Source: Planctomycetaceae bacterium (GTDB taxonomy: Bacteria; Planctomycetota; Phycisphaerae; Phycisphaerales; SM1A02). From it: a DNA stretch of 64,000 nucleotides. Of the stretch, positions 1 to 64,000 are shown in pieces. Made by a program: the position numbers and the translations under genes. The DNA is taken from assembly GCA_002684855.1 (NCBI GenBank), contig NYWD01000069.1:23729-87728 (forward strand), in the 5' to 3' direction. The notes under the pieces were generated by a model that searched no databases, was not told the origin of the DNA, and worked only from the letters and a program-made list of their open reading frames with translations. Each line of letters starts with the position of its first letter. Positions within the stretch are counted from its first letter, which is position 1.

Positions 1-1
1 C

Positions 2-2185
2 CTGCTCGCGCTTCTGATGTTCCTGTCCGTCGGCGATCCCGCCTCGGCCGGAACCTCCGTCTCCGACCGGACGGCGGACCGGCACGTCGCCGACGCTCGA
101 AAGCGGACGCTCGCCGCGTGTCGTGAACGAGGCATCGAGCTGCCGCCGGACTTCATCGCGTGGATCGACGGGGATCCGACGCTCAAGGCGTCGGTCTACG
201 GTTGTCGCGCGGATCCGCTTCCCGTGCTGCTGGCCCTCCGATCCCTGGAGATCGACCTGGGGAAGTCGGTCGTCCGGGACGAGTACACCCAGCTCGCGGT
301 CGCTTTCGCGATGGCGGGTTCCTATGCGTCCTCCGACCGAAAGGCATCGGGGTGGAACGACGGCGACACCGGGACCCCCGGCGACGATCTTCCCGACGTC
401 ACCCCGCGTCCGGCGCTCGTGCTCGAATGCCCGGGTGACCCCCGGATCCCGGTGGACACCGCGGATCCCGGGCGAGACCTCGACGTCTTCGATCATGTGA
501 TCAACTTCCTCGAGGATCACCCTCCGATCGAGGTGGAGGTCGAGGTCAGGGAACTGCCCCCGCTCGAGTACGACGATCGCGGCGTCGCGAAGCCGCGCGG
601 CAAGCCGGTCAAGGTCCGCCGCACGGTCGAGCGAGGGCTCGTCGGGGCCGACGTCATCGCCTCGGCCGCGCTGCAGGCGGAGTTCAACGCCTACCTCGCG
701 GCCAGGGGGCATCCGGAAGTCGTTCTCGAATGCGGCGACCGGGTCGTCCATCGGGGGTCGACCGCCGCGGTCCGCGACAAGGCGCTTCGAGCCTCGATCA
801 AGGCGGCCCACGATCTCTTCCACGATGCCTATCGGGCGAAGGGCCGCATGCCGCGGCAACGGGACGCGGCCCCGACCCCGAGCGAATCGATGGCGTGGTT
901 CATCCGGAATCATCGGCACGATTTCTCGGGCACGGACCGGGTCTGGCCGCGATTCCCGATCGACGCACCGTGGCCGGTCCTGATGATGCTCGCCGCGGAC
1001 GACCAGCCGCTCCGGGAGCGGGAGGACATCTGGATCAAGTACCGGGACGACGGGGAGTTCAGGACCTACGGCGAGTACATCGGCGGGATCGCCCAGCAGT
1101 TCGACATGCAGTCGGCCCGGCGGGTCGCGCCGTTCCCCTTCAGCTACGGTTCGATCCAGATGATGTGGAAGGACGGGGGCGTCTGCGGCACCATGGGGAA
1201 CATCGGCGCCCGGACCCATCGGATCTGCGGGGTTCCGGCGTCCACCGCGGGCCAGCCCGGTCACTGCGCCATCGTCTTCATGGAGCAGGATCCGGAGACG
1301 GGTCGTTTTCGGTGTCGTGGCGGGCAGTACGCGACCGGAGGCGACGAGGTCACCACCGTGCACGCCGGATGGAACTACGACGATGTCGGCGGCCGGCGTC
1401 CGATGGTGTTCCACCAGTCGGTCGCGTGGGGGGTGAATCACGATCCCGAGGCGTTCGTCGAGGCGATGGTGCTTCGGCGCGCGTGGGACGCGCTCGATGA
1501 GGTGGAACGATCCCGTCAGTGCGTCCGCTGGATCCGGAAGGCGATGGGGCTGAACCCTTTCGCGCTGCCCTTGATCGACGGGATCATCGCGGCCGCACCG
1601 GACGCCACGACCGCGATCGAGATCCTCGACGAGTTCGATTCGGCCTTTGCACCGCACGCCGCCGAGGAATTCGACCTCTATCGCCGAACGGTCCGGGATC
1701 TCGCTCACGAACGGATCCTCGCGCTTCCCGCCCCGTCGACCAGGCGGGCGAACGAACGACTCCTCGAGGAGCTCGATCGCCAGGGATGCGAGAACGCGAG
1801 GCTGCTGGCCCGTTGCTGGAAGGATCTGGGCGGCGAGGTCTTCCTCGAGGAATGCCGGGCCGCCTCCCTCGAGTACCTCGACTCCCCGGCGAGGACGAAG
1901 ATCAAGCGGGCGTCCCAGCGCTTCGCGGGCACGGTCCGGGCGTGGGGACGGTCGGTGAAGTCGGGCCGTCAGCGGAAGGCATGGGCGCAGTCGCTGCTCG
2001 GGGTCTTCGCGGGTCGGGAGCTGCTGGTCGTCGGCCGCAGGACGTCGGTCGATCCGGCCTTCGCGGTGCTGTGCGGATTCGCAGGGCGGCCGGTGCCGAC
2101 CGTCGCGGAGCTCGAAGCGGCGCCCGCATCCGGCTCCGTCTCGAGGTCGGACCACCGCCCGAGTCGTTTCGCGATGGTGGATTGA
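2..2185 (+). CDS. Secreted transglutaminase-like / hypothetical protein, 5'-truncated by window edge
   Basis: ORF listed from ATG at 17, but the frame stays open to the window edge and reads LLALLMFLSVGDPASAG, part of a signal peptide whose start lies upstream. Central GGVCGTMGNIGARTHRICGVPASTAGQPGHCAIV resembles a Cys/His transglutaminase-type core. Confidence 0.55.
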   Translation: MLALLMFLSVGDPASAGTSVSDRTADRHVADARKRTLAACRERGIELPPDFIAWIDGDPTLKASVYGCRADPLPVLLALRSLEIDLGKSVVRDEYTQLAVAFAMAGSYASSDRKASGWNDGDTGTPGDDLPDVTPRPALVLECPGDPRIPVDTADPGRDLDVFDHVINFLEDHPPIEVEVEVRELPPLEYDDRGVAKPRGKPVKVRRTVERGLVGADVIASAALQAEFNAYLAARGHPEVVLECGDRVVHRGSTAAVRDKALRASIKAAHDLFHDAYRAKGRMPRQRDAAPTPSESMAWFIRNHRHDFSGTDRVWPRFPIDAPWPVLMMLAADDQPLREREDIWIKYRDDGEFRTYGEYIGGIAQQFDMQSARRVAPFPFSYGSIQMMWKDGGVCGTMGNIGARTHRICGVPASTAGQPGHCAIVFMEQDPETGRFRCRGGQYATGGDEVTTVHAGWNYDDVGGRRPMVFHQSVAWGVNHDPEAFVEAMVLRRAWDALDEVERSRQCVRWIRKAMGLNPFALPLIDGIIAAAPDATTAIEILDEFDSAFAPHAAEEFDLYRRTVRDLAHERILALPAPSTRRANERLLEELDRQGCENARLLARCWKDLGGEVFLEECRAASLEYLDSPARTKIKRASQRFAGTVRAWGRSVKSGRQRKAWAQSLLGVFAGRELLVVGRRTSVDPAFAVLCGFAGRPVPTVAELEAAPASGSVSRSDHRPSRFAMVD

Positions 2186-2382
2186 ATCCGACCGCGCGGG
2201 GCTCCGTCCGCCGGGTCAGTCAGGAGTGCGTTCGCTCGGGCGTCGCCTGATCGACGCGGCGTTCTCCCCGACGCTCGAGGGTCGCTCGGCGATCGGTCTG
2301 ATCCGCGGTCTCTCGTACCGGGGCGGGGAAGGCGACGGGCCGATGGACGAGTCCAGGGCGTCGGCCGGGCGCGAAGTCACGG

Positions 2383-3054
2383 TCAGAGACCCTGGCGGGC
2401 GGCGCCGGTGTAGATCCAGACGCCCAGTCCCAGCGTGAACGCAAGGTCGCCGTACAAGGCGTGCTCGATGTCCGCGAGAAGCCCGCTTCGCCTTCGCAGC
2501 AGGGTCGCCGTGAAGATGATGCCGCCGATCACGGTGATCAACACGGGTTCCCACCGATGCATGACGACGTGGGCGAATCCGAAGGTCGCGCCCGCGATCA
2601 ACCACATGCGGATCCCGTCCCCGAAGAGGGGTCGATAGCGATGGCAGACGAAGGTCCGGAACACGATGCCCTGCGGGATCACCGAGAAGACGGGATAGAG
2701 GATGAGGATCGCCGCCCACGTCCCGGTGCGTTCGCGGGGAAGGCGGAGGAACCACTCGGGTTCCATGAGCCACGCGAAAACCGCGAGCATCGGGGCGAAC
2801 AGGAGAAACCGGCCCAGCACGCCCGCGAGACCGGGCCGGACGCCGGCGGCGCCCCACAGCGTCCGGCGGTCGAGGGTCGCGTCGCGTTTCAAGAGGATCA
2901 GGCAGGTGACCGCCGCCGCCCAGAGCACCGGGATCGGCGGCAGGTAGTTCGAAGGGACCGCCGCGACGAACACCGGTACCAACCAGAAGAATCCGATGAA
3001 CTCCAGCCAGCGGCGCAGGCCCACGTCGGATCGTGATGTTCCGGTCTCGCGCAT
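2383..3054 (-). CDS. CPBP-like intramembrane protease family membrane protein
   Basis: Multiple hydrophobic segments with RTFVCHRYRPLF and FGFAHVVMHRWEP motifs; start taken at MRETGTSRSD rather than the longer ORF start that overlaps the deaminase. Confidence 0.6.
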   Translation of the reverse strand: MRETGTSRSDVGLRRWLEFIGFFWLVPVFVAAVPSNYLPPIPVLWAAAVTCLILLKRDATLDRRTLWGAAGVRPGLAGVLGRFLLFAPMLAVFAWLMEPEWFLRLPRERTGTWAAILILYPVFSVIPQGIVFRTFVCHRYRPLFGDGIRMWLIAGATFGFAHVVMHRWEPVLITVIGGIIFTATLLRRRSGLLADIEHALYGDLAFTLGLGVWIYTGAARQGL

Positions 3055-3058
3055 TCGG

Positions 3059-3538
3059 TCAGTACCGGATTCGATCGGGCATCGCCTGGTACGCCCGCCA
3101 GACCTCGAGCATGTCCGCCCGACCGAGTTCGGTCGAGGGGAGCGGCCGGGCGTCCCCGGGCAGGGCGAGCGCGTCGTTGATGTGCCCGTCGTCGAAACCG
3201 CCGTATTCGAAGGCGTCGCCGTGGTTGGAGGCGAAACGGATCGCCTTGACCCGGGCCCACCAGCAGGCGGCGTAGCACATCGGACAGGGTTCGCCGGTGG
3301 TGTAGACCACGCAGTCCTCGAGCACGTGGGTTCCGAGGGTCCGGGCGGCCGACCGGATCGCGACCATCTCGGCGTGGGCCGTGGGGTCGCCCTCCGCCAG
3401 CACCTGGTTCGCCCCCTCCGCGACGATCCTCCCGTCACGGACGATCACGCATCCGAACGGGCCGCCGGCCTTCGCTTCCAGGGCGTTGTGGCGGGCGATC
3501 TCGATCGCTCTTCGCATGAAGACGGATTCGTCGGTCAT
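3059..3538 (-). CDS. Nucleoside (guanine/cytidine-type) deaminase
   Basis: Zinc motifs TAHAEM and PCPMCYAACWWA in a 159-aa protein. Confidence 0.85.
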   Translation of the reverse strand: MTDESVFMRRAIEIARHNALEAKAGGPFGCVIVRDGRIVAEGANQVLAEGDPTAHAEMVAIRSAARTLGTHVLEDCVVYTTGEPCPMCYAACWWARVKAIRFASNHGDAFEYGGFDDGHINDALALPGDARPLPSTELGRADMLEVWRAYQAMPDRIRY

Positions 3539-3557
3539 CTTGGTTTCCGCGGCGTGT

Positions 3558-5156
3558 TCAATCGGACTTCTCGGGAATCTCCACCAGCGTGTAGTACGCG
3601 ACGGGATGGAGAAGGGTATCTCCGGCCTCGTCGCGGACCCCGTCCAGGCGCAGCTCGTGGACGTAGCCGGCCCGGAGCGGATCGCAGGTCAGGTCCACGG
3701 TCAGGTTGTCGCCCGAGATCTGGGCGAGCTTCACGACGACCGGCGCCGTGTCGACCTCGGGGCTGCCGTAGGGCGAGTGCAGCAGGTAGGTGTAGCTCGT
3801 CATCGAGTAGTTCGACGGTTCGCTCGCGGTCGCGGGATCCGCGGCCCGGGTGAACGTCAGGCGGAAACCCTTCGGCGTCGCCTCCATCCGCTGCACTTCG
3901 AACGGCACCTCGCCCGTCCATTCGAGTCGCTGCATGCCGTAGGGTCGGGTCCCCTTCGATCCCCATCCGCGGTTGGTCATGCCCGCGACGAGCGATCCCC
4001 CCTCGCCCATCTCCACGCGGATGATCCCGCACTCGAATCCGCTTCGGAAGGGGAACACCGCGCCCTGCACGTGTCCGTTCACCTCCTCGGTGAAGATCCG
4101 GTAGACGGCGGCGTGGTGCTGGTCCCCCATGAACGCCTGTCCCTTGAAGAAGGGGCCGAGGGCGCCGTCGACGTCCCAGACGACCTCGCCCGGACTCTGG
4201 CCGCACTTGTTGTAGGGGAACCAGACCACCGGCATCTTGAAGCCCGGAATGCGATCCGCCGCTTCGGGCATCGGGATGCCGTCGGGGATTTCGCCGGGGA
4301 AATCCACCAGCGACTCGGGACGCTTCGTGCTCGCGATGCCCCATGGATGGCCGTGGAAATCACCTCGCTCGATGATCGACATCTTGCTCGCGCCGCACCA
4401 CTCCCCCTGGTTGTCGGTGTAGTACAGGTTCCCGTCCGGCCCCATCTCGACGCCGCACGGCGAACGAAGGCCCGCGGCCTCCGCGTGCATCGCCCCGTCC
4501 TCGTCCACCCGGATGGCCCAGCCGCGCCAGTCCTTCTTTCCGAACGGTTCGCTGCCGAACGGTCGGTTGAGGGTGAGCCAGAGATCACCGTCCGCATCGA
4601 AGACGGGTCCGAAGGTGTATTCGTGGTAGTTGCCGCTGATCGCCCAGTCGTCGCACACCGTCTCGACCCGGTCGACCCGCCAGTCCCCGTCGAGGTCGAC
4701 CATGCGGGAGACCTCGCCACGCTGCGCGACGTGGACCGGTCCGTTCCAGGACCGGCCTTCCGCGATGGCGGCACGACGTTCGACGTCGAGGTCGGGATGG
4801 ACCGCGAGTCCGAGGGGTTCCTGCAGGCCGTCCGCGTACCTGATGAAACGAATCCGGTGCGGGTCGTCGGCGGTCGCCTCGTCCTCGGGGGTTCCCGCGA
4901 GCACCGAGACGCTGGGGGAGGATTCGTAGGCGTTCTCCACGATCCAGACGTCGCCGCGACGGGTCGCGGTCATGATCCGACCACCACCGAGCGGGAGGAT
5001 CGCGCCGACCTCGTGGGTCACGCCCTCCGGTTCCGGGACGTCCACCAGGCGCCAGTACGTCGACTCGTCCGCCGCCGTGACGGTGCCGAAGGCGAGGGTC
5101 GCGAGACCGATCACGCAGGCCGTTCGAATCGAACCGGACGCTCCGAGGTTGTTCAT
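3558..5156 (-). CDS. Secreted beta-propeller dehydrogenase-like protein (PQQ/sorbosone-dehydrogenase-like)
   Basis: Signal peptide MNNLGASGSIRTACVIGLATLAFGTVTAADE; repeated propeller segments (PCGVEMGPDGNLYYTDNQGEW, GPVFDADGDLWLTLNR). Start chosen inside the long ORF. Confidence 0.65.
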   Translation of the reverse strand: MNNLGASGSIRTACVIGLATLAFGTVTAADESTYWRLVDVPEPEGVTHEVGAILPLGGGRIMTATRRGDVWIVENAYESSPSVSVLAGTPEDEATADDPHRIRFIRYADGLQEPLGLAVHPDLDVERRAAIAEGRSWNGPVHVAQRGEVSRMVDLDGDWRVDRVETVCDDWAISGNYHEYTFGPVFDADGDLWLTLNRPFGSEPFGKKDWRGWAIRVDEDGAMHAEAAGLRSPCGVEMGPDGNLYYTDNQGEWCGASKMSIIERGDFHGHPWGIASTKRPESLVDFPGEIPDGIPMPEAADRIPGFKMPVVWFPYNKCGQSPGEVVWDVDGALGPFFKGQAFMGDQHHAAVYRIFTEEVNGHVQGAVFPFRSGFECGIIRVEMGEGGSLVAGMTNRGWGSKGTRPYGMQRLEWTGEVPFEVQRMEATPKGFRLTFTRAADPATASEPSNYSMTSYTYLLHSPYGSPEVDTAPVVVKLAQISGDNLTVDLTCDPLRAGYVHELRLDGVRDEAGDTLLHPVAYYTLVEIPEKSD

Positions 5157-5176
5157 GGTTCTGCCTTCCGGGTGAT

Positions 5177-7996
5177 TCACCAGGCGAGCTCCACTTCGAA
5201 GGCGCCTTCGAAGTCCACGTCCTCCCGCCCGACCATCCTCAGCGGGACCTTGATGATCAGTTCCATCATGCCGCCCGGATCCTCGCGGACGAACGAATCG
5301 CCGCCCGACACCCGCACGGTGCGTTCGCCGTCGATCCTCCAGATCCGGTTCCGACCCTCGCCGGCGGCGAGTTCGATGGAGGTCGCGATCGCGGCCCGCA
5401 TGTAGAGGTCGCCTCGTCCGGCGTCGCTTCCCACGGTGAACCGCCGGACGAGGGTGGTCCCACCCTCGGCGATCCTCGGCAACGGACGTTCGGTGATCCG
5501 GACCCCGTCGAGTTCGCTGTTGAAGGCGGGTCGCCGGTCGGCGTCGCGCGTGATCCCCGCGAACCGCCATGCCCCGTTCCGGACGCCGGCGGCGTCCCTC
5601 GCGTTCGCGGCCGGCCACGGTGCGTCCCGCGTCTCGAGCATCGCGATCGCGGGTCCGTCCGGCATCTGGAGCACCGAACGGCCCTCGGGCGCCTCGAGCT
5701 GGCCGGCCCGGCCCCGCCACGTCCCTTCCGCATCCATGAACGCCCCGCGCCAGGCCTTCGCGAGCCTGGCGTGCTCCGCGTCCCACGCGAAGTGGAGGTT
5801 CTCGGGCAGCCCGACCGCGATGGTCCGCGGGCTCACGTCCCGCATGAAGGTGCCGAAGAGGATCGGTTCGTCGATCGGGATCAAGGCGTACTCGCCGGCA
5901 TCGGGCACCACGCCCCGGGGAAGCGGCATCGACTCGCCCAGGGAGAGGTACGAGCGGATCGCGTCGACCTGCTTCACGGGATCGCCGCCCAGGATGTCCG
6001 GGAGGATCCGTTCCTTTCCGCCGTCGCCCCAGGATGCGGTCATCCGGGTGCCGGGATTCGATCGCTGCGGATCGAGGAGGTGCTTTCGAAACCAACCCGG
6101 TCGGATCCGCGCGTGCATCGTCGCGAGATCCACCGCGGGCACCCCGAGGGAGGGATGACCGGCGACGTCGTGGCACTGGACGCAGGAGACCCCGTCGGTT
6201 CCGACGAGGGCGTGGCCCGCGGCGACCAGCGCCGCGTCGAACCGGGGTTCCCGGGCATCGGCGCCGAGCGCGTCCGCCGCCGCGAGATTCGCGACGAGAT
6301 CGTCGGTCTGCGGCCGGCCGAAGATCGGCATCCGGGTCGTCATGTACGGACGGACCTTGGTGCCGTCGGCGAGGGTGGATCGCAGCGCATCCAGTCGGAG
6401 CTTGTTCCCCACCCCGTCGAGGGGCGGGGGGATCCGTCCCTCGTCGCCCATCTCCGCCTCCTCGTTCGAGACGAACCGGGTCTTCGCCTCGGTGGAAGGA
6501 CCCCCGACGCCGGGGCGTTCGTGACAGGCGATGCAGTCGAGTCGGACCATGGCGTGGTCGACCGCGATCTCGGCGGGAAGCGGTTCGAGGAGCGCCGCGG
6601 CGTTCGACACGAAGGCGTCGAGCAGCGCGAGTTCCTCGAGTTCGAAGCCGTAGTCCGGCGCGTTGGGGGGGACGTCCGGCGAAAGGCAGCCCCGACCGGC
6701 GACCAGCGACGCGAGCGGCGGCGTCCGTGCGAGTCCGCCGATCCGCGGGAGCTCGGGGACGTGACAGGCGCTGCAGCCGGTCTCGGCGAAGCGTTCCGCC
6801 CCGCGTCGAGCGAGTTCCGAGTCCGGTTCGAACTCCGGCCATCCCGCGTCGAGCACCACGGTGTCGCTGAAGAACGCCTCGGCGGGCACCGGCTGTCGAG
6901 GAACGCCCGGGCCGCTCCACGAAAGGGAGAGCTCCTCGCCGCCCGATGCCTCGAACATCCCGATGTCGATCGAATGCCGTCCGGCCTCGAGTTCGACCGA
7001 TCCACGCTCGACCACCGCGCCGTGGATGCCGGGATTCGCGACGACCGTCCGGCCGTCGATCTTCAATCCGGAACCGTCGTCGGAGGTCAGGTAGAAGTTC
7101 CATCGGCCCGAGGTCGGAATCTCGATTTCGCCGGAGAGATGCAGTCCGTAGTTGTCGCGACCCCGATAGGGGCCGACGCTCGGGACCGGGACGCGGACCG
7201 GCGCCGCGTCGCCGCCGACGGCGTCGATCGGGCCGACGCCGTCGAATTCGCCCTCGAAGAACTCGAGTCGCAGGCCCGGCCTCGACGCGGTCGTCCTCGT
7301 CATGCCCCCGCCGGACAGGAGGAACGCGGCGATCGACCGGCTCTCGTCATCGTCGAGCGACAACGACGGCATGCGTCCCCCGGGATGGACGGCGAGCGGA
7401 TCGGCCAGGAAACGCGCAAGCGTCTCGAACGCCCACTCGCTCGTGAGGTCGTCGAACCCGACCCCCTCGCGCGGATCCGCGCCGTGACACGCCGTGCACC
7501 CGACCGACTTCCAGAGGTGCTCGCCCCGGGTGATCCGCGCCGTGGAGATCTCCATCCGCGTTTCATCGACGGGGATCGGTCCGCCCTGTTCCACGAGAAA
7601 GTGGACGAGCTCCTCCACCGCCACGGCGCGCTCCGCCTCGTCCAGTCCGTGAAGAAGGTCCGGCATTCGGAGGCCGGACTCCGCACCGTGCCCTCGAACC
7701 CGGGTCCGGATGGCGGCGGGTGAGAGTCGCGCGCCCCCCCCGCCGTCGCCGAGGATGCGTGGCGCGGTCGCGATGCCGAGCCGTCGGTCGACGTCGGGCT
7801 GCGCCTCGTGGCATGCCGTGCAGGACGCGTCCGCGACGAGATTCTCGGCGGGCCGAGATCTCCATCCGACCGTCGCCGTGTCGACGCCTCCATCGGGATC
7901 CTCGCAGCCGACGGACGCGAGCGGGATCGCGAGGCCGATCGCGATCGCGGAGATCGAGACGGAGGATCCGCCACCGGTCTTGCTTCGGATCTTCAC
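5177..7996 (-). CDS. Multi-haem c-type cytochrome with PA14 domain (planctomycete type)
   Basis: Five CxxCH motifs (CTACH x2, CSACH, CIACH, CVQCH); PA14-like segment WNFYLTSDDGSGLKIDGRTVV; GTG start behind a GGGAG-type RBS. Confidence 0.75.
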   Translation of the reverse strand: MKIRSKTGGGSSVSISAIAIGLAIPLASVGCEDPDGGVDTATVGWRSRPAENLVADASCTACHEAQPDVDRRLGIATAPRILGDGGGGARLSPAAIRTRVRGHGAESGLRMPDLLHGLDEAERAVAVEELVHFLVEQGGPIPVDETRMEISTARITRGEHLWKSVGCTACHGADPREGVGFDDLTSEWAFETLARFLADPLAVHPGGRMPSLSLDDDESRSIAAFLLSGGGMTRTTASRPGLRLEFFEGEFDGVGPIDAVGGDAAPVRVPVPSVGPYRGRDNYGLHLSGEIEIPTSGRWNFYLTSDDGSGLKIDGRTVVANPGIHGAVVERGSVELEAGRHSIDIGMFEASGGEELSLSWSGPGVPRQPVPAEAFFSDTVVLDAGWPEFEPDSELARRGAERFAETGCSACHVPELPRIGGLARTPPLASLVAGRGCLSPDVPPNAPDYGFELEELALLDAFVSNAAALLEPLPAEIAVDHAMVRLDCIACHERPGVGGPSTEAKTRFVSNEEAEMGDEGRIPPPLDGVGNKLRLDALRSTLADGTKVRPYMTTRMPIFGRPQTDDLVANLAAADALGADAREPRFDAALVAAGHALVGTDGVSCVQCHDVAGHPSLGVPAVDLATMHARIRPGWFRKHLLDPQRSNPGTRMTASWGDGGKERILPDILGGDPVKQVDAIRSYLSLGESMPLPRGVVPDAGEYALIPIDEPILFGTFMRDVSPRTIAVGLPENLHFAWDAEHARLAKAWRGAFMDAEGTWRGRAGQLEAPEGRSVLQMPDGPAIAMLETRDAPWPAANARDAAGVRNGAWRFAGITRDADRRPAFNSELDGVRITERPLPRIAEGGTTLVRRFTVGSDAGRGDLYMRAAIATSIELAAGEGRNRIWRIDGERTVRVSGGDSFVREDPGGMMELIIKVPLRMVGREDVDFEGAFEVELAW

Positions 7997-8147
7997 GATG
8001 ATCTCCCGAGGAGAGGAACGCACAACTCCGGATGGTAACGGTGGGCTCGCGAGGGACCTCGCATGTTTTGGGTGAAAGCCGCGGGTAACCAGTTGATTTG
8101 CACGCGGATGCGCCCCGCACCAGTCATGAGGCGAGTACCGTGCGGGC

Positions 8148-9683
8148 ATGACGTCCGCGGTCGCACGAAAAATCGAAGATCGAGGTCCCGGACCGACCGG
8201 CCGAATCGAATCGAGCCCGTGGCGACGCATGGGCCTGGCGTCCACCATCCTGCTCGGGCTCCTTCCGGGTTGCATGGTGGGGCCCGATCCGACGCCTCCG
8301 GCGGTCGTGGTCGCCGATGCCTGGCACGAGGACCTCGTGGAGGGACTGAGTCGCGCCGAGGTCGACCCCGGTGCCTGGTGGCGGGCGTTCGACGATCCCA
8401 TCCTCGTCGATCTGGTGGCGACCGCCGAACGAAACAACTTCGACCTCCGGACCGCCGCCAGTCGGATCCGGGAGGCCAGATCCCTCTACGGCATCGCGGC
8501 GGCCGACCTTTATCCCGAGATCAACGCGAACGGCGAAGCGGAGTTCCTCGACGGCAACCAGGCCAACAGTTCGGGCCTGCCGGTCTCGGACCAGAACTTC
8601 TACAGCCTCGACCTCGACTTCGGCTGGGAGATCGATCTCTGGGGCAAGGTCCGCCGCGGCATGCAGGCGGCGGAGTTCGATCTCCAGGCGCAGATCGAGG
8701 ACGCCCGCGACATCCTGGTCACCATTCGCGCCGAAGTCGCGCGAAGCTACATCGAGGCACGATCGCTCCAGGGCCAGGTCGAGGCGCTGCGGCGGATCGT
8801 CGCGGCCCAGGCCGAGACCGTGACACTGGCGAAGGCGCAGTTCCGCCAGGGCGTGGTGACCGAATTCTCGCTCCTCCAGGCCCAGGCCCAGTTGCAGGCG
8901 TTCGAGGCGAAGGTGCCGTCGCTCGAGTACGAGCTCGCGGCGGCGGTCAACCGGCTCTCCGTCCTGATCGCCGAGCCCGGAGGCCCGCTTCAGGATCGCC
9001 TCGCGTCGACCGCGGGGGAACTGGGCGTCCCCGATCCCCCGAAGGAGATCGCGGTCGGCATTCCCGCGGACGTCATCCGGCGCCGGCCCGACATCCGGGC
9101 CGCGGAGCGACAGGTCGGCGCCGCGGCCGCGAACATCGGGGTCGCGGAAGCGGCGCTGTACCCCTCGCTTCGTCTCAGCGGTCAGGGCGGATACAGCAGC
9201 ACGCAGTTCGATCGCCTCGTGAATCCCTCCAATCTCGGGGGACTGCTCGCGATCGAGGTGTCCTGGCCCATCTTCACGGCAGGCCGGCTCCGATCGGTCG
9301 TCGACGTGCGCAACGAGCAGGCCTACCAGGCGCTCATGTCCTACGAGGCGACGGTGGTCGGGGCGATCGCCGACGTCGAGACGGCGCTCGTCGCCTACGG
9401 CTCGAGTCTCCGGGAGCAGACGCGTCTCCGGCAGGTGGTCGACACCTACGATCGCGCCGCGACGCTCGCGACGTCCCGGCTGGAGCAGGGCGTCGACGAC
9501 CTTGAATCGCTGCTGGATCTCGAACGGGAGCTGCTCGCCGCGGTGCAGGACCTGGCCGTCGTCGACGGCCAGGTCGCGGCGAACGCGGTGGGCATCTACA
9601 AGGCCCTCGGTGGATCTTGGAAAATCGAGGAGAACACGATCGACGCGACCGCGACGGCCGTGATGATGGAGGACGGGCGATGA
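8148..9683 (+). CDS. Efflux RND outer membrane factor, NodT/OprM family lipoprotein
   Basis: Lipobox LLPGC; PxxWWRAFDDP, RRRPDIRAAERQVGAAAANIGVAEAALYPSL motifs. True start could be the ATG at 8229. Confidence 0.9.
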   Translation: MTSAVARKIEDRGPGPTGRIESSPWRRMGLASTILLGLLPGCMVGPDPTPPAVVVADAWHEDLVEGLSRAEVDPGAWWRAFDDPILVDLVATAERNNFDLRTAASRIREARSLYGIAAADLYPEINANGEAEFLDGNQANSSGLPVSDQNFYSLDLDFGWEIDLWGKVRRGMQAAEFDLQAQIEDARDILVTIRAEVARSYIEARSLQGQVEALRRIVAAQAETVTLAKAQFRQGVVTEFSLLQAQAQLQAFEAKVPSLEYELAAAVNRLSVLIAEPGGPLQDRLASTAGELGVPDPPKEIAVGIPADVIRRRPDIRAAERQVGAAAANIGVAEAALYPSLRLSGQGGYSSTQFDRLVNPSNLGGLLAIEVSWPIFTAGRLRSVVDVRNEQAYQALMSYEATVVGAIADVETALVAYGSSLREQTRLRQVVDTYDRAATLATSRLEQGVDDLESLLDLERELLAAVQDLAVVDGQVAANAVGIYKALGGSWKIEENTIDATATAVMMEDGR

Positions 9684-10957
9684 ACGAAGGACCGAACCGG
9701 CGGACCGGATGCGCGTTGGTGGCCCTCGTCCTGCTGGGCGCGGCCTCGTCCGTCGTCGGGTGCGAGCGGGCGGCGGCGAAGACGACGACCAAGGCGAAGA
9801 AGTTGCCGCTTCCGGTCACGGCGGTGGCGTCCGACAAGATGGACGTTCCCGACATCCGGCGATATCCGGGGAACACCGTGGCCGTCCGTCAGGCCACGCT
9901 GGAGGCCCGGATCACCGGTTTTCTCGAGGAACGTCGCTTCGAAGAGGGCACGTCGGTCTCCGCCGGCGACACGATGTTCGTGATCGAACCGCCACCGTAC
10001 GAGGCGCAGGTCCTCGAAGCCGAAGGCCAGCTGTCGGCCGCCAGAGCCACCCTCGACACGGCGCGGATCGAGTTCGCCCGCAACGAACCGCTGGTCGCGT
10101 CCGGCGCCATCTCGGCCCAGGCGTTCGATCAGTACCGCGCCAATCTCGAGACGGCCGCCGCCCAGGTCCAGGTGGCCCAGGCGAACCTCATCGAGGCGGA
10201 GATCGATCTCGGCTACACGGAGGTCGTGGCGCCCTTCGACGGGCGGATCGGCCGGCGTTTCGTCGACGTCGGCAACCTGGTCGGTCCCGGCATCAACGAG
10301 GACCTCGCGCTGTTGGTGGACCTCGACCCGATGCGGGTGGTCTTCCAGCCCGCGGGGACCGAGCTTCCGGACTTTCTCGTCGCCTGGCCCGCGACCGACG
10401 TCGCCGTCAAGGTCACGGTTCGCGGCACCACCACCTCCCGGGCCTACGAAGGTTCGCTCGACCTCGTGGACAACGAGGCCGCCACCGACAGTTCGACCTT
10501 CATCGCCCGTGCGAGTTTCCCGAACACCGACCTGCGACTGGTGCCCGGTCTGTTCGCCGACGTGGAGGTGGATCTGGGCACGCTGCCCGGGCGGGTGGTC
10601 GTCCCGGTCGAGGCGATCCAGACCGAGCCGCAGCAGGCCTTCGTCTGGACGGTGAAGGAGGACGAGCTGGTCCGCGCCAACGTGGCCCTGGGTCCCCAGT
10701 GGAAGGACCTCCGGGTCGTGACCGGTCTGGATCCGGGTGTCCCGGTGGTGGTCGAGGGGAATCCCTACATGCTGAAGTCCGATGTCACGGTCCGGGCCAA
10801 GACCGTGTCGATGGACGCGTGGCGGAAGGAGGTCGCCGACAAGAAGAAGGAGGCGGCCGATCCGTCGAAGGGTGGGAAGCACCCGGGCCAGAGTCACGTC
10901 GCCAAGCAGGCGATCCATCCCGAGGCCGCCAGCGGTCACGAGGGAACGTCGAAGTGA
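9680..10957 (+). CDS. RND efflux periplasmic adaptor subunit (MFP, AcrA/MexA-like)
   Basis: ATGA overlap with the upstream gene; lipobox-like SSVVGC; ARITGFLEERRFEEGTSVSAGDTMFVIEPPPYEAQV and the DLGYTEVVAPFDGRIGRR hairpin/lipoyl motifs. Confidence 0.9.
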   Translation: MNEGPNRRTGCALVALVLLGAASSVVGCERAAAKTTTKAKKLPLPVTAVASDKMDVPDIRRYPGNTVAVRQATLEARITGFLEERRFEEGTSVSAGDTMFVIEPPPYEAQVLEAEGQLSAARATLDTARIEFARNEPLVASGAISAQAFDQYRANLETAAAQVQVAQANLIEAEIDLGYTEVVAPFDGRIGRRFVDVGNLVGPGINEDLALLVDLDPMRVVFQPAGTELPDFLVAWPATDVAVKVTVRGTTTSRAYEGSLDLVDNEAATDSSTFIARASFPNTDLRLVPGLFADVEVDLGTLPGRVVVPVEAIQTEPQQAFVWTVKEDELVRANVALGPQWKDLRVVTGLDPGVPVVVEGNPYMLKSDVTVRAKTVSMDAWRKEVADKKKEAADPSKGGKHPGQSHVAKQAIHPEAASGHEGTSK

Positions 10958-10991
10958 TCGTGCACCGATCCGCCCATTCCGGGAGCGCCGC

Positions 10992-13900
10992 GTGACCCGC
11001 TTCTTCATCGCCAGGCCGATCTTCGCCACCGCGATCGCGATCCTCATGGTCGTGGTCGGCATGGTCTCCATCTACACCCTGCCGGTCGCGTTGTTCCCGC
11101 CGATCGTGCCGCCGACGGTGCAGATCACCGCCGGCTACCCCGGCTCGAGCGCCGACGTGGTGGCGCGGGTGATCACCACGCCGTTGGAGCAGCAGATCAA
11201 CGGGGTCGAGGGCATGATCTACATGTCGAGCAACTCGACCTCGAACGGCGCGAGCGCGATCACCGTGACCTTCGAGGTCGGATACGACGTCGACATCGGC
11301 GCGGTGGACATCCAGAACAAGGTCCAGACCGCGTTGGGGCAGCTTCCGGAGGTCACCCAGCGGTCCGGGGTCGCGATCAACAAGGCCGAGACGGACATCA
11401 CCTGTCTGCTCACCCTCTACGACCCGACCGGGAACTACGACAGCGCGTTCCTCGGCAACTGGGCCCAGATCAACCTCGTCGACGCCCTGAACCGCCTGCC
11501 GGGTGCGGGACAGGTCACGAACTTCGGTTTCCTCGAGTATTCGATCCGGATATGGCTGGACCCCGACAAGATGTCGGCGACGGGCATCACGCCCAACCAG
11601 GTGGTGAGCGCGGTCCAGGCGCAGAACGTCGACGTCGCCGCGGGGCAGATCGGGGCTCCGCCCCTCCCCGACACCACCGCGTTCACCTACCAGTTGACCA
11701 CCCTGGGCCAGCTCCGCGAGGCCGAGGACTTCGGGGAGATCGTGGTCGCGGTGCGCGACGGGGGCGTGGTCCAGATCAAGGACATCGGTCGCGTCGAGCT
11801 CGGCGCGCAATCCTACGCGTCATCCACCCGCTACCAGAACCAGCCCACGGCGCTGCTCGGCATCTTCCAGCGATCGGGCGCCAACGCGATCCAGCTCAGC
11901 AACCAGATCCAGGGCCTGATCGAGGATCTCAAGGCGAAGGGCCGCTTCCCCGACGGCGTCGAGGCGCTGATCACCTACGACAGCACCGACTTCGTCAAGG
12001 ACAGCATGAAGGAACTGGTGATCACGCTGCTCGAGGCCATCGGGCTGGTGGTGATCGTGGTGTTCGTGTTCCTGCAGAGCTGGCGGACGACCATCATCCC
12101 GATCATCGCGATCCCCGTGTCGCTGGTCGCGACCTTCGCCATCCTCGCGGCGTTCGGATTCTCGATCAACACCCTGACCCTCCTCGGCCTGGTGCTCGCG
12201 GTGGGACTGGTGGTGGATGATGCGATCGTCGTCGTCGAGAACGTGGAGCGGCAGCTGGAGTCCGGACTCGCCAGGCGTCCCGCCGCGATCGCCGCCATGC
12301 GCGAAGTCACGCCGCCGATCGTCGCGACGACCGCGGTGCTGATGGCGGTCTTCGTGCCCACGGCGTTCATGCCGGGCATCGCGGGGCAGCTCTACAACCA
12401 GTTCGCGCTGACCATCGCCTTCTCGGTCGCCATCTCGGCGTTCAACTCCCTGAGCCTGAGTCCGGCCCTCTCCGGCGTGCTGCTCCGGCACACGTCGCGG
12501 GAGGATCGCATCAAGCCCTTCCGGATGTTCAACGAGGGCTTCGACCGGGTGTCGAGCGGCTTCAGTCGGTTCGTCGGGATGCTGGGACGCCGTCTCTGGT
12601 GGGCGGTGCTGATCGCGTTCGCGGCGCTCGTGCTCCTGACCTTCAACCGGTTCAAGGAGACGCCCACCGGCTTCGTTCCGCAGGAGGACCAGGGATGGTT
12701 CTTCGTGTTCATCGCCATGCCGAGCGGTTCCTCTCTGGAACGGACCGAGGCCGCCTGCGCCCAGGCGGGGGAGATCCTGATGGAGATGCCGGGCGTGCGC
12801 TACGTCAACACCGTCGCGGGCTACAACTTCCTCGACGCGTACGCGGACTCCGCCACGGGCGTGGTCTTCGCGATCCTCGATCCCTTCGCGGAACGCACCG
12901 TCGCCGACCAGCAGGTGCCCGGCGTGATCGAGGCGGCGAAACGAGAACTGTTCGCGATCGAAGGGGCCACGTGCATCCCGATCAATCCGCCCCCGATCCC
13001 CGGACTCGGTTCGACCGGTGGATTCCAGTTCGAGATCCTGGACCAGTTGAACCGCGGTTCCGATGCGCTGCTGGCGGCGACCCTCGAGTTCATCGAGAAG
13101 GCGGAGGCGCGACCCGAGATCGGCAACCTGCTCTGCGACTTCAAGACCGACGTCCCGCAGGTCGATCTGGAGATCGACCGGGTCGAGGCGACCCGGCTCG
13201 GCCTCTCGATGGCGGACGTCTTCCAGACGCTCCAGGTCCATCTCGGCGGTTTCTACGTCAACAACTGGAACAAGTACAACCAGGTCTACCAGGTGAACCT
13301 CCAGGCGGAGGGCGCCGATCGCATGTCCTTCGAGGACATCCTCGCTCTTCGCGTGCAGAACGAAGAGGGCGACCAGGTGCCGCTCTCGCAGTTCGTGACC
13401 CTGAAGCAGGACGCCGGGCCGATGAACATCGCCCACTACAACCTCTACGAGTCGGCGCAGGTCATCGGCGGCCCGGCCAAGGGCAGGTCCGGTGGCGAGG
13501 CGGTGAAGGCGATGATGGAGACCGCGGAGGCCGAACTCGCGCCGGAGGGCTGGGGATTCGAGTGGACGGGGACCGTCTACCAGCAGTTGAAGGTCGGCAA
13601 CATCGCGCCGATCATCTTCGGGCTCTCGCTCATCACGATCTTCCTGGTGCTCGCGGCGCTCTACGAGAGCTGGGCGATGCCGTTCGTGATCCTGCTCTCC
13701 GTCCCGCTCGCGGTGCTCGGGGCCCTCATCGCCCTCGACATCCGGATGCTCCCGCTCGACGTCTACGGCCAGATCGGACTGCTGATGCTGGTGGGTCTCG
13801 CGGCCAAGAACGCGATCCTGATCGTCGAATTCGCCAAATCGCTCCGCGAGGAGGGATCCGGGATCATCGAGGCCGCGATGGAGGCGGTCCGTCTCCGACT

Positions 13901-14153
13901 CCGGCCGATCCTGATGACCGCGTTCGCCTTCATCCTCGGCGTGCTTCCGCTGGTGTTCGCGACCGGACCCGGCGCGAACGCCCGGCACTCGATCGGCACG
14001 ACGGTGCTGGGCGGGATGATCGCATCGACCTTCCTGAGCCTGCTCATCGTGCCGGTGATCTACATCGTCGTGGAGTTCGCACGCGAACGGATCTTCGGCA
14101 TCCGGAGCGACGATCCGGCACCGGGCGAGGCCTCGTCCGGGACGTCCGCCTGA
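10992..14153 (+). CDS. RND efflux permease, HAE1/AcrB-like
   Basis: GTG start VTRFFIARPIFATAIAILMVVVGM; LVLAVGLVVDDAIVVVENVER; GLAAKNAILIVEFAK. Confidence 0.95.
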   Translation: MTRFFIARPIFATAIAILMVVVGMVSIYTLPVALFPPIVPPTVQITAGYPGSSADVVARVITTPLEQQINGVEGMIYMSSNSTSNGASAITVTFEVGYDVDIGAVDIQNKVQTALGQLPEVTQRSGVAINKAETDITCLLTLYDPTGNYDSAFLGNWAQINLVDALNRLPGAGQVTNFGFLEYSIRIWLDPDKMSATGITPNQVVSAVQAQNVDVAAGQIGAPPLPDTTAFTYQLTTLGQLREAEDFGEIVVAVRDGGVVQIKDIGRVELGAQSYASSTRYQNQPTALLGIFQRSGANAIQLSNQIQGLIEDLKAKGRFPDGVEALITYDSTDFVKDSMKELVITLLEAIGLVVIVVFVFLQSWRTTIIPIIAIPVSLVATFAILAAFGFSINTLTLLGLVLAVGLVVDDAIVVVENVERQLESGLARRPAAIAAMREVTPPIVATTAVLMAVFVPTAFMPGIAGQLYNQFALTIAFSVAISAFNSLSLSPALSGVLLRHTSREDRIKPFRMFNEGFDRVSSGFSRFVGMLGRRLWWAVLIAFAALVLLTFNRFKETPTGFVPQEDQGWFFVFIAMPSGSSLERTEAACAQAGEILMEMPGVRYVNTVAGYNFLDAYADSATGVVFAILDPFAERTVADQQVPGVIEAAKRELFAIEGATCIPINPPPIPGLGSTGGFQFEILDQLNRGSDALLAATLEFIEKAEARPEIGNLLCDFKTDVPQVDLEIDRVEATRLGLSMADVFQTLQVHLGGFYVNNWNKYNQVYQVNLQAEGADRMSFEDILALRVQNEEGDQVPLSQFVTLKQDAGPMNIAHYNLYESAQVIGGPAKGRSGGEAVKAMMETAEAELAPEGWGFEWTGTVYQQLKVGNIAPIIFGLSLITIFLVLAALYESWAMPFVILLSVPLAVLGALIALDIRMLPLDVYGQIGLLMLVGLAAKNAILIVEFAKSLREEGSGIIEAAMEAVRLRLRPILMTAFAFILGVLPLVFATGPGANARHSIGTTVLGGMIASTFLSLLIVPVIYIVVEFARERIFGIRSDDPAPGEASSGTSA

Positions 14154-14231
14154 TCGATCCCGGGCGGTGCGGTCCGGCTCGGCCCGCGAAGAGGGGCTTG
14201 CGAAGCGCTCCGTTTCCGATACCGTCGAGGC

Positions 14232-15731
14232 ATGAAGAACCCATCCGTACCCAGTCGTCGCGACTTCATCGCCGTCTCCGCGGTGGGAGCCGCGGGAGCC
14301 TTCATCCGCGGGAATCCCGCTTCGGCGGGACAGGACGAGGATGCCGCGAACGCGGATCCACCGAAGGCGGACGACGAGATCCGGGTCGCCGTGATCGGGC
14401 TTCGGGGCCGTGGCTGGAACCATGCGATGGGCTTCGCCCGGCTTCCCGGGGTCCGCGTGGTCGCGCTCTGCGACGTCGACTCCGAGGTCCTCGGGCGGCG
14501 CGTGGCGGAGTGTGCGGCGGGTGGCGAGAACCGGCCCGGTTTCAAGGTGGACGCGACGGGCGACGCCCGCACGCTGCTCGATCGGGACGACGTGGACGTG
14601 ATCGCGATCGCGACGCCGAACCACACCCATTCGATGCTCGCGTGCTGGGCGCTCGACGCGGGCAAGCACGTCTACTGCGAGAAGCCGGTCTCCCACGTGG
14701 TCGAGGAGGGACGGCGGATCGTCGACGCGGCGAACCGCACCGGACTGGTCTGCGCCAGCGGGACCCAGGGACGTTCCGCGACCAGCGTCCGGGACGCGAT
14801 GGCGTTCGTCCACGCCGGCGGACTGGGAAAGGTCCACTGCTCGCGAGGCCTCTGCTACAAGCCGAGGCGGTCCATCGGCGCGGACACCCGCCCGCGATTC
14901 GCCCCCGCGGCCGTCGACTACGACCGCTGGCTCGGTCCGGTCGCCTACCGGGCGCTGCGACGACCACGACTCCACTACGACTGGCACTGGGATCTCCACA
15001 CCGGTAACGGCGATCTCGGGAACCAGGGGATCCACCAGATGGACATCGCCCGCTGGGCGCTCGAGGCCGACGCCATGCCGGCACGCGTCGATTCCGTCGG
15101 CGGTCGGCTCGGCTACGTCGACGCGGGCGACTCGCCGAACACCCAGGTCGCGGTGTTCGACTGTGGCGGAACGCCGCTGGTCTTCGAGGTCCGCGGCCTG
15201 CCGAAGGACAAGGCGTCCCAATCGGGAAGGTGGGAGATGGATCGCTACGAAGGGCAGTCGATCGGAAACGTGATCCACGGCGAGAACGGCATGGTCCGGG
15301 TGTCGAACTCCTACAACTGGGCGGACTTCGTCGATCTCGACGGCGTGAAGCAGCGGGAATGGAAGGGGGGCGGGGATCACTTCGCCAACTTCATCGAGGC
15401 GGTGCGGGCCGACGACCCGACGATCCTCAACGCGCCGATCGAGGACGGGCATCTCTCCTCCGCGTTCTGCCACCTCGGAATCCTCTCCCATGTCCTGGGT
15501 GAAGCGGCCGCGCCGGCGACCGTCGACGCCGCGTGGAGCGGTGACGCGATCGCGCTCGACGGCTGGCGCCGCATGAAGGCGCACCTCGACGCGAACCAGG
15601 TCGATCTCGCGGCGACCCCGGTCACGCTGGGGCGGACGCTCCGGGTCACGCCGTCGGGCGACGCGGTGGTGGGCGATTCCGAAGCCACCGCGATGCTCGT
15701 TCGGAACGCCCGCGCACCCTATGCCTTCTGA
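14232..15731 (+). CDS. TAT-exported Gfo/Idh/MocA family oxidoreductase
   Basis: SRRDFIAVSAVGAAGAF twin-arginine leader; VAVIGLRGRGWNHAMGFARLPGVRVVALCDVD and GKHVYCEKPVSH motifs. Confidence 0.9.
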   Translation: MKNPSVPSRRDFIAVSAVGAAGAFIRGNPASAGQDEDAANADPPKADDEIRVAVIGLRGRGWNHAMGFARLPGVRVVALCDVDSEVLGRRVAECAAGGENRPGFKVDATGDARTLLDRDDVDVIAIATPNHTHSMLACWALDAGKHVYCEKPVSHVVEEGRRIVDAANRTGLVCASGTQGRSATSVRDAMAFVHAGGLGKVHCSRGLCYKPRRSIGADTRPRFAPAAVDYDRWLGPVAYRALRRPRLHYDWHWDLHTGNGDLGNQGIHQMDIARWALEADAMPARVDSVGGRLGYVDAGDSPNTQVAVFDCGGTPLVFEVRGLPKDKASQSGRWEMDRYEGQSIGNVIHGENGMVRVSNSYNWADFVDLDGVKQREWKGGGDHFANFIEAVRADDPTILNAPIEDGHLSSAFCHLGILSHVLGEAAAPATVDAAWSGDAIALDGWRRMKAHLDANQVDLAATPVTLGRTLRVTPSGDAVVGDSEATAMLVRNARAPYAF

Positions 15732-15753
15732 ATCCGGTCCCGGAGCCGATGCC

Positions 15754-17511
15754 ATGGCGGACAACACCGACTCCTCGCGACGGCACTTCCTGGCGGGCAC
15801 GGCCGCATCCCTGGTCGCGGTTCCCGCCGCGTTCGCCGCCGCGATGCGATCGCACCCCGCCGTCGCGGGACATGGGCGGTCGGATCTTCGATTCGGCATG
15901 GTCACGTATCTCTGGGGTCGTGACCTCCCGCTCCCCGCGCTGATCGGCGCGTGCGAGGACGCCGGTCTCGACGGCGTGGAGCTTCGAACGACGCACGCCC
16001 ACGCGGTGGAGCGGGGGCTCGACGCCGCGGCGCGACGGACGGTCCGCGATCGCTTCGGCGCGTCGCCGGTGGAGATCGTCGGGATCGGCAGCGACGAACG
16101 CTTCGATTCCCCCGATCCGGACCGGCTCGCCGCCGCGAAACGGGCGACCCTCGACTTTCTCGAACTCTCGGCGGCCGTCGGCGGCGGTGGCGTCAAGGTC
16201 AAGCCGGATTCGTTCCACCGAGGCGTGGACCCCGACCGCACCATCGAGCAGATCGGCCGGAGCCTCGGTGAGCTGGGGCCCGCCGCCTCGGATCTCGGGC
16301 AGGAGCTTCGGCTCGAGGTCCACGGCCAGTGCGCCGATCCGGCGATCATCGAGCGGATCATCGAGATCGCGGATCATCCCGCGGTCCGGGTCTGCTGGAA
16401 CTCGAATCCGCGTGATCTGCGCGGGCGCGGTTTCTCGCGTCACTACGACATGCTTCGTCCGCACTTCGGCGGGACGGTGCACGTCCGCGAGCTGGGCGAC
16501 GGGCGATATCCCTCCGCCGACCTGATCCGGAGACTCGTGGACGACGGATATCCGGGGATGGTGCTGCTGGAGGCGCACACGCCGCGACCACGACATCTGG
16601 TCAGCGCGCTCGGGAACCAGCAGGCGATGGCGGCGGCGATGGCGGCGGATCGGCGACACCGGTCCGAGGAGCCCGTCGGGGGGATCCGGATCGCCCCGCG
16701 GCGTCGCGCACCGAACATGCTCGACGTCCGGGCCGGGGACGAACTGGTGGCGACGGTCCGGCTCGGTTCCGCGGAGCGGACGCCGACGGTGTTCCCGTTG
16801 AATGCGCCGGGGGAACGCCTGGCGATCCGTGGATTCCCCTTCGCGCGGAATGCGGGGGATTCGACCGACCATCCGCACCATCGCGGACTCTGGTTCGCCC
16901 ACGGCGACGTCGACGGTCACGACTTCTGGCACGATCCGAAGTGCCGGGCGAAGGTGCGTGAGCACGTCATCGAGGACGATGCCATCCGATTCGTCGCGGA
17001 CTGGAGGCGGGACGGGCGTGCGATCGCGACCGAGACCCGGCGGATGCGCTTCTTCGCGACGCCGCGGCGCCATCGGATCGAGATCGAGCTGGAGCTGGCG
17101 CCGGTCGCGGAGTCGATGACGCTCGGTGACACGAAGGAAGGGACCTTCGGGCTCCGGCTCGCCCCGACCCTTCGCGTCGACGGCCCGGTGGCCCTCGGTC
17201 GGCTGGAGAACGCCGAGGGCCTGCTCGACGGCGAATGCTGGGGTCGCCGATCGGAATGGGTCATGGCGGAGGGCCCGATCGACGGCCGGCTGGTCCGGGT
17301 CCGGATCGACGATCTCGATCGCAATCCCCGGCATCCGACCTGGTGGCACGCCCGGAAGTACGGACTGCTGGCCGCCAATCCCTTCGGGCGACGGGCGTTC
17401 GAGGGTGGCGGGGAATCCGGCGCGATGACCGTCACCCGCGATGCGCCGCTGCGACTGGCCTACGCGGTGACGCTCGAGACCGGCGGGGCGTCGACCGCCG
17501 CGTCCGGCTGA
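15754..17511 (+). CDS. TAT-exported sugar phosphate isomerase/epimerase (TIM barrel) fused to a PmoA-like (DUF6807-type) domain
   Basis: SSRRHFLAGTAASLVAV twin-Arg leader; TIM-barrel segment LRFGMVTYLWGRDLPLPALIGACEDAGLDGVELR; C-terminal DHPHHRGLWFAHGDVDGHDFW...TKEGTFGLRLAP typical of PmoA-like proteins. Confidence 0.75.
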   Translation: MADNTDSSRRHFLAGTAASLVAVPAAFAAAMRSHPAVAGHGRSDLRFGMVTYLWGRDLPLPALIGACEDAGLDGVELRTTHAHAVERGLDAAARRTVRDRFGASPVEIVGIGSDERFDSPDPDRLAAAKRATLDFLELSAAVGGGGVKVKPDSFHRGVDPDRTIEQIGRSLGELGPAASDLGQELRLEVHGQCADPAIIERIIEIADHPAVRVCWNSNPRDLRGRGFSRHYDMLRPHFGGTVHVRELGDGRYPSADLIRRLVDDGYPGMVLLEAHTPRPRHLVSALGNQQAMAAAMAADRRHRSEEPVGGIRIAPRRRAPNMLDVRAGDELVATVRLGSAERTPTVFPLNAPGERLAIRGFPFARNAGDSTDHPHHRGLWFAHGDVDGHDFWHDPKCRAKVREHVIEDDAIRFVADWRRDGRAIATETRRMRFFATPRRHRIEIELELAPVAESMTLGDTKEGTFGLRLAPTLRVDGPVALGRLENAEGLLDGECWGRRSEWVMAEGPIDGRLVRVRIDDLDRNPRHPTWWHARKYGLLAANPFGRRAFEGGGESGAMTVTRDAPLRLAYAVTLETGGASTAASG

Positions 17512-17549
17512 CCGGCGACCGGCGAGGCCGGTCCGCGTAGCATGTCCGG

Positions 17550-18485
17550 ATGCGGGTCATCAGTCTGCTGCCGTCGGCCACCGAAGTCCTCTGCGCGGTC
17601 GGCGGGGAGTCGCTGCTGGTCGGTCGGAGCCACGAATGCGACTTTCCCGCGTCGGTCGGGGACCGCCCGGTGCTGACCGCGGCGAGGACCCACGCGGATT
17701 CCAGCGCGGCGATCGACCTCGAGGTCCGCGAGGCCCTCGGCGGCGAGGGGTCCGCCTCCGCGAGCCTCTATCTGCTCGACGTCGAACGGATGGTCGCGCT
17801 CCGCCCCGACGTGATCCTCACCCAGGATCTCTGCGAGGTCTGCTCGATCGACCTGGCCACGGTCCGCGGTGCGGCGGCATCGATGCCCGATCCGCCGGAG
17901 ATCGTGAGCCTCGATCCCCACACCCTGATGGACGTGTTCGACGACCTGCTGACGGTCGGCCGGGCGGTCGGTCGGGAACGCGAGGCGGAGCAGGCGATGG
18001 TCGAGGCCCGTGACGCCTACTGGTCGGCGGTCGACTACGTGAACCAGTACGTCCCGGGACCGGAGACCCTCTTCCTCGAATGGATGGATCCGCCCTTCGT
18101 CGGGGGACACTGGACGCCCGGGCTGATCGAGGAGGCGGGGGGTCGGCATTCGCTCAACCCGGTCGGCGCGAAGAGCCGCCAGGTGACGCCGGACGAGATC
18201 GTCGAGGCGGCCCCCGCCCGGATCGTGATTTGTCCCTGCGGATACGACCTCGACGCCGTCCGACGCGAACTTCCCGCGCTTCAGGCATCCGCGTGGTGGC
18301 GCGAACTCCCGGCGGTGCGGGACGGCGCACCGGGCGCGGTGGTGATGGTCGACGGCAACGCGATGTTCAATCGTCCGGGACCGCGACTGGTCGATGCGTT
18401 CCGCTGGCTGGTGTCCTGGTACAACGACCGACCCGAGGTGCTCCCCCCCGATTTCCCGGTGGAGCCCGTTTCCGTCCCATCCTGA
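17550..18485 (+). CDS. Cobalamin-binding / periplasmic substrate-binding protein (BtuF-like)
   Basis: MRVISLLPSATEVLCAVGGESLLVGRSHECDFP and LRPDVILTQDLCEVC are typical of this family. Confidence 0.8.
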   Translation: MRVISLLPSATEVLCAVGGESLLVGRSHECDFPASVGDRPVLTAARTHADSSAAIDLEVREALGGEGSASASLYLLDVERMVALRPDVILTQDLCEVCSIDLATVRGAAASMPDPPEIVSLDPHTLMDVFDDLLTVGRAVGREREAEQAMVEARDAYWSAVDYVNQYVPGPETLFLEWMDPPFVGGHWTPGLIEEAGGRHSLNPVGAKSRQVTPDEIVEAAPARIVICPCGYDLDAVRRELPALQASAWWRELPAVRDGAPGAVVMVDGNAMFNRPGPRLVDAFRWLVSWYNDRPEVLPPDFPVEPVSVPS

Positions 18486-18655
18486 CGGACCGGACGACCG
18501 TTCCTGCCCCTTCGGCAGTCCCGACCGCCTCGTTCCGCCCGAAATCGCGGTTGGCGTCGCTCCAGCGGGGTTCGGGCCGGCCATCGAACCGGCACGCAAG
18601 TTGCGTCCAGCAAGGGAGATCGACGCCGCCGGACCTTCGGGGCCGGACGTCGGGA

Positions 18656-21322
18656 ATGGAGCTTCAGAACATGCAGATGGACCGATTCACCACCCTCGCC
18701 CAGGAGGTTCTTTCCAACGCCCAGTCGCTCGCGACCGGTCGCAGCCACGCCGAACTCACGCCCCTCCACATCCTCGCCGCGATGCTCGAGGATCGGAACG
18801 GCGTGGCGTCGTCGATTCTCGCGAAGGCGGGATTGCAGGCCGAACGGATCCGCGACGTCGCGGAGGCGGAACTGGGACGACGACCGCAGGCGACCGGGAC
18901 CCAGCCCCGGACCGCCAACGCCACCATGGAGGTGCTGCAGCGGGCCGAACGGGAGGCGAAGGAACGGCAGGACGCCTACGTCTCGACCGAGCATCTCCTG
19001 CTCGGGTTGATCGAGGTGCCTTCCGACGCCCGCGAGGTCCTCGCGAGCTGCGGAGCGACGAGGACCGCCGTCGATGCGGCGATCGACGGGATCCGGAAGG
19101 CGTCCGGCGTCTCGCAGGTGAACGATCCCGACGCGGAGAGCAACTTCGAGGCCCTCAAGAAGTACGCCATCGACCTCAACGAGCGGGCCGCCGCGGGGAA
19201 GATCGATCCCGTGATCGGTCGCGACGAGGAGATCCGCCGCTGCATGCAGGTGCTCTCCCGCCGCACGAAGAACAATCCCGTCCTGATCGGGGAGCCGGGC
19301 GTGGGCAAGACCGCGATCGCGGAGGGGCTCGCCATCCGGATCGTCGATCACGACTGTCCCGAAGGCATGCGGAGTGCGCGGATCATGGCGCTCGACGTCG
19401 GCCAGCTGCTCGCCGGCGCGAAGTTCCGGGGCGAGTTCGAGGAGCGACTGAAGGCCGTCCTCCGGGAGGTCGCGGCGGCGGAGGGCTCGATCATCCTCTT
19501 CATCGACGAATTGCACACCATCGTCGGCGCCGGACAGGCCGACGGCGCGGTGAGCGCCGGCAACCTGCTCAAGCCCGCGCTGGCGCGGGGCGAACTCCGG
19601 TGCATCGGTGCGACGACCCTCGACGAGTACCGAAAGCACATCGAGAAGGACGCCGCGTTCGCCCGCCGGTTCCAGCCGGTGGTGGTGGGCGAGCCGAGCG
19701 TGGAGGACACCATCGCGATCCTTCGCGGTCTCAAGCCGCGCTACGAGGCGCACCACGGCGTCCGCATCCAGGACGGCGCCCTGGTGAACGCCGCCCGCCT
19801 GAGCGATCGCTACATCAGCGACCGGTTCCTGCCCGACAAGGCGATCGATCTCCTCGACGAGGCGAGTTCGAAGCTCCGGATCGAGAACGACTCGATGCCG
19901 ACCGAGCTCGACGAGCTCCGTCGCCGCATCATGCAGCTGGAGATCGAGCGGGAGGCGCTGAAGCTCGAGAGCGAGAAGGACCAGGACGCGAGGAAGCGGC
20001 TCGATGCCATCGAGGAGGAACTCGCGTCGATCGAGGAGCGGAACCAGGCGCTCACCGCGAAGTGGGAGATCGAGAAGGGCGATCTCGATGCGATCAAGGA
20101 GGTGAAGGCCGACATCGATCGCAAGCAGACCGAGCTCGAGCAGGCGAAGCGACTCGGCGACTTCGAGGCCGCGAGCCGGATCCAGTACGGCGACCTGCGT
20201 CACCTCGACGAACAGCTGGTCGCCGCGGAGCAGGCGCTCCGCGAGCGCGAAGCGAACGGCGACGCCATGGTGAAGGAGGAGGTCGACAGCGAGATGATCG
20301 CCGCGGTCATCGCCCGCTGGACCGGGATCCCGGTGGATCGACTGGTCGAGGGCGAACGCGAGAAGCTTCTTCGGATGGAGTCCGTGCTCGGGAGTCGCGT
20401 GGTCGGCCAGGAGCCCGCGGTCCGTGCGGTGAGCGAGGCGGTCCGGCGGAGCCGGGCCGGTCTCGGCGAGGCGGACCGACCGATCGGATCGTTCCTCTTC
20501 CTCGGTCCCACCGGGGTCGGCAAGACCGAGCTCTGCAAGGCGCTCGCGTCGTTCCTCTTCGACACCGAGGAGGCGATGGTCCGCATCGACATGAGCGAGT
20601 ACATGGAGCAGCATGCGGTGGCCCGACTGATCGGCGCACCTCCCGGATACGTCGGATACGAGGAGGGGGGACGTCTGACCGAGGCGGTGCGTCGCCGGCC
20701 GTATTCCGTGGTGCTCTTCGACGAGATGGAGAAGGCCCATCCCGACGTCTCCAACGTGCTGCTGCAGGTGCTCGACGACGGTCGACTCACCGACGGCCAG
20801 GGGCGGACCGTCGACTTCTCGAACACCATCATCGTGATGACCAGCAACATCGGAAGCCACCAGATCCTCGAGATGACCGAGGGCGGGGCGGTCCACGAGG
20901 AGATCGAGGTCCACGTCAAGGACCTGCTCAAGCAGCACCTGCGACCGGAACTCATCAACCGGATCGACGACACCGTGATCTTCCACCAGCTCGGTCGCGA
21001 GCAGCTGGAGGGGATCGTGGAGATCCAGGTGGACCTGGTCCGACGGCGTCTCGCGGATCGCGGGCTCGGCCTGGAAGTGGAGGCCGATGCCCTGCACGCC
21101 CTCGCGGCGGAGGGCTTCGACCCGCAGTTCGGCGCGAGGCCGCTGAAGCGCGTCGTCCAGCAGCGGATCGAGAACCCCATCGCGACCAGGATCCTCTCGG
21201 GCGCGTACGAGGAGGGCGACACCATCCTCGTGAGCATCTCCGGCGAGCAGTTCGGATTCGACCGCCGGCCGGCCCCGGCCGCCGGCCCGGAGATCGTGGA
21301 CGCGGAACTCGTCGAGGATTGA
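18656..21322 (+). CDS. clpB: ATP-dependent chaperone ClpB (Clp/HSP100)
   Basis: [15 protein letters not shown] and [15 protein letters not shown] Walker A motifs; coiled-coil middle domain; [36 protein letters not shown]. Confidence 0.93.
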
Positions 21323-21358
21323 GCCGGGCGGACGCGGGGCAGCGGCTAGGCTGGTCGC

Positions 21359-23677
21359 ATGCCCGACCTTCCGCTCCATCGTCCGCTCGCCTGGCTCGTC
21401 CTCCTTCCGGCCCTCGCCGGCTTCGGATCCTCCGAGGCGACGGGCCAGGACGAACCGCGGCCGCTCTCCGTCGAGCGGATCTACGGTTCCGGGGAGTTCT
21501 CGGCGGCCGGGTTCGGTCCCGTCCGGTGGCTGGAGGACGGTGGCTACACCGTGCTCGAGCGGGACGAGGACGGCCAGTCCGAGATCGCCCGGTACGACCC
21601 CGGGACCGGAGAACGCACGGTGCTGGTGGCGGCCGCCAGCCTGACGCCGGCGGGATCCGCGCGGTCGCTTCCGATCGCGGACTATCGATGGTCGGCCGAC
21701 GGCCGGAAGCTCCTCGTGTTCACGAACACCCGGCGGGTCTGGAGACGGCACTCGAGAGGCGACTACTGGGTCCTCGATCTCGACGACGGCGGGCTTCGAC
21801 GGCTCGGCGGGGATCTCGAGCGAACCCGCTTCCAGTTCGCCAAGTTCTCGCCCGACGGGGATGCCGTGGCCTTCGTCCATCGAAACGACCTTCATGTCGA
21901 ACCGCTCGACGGGGGGTCCCCGGTGTCGCTGACCCACGACGGATCGCCCACGCTCATCAACGGCACGTTCGACTGGGTCTACGAGGAGGAGTGGTCGCTG
22001 CGCGACGGGTTCCGCTGGAGCCCGGACGGCCGACGGATCGCCTTCTGGCAGATCGACGACGAGGGCGTGGAACGGTTCCCGCTCGTCGACCTGACGTCGA
22101 ACACGTATCCGGACATCGAGTGGATCCACTACCCCAAGGCGGGCACCACCAATCCGAAGTGCCGGATCGGGGTCGTCGACGTGGTCCGTGGTCCGACCGA
22201 TGCGGACGGGCGCCGGCGGATCGAGCCCGGCGGCGAGGTCCGCTGGATCGATCTCCCGGGTGACCTCCGCGACGACTACGTCGCGCGGATGGAATGGACG
22301 CCGGACGGGCATCTGCTGGTCCAGCGGGTGAATCGGCGACAGGACACGGTGACCGTGCTCGACGTCGATCCAGTCGACTGGACGCCCCGGGTGGTCTTCG
22401 AGGACCGCGACGAGGCGTGGGTCGAGGTCTGCGACGACGTGGTCTGGCTCGACCCGGACGGAAGGCGATTCACCTGGACGAGCGAGCGCGGCGGATGGCG
22501 ACAGGTCTGGATCGTCGATCGCGACGGCGGCGAACCGGTCTGCCTGACCCCGCGATCCGAGGACGTCACCTCGGTGCTGAAGATCGATCCGGCGGGCGAT
22601 CGGCTCTGGTTCCTGGCCGCGCCCGGCGATCCGACCCGTCGGTACCTGCACATGCAGCCGCTCTCCGGCGGCGAACCGCTCCGGGTCACGCCGGACGACC
22701 AGCCGGGATGGCACGACTACCAGATCTCCGACGACGGACGATTCGCCGTCCACCGCTGGTCATCGAGCACGGTGCCGCCGCAGGTCGAACTCGTGCGACT
22801 GCCCGGGCATGAGGTCGTCGACCACTTCCCCGCGATCCGCAACGAGACCCTCGCGTCGAGGATCGACGCGCTGGCGCCGGTCGAGCGCTCGTTCTTCGAG
22901 GTGACGCTCCCCGACGGGACGATCCTCGACGGCTGGATGATGTTCCCGCCCGACTTCGATCCCGACGCGGGGCGATGGCCGCTGGTGATGTACGTCTACG
23001 GGGAGCCCGCCGCGACCACCGTCAACGACCGATGGGACGGGGGGAACCTCTGGCATCGCCTGCTCGCGGAACAGGGATACGTCGTCGCGAGCGTCGACAA
23101 CCGGGGGACGCCGGCGCCGAAGGGGCGGGCGTGGCGGAAGAGCGTCTACGGGGAGGTCGGCGTGCTGGCCTCGGAGGATCAGGCGAACGCGGTCCGGGCG
23201 CTGCTCGAGACCCACGACTGGATCGATCCGGAACGCGTCGGAAGCTGGGGATGGTCGGGCGGGGGATCGATGACCCTGAACGCGCTGTTCCGTCATCCGG
23301 ACCTCTATGCGGCGGGGATCGCGGTCGCCTTCGTCTCCGACCAGCGCTACTACGACACGATCTACCAGGAGCGTTTCATGAACACCCCGCAGGCGAATCC
23401 GGAAGGGTATCGGGCCGGTTCGCCGATCCACCATGCGGCGGGGCTCGGGGATCCGGTGCTGCTCGTCTACGGCACGGGCGACGACAACTGCCACTACCAG
23501 AACCTCGAGGCGCTGGTCGACGAACTCGTGCGACTCGGCAAGCCCTTCGACCAGCTCTCGTACCCGAACCGGAGCCACGGCATCCACGAAGGCCCTGGAA
23601 CCACGCGACACCTGCGGAATTCGATGCTGCGTTGGTGGCACCGCAATCTTCCATCCGGTCCGCAGCCCGCGGAATGA
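21359..23677 (+). CDS. S9 family peptidase (dipeptidyl peptidase IV-like)
   Basis: DPPIV N-terminal propeller; catalytic GWSGGGSMTLNALF, late Asp (YGTGDDNCHYQN) and His (NRSHGIHEG). Confidence 0.92.
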   Translation: MPDLPLHRPLAWLVLLPALAGFGSSEATGQDEPRPLSVERIYGSGEFSAAGFGPVRWLEDGGYTVLERDEDGQSEIARYDPGTGERTVLVAAASLTPAGSARSLPIADYRWSADGRKLLVFTNTRRVWRRHSRGDYWVLDLDDGGLRRLGGDLERTRFQFAKFSPDGDAVAFVHRNDLHVEPLDGGSPVSLTHDGSPTLINGTFDWVYEEEWSLRDGFRWSPDGRRIAFWQIDDEGVERFPLVDLTSNTYPDIEWIHYPKAGTTNPKCRIGVVDVVRGPTDADGRRRIEPGGEVRWIDLPGDLRDDYVARMEWTPDGHLLVQRVNRRQDTVTVLDVDPVDWTPRVVFEDRDEAWVEVCDDVVWLDPDGRRFTWTSERGGWRQVWIVDRDGGEPVCLTPRSEDVTSVLKIDPAGDRLWFLAAPGDPTRRYLHMQPLSGGEPLRVTPDDQPGWHDYQISDDGRFAVHRWSSSTVPPQVELVRLPGHEVVDHFPAIRNETLASRIDALAPVERSFFEVTLPDGTILDGWMMFPPDFDPDAGRWPLVMYVYGEPAATTVNDRWDGGNLWHRLLAEQGYVVASVDNRGTPAPKGRAWRKSVYGEVGVLASEDQANAVRALLETHDWIDPERVGSWGWSGGGSMTLNALFRHPDLYAAGIAVAFVSDQRYYDTIYQERFMNTPQANPEGYRAGSPIHHAAGLGDPVLLVYGTGDDNCHYQNLEALVDELVRLGKPFDQLSYPNRSHGIHEGPGTTRHLRNSMLRWWHRNLPSGPQPAE

Positions 23678-23937
23678 CCTCGCGAGCCCGGTCGTCCCGA
23701 TCGGAGCTTCGGATATCGGCCGCCGCGCGCCCCGGCAATCCGCACGATCGTCACCACCGCTCGAGCGGCGTCGCGTCGACCCGCACATTCCGCGCCGCCG
23801 CGCGTCGGCCCGTTCTCCATCGTCTTCGCCGCTTGCCCCGCGATGCACGCGGGGCACTCTTGTCGTGTCGTCCGCGGATCCCGGCACCGGTGGCCGGAAT
23901 CCGCTTCGAGCGTCGGCGACTCAAGGAAATCGAAGAC

Positions 23938-24849
23938 ATGAAGATCAGCACCCTCGCCCTGTTGTGCAGCCTCCCCGCCTCCTTCGCCACGTCGATCGCC
24001 GCCGCGGACGTGATCGAACTGGAACTCGGTCGCATCCGCTTCAACGGAGACACCAGCGACTACACGTACGAGGGATCCCACGCCGACCTCATGGGAATCG
24101 ACTACGAGGGCGACCCGCATCTCCGCACCGTGGCGACGGTCGATCTCGGGACGATGTTCTCCCGGATGGACATGGGCGCGATCCGCTGGATCCGCGTGCA
24201 GGACACCGGGATCAACGGGTACGTCGAGGGAATGAGTCCCGGTGCGGACATCGATCTCTTCTCGGTGGCCGGTCGGCCGGACGGCATCTCGATCGACTAC
24301 GCGTACGACGGCCCCAACCCGATCTACCAGGACTTCACCAGCAGCCAGCTGGCGTCGGAGGTCGGTGCCGTCGACATGGATTTCGGGGGCGACGACGACT
24401 CGCCGTGGTGGGTGTCGCTCGGGGATTCGGGATCGCTGCTCATGACGTTCGACGGATGGCCGCCCATCGACGACGCCGGTGACGACGACGCGAACGACGG
24501 TGGTGACGAAGGCGATTCCGGGGACGGCGATGCCGGAGGTGGCGACGACTCCGGCGATTCCGGAGACGACGGCGGTCCGGGCGACGTGGAGGACGACGGC
24601 CCCGTGTTCGAGTTGCCGGGACCCGTGCCGGGACCGATGAAGCCGGGTCACGCCGACGGCGGCATTCTCCTGCCCTCGTTCGACCTCTCGGGCTTCCAGC
24701 TCCGGCTCAACGAAGTCTCGCCCTCGCCGGAGTGGATCTCCGTCACGATCGGCTACGAGATCGCCGGCTCCCAGCAGGTGGTTCCCGGACCGGCGATGCT
24801 CCCCGCCGTGTTCGCCGCGGCCGGCCTCCTTCGTCGACGACGACGATGA
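23938..24849 (+). CDS. Secreted protein with Asp/Gly-rich linker and PEP-CTERM-like sorting tail
   Basis: Signal peptide MKISTLALLCSLPASFATSIAAA; DDAGDDDANDGGDEGDSGDGDAGGGDDSGDSGDDG linker; C-terminus VVPGPAMLPAVFAAAGLLRRRRR. Confidence 0.75.
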   Translation: MKISTLALLCSLPASFATSIAAADVIELELGRIRFNGDTSDYTYEGSHADLMGIDYEGDPHLRTVATVDLGTMFSRMDMGAIRWIRVQDTGINGYVEGMSPGADIDLFSVAGRPDGISIDYAYDGPNPIYQDFTSSQLASEVGAVDMDFGGDDDSPWWVSLGDSGSLLMTFDGWPPIDDAGDDDANDGGDEGDSGDGDAGGGDDSGDSGDDGGPGDVEDDGPVFELPGPVPGPMKPGHADGGILLPSFDLSGFQLRLNEVSPSPEWISVTIGYEIAGSQQVVPGPAMLPAVFAAAGLLRRRRR

Positions 24850-24897
24850 GTCCGGATCCGTGGCTGAACCGCCATGCTCGCCGCTAGAGTGGTGGGC

Positions 24898-26082
24898 ATG
24901 GCGGTTTTCACGTACCAGGCCAGGGACGTCGGTGGAAGACGCGTCGACGGGCGACAGGAGGCGGCCAGTCGCGCCGCGATCGTCTCCGAACTGCAGTCGC
25001 GAGGACTCACGCCGATCGCCGTTCGCGAAGCGATGGTCAAGACGCGCGACCGCAAGCGGATTTCCGACCGGCGGCTCGCCGGTGCGTACGGACAGCTCGC
25101 GGATCTGCTCAAGGCAGGCGTCCCGCTGCTTCGTTCGCTGGGTCTGGTCGCTCGCGGCAAGAGCGATCCACGGCTCGCGGCGGCGATCGGCGGCATCGCG
25201 GAGCGGGTGGCGGAAGGCGAGCGACTCGCGGACTCGATGCGCTCGATGGGGGGATTCCCCGAGATCCACATCGCGATGGTCCAGGCGGGGGAACGAGGGG
25301 GATTCCTCGAGGAGGTGCTGTCGGAACTCTCGACCTTCCTCGAGCACCAGGCGGAGCGACGAGCCACGGTCCTCGGAAACATGATCTACCCGGTGATCCT
25401 CCTCCTCGTCGGGATCGGCGTGATCGTGGCGGCGCTGGTCCTCTTCGTCCCGAAGTTCCAGGATTTCTTCGGTGAGATGGAACTGCCGCTCGCGACCCGG
25501 ATGCTGCTGGGCATGTCGGATCTCGTCACCGGCTGGTGGCCCGTCGCGGTGGTGGCGGTGTTCGTCGGGGTGGCCGGCTGGCTCTTCATCCGCGATCGTC
25601 CCGGGATCAGGCATCGGGCGGCGGGGATCCAGTTGCGACTCCCCCTCTTCGGGGACCTGGTCCGGACCATGGCGGTCGCGCGGTTCACGAGGATGCTCGG
25701 GACCCTGCTCGCCAACGGCATCCCGCTGCTGGCGTCGATGCGGATCAGCCGCGAGGCGGCGGGGAACCCGCTGCTTGCGGATGCGATCGACGCGGCCGCG
25801 GAGGCCGTGGGCGGCGGCGAACCGCTGGCGGGGCCCCTGGAGCAGAGCGGGCTGTTCGGCGAGGAGGTCGTCGAGATGATCTCGGTGGGCGAGAGTGCGA
25901 ACAACCTCCCGGTGGTGCTGGTCGGGATCGCCCGGAACGCGGAGCGACGGACGGACCGGATCCTCGAGACGATGCTCAAGTTGATGGAGCCGGCGATGCT
26001 CCTGGTGCTGGCCGGGGCGGTGATGTTCATCTTCCTGGCCCTGGTCGTGCCGATGATGTCGTTGAGCTCCCAGATCGATTAG
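24898..26082 (+). CDS. gspF: Type II secretion system inner membrane platform protein GspF
   Basis: MAVFTYQARDVGGRRVDGRQEAASRAAIVSELQSRGLTPIAV; two repeated T2SSF halves with TM segments; ends MFIFLALVVPMMSLSSQID. Confidence 0.93.
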   Translation: MAVFTYQARDVGGRRVDGRQEAASRAAIVSELQSRGLTPIAVREAMVKTRDRKRISDRRLAGAYGQLADLLKAGVPLLRSLGLVARGKSDPRLAAAIGGIAERVAEGERLADSMRSMGGFPEIHIAMVQAGERGGFLEEVLSELSTFLEHQAERRATVLGNMIYPVILLLVGIGVIVAALVLFVPKFQDFFGEMELPLATRMLLGMSDLVTGWWPVAVVAVFVGVAGWLFIRDRPGIRHRAAGIQLRLPLFGDLVRTMAVARFTRMLGTLLANGIPLLASMRISREAAGNPLLADAIDAAAEAVGGGEPLAGPLEQSGLFGEEVVEMISVGESANNLPVVLVGIARNAERRTDRILETMLKLMEPAMLLVLAGAVMFIFLALVVPMMSLSSQID

Positions 26083-26220
26083 AAGTCGGGACCGGTGGTG
26101 GAAAGCCCCCCCCGGAATCGAAACCTCCGCGGGCGAGGGCGGTAGACTCACCGCAACGCCCATGATGGCCACTCCCGGCGGAGCCGCCGGACGAATCGGA
26201 AGCAAGGAAGGATCCACCAG

Positions 26221-26733
26221 ATGTCCCAGACCATTCGACGCCCCCGCCCCGCGAGCCGCCGGGCCTTCACGATCCTCGAACTTCTGATCGTGATCGGGAT
26301 CATCCTCGCGATCGGGGGCCTGGTCCTCGTCAACGTGCTGGGTGCGAGCGAGAAGGCGGACAAGTCGCTGGTCCAGGCGCAGATCCAGGCCTTCAACCGC
26401 GCGCTCGAGCAGTACAAGGTCGAGATGAAGCGGTACCCCTCCGAGGACGAGGGGCTCGTGGTGCTCTGGGACAAGGAGCAGGTCGAGGACGAGGAGGAAC
26501 TCGCACGGTGGGGCGGTCCGTACCTGAAGGAGCCCAACACCACCGACCTGTGGGGCAACGAGTGGATCTATCGGAATCCCTCCGAGATCGAAGGCGTCGC
26601 CTACGACATCGTCTCGATCGGACCCGACAAGGAGGAGGGCACCGATGACGACATCACCAGCAACGACGGGAAGTCCGGTGCCGACGGTGAACCGCTGGAC
26701 GACTTCAGCGACTTCTCCCCGAGCGGCGGCTGA
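26221..26733 (+). CDS. gspG: Type II secretion major pseudopilin GspG
   Basis: AFTILELLIVIGIILAIGGLVLVNVLG prepilin helix; YLKEPNTTDLWGNEWIYRNP and GPDKEEGTDDDI Ca-site region typical of GspG. Confidence 0.93.
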   Translation: MSQTIRRPRPASRRAFTILELLIVIGIILAIGGLVLVNVLGASEKADKSLVQAQIQAFNRALEQYKVEMKRYPSEDEGLVVLWDKEQVEDEEELARWGGPYLKEPNTTDLWGNEWIYRNPSEIEGVAYDIVSIGPDKEEGTDDDITSNDGKSGADGEPLDDFSDFSPSGG

Positions 26734-27511
26734 ACCCGCCCCGGTCGCGGTCCCCCGGGGCCTGACCCTGCTCGAGATCATCGTGGTCATCTCGATCCTC
26801 CTCGCGGCGGGGGCGATCGCCGTCCCCTTCACGTTCGCGGAACTGGAGCGGCGTCGGCTCGTGCTGATCGAGGATCGACTCTCGATGCTGGTCCAGTTCG
26901 CCCGCGTGGAGTCGCGTCGAAGCGGCGTTCCGATCGAGGTCCTGGTCGCGGCGGACGGGCGCGGCGTCGAGGCGATGCGCATCGACGTCGAACAGCTCGA
27001 CCTCGATGCGACGGCCGGCGCGGATTCCTTCGAAGGCCTGTCCGTCGACGGCGATCGCGGTGGATCCGACCCGGGACGCCGATTCGCCTCCGCCTGGGCC
27101 CGCCACGACCTGGAGGACGGTCGCCTCGTCCCACCGCCGGACGGGACCGAATCCGACCTCTTCGACGACGCCTTCATGCCGACGGCCCCCGGAACGGAGG
27201 ACGGCCTCGAGTCCTTCGACGCGATCGAGGATCCATGGCCCGGCCGCACGCGGTTGGCGATCTTCTTCCCCGACGGCACGTCCGTGACCACCGCACCGGC
27301 GGTCGTGGAGTCGACGCGGGGCGCCCGGAAGTGGACGATCGATCGCTGGAGCGGTCGATCCACGTTCGAGACCGTCGCGCCGGAACAAGGCGACGGATCC
27401 CCGCTCGATCCCGCCGACGCGGGCGGGGATTCCGTGGAGATCGATGACTTCGGTGATCTCGAAACCGGCCGCCGGGAGGCCGCCGGCGCCGATCCGGGGA
27501 CCGGATCGTGA
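26645..27511 (+). CDS. Type II secretion minor pseudopilin GspH-like
   Basis: PRGLTLLEIIVVISILLAAGAIAVP prepilin motif; between gspG and gspI. ATG 26645 gives a long leader overlapping gspG; an internal GTG start is possible. Confidence 0.7.
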   Translation: MTTSPATTGSPVPTVNRWTTSATSPRAAAEPAPVAVPRGLTLLEIIVVISILLAAGAIAVPFTFAELERRRLVLIEDRLSMLVQFARVESRRSGVPIEVLVAADGRGVEAMRIDVEQLDLDATAGADSFEGLSVDGDRGGSDPGRRFASAWARHDLEDGRLVPPPDGTESDLFDDAFMPTAPGTEDGLESFDAIEDPWPGRTRLAIFFPDGTSVTTAPAVVESTRGARKWTIDRWSGRSTFETVAPEQGDGSPLDPADAGGDSVEIDDFGDLETGRREAAGADPGTGS

Positions 27512-28002
27512 CCGAGGTTCGGACCGTCTTCCGCCTTCGACGTGGCGGTCTCCTGCTGGAGACGCTCGTGGCGATGGCGATCTTCATCGGCGTCGCGACC
27601 TTCTCGCTCGCCGCCGTTCGCGACGGCATCGCCGCGGCCGAACGCGCTCGACTGCGACTCGTCGCGGTGGGCCTCGCGAGCAGTCGGGTCGCGGAGGTCG
27701 AGGCGGGAATCGTCTCCCCCTGGTCGGTCGGCGAGGTCGACGCACCGGACGGGACGGACGGGTTCGAATCGGACCCGACGCCGTTGCGGGTGGAGATGGA
27801 GGCGGCGCGATCCGGATTCGACGGACTCGTCCGGGTCGTGGTGAGCGTCTTCGAGCGGAATCCCGACGGGTCGACGCCGACGGACGCCCGTCGGCTCGCG
27901 AGACTGGTCGCGCTCGTGCCCGACATCGCGGGCGAGGAGACCGGCGTCGCGGACGAATCCGAACCGGGCTCGTCGTCGGCCACCGAGGAATCCTCACGAT
28001 GA
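27508..28002 (+). CDS. Type II secretion minor pseudopilin GspI-like
   Basis: RRGGLLLETLVAMAIFIGVATFSLAAV prepilin motif; GTG start overlapping the gspH stop. Confidence 0.7.
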   Translation: MTEVRTVFRLRRGGLLLETLVAMAIFIGVATFSLAAVRDGIAAAERARLRLVAVGLASSRVAEVEAGIVSPWSVGEVDAPDGTDGFESDPTPLRVEMEAARSGFDGLVRVVVSVFERNPDGSTPTDARRLARLVALVPDIAGEETGVADESEPGSSSATEESSR

Positions 28003-28781
28003 ATCTTCCCCTTCCGGTTCGTCGGAGTCCTCGATCGCTCCGGGGATTCACCCTCCTCGAGGTGCTCCTCGCGCTGGGGATCATCGTGCTCCTGTTCGCG
28101 GCCATGACGACGGTGTTCGACGACCTCGTCGATGCCCGCACCCGGGTGGACCGATCGATGGCGAGGACCGAGGGCGTCGTCGCGGCCCTCGAGCTCCTCG
28201 CCCGATCCGCGGATTCCGTGGTCACCACCGGCCTCGCGGGCGAGGCGGGCGTCGTGGGGGATGCGACCTCCATCCGCATCGTGCGAAGCGGCGTGGCGAC
28301 GGTCCGACTCGCCGACGAGTCGTCGTCGATCTCGCCGATCCAGGATCGACATGCGGTGGAGCTCGCCTTTCGCGACGGTGGACTCGTGGTCCGCGACGAG
28401 GACGACGGCGACACGCGGACGCTCGTCGACGGCATCTTCGCGATCCGATTCCGCTACCACGACGGCCGAGCCTGGTCCGCGTCGTGGAACAGCGACGACT
28501 CGGGGCTCCCGGTGGCCCTCGAATGCTCGATCTGGACGACGCCGTGGCCGGACGCCGCATGGCCGGCGTGGATCCCCGAGCCGGAGATGGAACGCGGGTC
28601 GGCGGTCGGATCCGAGCTCGATGCGTCCTCCGATCTCGAAGCCGCCCTTGTCGAGGCCGAGATCGGCGAACTGCTCGGGATCGACGACCCGCTCCCGGCG
28701 GCCGAACACGTTCGCGTGATCTCGATCCTCGACGCGGTGCCGGTCGCCCGGCTTGGAACGACGGCGGAGGACCGACCGTGA
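27999..28781 (+). CDS. Type II secretion minor pseudopilin GspJ-like
   Basis: LRGFTLLEVLLALGIIVLLFAAM prepilin motif; translationally overlapping with neighbours. Confidence 0.75.
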   Translation: MNLPLPVRRSPRSLRGFTLLEVLLALGIIVLLFAAMTTVFDDLVDARTRVDRSMARTEGVVAALELLARSADSVVTTGLAGEAGVVGDATSIRIVRSGVATVRLADESSSISPIQDRHAVELAFRDGGLVVRDEDDGDTRTLVDGIFAIRFRYHDGRAWSASWNSDDSGLPVALECSIWTTPWPDAAWPAWIPEPEMERGSAVGSELDASSDLEAALVEAEIGELLGIDDPLPAAEHVRVISILDAVPVARLGTTAEDRP

Positions 28782-30520
28782 TGTCGCCGCCGGACGTCCG
28801 GACGACGGCGCCTCGTCGCGGCGTCGCGCTCGCCGCGGTGCTGCTGGTCGGCATGGGGGCGATGCTCGTCGCGCTCGGCGTCATCCATCTCGTCCGGGCC
28901 GACGTGGCGAGCCTCGGTGCATCCGAGGACCTCGAGCAGTCGAGACTCCTCGCCCGCAGCGCGATCCGGGCGGTGTCCGCCGAACTCGCGCGATCCCGTC
29001 CGGCCATGCTCCGCGGCGAGACCCCCGAACTCCCCGAACGGCTCGAGATTCTCGAACTCGATCCGGGAGAGGGGGCGAGGGTCGGTGTCGCGGTGCTCCT
29101 CCCGGTGGGACCCGGAGGCGCGAGGCTCGTGGCGGAGGCGGGGCGGCTCGATCTCAACGAAGTCGATGCGGAGGCGATGGCGGACACCGGGATGGTCACG
29201 ATGGCGGAGGCTCGCACGATCGTCGCCGCACGGGACGCGCGCCCGGGCGGTCGCTTCGAATCGGTGCTCGATCTGCTGTCCCTCGAGGGGGACGTGACGT
29301 TCACGCCCGAGCGGATGCTCGGCCCGCTCGACGAGATCCGGATCCTCTCCCGCGTGGATTCCGAGGAGTCATCGACCGGGGAGCGGATTCTCGAGCGGCT
29401 GGACGACGACCTCGGCGGCGACGTCCGCGGACTCGCCGATCTCTTCACGGTCAACGCGTTCGAGCCGGACGTCCGGCTCGATGGAACGCCGCGACTCGAT
29501 CCGGAGTCCGATGGAGCCGATGCGGTCGCCGACGCGGGCATCGAGGATCCGGCGACGGCCCGGCTCCTGGAGCGATTCCTCGAAGGCGGGGTCGACGGCC
29601 GATCCGGAGCGGAGGAGGCGCCGGAACGGGGTGATCGACGAAACCGCAGGAACCGTCGGCGGCGGAACGAATCGAACGCGTCGAACGATGCGCCGGACCG
29701 CGAATCGGAACCGTCGTCGGCCGGTCCGATGTCGAGGCTCCGACGGGTGCTCGGTGACGCCGCCGCCGATGCCGGACTCGCGCTCGATGCCATCGCGCGG
29801 GATCCCGGCGAGTGGCGGAACGGCCTGCTCGACATCAACACCGCGAGCGTCGCGGCGCTGCAGTCGGTGGCGGGGATCGATCCGCCGCTCGCCACCGCGA
29901 TCGCCGCGCGTCGGGAATCGCTCGCGATCGACCGACGGTTCAGCCGGCTCTGGCCGGTGGAGGAGGGCCTGGTCGACCCGGACGCCTGGGACGTCGTCGC
30001 GGATCTCATCACCACTCGTTCGACGGTCTGGCGATTCGTCGTCGCGGTCGGGATCGAGTCGGGCGGTTCGAGCGAGGGACTCGAGACGCCGACCGCGTGG
30101 GAGGTCGTGATCGATTGCGGATCCGTGCCGCCCCGCGTGGTCGAACTCCGCGACGTCACCCTGCTCGAACTGGCGGCCCGGATGGTGGGGATCGAGTCCG
30201 AGGACGCGGTGCTCGCGGGCCTCGACCCGGGCGGGGAGCCGGCGTCGACGCCCGCATCCGTCGAAAACCAGTTCGGGAGCGGGCCACCCCTCTTTGGGGA
30301 CGGCCCCCTCCTCTTCGACGAGGCGGCCTCGCTGTTCGATGATGAAGACGCCCTCTTCGACGACCGACCCTCCCTCTTCGACGACGCGGAGTCCGCCTTC
30401 GACCGCCCCGGTCTCTTCCGCGACGAGGCCGAATCCCGGATCCCGCCGCCCTCATCCACCGCGTCACCGGGTGATCGCGGGCCGGGCGGTCGTTGGCGAC
30501 CCGCAACCGGTGGCAGGTAG
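28781..30520 (+). CDS. Type II secretion minor pseudopilin GspK-like, with helix-hairpin-helix and repetitive acidic C-terminal tail
   Basis: RRGVALAAVLLVGMGAMLVALG N-terminus without Glu5, as in GspK; DLNEVDAEAMAD and LDINTASVAALQSVAGIDPPLATAIAARR HhH-type segments; LF-D/D repeat tail. Confidence 0.8.
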   Translation: MSPPDVRTTAPRRGVALAAVLLVGMGAMLVALGVIHLVRADVASLGASEDLEQSRLLARSAIRAVSAELARSRPAMLRGETPELPERLEILELDPGEGARVGVAVLLPVGPGGARLVAEAGRLDLNEVDAEAMADTGMVTMAEARTIVAARDARPGGRFESVLDLLSLEGDVTFTPERMLGPLDEIRILSRVDSEESSTGERILERLDDDLGGDVRGLADLFTVNAFEPDVRLDGTPRLDPESDGADAVADAGIEDPATARLLERFLEGGVDGRSGAEEAPERGDRRNRRNRRRRNESNASNDAPDRESEPSSAGPMSRLRRVLGDAAADAGLALDAIARDPGEWRNGLLDINTASVAALQSVAGIDPPLATAIAARRESLAIDRRFSRLWPVEEGLVDPDAWDVVADLITTRSTVWRFVVAVGIESGGSSEGLETPTAWEVVIDCGSVPPRVVELRDVTLLELAARMVGIESEDAVLAGLDPGGEPASTPASVENQFGSGPPLFGDGPLLFDEAASLFDDEDALFDDRPSLFDDAESAFDRPGLFRDEAESRIPPPSSTASPGDRGPGGRWRPATGGR

Positions 30521-30562
30521 GATCGGTTCACTCTTTCATCGTCCTCCACGAAGGTTCCGCCC

Positions 30563-32041
30563 ATGGCCCGCAAGATCCATCTCGCCGTCGACATCGGCCG
30601 CCGGGCGGTTCGAGTGGCCAGGATCCGGCCGGGCCGCCGGACCGCGCTGGCCGCCACGCTGTTCGAGACCATTCCGCCCGAGATGGATGCGGCGGATCCC
30701 GTGGCCGTCGGTTCGATGCTCGGGCGAGCCATGGCACGGGCGGGCATCGATCCCGGTCCCGCGGTCTTCGCGCTCGATCGCTCGATCACGAGCTTCAAGC
30801 GACTGACCCTGCCCACCGACGACCCCGACGAACTTCCCGACATGGTCCGGCTCGCGGTGGAGCGCGAACTCCCGATCGATGCGGAGGACGCGGTGATCGA
30901 CTTCTCGATCATCGATCGTGGTGCGGACGGGTTCGTGGTCGAGACGGTGGCGGTCCCGCGGCGCGAGATCCAGCGAATCGAGCGGATCGCGGAAGCCGCG
31001 GGGCTGCGCGTCGCCCGCATCGCGCCGCGATGTCACGGTGCGATGCGCCTGGCTGATCCGGTGCAGCCCACGCTCGTCCTGGACGTGACCGGCGAGGGAT
31101 TCGAGCTTGGACTCGTGGAGCAGGGGCGGTTGCGATGGTCGCGAGGGGTGTCGATCGACGGGGCGAACCCCGCCGGACCCACCGCCGACGAACTGGTGCC
31201 CGAGATCCGGCGCAGCTGGCTGAGCTATCGAGTCTCGGCGGGCGAGATCGAGACCCCGATGCTGCTGGTCCTCGGTGGAGAGCAGATCGCCGACGCGGTG
31301 GGGGGGATCTCGGAGGCGACGGGACTCACCGCCCAGCGGTTCATCGGGGACCGTCGCGTGCAGACCGATGTGGACATGCGTGGAGTCTGGCCGCTGGTCG
31401 GGCTGCTGCTTCCCGTGGCGGCCGATCGACGGGGCGACCTCCTTTCGCCGCGACAGGCGCCGGACCGCGCCGCTCGGACCCGGCAACGGGTGCTCGCCTC
31501 GATCGGGCTCGCGATCGTGGCCGGCGGGCTGGGCTGGACGCTCGGAACCCGTGATCTCGCATCGCTCGATTCCCAGGCTTCCGACCTGCGCGGCAAGGCG
31601 ATCGTCGCGAAGGACGAGCACCTTCGATTCAAGCGGGACATGCTTCGGGCCGGTCACCTCGAGGCCTGGGTCGGAGTCCGCCCCGACTGGATCGAGCATC
31701 TGATGGTCGTCGCGGGTCCGGGCCTCGCGGCCGGCGGCACCGTGCTCGACGAGTTCGGCGGAACCCTCGATGCGAAGGACGCCGACTTCGATCGCACGGA
31801 CGACAGCTTCTCGATCGAGGCCGGGGTGAGGATCGCGGTGGAGGGCGAATCCGAGAGTCGCGACGTCGCGGCGAACGTACGCGACGTGCTGGTGGCGGAT
31901 GATCGGTACGTCCTCCGCACGACCGGCGCCGACGCCGAGGGCGGTCGTCGACTCGCGTATCCCTTCGGCTTCATCATGAGGACGACCACGCTCGATCCGG
32001 GATCGGACGTTCCTTCGAGCGATGACGGAGGTGACTCGTGA
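30563..32041 (+). CDS. PilM/GspL-like actin-fold assembly protein with C-terminal PilN-like TM domain
   Basis: MARKIHLAVDIGRRAVRVARI, MVRLAVERELPIDAEDAVIDFSIID typical of PilM; TM at VLASIGLAIVAGGLGWTLG followed by coiled coil. Confidence 0.8.
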   Translation: MARKIHLAVDIGRRAVRVARIRPGRRTALAATLFETIPPEMDAADPVAVGSMLGRAMARAGIDPGPAVFALDRSITSFKRLTLPTDDPDELPDMVRLAVERELPIDAEDAVIDFSIIDRGADGFVVETVAVPRREIQRIERIAEAAGLRVARIAPRCHGAMRLADPVQPTLVLDVTGEGFELGLVEQGRLRWSRGVSIDGANPAGPTADELVPEIRRSWLSYRVSAGEIETPMLLVLGGEQIADAVGGISEATGLTAQRFIGDRRVQTDVDMRGVWPLVGLLLPVAADRRGDLLSPRQAPDRAARTRQRVLASIGLAIVAGGLGWTLGTRDLASLDSQASDLRGKAIVAKDEHLRFKRDMLRAGHLEAWVGVRPDWIEHLMVVAGPGLAAGGTVLDEFGGTLDAKDADFDRTDDSFSIEAGVRIAVEGESESRDVAANVRDVLVADDRYVLRTTGADAEGGRRLAYPFGFIMRTTTLDPGSDVPSSDDGGDS

Positions 32042-33024
32042 AACGCCGGGTCCGCGGCATCATCACGATCACGACGGTGGGCGTCGCGCTCGTGGGTTCG
32101 AGCGTCGCGGGGTGGGCGATCGGATCCGGGCGTCTCGGCGGCGCCCGGGATCAGATCGAGAACCGGATCGCGACCTACCGGAACGTCCTGCTGACGGTTC
32201 GATCCGAGCGCGAGGAGCGACCGGAACTCGACCGCCGGCTCGCGGACGTCCTCGACCGCTCGCTCGGTTCGGAACTCGAGTCCGTGGACAGCGACCTGCG
32301 CAGGAGGCTGGCGGGACTGGCCGAGGCTTCGGGGCTTCGCGAGGCGAGCGTTTCGACGCTCGGAGCCTCGGTGGTGCCCACGCCCGCGGTCCGGGAATTC
32401 TCGAGGTCGGGCAGTGAACGGGCCTTCCGGGAAGAGCCCGATTTCGCCGTCCTCGGTGCGAACGTCTCGGGTCGCGGACCGCTCGATGCGGTCGTTCGTT
32501 TCCTTCACGGACTCGATGCCGCGCCCTGGGTCAAGCGGGTCGAATACGTCCGATTCGACCCCGACCGGGAGGGACGGATCATCTCGTTGAACGCGCGGGT
32601 CTCGACCATCTTCGTCCCCGGCGTCGAGCCGGCGGGCGAACTCGACGTCGAGTCGCCGGAACCGATCCGTCCGATCGGCCGCTACACGTCGATGGTCGAC
32701 GCGAATCCGTTCGCCTTCGAAGTCGAGGTCCCGCCCCCGGTCACGAAGCCCGCGCCGGTGACACCGCCACCGCCGCCGAGGATCGATCCGCGGTCGAGGT
32801 GGATGCTCACGGGGGTCGTGGAAGGACCCGACGGCACCGAAGCCTGGCTTCGGAACGTCGGAAGCAACCAGACCATCGAGCTGCTCGTCGGCGGAAGCCG
32901 ACGGCTGGATCGCGAGGTCGAACTGCAACTGGACTGGGCCGAGGGGGACATCGCAGGATTCCGCGTGGGTGACGAAACCTTCCGGATCCTGATCGGTTCG
33001 ACCCTTGACCGGCCACTTCCCTGA
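32038..33024 (+). CDS. PilO/GspM-like protein with C-terminal PilP/GspC-like small beta domain
   Basis: Single N-terminal TM (ITITTVGVALVGSSVAGWAIG), coiled coil, Pro-rich linker VPPPVTKPAPVTPPPPPR, then WMLTGVVEGPDGTEAWLRNVGSNQTIELLVGG...GFRVGDETFRILIG. ATGA overlap with the PilM-like gene. Confidence 0.6.
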   Translation: MKRRVRGIITITTVGVALVGSSVAGWAIGSGRLGGARDQIENRIATYRNVLLTVRSEREERPELDRRLADVLDRSLGSELESVDSDLRRRLAGLAEASGLREASVSTLGASVVPTPAVREFSRSGSERAFREEPDFAVLGANVSGRGPLDAVVRFLHGLDAAPWVKRVEYVRFDPDREGRIISLNARVSTIFVPGVEPAGELDVESPEPIRPIGRYTSMVDANPFAFEVEVPPPVTKPAPVTPPPPPRIDPRSRWMLTGVVEGPDGTEAWLRNVGSNQTIELLVGGSRRLDREVELQLDWAEGDIAGFRVGDETFRILIGSTLDRPLP

Positions 33025-33099
33025 TTCCCCGTTCCTGACCCCGAAACTCACGCTTTTTCGCCTCTGACCCACGAGGGATGGTGGCTGGTCGGTACGATG

Positions 33100-33117
33100 C
33101 CCCCAACATCTTGGGGG
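33100..33117 (+). other. Short perfect hairpin CCCCCAA-CATC-TTGGGGG in the secretin leader
   Basis: cccccaacatcttggggg, 7-bp stem, 4-nt loop, between the gspM-like gene and the secretin. Confidence 0.5.
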
Positions 33118-33203
33118 GGAGTGCGAAGTGAGACGTTCCGATCGCCTGGGAAGGATTCCCGGGGACTCGGTCGGGGTGGCCGTTGAGTTCACGGCATGGA
33201 ACA

Positions 33204-33248
33204 CGAGCGTGGATGGACACAGCCGGTCGGAGACCGGATCCACGCTCG
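33204..33248 (+). promoter_or_regulatory. Structured mRNA leader immediately upstream of the giant secretin start
   Basis: Outer perfect 11-bp stem cgagcgtggat/atccacgctcg (33204-33214/33238-33248) enclosing a perfect 6-bp stem ccggtc-gga-gaccgg (33223-33237); RBS-like ggag and ATG at 33261 follow. Confidence 0.55.
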
Positions 33249-33260
33249 CTGGAGCCAGTA

Positions 33261-36200
33261 ATGACGAATATCCGGAAGTGCGTTCGGTGGTCCTTGTTCC
33301 TCGCGGTCCTGTTCGGGCCGTGGGGCGGCGGTACGTTGGCGGTCGGGCAGGTGGAAGCCGAGCCGCCGCGACCCGTTCGGGGCGACGACGGGGTGCCGCA
33401 GGTCCGTTTCAACTTCAAGGGCCAGACCTGGGACCAGGTGCTCGACTACTTCTCGCGCGTCACGGCGCTGCCCATCGTCCGGGACGCCGAGGTGCCCGCC
33501 GGCACGGTCGACTACATCAACCCGACGCCGTATCCGCTCCCCCAGGCGCTCGAGACGTTGAACCTCCTCCTGCAGACCCGGGGTCTCGTCCTTCGTGACG
33601 GAAACGGTCGCCTGGTCCTCGAGCAGCTCAAGGAGATCAAGCGCGAGAACATCCCGACCTACATCGGGAGGCTCCCGGACGACGTCACCGCGGACACGCT
33701 GGTGACGGTGATCGTCCCCCTGGTGAACGCGACCGCGGCGTCGGTCTCCGAACAGCTGAAGGAGATGGTCGCGGACTACGGGATGGTGGCCGCGCTTCCC
33801 GAACAGAACTCGCTGCTGCTGGTGGAGACGGCGGCCAACGCGCGGCGCATCCAGCTGATCGTCGACGAGCTCGATCGCGAGGACGTCGAGAACCAGGTCG
33901 ACCAGATCCCGCTCCGGAACTCGAAGGCCGGCGAGATCCTCCCGATCCTCCTCAAGCTGATGAGCGAGCGGGTGGTGAAGACCGTCACCAGGGGCAAGGC
34001 GAAGGTCCAGGTCGAGGAGGACGTGATGCCCGCCGGTTTCCGCATCGCCGCGGACGATCGCACCAACACGATCATCGCCCGGGGCACCCCCCGGCGGATC
34101 GAGCGGCTCCGGGCCGCCATCGACCTGCTCGACGGAGAGAGGCTCGAGGCTTCGACGAACATGCGGACGATCCAGCTCGACCGGCTCACCGTCGCGGAGG
34201 CGAAGGGGCGGCTGGACCAGCTCTTCGCGGGCGTCCCCGAGGAGGATCGGCCCACCTACGTCGTGCTCGACGACACCAATCGCATCACGATCTCCGCCGA
34301 TCCGGCGATGCTCGAGCAGGCCACCCGGTTCCTCGCGGATCTCGAGGGGGCGGGCGAGGGCGCGACGGGCGACGGCGAGTCCGTCGCACTGCTCACGCTG
34401 TCCCATGCGACCCCCGAGGCGGCGATCGCGGCATGCCGGGCGATCTTCACGCCGCGTCAGTCCGCGGTGGTGAAGCTGGTCCCCGGTCCCGACGGTCGGA
34501 GCCTCGTCGCGGCGGGGCCCGTCGCGGATCTCGATTCCGTGCGGAAGACCATCGTGCTCGTGGACCGTCCCGCCCGGGGCGACCGTGAAGTCCGCTACCT
34601 CGAGGTCGACGCGGTCGACCCCGGCACCGCGTTCGCCCGCGCGACCCGGATCTTCGAGGCCGCCGCGGAATCGGATCCGACCCTCGCGGTGGTCACCGAC
34701 TTCGATCCCGCGACCCGACGCCTGGTGATCGAGGGGCCGCGCGAGTCGCTCGACCGGTTCGAGGCGGCGCTCGCCGACGCCCGCGCGTCGATCCGTCCGG
34801 AGACGATGGTCCGCCAGTTCACCGTGGAGTCGGCGCCGCCGAGCCGCCTGGTGGGTTCGATGAACACGCTCTCCCGCGCGATCCTGAAGCCCACGGACGG
34901 TTCCACCTACGTGCCGCCCGACTTCGAGGCGGTCGACGAACTCGACCTGCTCGTCGTCACCGCGACCGCCGACCAGTTCGTCGCGATCGACGGCCTGCTC
35001 CGCACGCTCGACCGTCCGCAGCCCGGTGACGTCACCTATCGCGTGATCCGCATCGGCACGACCGCGGGCGACGTGCTCCTGGAGAAGGCGCTGGCGGCGT
35101 TCGATCGAAAGGCGACGATGCTTGCGGACGGCGATCTGCCGCGCCCCGAGGTCTCGGTCGACGCGTCGACCGGCGTCTTCGAGGTCCTCGGCTCCACCGC
35201 ATCGGTCCAAGCCTTCGAGCGCGCCCTCGCGGAGGCGAGGCAGCTGCTCCCTCCCGAGCCCGTCGGTCGGATGATCGCGATCCGCCAGGCCCGGGCCGCC
35301 GAGCTTCTCGCGCCCCTCCTGGAGATGATCGACCGGACCGTGGCGATCGGCGACGGTCGGGCGATCGCGCCACCGTCCATCGAGGTGGTCACGCCCACCA
35401 ACAGCCTGTGGGTCCGCGGGGACGCGGCGCAGGTACGCACGATCGAGCAGTTCGTCCGGGAGCTCGACGTCTTCGAACCGACCGAGATGCCCCCGTTGCG
35501 GATGCTCCAGCTCTCGGGCAGCGACGCGCAGCAGATCGCCCGGCTGCTGACCAGCCGCTACGACGCCCGGCCGACGGACGTCCGTCGGGAGAAGCCGGTG
35601 CGGATCGAGGCCGACGCCGCGACCAACACCCTGGTGGTGACCGCGCACGAGGCGGTCTTCGACGAGATGAAGACGTTCGTGGATTCGCTCAATCGCAACA
35701 CCGAGACCGAGGCGGAGCGCGAGACGATGATCTTCCCGCTCCGGCTCGCCCGCGCGGTGGATCTCGCCAAGGCGCTCGGGACCCTGTATCCAGAACCGCC
35801 GATGCCCCTGGACACCAGGGGACGTCCGCTGCCCCACCTTCGCCAGCCGCGAGAGGTGTTCGTGAGCGCCGACGCGGGCACCAACACCCTGATCATCGAG
35901 GCGCCGAGCGGTCGACGCACGAGCTTCGAGCAGCTCGTGCAGCAGCTCGACCGCATCGAACTGCCACCGCAGGCGACGCTGAGGACGTGGAACGTCGATC
36001 GCGGCGAGGGTTCGGAGATCGCGAACACGCTGCAGAACCTCGCTCGACAGGGCGTCCTGAGTCGGCCCGGTGCCAACGGGGAGAAGGCGGTCGAGGTCAC
36101 CATCCAGTTCGAACCCCGCAGCCGGACCCTCATCGTCGCGGGCGACGATTTCACCTTCGGCAAGGTCGACGAGATCCTCGCCGATCTCGAGGCGGTCCCG

Positions 36201-39200
36201 GTCAATCGCGCCCTCCGGGTGATCGAGATCACCGCGGGGGACGTGACGGAGATCTCGGGCCGCGCCTCCCGGCTCTTCACGGAACAGACCGAAGGCGACC
36301 CCGACTTCACGGGCGTCGAGGTCGAGGTGGACGCGGTCAACGGCACGATCCTCGCGGTCGGCGAGGACGCCTCGCTGAACCGGTTCTCGCAGATCGTCGC
36401 CCAGCTCGAGTCCGCGCAGGCGAGCCCCCCGGACATCCGCCTCCTCTCGCTGCGACACGGCGAGGCGACGGAGGTCGCCACGATGATCGTCGAACTGCTG
36501 GGGAACGAGCTGGCGATGGCGACGCTCGGGGGCCCGGCTCCCGTCATCGAGGCGTTGCCGCAGGTCAACGCGATCCTGGTGGCCGCGGAACCTCGCGAGC
36601 ACGAGATCATCCGGCAGATCGTCGACACCATCGACACCGCCGACGAGGCGCTGCCGCCGATCCGGATCCTGCAGGTGCGGACCGCCGACGCGGCCAATCT
36701 CGCGAGCGCGCTCGGCCAGACCTACGAACGACGGTCGAACGAGGAGAAGGCCGCGAAGCCGGTTCGAATCAGCGCCGACGTCGCGACCAACGCACTGATC
36801 GTCGCCGCCCACCCGGAGCTGCTGGAGGAGATCCGGGCCATCGTGACGGATCTCAACGACGCGGACCGCCTCGACGCGGAAGGCCGCGAGATCCGGATCT
36901 TCCCGCTTCGAGTCGCCCTCGCCGAGGATCTCGCGAACACCATCGACCAGATGTATCCCGAGCCGCCGATGCCTCGGGACAGCCGGGGACGCCCGAGACC
37001 GGATCTCCAGCAGCCGAGGGAGGTCGTGGTGCGGGCGAACCCCCAGATGAACGCGTTGATCGTCGACGCGCCGATCCAGCGCATGGCCGGTTTCGAGAAG
37101 CTGGTGCAGCAGCTCGACCAGACCCAGATCGTCGACGAGACGGAGATCCGGACGTGGAAGCTCCCGACGGTCGAGCTCGAGGCGGCGGCCCGCACGTTGC
37201 GGGAACTCGCCGACGGGGGACATCTCGGCGGCGGTGATCGCGGCCTCGCCGGCACGATCTCGATCAGCGTCGACGTCGCGAGCGACACGCTGCTGGTGTC
37301 CGGACCGACGGGCATCTTCGATCGCGTCGCGCAGGTGATCGACTCGCTCGAATCCGGTCCCGTGATGCCGGTGACGACCCTCCGCACCTTCCGGCTGGCC
37401 CAGGCCCGGGTCGACTCGGTGGTGCCCATGCTTCGGGAGATCCTCGTCGCCCGGATGACCGAGACGACGGGCCGCGCCGATCGCGAGATCGAGCGGCTGC
37501 TCACCGTCACCTCGGATCGGAAGACCAACACGGTGATCATCTCGGCGCCGGACGTGGTGATGCCGATCGCGGAGCAGCTCATCAAGACCCTCGACTCCTC
37601 CGCGCAGGTCGTCGGGGATCCCACGGTCCGCGTGCGTCCGCTGATGTTCGCGGACGCGGCCGTGGTCGCGGGCGCGCTGCAGCAGGCCCTGCCCGGAATG
37701 ACCAGTCCCGCGACGGGCGAGGCCATGGAGGTCAAGGTGGTCCCCGCCTCGGGGTCGAACGCCCTGCTTCTGGTGGGCATTCCGGAGGAGATCGAGGAGG
37801 TGGAGGTCCTCATCGAACCGCTCGACGCCCGCCCCGCGATCGACGCGATGGACGCCCGGACCTTCGAGCTCGCTCACGCGGATGCGACGCGGATCGCGCC
37901 GATCGTGCAGACGCTGCTCGTGGATCAGCAGAGCAGCGATCCGCGGGTGCTCGTCGAGCGGATCCGGCGGAGTCGCGGGGCGATCGACCTCACGCCGACG
38001 GTGCGGGTCGAAGCCGACGAACGGACCAACAGCCTCATCGTGAGCGGCCCGCAGCCGGCGGTCACGCTCGCGGAGAACCTCATCGAGAAGCTCGACCGTC
38101 CGGACGCGGACGCCGATCTGGTCTACACCACCTTCACGCCGGCGCAGGCCGACGCGACTCGAATCGTGAAGACCGCCCAGACCGTGCTGGATCGCACCCG
38201 TCCCGGCGGGCTTCGCTCGACGCTCGAACTGATCGCCGAACCCGAGACGAACTCGGTGCTGGTCGTCGGGACCCGCGACGAGACCGAGCGAGCCGTCGGC
38301 CTCCTCTCGGAGTGGGACGAGCAGATCCCGGTCCTGCCGCCGGTCGACTTCAAGATCCTGACGATTCGCAACGCCTCCGCGGACGCCGTCGCCGCGGTGA
38401 TCGGGCCGGTGCTTCGCGACCGGACCCGCTGGCCCGTGGCGCTCCGTGACGCCGCCCGGGCCGGACTCGTGGTCTCCGAACCGACGGTCACCGCGGACGT
38501 CGCCACCAATCGGATCCTCGTCTCCGCGCCCGCCGAACTCCAGGCGATCGCCTCGACGCTGGTCCGGGAGCTCGACCAGGCCGATTCGGTCGGCTCGATC
38601 GAGGTCCGCGTGTATCCGGTCACCGCCGGTGGTGCCGCGGACATGGCGGAGGCGCTCCAGCGATCGCTCGACGCCGCGTCCGACGCCCGCCCCGGCGAGC
38701 CGCGTCCGGTCGTCGCCTCCGCGGGTCGATCCGACTCGATCGTGGTGACCGCGTCGCCGCGACTCCAGGAGATCGTCGCCCAGCAGTTCTCGGCAATGGC
38801 GAGTTCCGGCGGCGGGGTGCAGGTCCGGACCGTCTTCCTCGAACACGCCTCCGCCGCCCGGATCGCGCCGCTGGTCGAATCGCTGCTCGCGGAGGATTCG
38901 ATGGTCCAGCCGAGGGATCTCCCGAGCTGGATGCGGGCCGAACTGATGATGGCCCGGGTCCGCGGCCAGATCGACGAGGAGCCGCCGATCCGGGTGCTCC
39001 CCGACGACCGCCTGAACGCGGTCATCGTCACGGGGCCGCTCGCGGCCCTCGACGCCGCCGAACAGCTGGTCGCGCAACTCGACGTCGCGGCGCCCGGTGG
39101 CGGGGGTCGTTCGATCCGAGTGCTCGAGGTGCGGAACGCCGACGCTCGCGAACTGGCGACCACGCTCGACGAACTCTTCGCGGTGGCCGACGACGGGGAG

Positions 39201-42200
39201 GCACCGCCCGCGATCCGGGTGAACGCATCCAGCAACACGCTCCTGGTCCGTGCCACGCCCGGCCAGTTCGAGGAGATCCGCGGCATCGTCGAGGGGATCG
39301 ACGACGCGACGGTCAACGTGGCCCGCGAGCTCCGCACCGTTCCCATCGATCCGGGGCGGGGATCGGCCGAGGACATCGCCCGCATGCTGGAGCGGATGCT
39401 CGATCGAGAGGACGACGACCGGGTCCGCATCGTGCCGATCGAGGAACTCCTCGAACGTTCCAAGACGCCGGACGATCCCGGCCGGAAGACCTCGTCCGCG
39501 GGCCGGCCCGACCCGACCGGCGCGGGCCCGGGTCCGATGGGCCTGATCCGCACCGCCGTGATGGGGATCGCCCTCGCGGCGAATCCGCTCGTCCAGGCCT
39601 CCCCGGCGTCCCCGGCGGAGGTCACGGAGGTGGGGGACCGGGACGCGGTCGACGTGGAGGACGAGGCCGAGATCGTGATCGCGATCGATCCCGAGACGAA
39701 CTCCCTCGTCATCCTCGGCGCCCCTCGCGAACTCGATCGGATCGTCGAACTCGCCGACGAGGTCGAGGACACGCTGCCCGAGGAGGGAAGCGTGATCCGG
39801 ACCGTGCCGCTGCCTGCCGGCGTCGACGTCCGGAACGTGGCCTCCGTGGTGACGCAGACCGTTCGGCAGCTCGTGCCGGCGGGCGGTCGCGCCGGCGATC
39901 TCGGAAGACGGACCTCGGTGGTCGCGGACGCCACGAGCAACTCACTGATCGTGGCCTGTCGCGAGGACGACTTCGCGCTCCTGGCGGACCTGATCGCTTC
40001 GGTCGCCCGACCCGCCGACGCCCCCGAAGTCGTGGTTCGGATCTACCGGCTGGCGGAGATGAGCGCCGATCGGGCCGCGACCGGCCTCGTCTCGCTCCTG
40101 CAGGCCCCCGGACGTTCGCGGTACCGCGAGCTCTCGATCACGCTCGACGGCGACGGTCGTCCGATCGAGGCCCGTTTCGATCCGGCCCTGGTGCGGGTGG
40201 TGGCGGACGCCTCCACGAACGCGCTGGTGGTGATGGCGCCCCGGGAGGCCGTCCCCTTCGTCGATCGGTACGTCGAACTCGCCACCCAGTCCCCGAAGGC
40301 GGAACGGACCACGCTTCGACTCTTCGAGCTTCGCTACGCCAGCGCGACGGAGCTCCAGCGCACGCTCCGGCAGATCTTCCAGACCCGGTTCCGGAACATC
40401 CGGCGAAGCGGCACGGCGACCGCCGCCGAGCCCGACTTCGCGGTGGACGCCCGCAGCAACCAGCTGATCGTGACCGCGAGCACCGAGGAGCTGGCGGAGG
40501 TCGAGACGCTGCTCGAACGCCTCGACGTCGAGGACGGTCGGGAACGCAATCCACTGGCCGTGATCGAACTCGCGGCCGCGAGCCCGTCCGCCGCGGCCCG
40601 GATCCTCGACCAGGCCGTCATCGGCGGCGATGAAAGACTCCGGGCGACCACCCTGGTGCTGCCCGACGACGCCTCCGGCGTGCTCCTGGTCCGCGCCGAC
40701 GAGCCGACGCTCGCGGAGATGAAGGACGTGCTCGGGCGGATCGACCGTGAAGCGACCAGCCGGTTCCCGGTCCGCACGATCGAACTGACCAGGGCCGACG
40801 CCGGCGAGGTGGCGGCCGCGGTGCAGGGCTTCTACGACGATCGCGCCCGTCTCTTCTCGACCGGACGCGGCCGCCGCGCCCAGGCATCCGGAGTGGCGAT
40901 CACCGGGCGGACGGGGGGTGCGACGCTGCTGGTCGCGTGCGACGATCCGACCTTCGAGGAGGTCTCGCAGCTCGCGAGGACCTTCGACGAGAAGGACGGG
41001 AAGGCCGGGTACGAGTACCGCATCTATCCCCTCCGCAACGCACGGGCCAACGAGATCGAGGACACCGTCGAGTCGTTGATCTCGTCGCTCACCCGGAGCG
41101 ACTCGCGCGTCAGCGGATTCGGCTCCCGGTCGCGGAACCGGGACCAGCAGACCCGAAGCGGCCTCGGGAGCATCGCGATCGAGGTGGACGAGCGTCTCAA
41201 CGCCCTCGTGGTCAGCGGGCAGGGGGATCGCTTCGACCTCGTCGAGGAACTGATCGACTCCCTCGACGTCCCGACACCGGACGACGAACGGCGAATCGTC
41301 CGCTACCACCGGATCCCCGCGGCGGACGTGACGCTCCTCGAGGAGGTGCTTTCCGATGCCCTGGGCGGTGGCGAGACCGAACGTCGATGGTGGCGCGACG
41401 ACGACGAGGGGACCGGCGCCAAGATCTTCGCGGACGCCCGTTCCGGCGTCCTGTTCGTGGTGGGAAGCGAGTCCCAGCAGGCGACGGTCGACGCCATCCT
41501 CGACGACTTCGCCGGGATGCTGGTGGACGGCGAATCGGTGGTGGAGATCGTCCGGACCGAATTCGCCGACTCCGACGACGTGGCGCGGGCGGTCGGCCGA
41601 TTCCTGCGTGACCGGGACCGGAGCACCGGCATGTCGGAATCGGTGGTCGTCACGCCGATCGACGACTCGGGAGCGATGATCGTCGCGGGTTCGGACGAGG
41701 ACGTCCGGATGGTGAAGGATCTCGTCGCCCGGATCGATGCGCCGGATCTCACCGGGACCCGGTCGCTCGAGATCGTGGTGATCGAGCGGGGGGACGCCGC
41801 CGAGATGGCGGCGCTGATCGGCGCGCAGTTCGACCGTCGGGGCGGCGACGGCGTGGTCGTGACCCCCGACGCGCGGACCAATTCCGTACTCGTCAACGCG
41901 CCGGCGTCGCTCTACCCGCAGATCGCGGCGCTGATCAAGCGCCTCGATGCGCCGGACGACACCGCCGAAAGCGTGATCCGAACCTACAACCTCGAGGTCG
42001 CGGACGCCGGCGAGGCGACCCGGATCCTCGGCGAGACGCTCCGTCTCGACGAGAACGGCCGGACCACCGGGATCTCCATCGCGGTCGAGGACGATCCCAC
42101 CGCCGCGCCGGTGGAGGTCCAGGCCACGATCGTCGCGGATCGACGCTCCAACTCGATCGTGGTGACCGCGACGAAGGCGAGTCTCCCGGTCATCGAATCG

Positions 42201-45200
42201 ATCCTCGCGAAACTCGAGGAGGCGCCGGCGAGGAGTCCGATCGAATACCGGATCATCCCGCTCGAACACGCTCCGGCGGTCGACGTCTCATTCACGCTCG
42301 ATCGGCTGCTCTTCGCTCGCGGGATCGAGTGGCAGGACGTCGCGGTCGACTTCAACCGCTTCGAGAACCAGCTCATCGTCGGGGCGACGCCGGATCAGTT
42401 CGAGGTCATCGACACGATCCTTTCGGAACTCGACGTGCCCGGGACCCGGACCCGGCGCACCGACTTCGTGGCCCTGCAGTTCGCGGACGCGATGAAGCTC
42501 AAGGACGCCCTCGCGAACTTCTACGGTCCCTACGCCCTGGAAGCCGACACGCCCGGCAAGCAGAACGTCCGGATCATCGCCGACGAGGCGACCAACAGCC
42601 TGGTGGTCACGGCCGCCGAGGAGGAGTGGGCGGGCATCCTCGCCCTGGTCGAGCAGCTGGACAGCGAGGAATACGACGCCTCCCTCCAGCTCGCGGTGAT
42701 TCCGCTGGTCCATGCGGACGCCCGGAGCGTGGCCCGGGCCATCAACGACGCGTTCCGCCCGCAGGTCGAAGCGGCCCGCCGCGGCGGGCGGCAGTCGAAT
42801 CGGGAGGAACCCCGCCAGGCGGACGGTGATCGGCAGGGACGGGACCGCAACGACCAGCCGCCGCCGGTCCTCATGCAGAGCGAGGAGTGGGTGAGCGCCA
42901 GCGCCGAGGTCCAGACCAACTCGCTGGTGGTCTCCGCCAATCGAAAGAACCTCGGGAAGATCGAACGGATCATCGCGCAGCTCGACGTCGCGGACTTCGC
43001 CCGGCTCCCGGCCCCGAGACTGATCCCGGTCGGATCCGGGGATCCGGTTTCGCTCGCGGCCGCCCTGCGCACCATCTATCTCCCCGAAGGCGAGAGCCGG
43101 GGCGGCACCCTCCGGATCGTCGGCGACCGGCAGGCGAACGCGGTCATCATCCGCGCCGACGAGGAGGAGTTCACGCAGATCCGCACCCTCGCGGCGGCGC
43201 TCCAGCAGGAGGCGGACGTCAAGGGCGTCTCGGTGCGGGTGGTCCGGCTCGAATCCGCGCCGGCGGCCCGGGTCGCGGCCTCGGTCCGGGCCGCGTACGC
43301 GACGAAGGCATCGCAGGCGCGGGTCCCCTTCAGCATCGACGTGGACGCGGTCGGCAACGCACTCGTCATCGCGTCGACCGGACCCTTCTTCGACGAGGTC
43401 TCGGGCACCATCCGGGAGATGGACCGGATGGCGCCGGCGGCCGGGCAGGGGATCTTCCTCATCGATCTGGAGAACGTCCCGGCGAGCGTCGCGGAACGCG
43501 CCGTCAAGCGAATCGGACTCGACAAGCCCCAGCCCGCCGACTCCACCTCCCGTCTCGTCGTCGAGCCCATCAAGATCTCGGCGGTCGAGGGGCGGAACGC
43601 GCTGCTGGTCGTCGCGAATCCGGCCGATCGGGAGACCGTGGTGGGGATCCTGAAGGCGATCGACGCCGAGCCGGAGTCGGACCTCGACACCAACGAGGTG
43701 CGAATCGTCCAGTTGCAGCAGGCCGAGGCCGCGGCGGTGGTCGCCCTCATCGACCAGGTGATCGACCCGGCGGGCGGCGGTCCGGACAGCACCGCGATCG
43801 CGGCCGCGGTCAAGGAGCAGATCCGCCGTTTGAACGTGGTCGGCGGGCGGAACGCACCGATCGCCCTCGACCTCGCGAAGCCGATCCGGGTCACCGCGGA
43901 CGTCGCGGGCAACTCGATCCTGATCAGTTCCACCCCGGCGAACACCCGGGCCCTCGTGGAGGTCGCCCGACTGTTCGACCGGCTGCCGACCACCGAGGCC
44001 CTGACCGTCCAGATCTTCCCGCTCGAGAACATGGCCGCGGATCGATTCGTCGCCCTCGTGGACGAACTGTTCGAGCAGGGGCGCGACCTCGCGGTCCTTC
44101 CCGGATCCGACATCCCGGCCCTGCCCGAGGGCGCGATCGGGGAATCGCTCGCCGACCGGGCGGCGCTGACCGTCGACGAGCGGACCAACACCGTGGTCGC
44201 GGTCGGCAAGGAATCCGCGGTCGCCTTCGTCCAGGTGATGGTCGGGAAGCTCGATTCGGAAGTGGGCGCGGGCTGGGTCGAGGCCCGGGTCATCCCGCTC
44301 CGGTACGCGGACGCCGGCGATCTCGCGGAATTCGTCCAGGCGGCGGTGGTCGAGGGCCAGACCGAGATCCCCGGGGCCACGCCCATGCAGCTCCAGGTCG
44401 CCCGGATGCGGGCCATGCGGCAGGGCGGGGACCGTGCGGTCGAGAGCGACATCTTCGTTCCGCTCTCCAGACTCATGGTCAAGGCCGATCCCCAGCTGAA
44501 CGCCCTCGTGGTGGTGGCGAGTCCGCCGAACCTGTCGCTGGTGGAGGAACTGGTCGCGATGCTCGACATCGAGGCCGCGGCGCCCGGCGCCGCGGTCCGC
44601 ATCTACGCGGTGGAGCACGGGTCGTCCGAACGGATCGCCGCGGTCATCCGGCAGTTGTTCGAGCAGCAGTACCAGTCCGGCCTGATTCGCGACGAGGACC
44701 GGATCAAGGCGGTGCCCGACGTCCGGACCAACTCGATCGTGGTCTCGACCAGCGGTCGGAGCTTCGAACTGTTCGAGGATCTCCTCGCGAGGCTCGACGT
44801 CGAGGTGGCGGTCGACTTCCGCGAGATCCGGATCATCGAGCTCGCGAACGCCAGCGCAACCCGGCTGGCTCCGATGATCCAGTCCCTGATGGACGCCCGC
44901 CTCGAGCGTCTTCGCAAGGTCCAGCCCGAGACGGCCGAGCTCGAGCGGGCCGTCATCATGTCCGACTCCCGCTCCAACTCCCTGGTGGTCGCCGCCGGGA
45001 ACGACACCTTCGCGGTGGTCGACCGCCTCGCGTCGGATCTCGATCTGGATTCGATCGGCGACGCCGCGGACATCCGCGTGGTCCCGGTCATCCGGGGCGG
45101 CCTCGAACGGGTCGCGCAGGCGGTGCAGCAGGTGATGGAACGTCGCTACGCGGATCTCCCCGCCGACGTCGCCCGCCGCCAGCGGCCGCTGGTCATCACG

Positions 45201-47621
45201 GATCCCCGGACCAGTTCGCTCCTGGTCGCCGCCAGTCCCGAGGACCGACGCTCGATCGAGGATCTCGTCGAGCGCCTCTCGGAGACCCCGATGAACGCCG
45301 CGGTGGAGATCGAGGTGCTCACCCTCGAGTCGGGATCCGCGAGCGAGATGGCCCCGAGACTCGAATCGCTGATGCGTGACCGGATGCGGAGCCTCGGCGA
45401 CGCCGAGGGACCGAGCGACCGCGTCTCGATCGAGCCGCTGGACGGAAGCAACGCCCTGGTGATCGCCGCCAGTCGGGAGAACCAGGTGGTGGTCCGGGAC
45501 CTGGTCGACGTCCTGGTGCGGGCGCAGTCCGACCGGATCGGCGGGCAGTCCCTCGAGATCATCTCCGTCGCCCGGAACCGGGCGTCCGACCTCGTCGATC
45601 TCGTCGAGGATCTCTACGTCGAGACCGAGAACCGTCGTCGTGGCGAGGACGTCGTGCGGGTGAACGCCGACGACCGCATCAACGCCATCCTCGCGACCGG
45701 CACGCCCGCGGACATCGAGGCGATCCGGGATCTCGTCTCGCGACTGGACTCGGAGCAGCCGAACGCGATCGTCGAGGTCAAGTACGTCCCGCTCGCCTCG
45801 GCCAACGTCCTCGAGACGGTGGCGCTGATCGAGAGCGTGCTCGACGGTGGCGGTGGCCGCCGGGGCCGCTCGGGCCAGCGCGGCACCGTGATGCGGTACC
45901 TGAAGGAGATGAACGGCGTCGATCCCGGGGACGACCCCGATCGCATGGAGGTCGAGGTCTCCAGCGCGATCCGCGATTCGATCGCCCTCACCCCCGACGT
46001 GCGGACCAACACCGTGATCGTCTCCGCGCCGCGGGAGTCGCTGGAACTGATCGAACGGATGATCCGCGATCTCGACACCAGCTCCACGGGCTCGAAGCGA
46101 ATCGAGGTGTTCAAGCTGCAGAACGCCGACGCCGACGCGATGGCGGAGATCCTGACCGAACTCTTCCAGCTCCGGCAGCAGGGGAGCCTCTACGTGCTCA
46201 AGCCGCGGGAGGACGTCACCGCCGTGGTGGAGAGCGCGGGCCTGCCCGGGGGCGAGGTCGAGTCCGAGATGTTCGGCACCGATCTCACGATGGTGCCGGA
46301 CGAGCGACAGGCGTTGTCGATCACCGTCGACAGCCGGACCAACGCGCTCATCGTCTCCGGCACGCCGAAGTATCTCGAACTCGTCGGCGAGGTGGTCACG
46401 GAGCTCGACGCGGAGGAGGCCAACGAGCGGGAGACGCTCGTCTATCCGCTTCGAAACGCGGAGGCGGGCGAGGTCGCCCGGGTGGTCAGCGAATTCGTGA
46501 GCGAGGACCAGCGCAAGCTCGTCGAGACGCTCAACTCCGACCAGCTCCCGTCTGCCGCCCGGCTTCTCGAGCGGGAGGTGACGATCGTCGGCGACGTCAA
46601 GAGCAACGCGGTGCTGGTGAACGCTTCGCCCCGCTACATGGAGCAGGTCGAGTCGATCATCAAGGAACTGGACGTCGATCCCCCGCAGGTCCTGATCCAG
46701 GTCATGCTGGCCGAGATCACGCTGGACGACGATTCCGACTTCGGGGTCACGCTCAACGAGAAGGTCGGGGTCCTTCCGTTGCGGACCACCGGATCGGTCA
46801 ACTACAGCAGCACCGACGTGTTCGGGGCGTTCAGCCAGCCGGTCTCGGGGTCCTTCTCGGTCGGCTTCAGGGACCTCAACCTCGTGCTCAGCGCGATGTA
46901 CGCCCAGGGGCGCCTGCAGCTGCTCTCGAACCCCTCGATCACGGTCGCGAACAACGAGGAGGGCCGGATCCAGGTCGGGCAGGAGATCCGACTGCCCGAC
47001 TCCATCGCCACCTTCGACACCGGAACCCAGAGCACCACGGTGCAGGCCCAGGACGTCGGGATCATTCTCGAGGTCAAGCCCTCGATCAATCCGGACGGCT
47101 TCGTGCGGATGGACATCCGTCCGACGATCTCCCGGCTGAGCGAGAAGACCACGGACATCAGCGAGAACTTCCGGAGTCCCATCATCATCAAGCGGACGGC
47201 GGACACCACGGTGACCGTGAAGGACGGCGAGACGGTGGTCATCGGCGGACTCATCGAGGAGAACAGCGAGCGACGCGACATGAAGATCCCGTTGCTCGGC
47301 GACATTCCGCTGATCGGTGGCCTGTTCCGTTCGGAATCGGAGGTCCGCAGGCGGACCGAACTCCTGATCGTGCTCACGCCGCGGGTGGTCAGCAACTCCG
47401 AGGTGGGCGAGGGATCGCTCCGCGAAATCACGGAGTCGATGGTGGACGACCTCCCCCTCCCCGAGAGGATCCGCAGGCAGATCGGTGGCGGTCGCCTGCA
47501 GGGCGGGGACAGCGAACTCGGAGCGGCGTTCGAGCCCATCGAGGAGCCCGAGGAGCGGAAGGAACCGGGCGAGGCCAGGTCGGACGAGGACGAACCCGAA
47601 GTGACGGAAGAAGAGGCCTGA
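33261..47621 (+). CDS. Giant type II/IV secretin (GspD-like), 4,786 aa, with about 50 tandem NolW/N1-like domains
   Basis: Signal peptide MTNIRKCVRWSLFLAVLFGPWGGGTLAVGQ; N0-like FNFKGQTWDQVLDYFSRVTALPIVRDAEVPAGTVDYINP; dozens of (D)xRTNSLVVSA...LxxxLD units; secretin domain VLIQVMLAEITLDDDSDFGVTLNEK...LKDGETVVIGGLIEENSERRDMKIPLLGDIPLIGGLFRSESEVRRRTELLIVLTPRVV. Start 33261 preferred over 33183 because of the signal peptide. Confidence 0.93.
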   Translation: MTNIRKCVRWSLFLAVLFGPWGGGTLAVGQVEAEPPRPVRGDDGVPQVRFNFKGQTWDQVLDYFSRVTALPIVRDAEVPAGTVDYINPTPYPLPQALETLNLLLQTRGLVLRDGNGRLVLEQLKEIKRENIPTYIGRLPDDVTADTLVTVIVPLVNATAASVSEQLKEMVADYGMVAALPEQNSLLLVETAANARRIQLIVDELDREDVENQVDQIPLRNSKAGEILPILLKLMSERVVKTVTRGKAKVQVEEDVMPAGFRIAADDRTNTIIARGTPRRIERLRAAIDLLDGERLEASTNMRTIQLDRLTVAEAKGRLDQLFAGVPEEDRPTYVVLDDTNRITISADPAMLEQATRFLADLEGAGEGATGDGESVALLTLSHATPEAAIAACRAIFTPRQSAVVKLVPGPDGRSLVAAGPVADLDSVRKTIVLVDRPARGDREVRYLEVDAVDPGTAFARATRIFEAAAESDPTLAVVTDFDPATRRLVIEGPRESLDRFEAALADARASIRPETMVRQFTVESAPPSRLVGSMNTLSRAILKPTDGSTYVPPDFEAVDELDLLVVTATADQFVAIDGLLRTLDRPQPGDVTYRVIRIGTTAGDVLLEKALAAFDRKATMLADGDLPRPEVSVDASTGVFEVLGSTASVQAFERALAEARQLLPPEPVGRMIAIRQARAAELLAPLLEMIDRTVAIGDGRAIAPPSIEVVTPTNSLWVRGDAAQVRTIEQFVRELDVFEPTEMPPLRMLQLSGSDAQQIARLLTSRYDARPTDVRREKPVRIEADAATNTLVVTAHEAVFDEMKTFVDSLNRNTETEAERETMIFPLRLARAVDLAKALGTLYPEPPMPLDTRGRPLPHLRQPREVFVSADAGTNTLIIEAPSGRRTSFEQLVQQLDRIELPPQATLRTWNVDRGEGSEIANTLQNLARQGVLSRPGANGEKAVEVTIQFEPRSRTLIVAGDDFTFGKVDEILADLEAVPVNRALRVIEITAGDVTEISGRASRLFTEQTEGDPDFTGVEVEVDAVNGTILAVGEDASLNRFSQIVAQLESAQASPPDIRLLSLRHGEATEVATMIVELLGNELAMATLGGPAPVIEALPQVNAILVAAEPREHEIIRQIVDTIDTADEALPPIRILQVRTADAANLASALGQTYERRSNEEKAAKPVRISADVATNALIVAAHPELLEEIRAIVTDLNDADRLDAEGREIRIFPLRVALAEDLANTIDQMYPEPPMPRDSRGRPRPDLQQPREVVVRANPQMNALIVDAPIQRMAGFEKLVQQLDQTQIVDETEIRTWKLPTVELEAAARTLRELADGGHLGGGDRGLAGTISISVDVASDTLLVSGPTGIFDRVAQVIDSLESGPVMPVTTLRTFRLAQARVDSVVPMLREILVARMTETTGRADREIERLLTVTSDRKTNTVIISAPDVVMPIAEQLIKTLDSSAQVVGDPTVRVRPLMFADAAVVAGALQQALPGMTSPATGEAMEVKVVPASGSNALLLVGIPEEIEEVEVLIEPLDARPAIDAMDARTFELAHADATRIAPIVQTLLVDQQSSDPRVLVERIRRSRGAIDLTPTVRVEADERTNSLIVSGPQPAVTLAENLIEKLDRPDADADLVYTTFTPAQADATRIVKTAQTVLDRTRPGGLRSTLELIAEPETNSVLVVGTRDETERAVGLLSEWDEQIPVLPPVDFKILTIRNASADAVAAVIGPVLRDRTRWPVALRDAARAGLVVSEPTVTADVATNRILVSAPAELQAIASTLVRELDQADSVGSIEVRVYPVTAGGAADMAEALQRSLDAASDARPGEPRPVVASAGRSDSIVVTASPRLQEIVAQQFSAMASSGGGVQVRTVFLEHASAARIAPLVESLLAEDSMVQPRDLPSWMRAELMMARVRGQIDEEPPIRVLPDDRLNAVIVTGPLAALDAAEQLVAQLDVAAPGGGGRSIRVLEVRNADARELATTLDELFAVADDGEAPPAIRVNASSNTLLVRATPGQFEEIRGIVEGIDDATVNVARELRTVPIDPGRGSAEDIARMLERMLDREDDDRVRIVPIEELLERSKTPDDPGRKTSSAGRPDPTGAGPGPMGLIRTAVMGIALAANPLVQASPASPAEVTEVGDRDAVDVEDEAEIVIAIDPETNSLVILGAPRELDRIVELADEVEDTLPEEGSVIRTVPLPAGVDVRNVASVVTQTVRQLVPAGGRAGDLGRRTSVVADATSNSLIVACREDDFALLADLIASVARPADAPEVVVRIYRLAEMSADRAATGLVSLLQAPGRSRYRELSITLDGDGRPIEARFDPALVRVVADASTNALVVMAPREAVPFVDRYVELATQSPKAERTTLRLFELRYASATELQRTLRQIFQTRFRNIRRSGTATAAEPDFAVDARSNQLIVTASTEELAEVETLLERLDVEDGRERNPLAVIELAAASPSAAARILDQAVIGGDERLRATTLVLPDDASGVLLVRADEPTLAEMKDVLGRIDREATSRFPVRTIELTRADAGEVAAAVQGFYDDRARLFSTGRGRRAQASGVAITGRTGGATLLVACDDPTFEEVSQLARTFDEKDGKAGYEYRIYPLRNARANEIEDTVESLISSLTRSDSRVSGFGSRSRNRDQQTRSGLGSIAIEVDERLNALVVSGQGDRFDLVEELIDSLDVPTPDDERRIVRYHRIPAADVTLLEEVLSDALGGGETERRWWRDDDEGTGAKIFADARSGVLFVVGSESQQATVDAILDDFAGMLVDGESVVEIVRTEFADSDDVARAVGRFLRDRDRSTGMSESVVVTPIDDSGAMIVAGSDEDVRMVKDLVARIDAPDLTGTRSLEIVVIERGDAAEMAALIGAQFDRRGGDGVVVTPDARTNSVLVNAPASLYPQIAALIKRLDAPDDTAESVIRTYNLEVADAGEATRILGETLRLDENGRTTGISIAVEDDPTAAPVEVQATIVADRRSNSIVVTATKASLPVIESILAKLEEAPARSPIEYRIIPLEHAPAVDVSFTLDRLLFARGIEWQDVAVDFNRFENQLIVGATPDQFEVIDTILSELDVPGTRTRRTDFVALQFADAMKLKDALANFYGPYALEADTPGKQNVRIIADEATNSLVVTAAEEEWAGILALVEQLDSEEYDASLQLAVIPLVHADARSVARAINDAFRPQVEAARRGGRQSNREEPRQADGDRQGRDRNDQPPPVLMQSEEWVSASAEVQTNSLVVSANRKNLGKIERIIAQLDVADFARLPAPRLIPVGSGDPVSLAAALRTIYLPEGESRGGTLRIVGDRQANAVIIRADEEEFTQIRTLAAALQQEADVKGVSVRVVRLESAPAARVAASVRAAYATKASQARVPFSIDVDAVGNALVIASTGPFFDEVSGTIREMDRMAPAAGQGIFLIDLENVPASVAERAVKRIGLDKPQPADSTSRLVVEPIKISAVEGRNALLVVANPADRETVVGILKAIDAEPESDLDTNEVRIVQLQQAEAAAVVALIDQVIDPAGGGPDSTAIAAAVKEQIRRLNVVGGRNAPIALDLAKPIRVTADVAGNSILISSTPANTRALVEVARLFDRLPTTEALTVQIFPLENMAADRFVALVDELFEQGRDLAVLPGSDIPALPEGAIGESLADRAALTVDERTNTVVAVGKESAVAFVQVMVGKLDSEVGAGWVEARVIPLRYADAGDLAEFVQAAVVEGQTEIPGATPMQLQVARMRAMRQGGDRAVESDIFVPLSRLMVKADPQLNALVVVASPPNLSLVEELVAMLDIEAAAPGAAVRIYAVEHGSSERIAAVIRQLFEQQYQSGLIRDEDRIKAVPDVRTNSIVVSTSGRSFELFEDLLARLDVEVAVDFREIRIIELANASATRLAPMIQSLMDARLERLRKVQPETAELERAVIMSDSRSNSLVVAAGNDTFAVVDRLASDLDLDSIGDAADIRVVPVIRGGLERVAQAVQQVMERRYADLPADVARRQRPLVITDPRTSSLLVAASPEDRRSIEDLVERLSETPMNAAVEIEVLTLESGSASEMAPRLESLMRDRMRSLGDAEGPSDRVSIEPLDGSNALVIAASRENQVVVRDLVDVLVRAQSDRIGGQSLEIISVARNRASDLVDLVEDLYVETENRRRGEDVVRVNADDRINAILATGTPADIEAIRDLVSRLDSEQPNAIVEVKYVPLASANVLETVALIESVLDGGGGRRGRSGQRGTVMRYLKEMNGVDPGDDPDRMEVEVSSAIRDSIALTPDVRTNTVIVSAPRESLELIERMIRDLDTSSTGSKRIEVFKLQNADADAMAEILTELFQLRQQGSLYVLKPREDVTAVVESAGLPGGEVESEMFGTDLTMVPDERQALSITVDSRTNALIVSGTPKYLELVGEVVTELDAEEANERETLVYPLRNAEAGEVARVVSEFVSEDQRKLVETLNSDQLPSAARLLEREVTIVGDVKSNAVLVNASPRYMEQVESIIKELDVDPPQVLIQVMLAEITLDDDSDFGVTLNEKVGVLPLRTTGSVNYSSTDVFGAFSQPVSGSFSVGFRDLNLVLSAMYAQGRLQLLSNPSITVANNEEGRIQVGQEIRLPDSIATFDTGTQSTTVQAQDVGIILEVKPSINPDGFVRMDIRPTISRLSEKTTDISENFRSPIIIKRTADTTVTVKDGETVVIGGLIEENSERRDMKIPLLGDIPLIGGLFRSESEVRRRTELLIVLTPRVVSNSEVGEGSLREITESMVDDLPLPERIRRQIGGGRLQGGDSELGAAFEPIEEPEERKEPGEARSDEDEPEVTEEEA
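33660..46680 (+). repeat. Tandem protein-domain array: about 50 diverged NolW/N1-like units (about 80 aa average)
   Basis: By-eye count of about 52 beta-strand signatures of type D-x-x-T/S-N-x-hhV-x-A/G followed by hxxhxxLD (e.g. DDRTNTIIARG, DAATNTLVVTA, DERTNSLIVSG, DARTNSVLVNA, DVRTNTVIVSA, DSRTNALIVSG). Confidence 0.85.
35485..37390 (+). repeat. Recent supra-repeat duplication inside the secretin array (period about 1,164-1,167 nt)
   Basis: LYPEPPMPLDTRGRPLPHLRQPREVFVSADAGTNTLIIEAP versus MYPEPPMPRDSRGRPRPDLQQPREVVVRANPQMNALIVDAP; anchors at 35787/36954 (1167 nt) and 35598/36762 (1164 nt). Confidence 0.8.
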
Positions 47622-47628
47622 ATCCATC

Positions 47629-48213
47629 GTGAAGCATCGACCGCGAATCATCGGATCGAGGCGGAAGGGCCGGGGGATCGTCGCGACCCTCGTCGCGTCG
47701 ACGGCGGTGCTCGCCGGTTGCGTGACGGACTCGATCGAATCCACCACCGGCCGACCGCTCCCGCCCGATCCCCGCGAGGTTCCGCCGGCGTCGGCGGGAG
47801 ATCCCATCAACGCGATCTCGGTGTTGAAGTCGCAGCAGCCGATCGACACCACCGGGAACGGTTTCCCGAACCTGCTCGGCGTCGGCGTCTATCTCTTCGC
47901 GAGGCCCTATCCCATCCCGAGGTTCGCGACCGGGACGCTGGTCTTCGACCTCCACGAGCCGGGGGTCTTCGACGTGGTGCGGAACGCGGCCCCCCCCGCG
48001 ATCGCGACCTGGACGCTCGGTCCGCAGGAGATGGCCGCGGCGCAGGTCGACAACCTGATCGGGCCCGGCTACCAGATCTCCCTCGATCTCGGGACCATCG
48101 GACTGAGCGAACTGTCGGTGGACAGCGCGGACCTGGTGGTTCGATTCGTCCCGGCCGACGGAAGCGAGCCGGTGACCTCCTCGGTGCAGCGGGTTCCGTT
48201 CCGACTCTTCTGA
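47629..48213 (+). CDS. Lipoprotein of unknown function (candidate secretin-associated lipoprotein)
   Basis: GTG start 7 nt after the secretin stop; lipobox STAVLAGC. Confidence 0.65.
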   Translation: MKHRPRIIGSRRKGRGIVATLVASTAVLAGCVTDSIESTTGRPLPPDPREVPPASAGDPINAISVLKSQQPIDTTGNGFPNLLGVGVYLFARPYPIPRFATGTLVFDLHEPGVFDVVRNAAPPAIATWTLGPQEMAAAQVDNLIGPGYQISLDLGTIGLSELSVDSADLVVRFVPADGSEPVTSSVQRVPFRLF

Positions 48214-48239
48214 GCAGTCCGGCCCGTCGGCGTGGGGAA

Positions 48240-48283
48240 CGAGAAGCGGGAGACGCGACCGTGGTCGCGTCTCCCGCTTCTCG
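48240..48283. terminator. Perfect 21-nt-arm inverted repeat between the convergent lipoprotein gene and tRNA-Gln
   Basis: c-gagaagcgggagacgcgacc-gt-ggtcgcgtctcccgcttctc-g; no T-tract on either side. Confidence 0.6.
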
Positions 48284-48285
48284 AA

Positions 48286-48356
48286 CTGGGGATCCAAGAT
48301 TTGAACTTGGACTAACTGAACCAGAATCAGTCGTGCTACCGTTACACTAATCCCCA
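48286..48356 (-). tRNA. tRNA-Gln (anticodon CTG)
   Basis: Reverse complement TGGGGATTAGTGTAACGGTAGCACGACTGATTCTGGTTCAGTTAGTCCAAGTTCAAATCTTGGATCCCCAG folds as a cloverleaf: 7-bp acceptor, ACTGA-TTCTGGT-TCAGT anticodon arm, CCAAG-TTCAAAT-CTTGG T arm, G discriminator; CCA not encoded. Confidence 0.93.
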
Positions 48357-48488
48357 CTGGTCGGCCGGCGCCGGACGTGAGATTCTACACCCGGGTCCGT
48401 GTCGGTCAACCTCCACGGCGGCGACCTCGCTCCGGGCATCCGCGGAGCCCGGTCCCGGCCCTCACGACGTCGAACGCGAGTCCACGAC

Positions 48489-48962
48489 ATGTCGAATCAG
48501 GATTCGAAGACCGATCGCGTCCCGTCGCTTCGTCGACGGACGGGTCGGATCGCGTTGTTCCGCCTTCCGCCCCGGGCGGAAGTGCCGGCCGCGGATCCGG
48601 ACGCGCCCGGCCCGCTCGAGGCCGTGGTCCGGACGCCGGAGGAGACCAGCGTCGTGCGAGCATGGGGGGATCGGGCGATGTCGACCGTCCGCGACGCGAC
48701 GTGCGCCGGGCCCTTCCTCGCATGGTCGGTACCGGGAACGCTGGATTTCGAGCTCGTCGGAATTCTGGCCCGGATCGTCGAGCCGCTCCGGGACGCCGGT
48801 GTTCCCGTGCTGGCCGTCTCGACGTTCGACACCGACTGGATCCTGGTCGACGAGAAGCGCGGGTCCGCCGCGGAAGCGGCGTGGCGGTCGGCGGGGATCG
48901 AGATCCTCGAGGGAGATCCGCTCGATGCTTCGGTTCCGGACGGCGCGTCCGGGGATCGCTAG
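48489..48962 (+). CDS. ACT domain-containing protein
   Basis: WSVPGTLDFELVGILARIVEPLRDAGVPVLAVSTFDTDWILV resembles ACT_7-type sequences. Confidence 0.75.
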   Translation: MSNQDSKTDRVPSLRRRTGRIALFRLPPRAEVPAADPDAPGPLEAVVRTPEETSVVRAWGDRAMSTVRDATCAGPFLAWSVPGTLDFELVGILARIVEPLRDAGVPVLAVSTFDTDWILVDEKRGSAAEAAWRSAGIEILEGDPLDASVPDGASGDR

Positions 48963-49034
48963 GGCCCCGCCTCCGGTTCGATCAACGCCCGCCGGCGGGT
49001 CGGATCGTCCGCGACGGCCTGATACGCTGGCCTC

Positions 49035-50063
<1,029 letters not shown>

Positions 50064-50078
50064 CGGCGGACGACGCGA

Positions 50079-50999
50079 TCAGTTGCGCGGGTGGTGGCTC
50101 CGGACCACCTCGCGCAGCTGGGTTCGATCGACGTGGGTGTAGACCTGGGTGGTCCCGATGTCCGCGTGGCCGAGGAGGTCCTGCACCACGCGGAGATCCG
50201 CCCCCCCGATCAGCAGGTGGGTCGCGAAACTGTGTCGCAGCTTGTGCGGATGGACGTCCCGCATGCCCGCCACGTCGGCGTACTTCCGGACGATCTGCCA
50301 GACCGCGACCCGTTCGAGGGGTCGTCCGCTGAAGGAGAGCAGGAGATGGGCGAGGTCCCGGCCGTCGTCGAAGCGAAGCAGGTCGGGTCGGACCTCGGCG
50401 AGGTACTTCAGGGTCCATTTCACCGCGGGATCGCCGATCGGCACGACCCGCTGCTTCGAGCCCTTGCCGGTGACGGTGAGGCTCGCGAGCGTCTCGTGGA
50501 ATTCGTCGAGGCGGAGCGCCGTGACTTCGCTCGCCCGCAGGCCCGCCGCGTACATGAGTTCGAGCAGGGCCCGGTCCCGGACCCACAGTCGCCCGTGCTC
50601 GGGCGCCGGAGCCTCCACGAGCTTCCGCATCTGGATCGGACTGATCACGCCCGGAACCCGCTTCCAGCGGGTGGGTCGTTCGAGCAGGCGGGCCGGATCC
50701 CTGCGGATCCGCCCGTTCGCGCAGAGCCAGCGGAAGAAGACCCGCGCCGTCGCGAGATGCCGGGTGATGGTGGTGGGTTCGAATCCGCGGTCGCGGCTCA
50801 GGCCGCGGAGATGCTCGGCGAGATCGTTCGGTCCGACGTCGTCGACGGACTCGACGCCGTTGGATCGAAGGGTGCCGACGAGGTCGCCGAGATCCCGGCC
50901 GTACGCCTCGAGCGTCGCGGGCGCGAGGCCCGCTTCGATCCGGACGTAGGTGAGGAAGTCACGAACCGGTCGGTCGAAGCCGGAGCGAGTCGCCGTCAT
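50079..50999 (-). CDS. Tyrosine recombinase XerC/XerD
   Basis: YAAGLRASEVTALRLDEF, HKLRHSFATHLLIGGADLRVVQDLLGHADIGTTQVYTHVD. Confidence 0.93.
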   Translation of the reverse strand: MTATRSGFDRPVRDFLTYVRIEAGLAPATLEAYGRDLGDLVGTLRSNGVESVDDVGPNDLAEHLRGLSRDRGFEPTTITRHLATARVFFRWLCANGRIRRDPARLLERPTRWKRVPGVISPIQMRKLVEAPAPEHGRLWVRDRALLELMYAAGLRASEVTALRLDEFHETLASLTVTGKGSKQRVVPIGDPAVKWTLKYLAEVRPDLLRFDDGRDLAHLLLSFSGRPLERVAVWQIVRKYADVAGMRDVHPHKLRHSFATHLLIGGADLRVVQDLLGHADIGTTQVYTHVDRTQLREVVRSHHPRN

Positions 51000-51327
51000 G
51001 GGTGAGGATCACTGGAGCTGGATCGGCGGAGTGGGTGAACAGGACGCCCTGTTCCTCCTCCGTTCGAAGGCGGTGGTACATCAGGCATCCGGACGCGCCG
51101 TTGCCGAGACAGACGTCCATGGTCTCCGAGAGACGGGCGATGGAGAAGCGGGACTGGCATCGTTCGTCGTTGCGTTCGAAGTAAGGGCAGCAACGCCCCG
51201 GCGTCGGTTCCGCGACGAGCGTTCCGTCGTCCGTCGCCTCGCCGGAGGCGGGGCCGGACCGATGGGATCTCGGTCGGTGCAGTTCGGGATCGAACCGGAG
51301 CGTGTCGCTGCGGATTGAGGATTGCAT
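50959..51327 (-). CDS. Small Cys-rich hypothetical protein
   Basis: 122 aa with CCPYFERNDERCQSRFSIARLSETMDVCLGNGASGCLMYHRL; overlaps the xerC/D start by about 41 nt on the same strand. Confidence 0.5.
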   Translation of the reverse strand: MQSSIRSDTLRFDPELHRPRSHRSGPASGEATDDGTLVAEPTPGRCCPYFERNDERCQSRFSIARLSETMDVCLGNGASGCLMYHRLRTEEEQGVLFTHSADPAPVILTHDGDSLRLRPTGS

Positions 51328-51728
51328 GCGAGGCGATCCTTCGCCGGAAGGCGGGCCCGGGGGTGCCGGACCCGGAAAGACGAATTCGGCGGCTGCTCGC
51401 GATCCGTGCGAGTCCTTCCGACCATCGTCCGAGTCATCGGAACAACCGTCGAGTTCCGGCCAGATTCAGTCCGGAGCGCCCCGCATCCCCCCTCGCGGAC
51501 GGGAACGACGCGTCGACGTCGGCGATCCAGGTGATCCGGCGATCGAAAACGAGCCGCCCGCCACGCGGGGGGCGTCGGGTCTCGTGCCACCATTCGGTTC
51601 GATCCCTGCCCGGGGCGGTCGGCACCTTCGGCCTGCAGGCTCGGGATGCGGCGCAGGATTCGCCGCGAGGGCGTCCGGCGAGGGATCCCGATCGCCGTTG
51701 AGGGCACTCCAGCGAGGTTTCCCGGGCG

Positions 51729-51743
51729 GGCACGGTGGTTGCA
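51729..51743 (+). promoter_or_regulatory. Sigma-54 type (-24/-12) promoter element
   Basis: GGCACG-GTGG-TTGCA; GG and GC dinucleotides 12 nt apart; near-consensus to TGGCACG-N4-TTGCW except the leading T. Lies 38 nt upstream of ATG 51781. Confidence 0.7.
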
Positions 51744-51780
51744 TGGGTTGGGGACAACCGCTTTCGGCAAGGAGTGCCCC

Positions 51781-52095
51781 ATGCGGATCGAACGACCTCG
51801 AGCGACCGGAGAGGATCTCCGGCCCCGCTCGCGACAATCCGAAGCCTCGTCCGCACCGATCGGAATCCATTCCGACTCGGCAATCGATGCGCGACTCCTG
51901 CAGATGCTGCGCCGGGCGACGGATGCGCGAACGGGCGGCGACGGGCCGGGGGCGGAGGTCCTCCGCCTTGCCGGACTCGCGGCGGCGGTTCACCGCGGTC
52001 TCGTCAATGCCGGAACCGATGGCGCGACGGTTGCTTCATCCGAAGTCGACGTGACCGCCACCATCGGCGGCCACGTCCTGGAGACGCCTCGATGA
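51781..52095 (+). CDS. Small hypothetical protein, first gene of the flagellar rod gene set
   Basis: ATG with aggag RBS just downstream of the sigma-54 element; stop overlaps the flgF start. Confidence 0.6.
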   Translation: MRIERPRATGEDLRPRSRQSEASSAPIGIHSDSAIDARLLQMLRRATDARTGGDGPGAEVLRLAGLAAAVHRGLVNAGTDGATVASSEVDVTATIGGHVLETPR

Positions 52096-52844
52096 ACTAC
52101 GGACTCTGGATGTCGGCGGCCGGGCTCTCGACCGAGATGCATCGGCAGGACGTGATCTCCAACAACCTCGCCAACGCGCAGACCGCCGGTTTCAAGGCGG
52201 ACCACACCTACACCCGGGAGCGTCCGGTCGCCCGGGAGGAACTGGGCGCCGACGTCCCCGCCCAGCTGCTGCTGGAGCGACTCGGCGGCGGCGTCCTGGC
52301 GGAGCCGACCTGGACGAACTTCGGCCAGGCGGGTTTCACCGCGGGGGGCGATCTCGATCTCGCGATCAGCGGATCGGGGTTCTTCGTCGTCCGTGACGGC
52401 GACGGCGAGGCCTTCACCCGTGACGGGGCGTTCAACCGTGGCGTTCGCGGCGAGCTCGTCGACGGCGACGGCCGCCCGGTGATGTCCGTCCGAGACCGCC
52501 CGATCCGTCTTCCGGAGACCGGAGAGATCTCGATCGGCGAGGACGGTTCGATCGTCGTCGACGGCGAGTCGGTCGATCGCGTCCGGATCGCCGGACCCGA
52601 TGCCGACCGTCTTCGCAAGGACGGTGACAACCTCTATCGATACACCGGCGTCGGAAAGGTCCCCGACGCGGGGCCCGACGTCTTCGTCAAGCAGGGATGG
52701 ATCGAGGATTCGGGCGTCGACCCGATTCGCAGCATGACCGATCTCGTGGCGTCCAGCCGCGCCGTCCAGGCTTCCGCCCGCTTCATCGACCTCCACGATC
52801 GAATGATGGAACTCGCCGTGAACCGCCTCGGTGCGGTCGCCTGA
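52092..52844 (+). CDS. flgF: Flagellar basal-body rod protein FlgF
   Basis: MNYGLWMSAAGLSTEMHRQDVISNNLANAQTAGFKAD; DLAISGSGFFVVRDGDGEAFTRDGAF; C-terminal rod motif. Confidence 0.85.
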   Translation: MNYGLWMSAAGLSTEMHRQDVISNNLANAQTAGFKADHTYTRERPVAREELGADVPAQLLLERLGGGVLAEPTWTNFGQAGFTAGGDLDLAISGSGFFVVRDGDGEAFTRDGAFNRGVRGELVDGDGRPVMSVRDRPIRLPETGEISIGEDGSIVVDGESVDRVRIAGPDADRLRKDGDNLYRYTGVGKVPDAGPDVFVKQGWIEDSGVDPIRSMTDLVASSRAVQASARFIDLHDRMMELAVNRLGAVA

Positions 52845-52884
52845 TCCCGAACCCCGAACGATCACGCACTCTGGAACCACGACC

Positions 52885-53691
52885 ATGAGCAGCCTCGCAC
52901 TCAACACCTCGGCCAGCGGCATGTCCGCCCTCAACACCCAGCTGGACATCACCGCCAACAATCTCGCGAACGCCAACACCACGGCCTTCAAGTCGAGCCG
53001 GGCCAACTTCCAGGATCTCTACTACATCGAGAAGAAGCAGCCCGGTGTCGAGAACCAGGTCGCCGACTCGACCAGTCCCATCGGTCTCTTCGTCGGACTC
53101 GGCGTCGAGGTCGCCGGAACCCAGCTCGACTTCGAGCAGGGTCCCGCGATCGCCACCGGGCGTCCGCTCGACATCATGATCGAGGGCAAGGGCTTCCTGC
53201 AGATCGACGTGGGGGACATCGGCGAGGGGCTCGCCTACACCCGCGACGGAGCGCTGCTGGTCGACGAGGAGGGCAGCCTGGTCCTCGCCAACAACACCGG
53301 CTACCGGGTCGAAGGCGGGATCGTGATCCCCCCCGAAGCCGGCGCCGTCACGATCGGCACCGACGGCAGCGTCTACTACCAGGACCCGAACCAGGTCGAT
53401 CCGGTGCTCGCGGGGCAGATCGAACTCGCGTACTTCCAGAACGACGCCGGACTCCAGGCGATCGGGCAGAACCTCTTCCTCGAGACCTACGCCTCCGGCG
53501 CGGTGCAGACCGGGGATCCCTCCACCGACGGTCTCGGCGGCATCAAGTCCGGCTACCTCGAGGGTTCGAACGTCGATCCGGTGACCGAGCTGGTCGACCT
53601 GATCCGGACCCAGCGCACGTTCGAGATGAACAGCCAGGCGCTGCAGGCCGCGGACGAGACCCTGCGAACCGTCGTGAACATCGCCAACTGA
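52885..53691 (+). CDS. flgG: Flagellar distal rod protein FlgG
   Basis: ALNTSASGMSALNTQLDITANNLANANTTAFKSSRANFQDLYY; SGYLEGSNVDPVTELVDLIRTQRTFEMNSQALQAADETLRTV. Confidence 0.95.
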   Translation: MSSLALNTSASGMSALNTQLDITANNLANANTTAFKSSRANFQDLYYIEKKQPGVENQVADSTSPIGLFVGLGVEVAGTQLDFEQGPAIATGRPLDIMIEGKGFLQIDVGDIGEGLAYTRDGALLVDEEGSLVLANNTGYRVEGGIVIPPEAGAVTIGTDGSVYYQDPNQVDPVLAGQIELAYFQNDAGLQAIGQNLFLETYASGAVQTGDPSTDGLGGIKSGYLEGSNVDPVTELVDLIRTQRTFEMNSQALQAADETLRTVVNIAN

Positions 53692-53733
53692 TCCGGCATC
53701 GCCCGTGCCCTCCACCACGTCGGAGACGTCTTC

Positions 53734-54789
53734 ATGAAACGCCTCATCACCGCCATCGCGACCTGCATGCTCCTCCTCGCCTCCGCCGAGGCGGACGTGA
53801 TCCGGCTCCGCGACTCCGTCCGTCGGACGACCACCGAGCGGCCGGTCCTGCTTCGCGACATCGCGATCCTCGAAGGCCCCGCGGCGGATCGGTTCGGCGA
53901 TCTCGAGATCCGATCCGCGGTCGTCGGCGACGTGATGCGGATCCGCGTCGACGAGGTGCGCGAGCTGCTCGACGAGGCGGGTGCGTACTGGGGGGAGCTC
54001 TCGCTCGAAGGCGGCATCACCCGCGTCCGCCCGCCCGCTCGAGGCGCCGCCGCCCCGATCGGGCCGGTCGAGGCCGCTGGTCGTCCGACCTCCGGCGTCG
54101 CGGAGGCGGAATCCAACGCGGCGGGACTTCGGTCCCCCTTCGAGCTGCTGGACCGGGGCGGCGTGATCGCGGTCATGGCGGCGGAAGTCATCGAGGCCTG
54201 GGGCCAGCAGAGCGATTCGGTGCGACTGGGAGTCGACCGGAGTCGGCTCGCGAAGGCCGTCGAGGGCCTCGAGACCGCGGAAGTCGCGGTGCAGGGCAAT
54301 CTCCGAGGGGATCGGTTCCAGCTTCGCGTCGGCGGTCGTCGTTCGGACGGGCGAGCTCCGCGGGCCAGGTTGATCCCGGTCGACGTCCGCGTGATCGAGA
54401 TGGTTCCGGTCGCCCGTCGCCCCCTTCGATCGGGTCGGCGTCTCGACGCATCGGACTTCACGCTCGAACCGCGTCCGATCCCGCCCTCGGTGGTGGCGCT
54501 CGACCTGGAGTCGCTCGAGGATCGGCACCTGCAGTCCGATCTTCCCGCGGGGCGGTCGCTCTCGGCCACGCATCTCCGGCCCGAGATCGTGATCGAGCGG
54601 AAGGACGACGTCCTCGTGATGGCCGACGACGGCCACGTCAGCATCCACGTCCGCGGCATCGCGATCGAGAAGGGACGCGTCGGCGACAGGATCCACTGCC
54701 GGCTCCGGACCAGCGATCCGCGGGACCGCACCACCTGGTTCGCCGTCGAAGTGGTCGGCCCCGGACGCGTCCGACTCCCCCGCGACTGA
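53734..54789 (+). CDS. flgA: Flagellar P-ring assembly chaperone FlgA
   Basis: SAF-like region RRPLRSGRRLDASDFTLEPRPIP...GRSLSATHLRPEIVIERKDDVLVMADDGHVSIHVRGIAIEKGRVGDRI. Confidence 0.88.
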   Translation: MKRLITAIATCMLLLASAEADVIRLRDSVRRTTTERPVLLRDIAILEGPAADRFGDLEIRSAVVGDVMRIRVDEVRELLDEAGAYWGELSLEGGITRVRPPARGAAAPIGPVEAAGRPTSGVAEAESNAAGLRSPFELLDRGGVIAVMAAEVIEAWGQQSDSVRLGVDRSRLAKAVEGLETAEVAVQGNLRGDRFQLRVGGRRSDGRAPRARLIPVDVRVIEMVPVARRPLRSGRRLDASDFTLEPRPIPPSVVALDLESLEDRHLQSDLPAGRSLSATHLRPEIVIERKDDVLVMADDGHVSIHVRGIAIEKGRVGDRIHCRLRTSDPRDRTTWFAVEVVGPGRVRLPRD

Positions 54790-54840
54790 ATCATCCCCGC
54801 GATCGCGACACGCCGATCGCCGTTCCCTGAAAGGCCCTTC

Positions 54841-55578
54841 ATGAATCACCGACACCGAATCGTTCGACGAGGACTCCTCGGCATCGCGCTGGTCATCACC
54901 GCCGGACTCGCGAGCCCTGCGCCCGCCGATGCGCGGGACGCGTCCCCGGTCATCCTGCCCGGTCGGGCGAACGAGTCGGTGCGTCCCGTGCCGGCTCGAT
55001 TCCACATGTACGGAACGATCCGCGCCGGTGACACGCGGTTCGGAACCGTCTCGCTGATGCCCGCGGCCCGCGAGTGGCGCGAGGAGGACCTCATCCAGAT
55101 CGTGGTGATCGAGAAGAGTCGATCCAAGATCGACCAGAAGCGGGAGCTCGAGACCGAAGGCGTGGCCAAGGCCGAGGTCGGGGAGTTCTCCAACTTCAGT
55201 CTCGGTGCGTTCACCTTCAGTCCGACCACCGGCGATTCGCTGCCCGGGGTCGAGATCGGGGCGGAGAAGGAGTTCGAGGGCGAGGGTCGATACCAGCGAC
55301 AGGACGAGATGACCGATCGGATCACCGCCCGGATCGTCGAGGTGAAGCCCAACGGAAACCTCGTCCTCGAGGCGAGGGTGGTGCGGAACTGGAGCGGCGA
55401 TCGCACCGAGATCCGCCTGACCGGGAGCACCCGGTCGGACTGGATCACCCCCGACGGGACCGTGACCTCGAACCAGCTCTACGACCTCGCGGTCGACAAG
55501 GTCCACACCGGCGCGGTCGAGCGTTCCACCCAGCGGGGCTTCATCGCCGAGGCGCTCGACTTCCTCTTCGCGTTCTGA
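54841..55578 (+). CDS. flgH: Flagellar L-ring protein FlgH
   Basis: DLIQIVVIEKSRSKIDQKRELETEG...NGNLVLEARVVRNWSGDRTEIRLTGSTRSDWITPDGTVTSNQLYDLAV. Confidence 0.88.
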   Translation: MNHRHRIVRRGLLGIALVITAGLASPAPADARDASPVILPGRANESVRPVPARFHMYGTIRAGDTRFGTVSLMPAAREWREEDLIQIVVIEKSRSKIDQKRELETEGVAKAEVGEFSNFSLGAFTFSPTTGDSLPGVEIGAEKEFEGEGRYQRQDEMTDRITARIVEVKPNGNLVLEARVVRNWSGDRTEIRLTGSTRSDWITPDGTVTSNQLYDLAVDKVHTGAVERSTQRGFIAEALDFLFAF

Positions 55579-55603
55579 ATCGCGTGCTTGGTCCCGACGG
55601 GTC

Positions 55604-55894
55604 TCAGGCCGCGACGTGCCCGCACTCGGCGCACGGGCCGCCGGTCGATTCGCGTCGGTCGTACCCGCACGCCGGGCACTCCCAGGGCAGATTCCGGTCG
55701 GCCCGAAGGGCGGACCGCCAGATCACCACGAACACCCCGAGCAGGAGGATGTCGAGGACGATGTAGACGATCGTCGCGCCGATCCCGACGCCCGGCTCCT
55801 GGGAGGCCGCGAGCCCGAAGAGACCGAATCCGAGGCAGGGGAGCAGCATCAGGGTGGCGACGGTCGCGGCCAGGACGCGGAAGGGCCTGCTCAA
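55604..55894 (-). CDS. Small membrane protein with C-terminal zinc ribbon
   Basis: Two TM segments then WECPACGYDRRESTGGPCAECGHVAA. Confidence 0.7.
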   Translation of the reverse strand: MSRPFRVLAATVATLMLLPCLGFGLFGLAASQEPGVGIGATIVYIVLDILLLGVFVVIWRSALRADRNLPWECPACGYDRRESTGGPCAECGHVAA

Positions 55895-56967
55895 CGCAGT
55901 TCCAGCGAACGGGGGAAGAATCCGAGTCCCGCCGCCTCCTTGGCCATCGCGAGCGTCTGCTCGGTGAGGGCGTTTGCGCGGGCCGTGCCCGACTCGAGGA
56001 CGTCGATCACGTAGGCGTCGTCACCCTCGTACTTCGCGCGGCGTTCCCGCATCGGTTCGAGCAGTTCGTTGATCGCGGCCCCGAGTTCCTGCTTGATGTG
56101 GCCGTCGCCGATGTCGGCGCCGCGTGCGTAGAGGTCCTTGAGCTCGGCGACGCGTTCCGCGTCGGGAATGAAGATCTCGCAGTACTGCATCAGGACGTTG
56201 TCCGGATCGCCGGGATCGGTGGGGCTCTGGCGGCCGGTGAAGATCTTGTTGATCTTCTTCTGGACCTGCTTGGCGGTGTCGGAGATGTAGACCGCGTTGT
56301 TGAGCGACTTGCTCATCTTGTTCTCGCCGTCGATCCCGACGAGCCGGCCCACCTTTCCGACGTCCGCCCGGGGGATCGGGAAGACGCCACCCTCCGCGAC
56401 GTGCTCGTCGTCCTCCGCCTTGTCGTGCACGCCGCAGTACATCTGGTTGAAGCGGCGGGCGACCTCGCGGGTGAGTTCGAGGTGGGCGACCTGGTCCTCT
56501 CCGACCGGCACGCCGACCGGGCGGAAGGCGAGGATGTCCGCGGTCTGGCCGACCGCGTAGAGCGGGAACCCGAAGCTGTAGGTCTCGCCGAGGTTCTTGA
56601 CCTTGATCTCGTCCTTCAGGGTCGGATTACGCATCACCCGGTTGTAGGGGAGGAGCATCGCGAAGAGGAAGGTCAGTTCCGCGATCGCGGGGACCTCGCT
56701 CTGGAGGAAGATCGAGGCGCCTTCGGGATCGATTCCCATCGCCAGCAGGTCGCGGACGATCTCCAGGGTGTCCTCCCGGATCGCGTCCGGCTGGTCCGCA
56801 CGGGTCGTGAACGCGTGGATGTTCGCGAGGATGAAGAAGCAGTCGTGGGTGCGCTGCAGCTCGACCCGCCGCTTCACCGAGCCCACCCAGTGGCCGAGGT
56901 GGAGTTTGCCGGTGGGGGTGTCGCCGGTGAGGATCCGGGCACGATCGGTCGGGGGGGCTTCGCTCAT
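55891..56967 (-). CDS. trpS: Tryptophan--tRNA ligase
   Basis: TGDTPTGKLHLGHWVGSVK (HIGH-like) and GENKMSKSLNN (KMSKS); start trimmed from the 480-aa ORF. Confidence 0.95.
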   Translation of the reverse strand: MSEAPPTDRARILTGDTPTGKLHLGHWVGSVKRRVELQRTHDCFFILANIHAFTTRADQPDAIREDTLEIVRDLLAMGIDPEGASIFLQSEVPAIAELTFLFAMLLPYNRVMRNPTLKDEIKVKNLGETYSFGFPLYAVGQTADILAFRPVGVPVGEDQVAHLELTREVARRFNQMYCGVHDKAEDDEHVAEGGVFPIPRADVGKVGRLVGIDGENKMSKSLNNAVYISDTAKQVQKKINKIFTGRQSPTDPGDPDNVLMQYCEIFIPDAERVAELKDLYARGADIGDGHIKQELGAAINELLEPMRERRAKYEGDDAYVIDVLESGTARANALTEQTLAMAKEAAGLGFFPRSLELR

Positions 56968-57014
56968 GGAGACCGGAGTATAGGGGGGCGCGCGACCGAC
57001 CTCGGACGCGACGG

Positions 57015-57950
57015 TCACGCGAAGGCGACGGCCAGTCCGAGATTGAACGCGTTGAACATGCCGTGGGCGATCATGCAGGGGACGATCCGCCCCGTCCGCT
57101 CCCGGATCGCACCCAGCGCGATCGAGAGCAGGAACAACGCCGTCATCGCCGAGACGACGCTCTCCTCCGGGAGGATGGGATAGTGCATCAGGGCGAAGAT
57201 CGCGCTGGTCAGGAAGACGGCCGCCTTCGTGCCGGTTCCCACCATCCGGAAGCCCTGCTGGAGGAAGCCGCGGTAGAGGAGTTCCTCGATCACCGGGGCG
57301 CCGACGACGGCATTGGCGGCGATCAGCCACCACCAGGCGTCACGGTCCTCGCGGACCAGCGCGTCGAGGATCTCGTGGGCCACGAGTTCAGGCGTCGTCT
57401 CGGAGAACAGCTGCTGCAGGTACTGGCCGGCGATCGCGCCGACCTCGATGAGCGGCAGGGCGACCAGCAGTCCGAGCGCGCCGAAGCGGATCGCTCGTCC
57501 GATCCCGAGCGGCGGCGTGGCGTCCGACTGTTCCGGCGTTCTTCGCCAGATCGGGATCGCCGGCGTGCAGAGGAGGAGGCTGCCGATGGTCGCGACCCAG
57601 CCCGCGATCGCGATTTCCCGCAGCGGCGACGCGTCCGCCGCGAGCCAGGCGGCCGGGACGAGCCCCACCGCGATGCCGCCTCCGATCACGCCGATCGCGA
57701 AGAACAGCAGGCTGGGCCCGGCGGGAAGCCGCCACGGCGTGCCGCGGATCAGGCCGCCTTCCCGCCGCCACCGTCGTCGCCACCCGAGGAGCAGGGCGAT
57801 CGAGACCGGCGCGAGGACCAGGGAGATCAGGGACAGCCACTCCGCGCCGGCGAACCGTTCCGGCGAATCGATCCCGGGCGACGTCCCGGGGGACGCTGCG
57901 AGTAGGATGTCCGCCGAACCGGGGACGGTCAGGCTCGCCACCGCGAGCAT
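57015..57950 (-). CDS. CPBP family intramembrane glutamic endopeptidase
   Basis: APVIEELLYRGFLQQGFR, AIFALMHYP, MIAHGMFNAFN motifs; multiple TM helices. Confidence 0.88.
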   Translation of the reverse strand: MLAVASLTVPGSADILLAASPGTSPGIDSPERFAGAEWLSLISLVLAPVSIALLLGWRRRWRREGGLIRGTPWRLPAGPSLLFFAIGVIGGGIAVGLVPAAWLAADASPLREIAIAGWVATIGSLLLCTPAIPIWRRTPEQSDATPPLGIGRAIRFGALGLLVALPLIEVGAIAGQYLQQLFSETTPELVAHEILDALVREDRDAWWWLIAANAVVGAPVIEELLYRGFLQQGFRMVGTGTKAAVFLTSAIFALMHYPILPEESVVSAMTALFLLSIALGAIRERTGRIVPCMIAHGMFNAFNLGLAVAFA

Positions 57951-58014
57951 CGCCACCGGGATGCGGTGACGGACGCCGCGGCCGCTCACGGACTCGCGGG
58001 TCGACGATTCTCCG

Positions 58015-58845
58015 ATGGACAGCGTGCTCGAAGAAATCGTGGCTCGGAAGCGGATCGAGGTCGAGAAGGCCCGGTCGCTGACGCCGATCGAAGCCATCCG
58101 GGATCGGATCGCGGCGGTCGGTCGGCCGAGGAACTTCTTCCGGGCGGTGGTCGCGGATCGGCCCCCCCGGAACTTCCGGGTGATCGCCGAGGTCAAGCGA
58201 CAGAGTCCTTCGGCGGGCGTGATTCGCGAGGATTTCGATCCGGCGGACATCGCCTCACGCTACCACTCGGGCGGCGCGGCCGCGATCTCCTGCCTCACCG
58301 ATGCGCACTACTTCGGGGGCGACCTCGGGTACGTCCTTCGGATCAAGGACCGGGTCCCGCTGCCGGTCCTGCGAAAGGACTTCATCGTCGACGAGTACCA
58401 GGTGTGGGAATCGAGGGCCGCGGGCGCGGACGCGATCCTGCTCATCGCGGAGGTTCTGAGCGAGGGGCAGATCATCGACTACCAGATCCTCGCGACGGAG
58501 CTGGGGATGACCTCGCTCGTCGAGGTGCACTCCATCGACAACCTCTACCGCGTGCTCAATCACGTCGGCTTCCCGCATTCCGGCTACTCGCTGCTCGGGG
58601 TCAACAATCGCGATCTGTCGACCATGACCACGGATCTCGCGCACACCTTCCGGGTGCTCGACCTCGTGGAGGATCCCCGCGTGCTGGTGAGCGAATCCGG
58701 GATCCGGAACGGTGATGATCTGCGACGTCTCCGGGCGCACGGCATCAACATCGCCCTGGTGGGCGAGCATCTCATGCGCGAGCCCGATCCGGGCGTCGCG
58801 CTCGCGCGCCTGCTCGAAGACATCGATTCCCCTGCGGGGGACTGA
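58015..58845 (+). CDS. trpC: Indole-3-glycerol phosphate synthase
   Basis: VIAEVKRQSPSAGVIREDFDPADIASRY, LRKDFIVDEYQVWESRAAGADAILLI, LLGVNNRDLSTM, LVSESGIRN. Confidence 0.95.
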   Translation: MDSVLEEIVARKRIEVEKARSLTPIEAIRDRIAAVGRPRNFFRAVVADRPPRNFRVIAEVKRQSPSAGVIREDFDPADIASRYHSGGAAAISCLTDAHYFGGDLGYVLRIKDRVPLPVLRKDFIVDEYQVWESRAAGADAILLIAEVLSEGQIIDYQILATELGMTSLVEVHSIDNLYRVLNHVGFPHSGYSLLGVNNRDLSTMTTDLAHTFRVLDLVEDPRVLVSESGIRNGDDLRRLRAHGINIALVGEHLMREPDPGVALARLLEDIDSPAGD

Positions 58846-58899
58846 TTCCGCGACTCAAGCCTCCTCCCCCTCTCCACCTCCGGTCTCGAGGTCCAGCCC

Positions 58900-60456
58900 A
58901 TGCCCGACGTCAACGCCTCGAATCATGCCGTCGATCCCTGCACCCTCGTCATCTTCGGTGCATCCGGGGATCTCGCGGCTCGCAAGCTGATCCCCGCGAT
59001 GTACGAGATGACGCGGATGGGCATGCTGCCCGAACGGACCCGGATTCTCGGCGTGGCGCGGCGATCGAAGACGGACGAGGCATGGCGGGAGGAGCTGGAA
59101 CCGTGGGTGCGCAAGCACGATCCAGACTTCGACGCGGGGGCCTGGCGCGATCTGGCCGCCCGGATCCACTACCTGCCGGCGGACGCGACGACCTCGGAGG
59201 GGATGGCCTCGGTCGGTCGGCGGATTTCGGAGCTCGACGCGGCGGCGGGCAACGGCGGCAACGTGCTCTTCTTCCTGAGCGTCGCGAGCTCGCTCTACGA
59301 GCCGATCGTGGAGCGGATCGACGAAGCCGGCCTGGTGGTCGAAGGCAAGCGCTGGTGCAGCCTCGATCCCGACGCCGCCAACTGGCAGCGGATCATCATC
59401 GAAAAGCCGTTCGGGCACGACGACACCTCGGCCAAGAGCCTGAACCGGACGCTCGGCCGCGCGTTCGAGGAGGAGTCGATCTACCGGATCGACCACTATC
59501 TCGCCAAGGAGATCGTGCAGAGCCTCCTGGTGTTCCGCTTCGCCAACATCCTCTGGGAGCCGGTCTGGAACCAGCAGTACATCGACCACGTCCAGATCAC
59601 CGCCGCCGAGACCGTGGGCGTCGGACAGCGCACGGCGTTCTACGACCAGACCGGTGCGATCCGCGACATGATCCAGTCGCATCTCTTCCAGCTGCTCGCG
59701 TTCGTCGCGATGGAGCCGCCGACCGACTACACCCCGGAGCACATCCGGAGCGAGAAGGTGAAGATCATCGATGCGCTGGTCCCCACGTCGCCCGACGAGG
59801 TCGCCGACCACTGCGCACTCGGGCAGTACGCGGCGGACGGCGCGGGCGATCCCGGCTTCGCCGCGAGCGACGGGGTCGCGCCGGGCAGCACCACCGAGAC
59901 CTTCGCGGCGGTCGAACTCCGGTTCCAGAACTGGCGATGGGCGGGCACGCCGTTCTATCTCCGCAGCGGGAAGCGGATGGCCGAGAAGCGAACCGAGGTG
60001 GTCGTGCAGTTCAAGCCTCCGGCGGCGAATCTCTTCCGCAAGCTCCCCGAGTTCGTCGAGGGGGATCGGCTGGTCCCCGACCGACTGGTGTTCACCGTCG
60101 CGCCGACCGAGCGTCTCAGCCTTCGCTTCGAGACCAAGCGTCCCGGGCTGGGCATCAGGATCGATCCGCTGGAGATGATGGCCGACGTCGGCGCGACCTT
60201 CGATGCGCCGGTCCTCGAGGCCTACGGCCCGCTCATGATCGACGCGATGCGGGGCGACCAGACGCTGTTCAAGAGCCGGACCGAGGTGGAGAGCGCCTGG
60301 GACGCGATGATGCCCTTCCTCGACGCCTCGAGCGACGAGGCGAGGCGGGACATCCGGGACAACTATGCTCCGGGATCCTGGGGGCCCGCCTCCGCCCGGG
60401 ACCTGCTCGCCCGCAAGGGCCGCCGCTGGCGCGAGGACGACCCGGGCGGAGGATGA
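58900..60456 (+). CDS. zwf: Glucose-6-phosphate 1-dehydrogenase
   Basis: FGASGDLAARKLIPAMYEM; YRIDHYLAKEIVQSLLVFRFAN; IIEKPFGHD. Confidence 0.95.
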   Translation: MPDVNASNHAVDPCTLVIFGASGDLAARKLIPAMYEMTRMGMLPERTRILGVARRSKTDEAWREELEPWVRKHDPDFDAGAWRDLAARIHYLPADATTSEGMASVGRRISELDAAAGNGGNVLFFLSVASSLYEPIVERIDEAGLVVEGKRWCSLDPDAANWQRIIIEKPFGHDDTSAKSLNRTLGRAFEEESIYRIDHYLAKEIVQSLLVFRFANILWEPVWNQQYIDHVQITAAETVGVGQRTAFYDQTGAIRDMIQSHLFQLLAFVAMEPPTDYTPEHIRSEKVKIIDALVPTSPDEVADHCALGQYAADGAGDPGFAASDGVAPGSTTETFAAVELRFQNWRWAGTPFYLRSGKRMAEKRTEVVVQFKPPAANLFRKLPEFVEGDRLVPDRLVFTVAPTERLSLRFETKRPGLGIRIDPLEMMADVGATFDAPVLEAYGPLMIDAMRGDQTLFKSRTEVESAWDAMMPFLDASSDEARRDIRDNYAPGSWGPASARDLLARKGRRWREDDPGGG

Positions 60457-60506
60457 CGCCGGCGCGAGCGGGCCATCGACACGGATCCGATCGAATCGAG
60501 GAGACC

Positions 60507-61295
60507 ATGAGCGACACCTACGAGATCGAGGACGACGGCTTCGAGGTTCCATCCCTGCCGGGTGGCGTCAACGTCGCCGCCGACGAGGAGGACGCGCAGG
60601 AACGACTGGGCCGCGACCTGCTCGCGTTCGCGAAGGATGCGGTGCGCGACCGGGGGATCTTCCACCTCGCCCTCTCGGGCGGCGGGACGCCGATGCCGCT
60701 CTATCGCCGGCTGATGATCGATCCGCTCTTCCGCGAGATGCCCTGGAGCAAGACGCACCTCTGGATCGTCGACGAGCGACGGGCGCCCTTCGACAGCGAC
60801 GCCAGCAACTTCAAGCACATCCGGGAACTGATCGTCGAGCACTGCGACCTGCCCGCCTCGAACGTCCATCCGATGCCGGTCGACGTGGAGGACGCCGCCG
60901 ATCGCTACGAGTCGGAGCTTCGGGAGTGCCTGATGTTCGGTGGCGGGAACGACGAACGGGAGCGGGGGCGACTGGACTTCGTGCTGCTGGGGATGGGTCC
61001 GGACGGTCATACCGCGAGCCTGTTCCCGCACAGTCCGGCGCTGCTGGTGGAGGATCGCTGGGTCGTGGACAACGACGCCCCGAGCGTGGTGCCGCCGCCG
61101 CGGGTGACGATGACCTATCCGTTGCTGAACGACGCGCGATCGATCGCGTTCTACGTGCTCGGTGCGAACAAGGCCGAGATGATCGCCCGCATCTCGCGCG
61201 GCAACGAGGGTTTCGAGACGCTTCCCTGCAAGGGGATCCGCCCGCGTCGGGGTGAACTGGTCTGGTACGTGGATCGGGCCGCCTGCGGCGGATGA
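60507..61295 (+). CDS. pgl: 6-phosphogluconolactonase
   Basis: HLALSGGGTPMPLYRRL; WIVDERRAPFDSDASNF; LLGMGPDGHTASLFP; downstream of zwf. Confidence 0.93.
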   Translation: MSDTYEIEDDGFEVPSLPGGVNVAADEEDAQERLGRDLLAFAKDAVRDRGIFHLALSGGGTPMPLYRRLMIDPLFREMPWSKTHLWIVDERRAPFDSDASNFKHIRELIVEHCDLPASNVHPMPVDVEDAADRYESELRECLMFGGGNDERERGRLDFVLLGMGPDGHTASLFPHSPALLVEDRWVVDNDAPSVVPPPRVTMTYPLLNDARSIAFYVLGANKAEMIARISRGNEGFETLPCKGIRPRRGELVWYVDRAACGG

Positions 61296-61301
61296 GGAGG
61301 A

Positions 61302-61706
61302 TCAGCGTCGCATCCAGTCCTCGAGGATGTTCGCGGCGGCGATCGCGTCCTGGATCCGCTTCTTCCCCTTGTGGGTGAGGCCCGATCCCTTCAGGGCCTC
61401 GTCCGCCTCGAAGCTCGACAGTCGCTCGTCGTGGTACTCGACCCGGAGACCGGTGCGTTCCGCGACCCGCGCCCCGAAGGCCCGGGCGGCCGCGGCCCGC
61501 GGTCCCTCGGTGTCGTCCATGTTGATCGGAAGCCCGATCAGGAGCAGATCCGGACCGAACGCCTCCGCCGCCGCGACGATTCTCTCGAACCGTCTTTCCG
61601 GATCGCGCTCGACGATCACCTCGAGCGGCTGGACCGTCCCGGTGAGATCCTCGCCCGCGGCGAGGCCGGTGCGAACGTCTCCGAGATCGACGGCGAGGAT
61701 CCGCAT
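61302..61706 (-). CDS. ruvX: Putative Holliday junction resolvase / pre-16S rRNA nuclease RuvX (YqgF)
   Basis: MRILAVDLGDVRTGLA; LLLIGLPINMDDTEGPRA; VEYHDERLSSFEAD. Confidence 0.9.
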   Translation of the reverse strand: MRILAVDLGDVRTGLAAGEDLTGTVQPLEVIVERDPERRFERIVAAAEAFGPDLLLIGLPINMDDTEGPRAAAARAFGARVAERTGLRVEYHDERLSSFEADEALKGSGLTHKGKKRIQDAIAAANILEDWMRR

Positions 61707-61710
61707 GGCT

Positions 61711-62796
61711 TCAGCGAAGGTCCTTCCGGACCAGCCCGGCCATCTCCTTGACCTTCTGCGCATCCTCGGCCCGGCACACCAGCGTCGCCTTCTCGGTGTG
61801 GACCACGACCAGGCCCTCGCAGCCGATGGTGCAGATCAGGTGATCGGGGTCTTCGCTGAGGACCAGCAGGTCCCTGGAGTCGATGTCGACATGGTTGGTC
61901 GGGGTCGCGACGCGGTTTCCGGCATCGTCCGGTGCCATGGTCTCGCCCAGGCTGGGCCAGCTTCCCACGTCGATCCACGACACGTCCATGGGAACGGTGC
62001 AGATCGAGATCGACGGGTCGCCGCCGGCGGGCTCCATCAGTCCGTAGTCGACGCTGACCTTCCTGAGTTCCGGATAGATCGCGGCGAGGGTCGCGTCGCG
62101 CCGATCGTCGCCCCAGTGCTCCGCGATCCGATCGAGTCCCGCCCGGGTGGCCGGTTCGAAGCGTGCGACCGCATCGAGCACGGTGCGGGCGTGGAAGACG
62201 AACATGCCGCTGTTCCAGGCGAAGCGACCGGTCTCGAGATACGCCTCCGCGGTCTCACGGTCCGGTTTCTCGACGAACCGGACCGCCTCGAAGCAGCCGG
62301 GGGCGTTCGCGATCTCCGCGCCCCGCTCGACGTATCCGTATTCGATCGCCGGCCGCGTCGGCCGGATGGAGAACGTCACGAATCGATTCGGGTCCGCCTC
62401 CACCAGTTCGAAGCCCGCATCGAGTCGTTCGGCGAAGGTCTTCTGCGGCTCGATCACGTGGTCGGCGGTGAGCACCGCGAAGATCGCGTCGGGATCCTCG
62501 CGAGCGATCACCGCCGCGGTGAGACCGACGGCGTTCAGCGTGTCCCGGCCGCAGGGTTCGCCGAGGATCCGGTCGTCGTCGATCCCCGGGATCGTCGCAC
62601 GGACCTGCTCCCGGAATCGCTCGCCGGTGCAGATCCAGCGGCGATCGGTCTCCACGACGCCGTCGAGGCGATCGCTCGCGACCTCCAGCAGGCTTCGGCC
62701 GCCGATCAGCGGGACGAGTTGCTTGGGGCGGTCGGTCCGGCTGACCGGCCAGAGTCGGGTGCCGGCGCCTCCGGCCATGATCATCGCGTGTCGCAT
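61711..62796 (-). CDS. manC: Mannose-1-phosphate guanylyltransferase
   Basis: MIMAGGAGTRLWPVSRTDRPKQLVPL; VLTADHVI; FVEKPDRETAEAYL; ISICTVPMDVSWIDVGSWPSL. Confidence 0.92.
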   Translation of the reverse strand: MRHAMIMAGGAGTRLWPVSRTDRPKQLVPLIGGRSLLEVASDRLDGVVETDRRWICTGERFREQVRATIPGIDDDRILGEPCGRDTLNAVGLTAAVIAREDPDAIFAVLTADHVIEPQKTFAERLDAGFELVEADPNRFVTFSIRPTRPAIEYGYVERGAEIANAPGCFEAVRFVEKPDRETAEAYLETGRFAWNSGMFVFHARTVLDAVARFEPATRAGLDRIAEHWGDDRRDATLAAIYPELRKVSVDYGLMEPAGGDPSISICTVPMDVSWIDVGSWPSLGETMAPDDAGNRVATPTNHVDIDSRDLLVLSEDPDHLICTIGCEGLVVVHTEKATLVCRAEDAQKVKEMAGLVRKDLR

Positions 62797-62854
62797 GCTT
62801 CGATTCGATTCGAGGACTGGTGGATTCGGATCGGGTCGGGACCGGGCCCCGACT

Positions 62855-63496
62855 TCAGTTGACGGTGTCCTTCAACCGCAGGGCGGCGGCGACGATCGCA
62901 TCCGCGTCGGTGATGGCGGGGTCGGCGCGGCGCACGCGATCGACGAGTTCGACCGCGATGGTCCGCGCCTCGCCGAGCTGGACCAGCACGGTGATCGCGT
63001 CCCGGGCGCCGTCGGGGACCGCGGTACCCTCGATCTCCGCGTCCGCGCCGTCGCCGCCGCAGAGGCCCGCGAAGTCGTCCCCCACGCGTTCCGCGAGGTC
63101 GAGGACGATGGTCTCGGCGGTCCGCTTGCCGATCTCGGGCAGGGCTCGAAGGGTGTCGGCGTCACGCTCGGCGATGGCCCGCGCGACCGTGGACATCGGC
63201 ATCGCGAGGGCGCGGAGGGCCTTGCGGTAGCCGATGCCCTTGACCGAGGTGAAGAGTTCGAAGAACGATCGCTCGGTCTCGTTCGCGAAGCCGATGAGGC
63301 GGGGTCGGAAGACCGCGCCGTTGGACTGGCTCTCGAGGTAGTGGAGCACGGTAAGGTCCACCGGATCGCCGATCCCGAGCCGGAGCCGGCCCACGTCGCC
63401 GGCGGGGATCATCACGTCGTAGGCGATCGGGCCGACCTGGATCGTCGCGGTCTGCTCGTTCACCTCGCGAAGTTCGCCATGGAGGCTGGAGATCAT
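62855..63496 (-). CDS. ruvA: Holliday junction branch migration protein RuvA
   Basis: MISSLHGELREVNEQTATIQVGPIAYDVMIP; SVKGIGYRKALRAL; LPEIGKRTAETIVLDL HhH motifs. Confidence 0.93.
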   Translation of the reverse strand: MISSLHGELREVNEQTATIQVGPIAYDVMIPAGDVGRLRLGIGDPVDLTVLHYLESQSNGAVFRPRLIGFANETERSFFELFTSVKGIGYRKALRALAMPMSTVARAIAERDADTLRALPEIGKRTAETIVLDLAERVGDDFAGLCGGDGADAEIEGTAVPDGARDAITVLVQLGEARTIAVELVDRVRRADPAITDADAIVAAALRLKDTVN

Positions 63497-63526
63497 GGTC
63501 GGACTGTAGCAGGCCCCCGACGTCGA

Positions 63527-64000
63527 TCAGCGGGCCGGTTCCCCGGACGGGGTCGGTGGATCGAGCATCGAATCCTCGTTGAGAGGCCAGCCGCTCCGGG
63601 CGGCGATGGCGTCACGCAGGCGGGCGGTGGCGACGGCCGGATCCTTTTCGGCGGAGAGATCGATCACGTCCACGAATTCGACCACGGCTCGACTGGTTCG
63701 AGCGAGCGAACCCCACGCGGTCTCGGCGTAGGGGGTGTCGTGGATCCAGAGGACCAGGACGGGGGCCCGGGTCAGCCGTGCCAGCAGACCGATTCCCGGT
63801 TGAAACGGACGAAGCTCCCCCGGCGGGCGGACGATCGCGCCCTCGGGGAAGAGACCGATGATCCCGCCCTCCTTGACGTGTCGCACCGCCTGTCGGAGCG
63901 TGGTGGAGTCCTCGTGCCCGTGTCGGACGGGGAGCACCTGCCCGGCCTTCCAGGCGAAATCGAGGGCCGGGGCCATCATGTCCGCCCACATCATCCAGCG
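63527..64000 (-). CDS. 1-acyl-sn-glycerol-3-phosphate acyltransferase (PlsC-like), 5' part beyond window
   Basis: GGIIGLFPEGAIVRPPGELRPFQPGIGLLARLTRAPVLVLWI; no preceding HxxxxD block visible, so the start lies past the edge. Confidence 0.8.
   Translation of the reverse strand, partial: RWMMWADMMAPALDFAWKAGQVLPVRHGHEDSTTLRQAVRHVKEGGIIGLFPEGAIVRPPGELRPFQPGIGLLARLTRAPVLVLWIHDTPYAETAWGSLARTSRAVVEFVDVIDLSAEKDPAVATARLRDAIAARSGWPLNEDSMLDPPTPSGEPAR

Follow-up and report, generated by a model that had tools for sequence, protein, structure and literature searches.

Secretins are textbook channels of 600–900 residues, and the gene described here encodes one of 4,786. Is this a real gene, what kind of secretin does it specify, and what might so long a protein build? 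The gene (33261–47621, forward strand) lies in the window, by which we mean the whole 64,000-nucleotide stretch of DNA, from a marine planctomycete of the order Phycisphaerales, that was analyzed; its source assembly is fragmented (178 contigs) and 64% complete. The original prediction described a single uninterrupted frame with an N0-like domain, ~52 diverged repeats, and a single C-terminal secretin domain, took the periplasmic array to be expanded more than tenfold, and inferred a specialized secretion channel or a structure that spans the envelope. It called for domain counts with the Secretin_N (PF03958) and Secretin (PF00263) profiles, AlphaFold models of array segments, and a search of relatives.

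Frame, domains and predicted fold

The frame from 33261 to 47621 is open throughout, without stop codons, and its translation is a 517-kDa protein with a pI of 4.6 and four cysteines. A GGAG sequence stands ~8 bases 5′ of the ATG, and the GC3 signature of the frame is of the real-gene type. The N-terminal region (33261–33371, forward strand; MTNIRKCVRWSLFLAVLFGPWGGGTLAVGQ...) is a signal peptide as inferred from sequence alone.

In a Pfam search with the full protein, Secretin_N matched 47 separate stretches for a total of 1,199.9 bits, and a single Secretin domain (E = 8e-50) was found at residues 4546–4710 (46896–47390), where the IPLLGDIPLIGGLFR signature also lies; the protein thereby meets the criterion for the secretin superfamily, a C-terminal PF00263 domain with a pore signature. 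An iterated HMM, seeded with the protein's own units and then with those of relatives, gave 52 matches between residues 151 and 4477 (33711–46691) at a mean pitch of 83 residues, 48 of them with E < 1e-5, whereas 20 shuffled protein sequences gave none. Divergence is strong in several units (unit E-values of 1e-3 to 1e-6). A low-complexity insert of 66 residues (2062–2127) splits one unit and a clear unit at residues ~592–666 was missed by the HMM; the two errors cancel, leaving a net total of ~52. The linkers that join neighboring units have a median length of only ~2 residues. Beyond the pore domain, a variable C-terminal tail (47391–47621) contains an LPLPERIRRQI helix motif, detected by regular expression and shared by many proteins of the family to which the window belongs; the tail is a possible pilotin-binding S-domain, a function that is inferred. 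The array, pore domain, and tail are all encoded on the forward strand.

An AlphaFold2 model of residues 38–370 had a mean pLDDT of 79, and its best Foldseek match was PulD (6hcg, E = 1.6e-15), followed by XcpQ N0–N2 and GspD N0–N2 (3ezj). This model supports assignment of the predicted N-terminal domain (residues ~44–150; 33390–33710, forward strand) as an N0 of the GspD/PulD type. The model of mid-array residues 1055–1530 (36423–37850, forward strand; mean pLDDT 75) contained six successive units, each with strand-helix-strand-strand-helix topology, and every one of its 34 PDB matches at E ≤ 0.001 was a secretin. Values of pTM for these monomer segment models were only 0.29–0.40, and the relative arrangement of neighboring units is therefore unresolved. 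The 47 Pfam stretches, the predicted six-unit fold, and the Foldseek matches together satisfy the criterion for ring-building domains. Both the profile counts and the segment model thus bear out the architecture originally proposed, including the uninterrupted frame, the N0-like fold, an array of ~52 ring-building domains rather than the usual three, and one secretin domain at the C terminus.

Operon context and assignment to GspD

The giant gene is the last gsp gene of a type II secretion system (T2SS) operon on the forward strand. In this operon, gspF for the inner-membrane platform protein (24874–26082; PF00482, E = 8.8e-53) and gspG for the major pseudopilin (26221–26733; PF08334, E = 3.1e-25, with an N-methylation motif) precede a gene for a pseudopilin-like protein (26645–27511), which lacks a Pfam match and is probably, if tentatively, GspH on the basis of its position and an N-terminal type IV pilin-like segment (RGLTLLEIIVVISILLAAGAIAV). 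The next frame (27444–28781) encodes a GspJ-like pseudopilin in its C-terminal part (PF11612, E = 1.4e-5; N_methyl from residue 200), with a true start probably near residue 190. It is followed by a gene for a GspK-like minor pseudopilin (28484–30520; HHH_3, E = 2e-10; T2SSK, E = 0.0046), which is conserved upstream of giants and whose true start is probably downstream, and by a gspL-like gene (30563–32041; PF05134, E = 0.001), which is conserved and, in almost every locus, separated from the giant by a single gene. The gene immediately 5′ of the giant, at the GspM position (32038–33024), is also conserved and encodes 328 residues with one membrane segment, a proline-rich stretch, and a C-terminal domain of ~75 residues. 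This protein is a candidate inner-membrane partner of N0, with docking inferred. PDB and Pfam profile searches for a GspC-like domain in it yielded nothing convincing and no T2SSC match, and T2SSB matches were weak and confined to 2 of 24 relatives.

On the downstream side, a lipoprotein gene (47629–48213, forward strand; lipobox LAGC) begins ~7–8 bases past the secretin stop codon, and its homologs lie directly 3′ of most giants. The product, which has no Pfam match, is a pilotin candidate by inference. In many relatives, this lipoprotein has a D-x-x-G-N-G-like motif and a TSDGRPMPPxP-like stretch. The K–L–M genes upstream and the lipoprotein gene downstream recur around most giants. Among 12 genomes of the window's family without a listed giant, none had a full-length GspM-position protein (one, G026, gave a marginal partial match), compared to four of four giant-bearing controls; the giant and its operon thus appear to come and go together.

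GspC (T2SSC, PF11356) was not found in this incomplete genome, and GspE is not encoded in the operon; T2SSE-type ATPases sit on other contigs. Reading the ORF at 22975–24849 as GspE proved wrong, as its 3′ part resembles a PEP-CTERM-type exported protein. The exported acidic protein encoded there (~23929–24849), directly upstream of gspF, ends in PGPAMLPAVFAAAGLLRRRRR, a PEP-CTERM-like sorting signal, and is possibly a surface protein linked to the secretion system.

Against the NCBIfam GspD equivalog TIGR02517, the giant scored 1,149.9 bits compared to a cut-off of 351. This score is summed over repeats, and the best stretch (residues 4243–4714) covers positions 126–594 of the 600-position model. 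In phmmer searches, solved T2SS secretins (GspD/PulD) matched residues 4351–4717 with a best E of 1.7e-43. Two other GspD criteria are also met, namely an N-terminal N0 of GspD type and T2SS pseudopilin and platform neighbors (F, G, J, K, and L in the window and in most relatives), but a third, three ring-building domains (N1–N3) in ~600–800 residues, is failed outright. The criteria for PilQ, AMIN domains and a pilMNOPQ context, are not satisfied, as the Pfam result on this protein contained no AMIN domain and its neighbors are T2SS genes. Judged from these sequence data, the protein is the GspD secretin of the T2SS operon, and its ~52 domains are an architectural departure that makes it a variant of GspD; assembly into an oligomeric channel and export of folded proteins are inferred. 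The specialized secretion channel of the original prediction is supported in this form, as a GspD that closes a T2SS operon; that it spans the envelope is inferred. Four further secretin genes are present elsewhere in the same genome.

Compared to known GspD/PulD proteins (Klebsiella PulD 6hcg, E. coli and Vibrio GspD), the giant has N0, Secretin_N, the pore signature, and F–G–J–K–L partners in common but differs in having about 52 ring-building domains instead of three, no T2SSC partner that could be found, and a lipoprotein gene directly downstream. Thermus thermophilus PilQ likewise carries additional ring-building domains in the stretch that separates N0 from the pore, but it has only five of these plus N0 in 757 residues and serves a type IV pilus and DNA uptake rather than a T2SS. 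PilQ (N0–N5) forms six stacked rings of 13 protomers, 350 Å long, a length that the authors of that work connect with a wide periplasm (PMC5745081, PMC4463427), and the ring-building motif of the giant array is the one that forms these six rings (PMC5745081). Another of the closest structural matches to the mid-array segment was the secretin DR_0774 of Deinococcus (8co1, titled 'Type II Secretion System'), which matched in sequence as well but, at 740 residues, differs from the giant in size.

Relatives, selection and evolutionary history

Secretins of 3,100–5,100 residues were common among 121 genomes searched around the window's lineage. We fetched 40 of these giants, from the same genus, family, and order, and found the same design in proteins of 3,109–5,088 residues with 30–54 detected units; several are encoded in single-contig genomes (G017, G040, G082). 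Within the family of the window, and in f2 and f4 as well, best-match units are collinear end to end. The shorter giants lack whole blocks of units; entire units have been gained or lost, with one-to-one orthology otherwise kept. In two of the 40 (L019 of f6 and L031 of f5), collinearity with the giant of the window is confined to the region near the C terminus. Both ends of the giants are conserved, and the length of the middle varies. Concerted evolution of near-identical repeats in the window gene was rejected because most units best match their positional counterparts in other species; only the pairs 7–8/12–13, 17/21, and 22/12 stand out as similar within the array.

Compared to four congeners, omega was 0.08–0.18 throughout the array and 0.04–0.09 in the pore domain. 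The whole array is under purifying selection, evenly along its length. That the gene is an artifact of an in-frame join, a decaying gene, or a functionless neutral repeat expansion is thus hardly credible. The fragmented source assembly leaves room for such an error, but the frame has no stop codons, omega is low along the array, and giants recur across the class, and the collinear genes of relatives together with the single-contig genomes rule out an assembly join.

In a survey of 299 genomes of the class Phycisphaerae, at least 70 had secretin frames of ≥3,000 residues, a count also lowered by contig ends, and the class survey and local search combined place giants, with 30–63 units, in at least 12 families. 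The largest secretin seen in this analysis (L140, G159:C18) has 6,169 residues and 63 detected units, and its units 21–44 comprise closely similar multi-unit blocks that reflect recent block duplications. Families f17 and f19 have mostly secretins of 1,650–1,910 residues, and the three analyzed (L146–L148) each have 15 detected units; these forms look like the starting point of the giants. In sister lineages (L151, L152, L153, L155), two of which belong to the same families as giants, an F–G–K–L–M–D gene order carries an ordinary GspD of 632–809 residues in the giant's slot. Outside the class, the longest secretin frame listed in a draw over Planctomycetota had 1,495 residues. Secretins of 1,200–1,500 residues are common there in families f49 and f83.

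Giant arrays have in common a C-terminal core of ~12 units, outside of which they fall into three mutually non-collinear sets (f1/f2/f4; f5/f6/f15/f16/f25; f8/f22/f28). A tree of the pore region grouped f1/f2/f4 with support of 100/100, joined f8/f22/f28 to forms with 15–22 units with support of 99/98, and supported the f5/f6/f15/f16/f25 set only weakly. From unit order and this tree, we infer a 12–15-unit ancestor and at least three separate expansions, although loss plus deep divergence is not excluded. A single origin of all giant arrays is unsupported, given their non-collinearity beyond the core, with deep divergence again not fully excluded. Unit number was weakly related to genome size (rho 0.36, n = 30, p 0.05, uncorrected for kinship).

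A proposed trans-periplasmic tube and its alternatives

In known secretins, each N domain contributes one ring to the stack. We consider it fairly probable, without regarding the matter as settled, that this GspD and its N-domain stack form a very long trans-periplasmic tube with a span set by domain copy number; stacking, span, docking, the pilotin role, and the link to periplasm width are all inferred. The C-terminal domain would be the pore in the outer membrane, N0 at the opposite end would dock to the inner-membrane platform, perhaps via the GspM-position protein, and the ~52 ring-building domains would stack as rings, probably of 12–15 protomers each. At 2.5 nm (the size of such a domain) to 4 nm (one-sixth of the length of PilQ without its pore) per ring, the tube would be ~130–200 nm long, with a mass of 7.8 MDa as a 15-mer. 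This reading rests on the retention of N0, the pore, and very short linkers, together with a short candidate inner-membrane partner. Linkers of ~2 residues are easier to reconcile with stacked rings than with loosely strung domains. The GspM-position protein has few residues, and genomes that lack the giant also lack its gene, so N0 should sit near the inner membrane. In PulD, N0 lies at the base and is the docking site of PulC, which connects PulD to the inner membrane (PMC6882859). Such a tube could keep the secretion machine joined across a wide and variable planctomycete periplasm; strong, variable enlargement of the periplasm has been described in the class Planctomycetia (PMC5394234), and its extension to Phycisphaerae is inferred. 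Counting against the tube is its requirement for an equally long pseudopilus; in addition, GspE is missing from the operon, GspC was not found, no oligomer is known, and there is no independent measure of span.

A different possibility is a flexible or folded-back periplasmic strap, in which 12–15 long chains would extend from a ring complex of ordinary size, bind peptidoglycan, substrates, or partners, and tether the machine. A rigid tube of 130–200 nm would be hard to fit in an ordinary periplasm, the AlphaFold models leave the angle between neighboring units unfixed, the sequences of several units have diverged strongly, and long low-complexity stretches are inserted in some, such as residues 2062–2127. 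Nevertheless, the units abut, the ring-building fold is kept in the modeled segment, N0 and the pore domain are both retained, and purifying selection is even along the array, and we judge a strap unlikely, although worth keeping in view. T2SSs and type IV pili share component types, and the same parts might instead form a pilus or uptake machine, in which the channel would house a long pseudopilus-type fiber that pulls polysaccharide or DNA into the enlarged periplasm, as has been suggested for planctomycetes generally, rather than exporting proteins. Planctomycetes have been proposed to use pili as polysaccharide 'fishing rods' (PMC8882080, PMC5394234), but the gene content is T2SS-like (GspF, GspG with a T2SSG domain, GspK, GspL, and the GspD family), the genome has four more secretin genes at other sites, and reports on cultured Phycisphaerae describe crateriform pits as absent or not observed; we regard an uptake role as improbable.

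If the tube reading is correct, the predicted envelope structure is big enough for a direct view by cryo-tomography and bears on the open question of how macromolecules move across the unusual planctomycete periplasm. A broader proposal, that Phycisphaerae make trans-periplasmic secretion tubes of 100–200 nm out of single giant polypeptides, which would be the longest known secretins, that ring number is an encoded ruler of membrane distance, and that this arose in at least three independent expansions, is tentative and could easily fail. With 30–63 ring domains across the class, secretin architecture is extended by an order of magnitude, and the natural variants (15, 22, and 30–63 units) suit tests of whether the span of a secretion machine is set by how many rings it has. 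Our searches of an open-access library turned up no mention of giant secretins in planctomycetes; preprints and subscription papers were outside the scope of our search, and novelty is thus unproven. In species descriptions of Phycisphaerae, the label 'giant genes' is reserved for those longer than 15 kb, a threshold that most giant secretin genes narrowly miss.

Elsewhere in the window, a tyrosine recombinase gene (50079–50999, minus strand) precedes flagellar genes of the FlgE/F/G, FlgA, and FlgH types (52831–55578), and an RND pump operon (8148–14153) includes genes for an outer-membrane efflux protein and an AcrB-type transporter.
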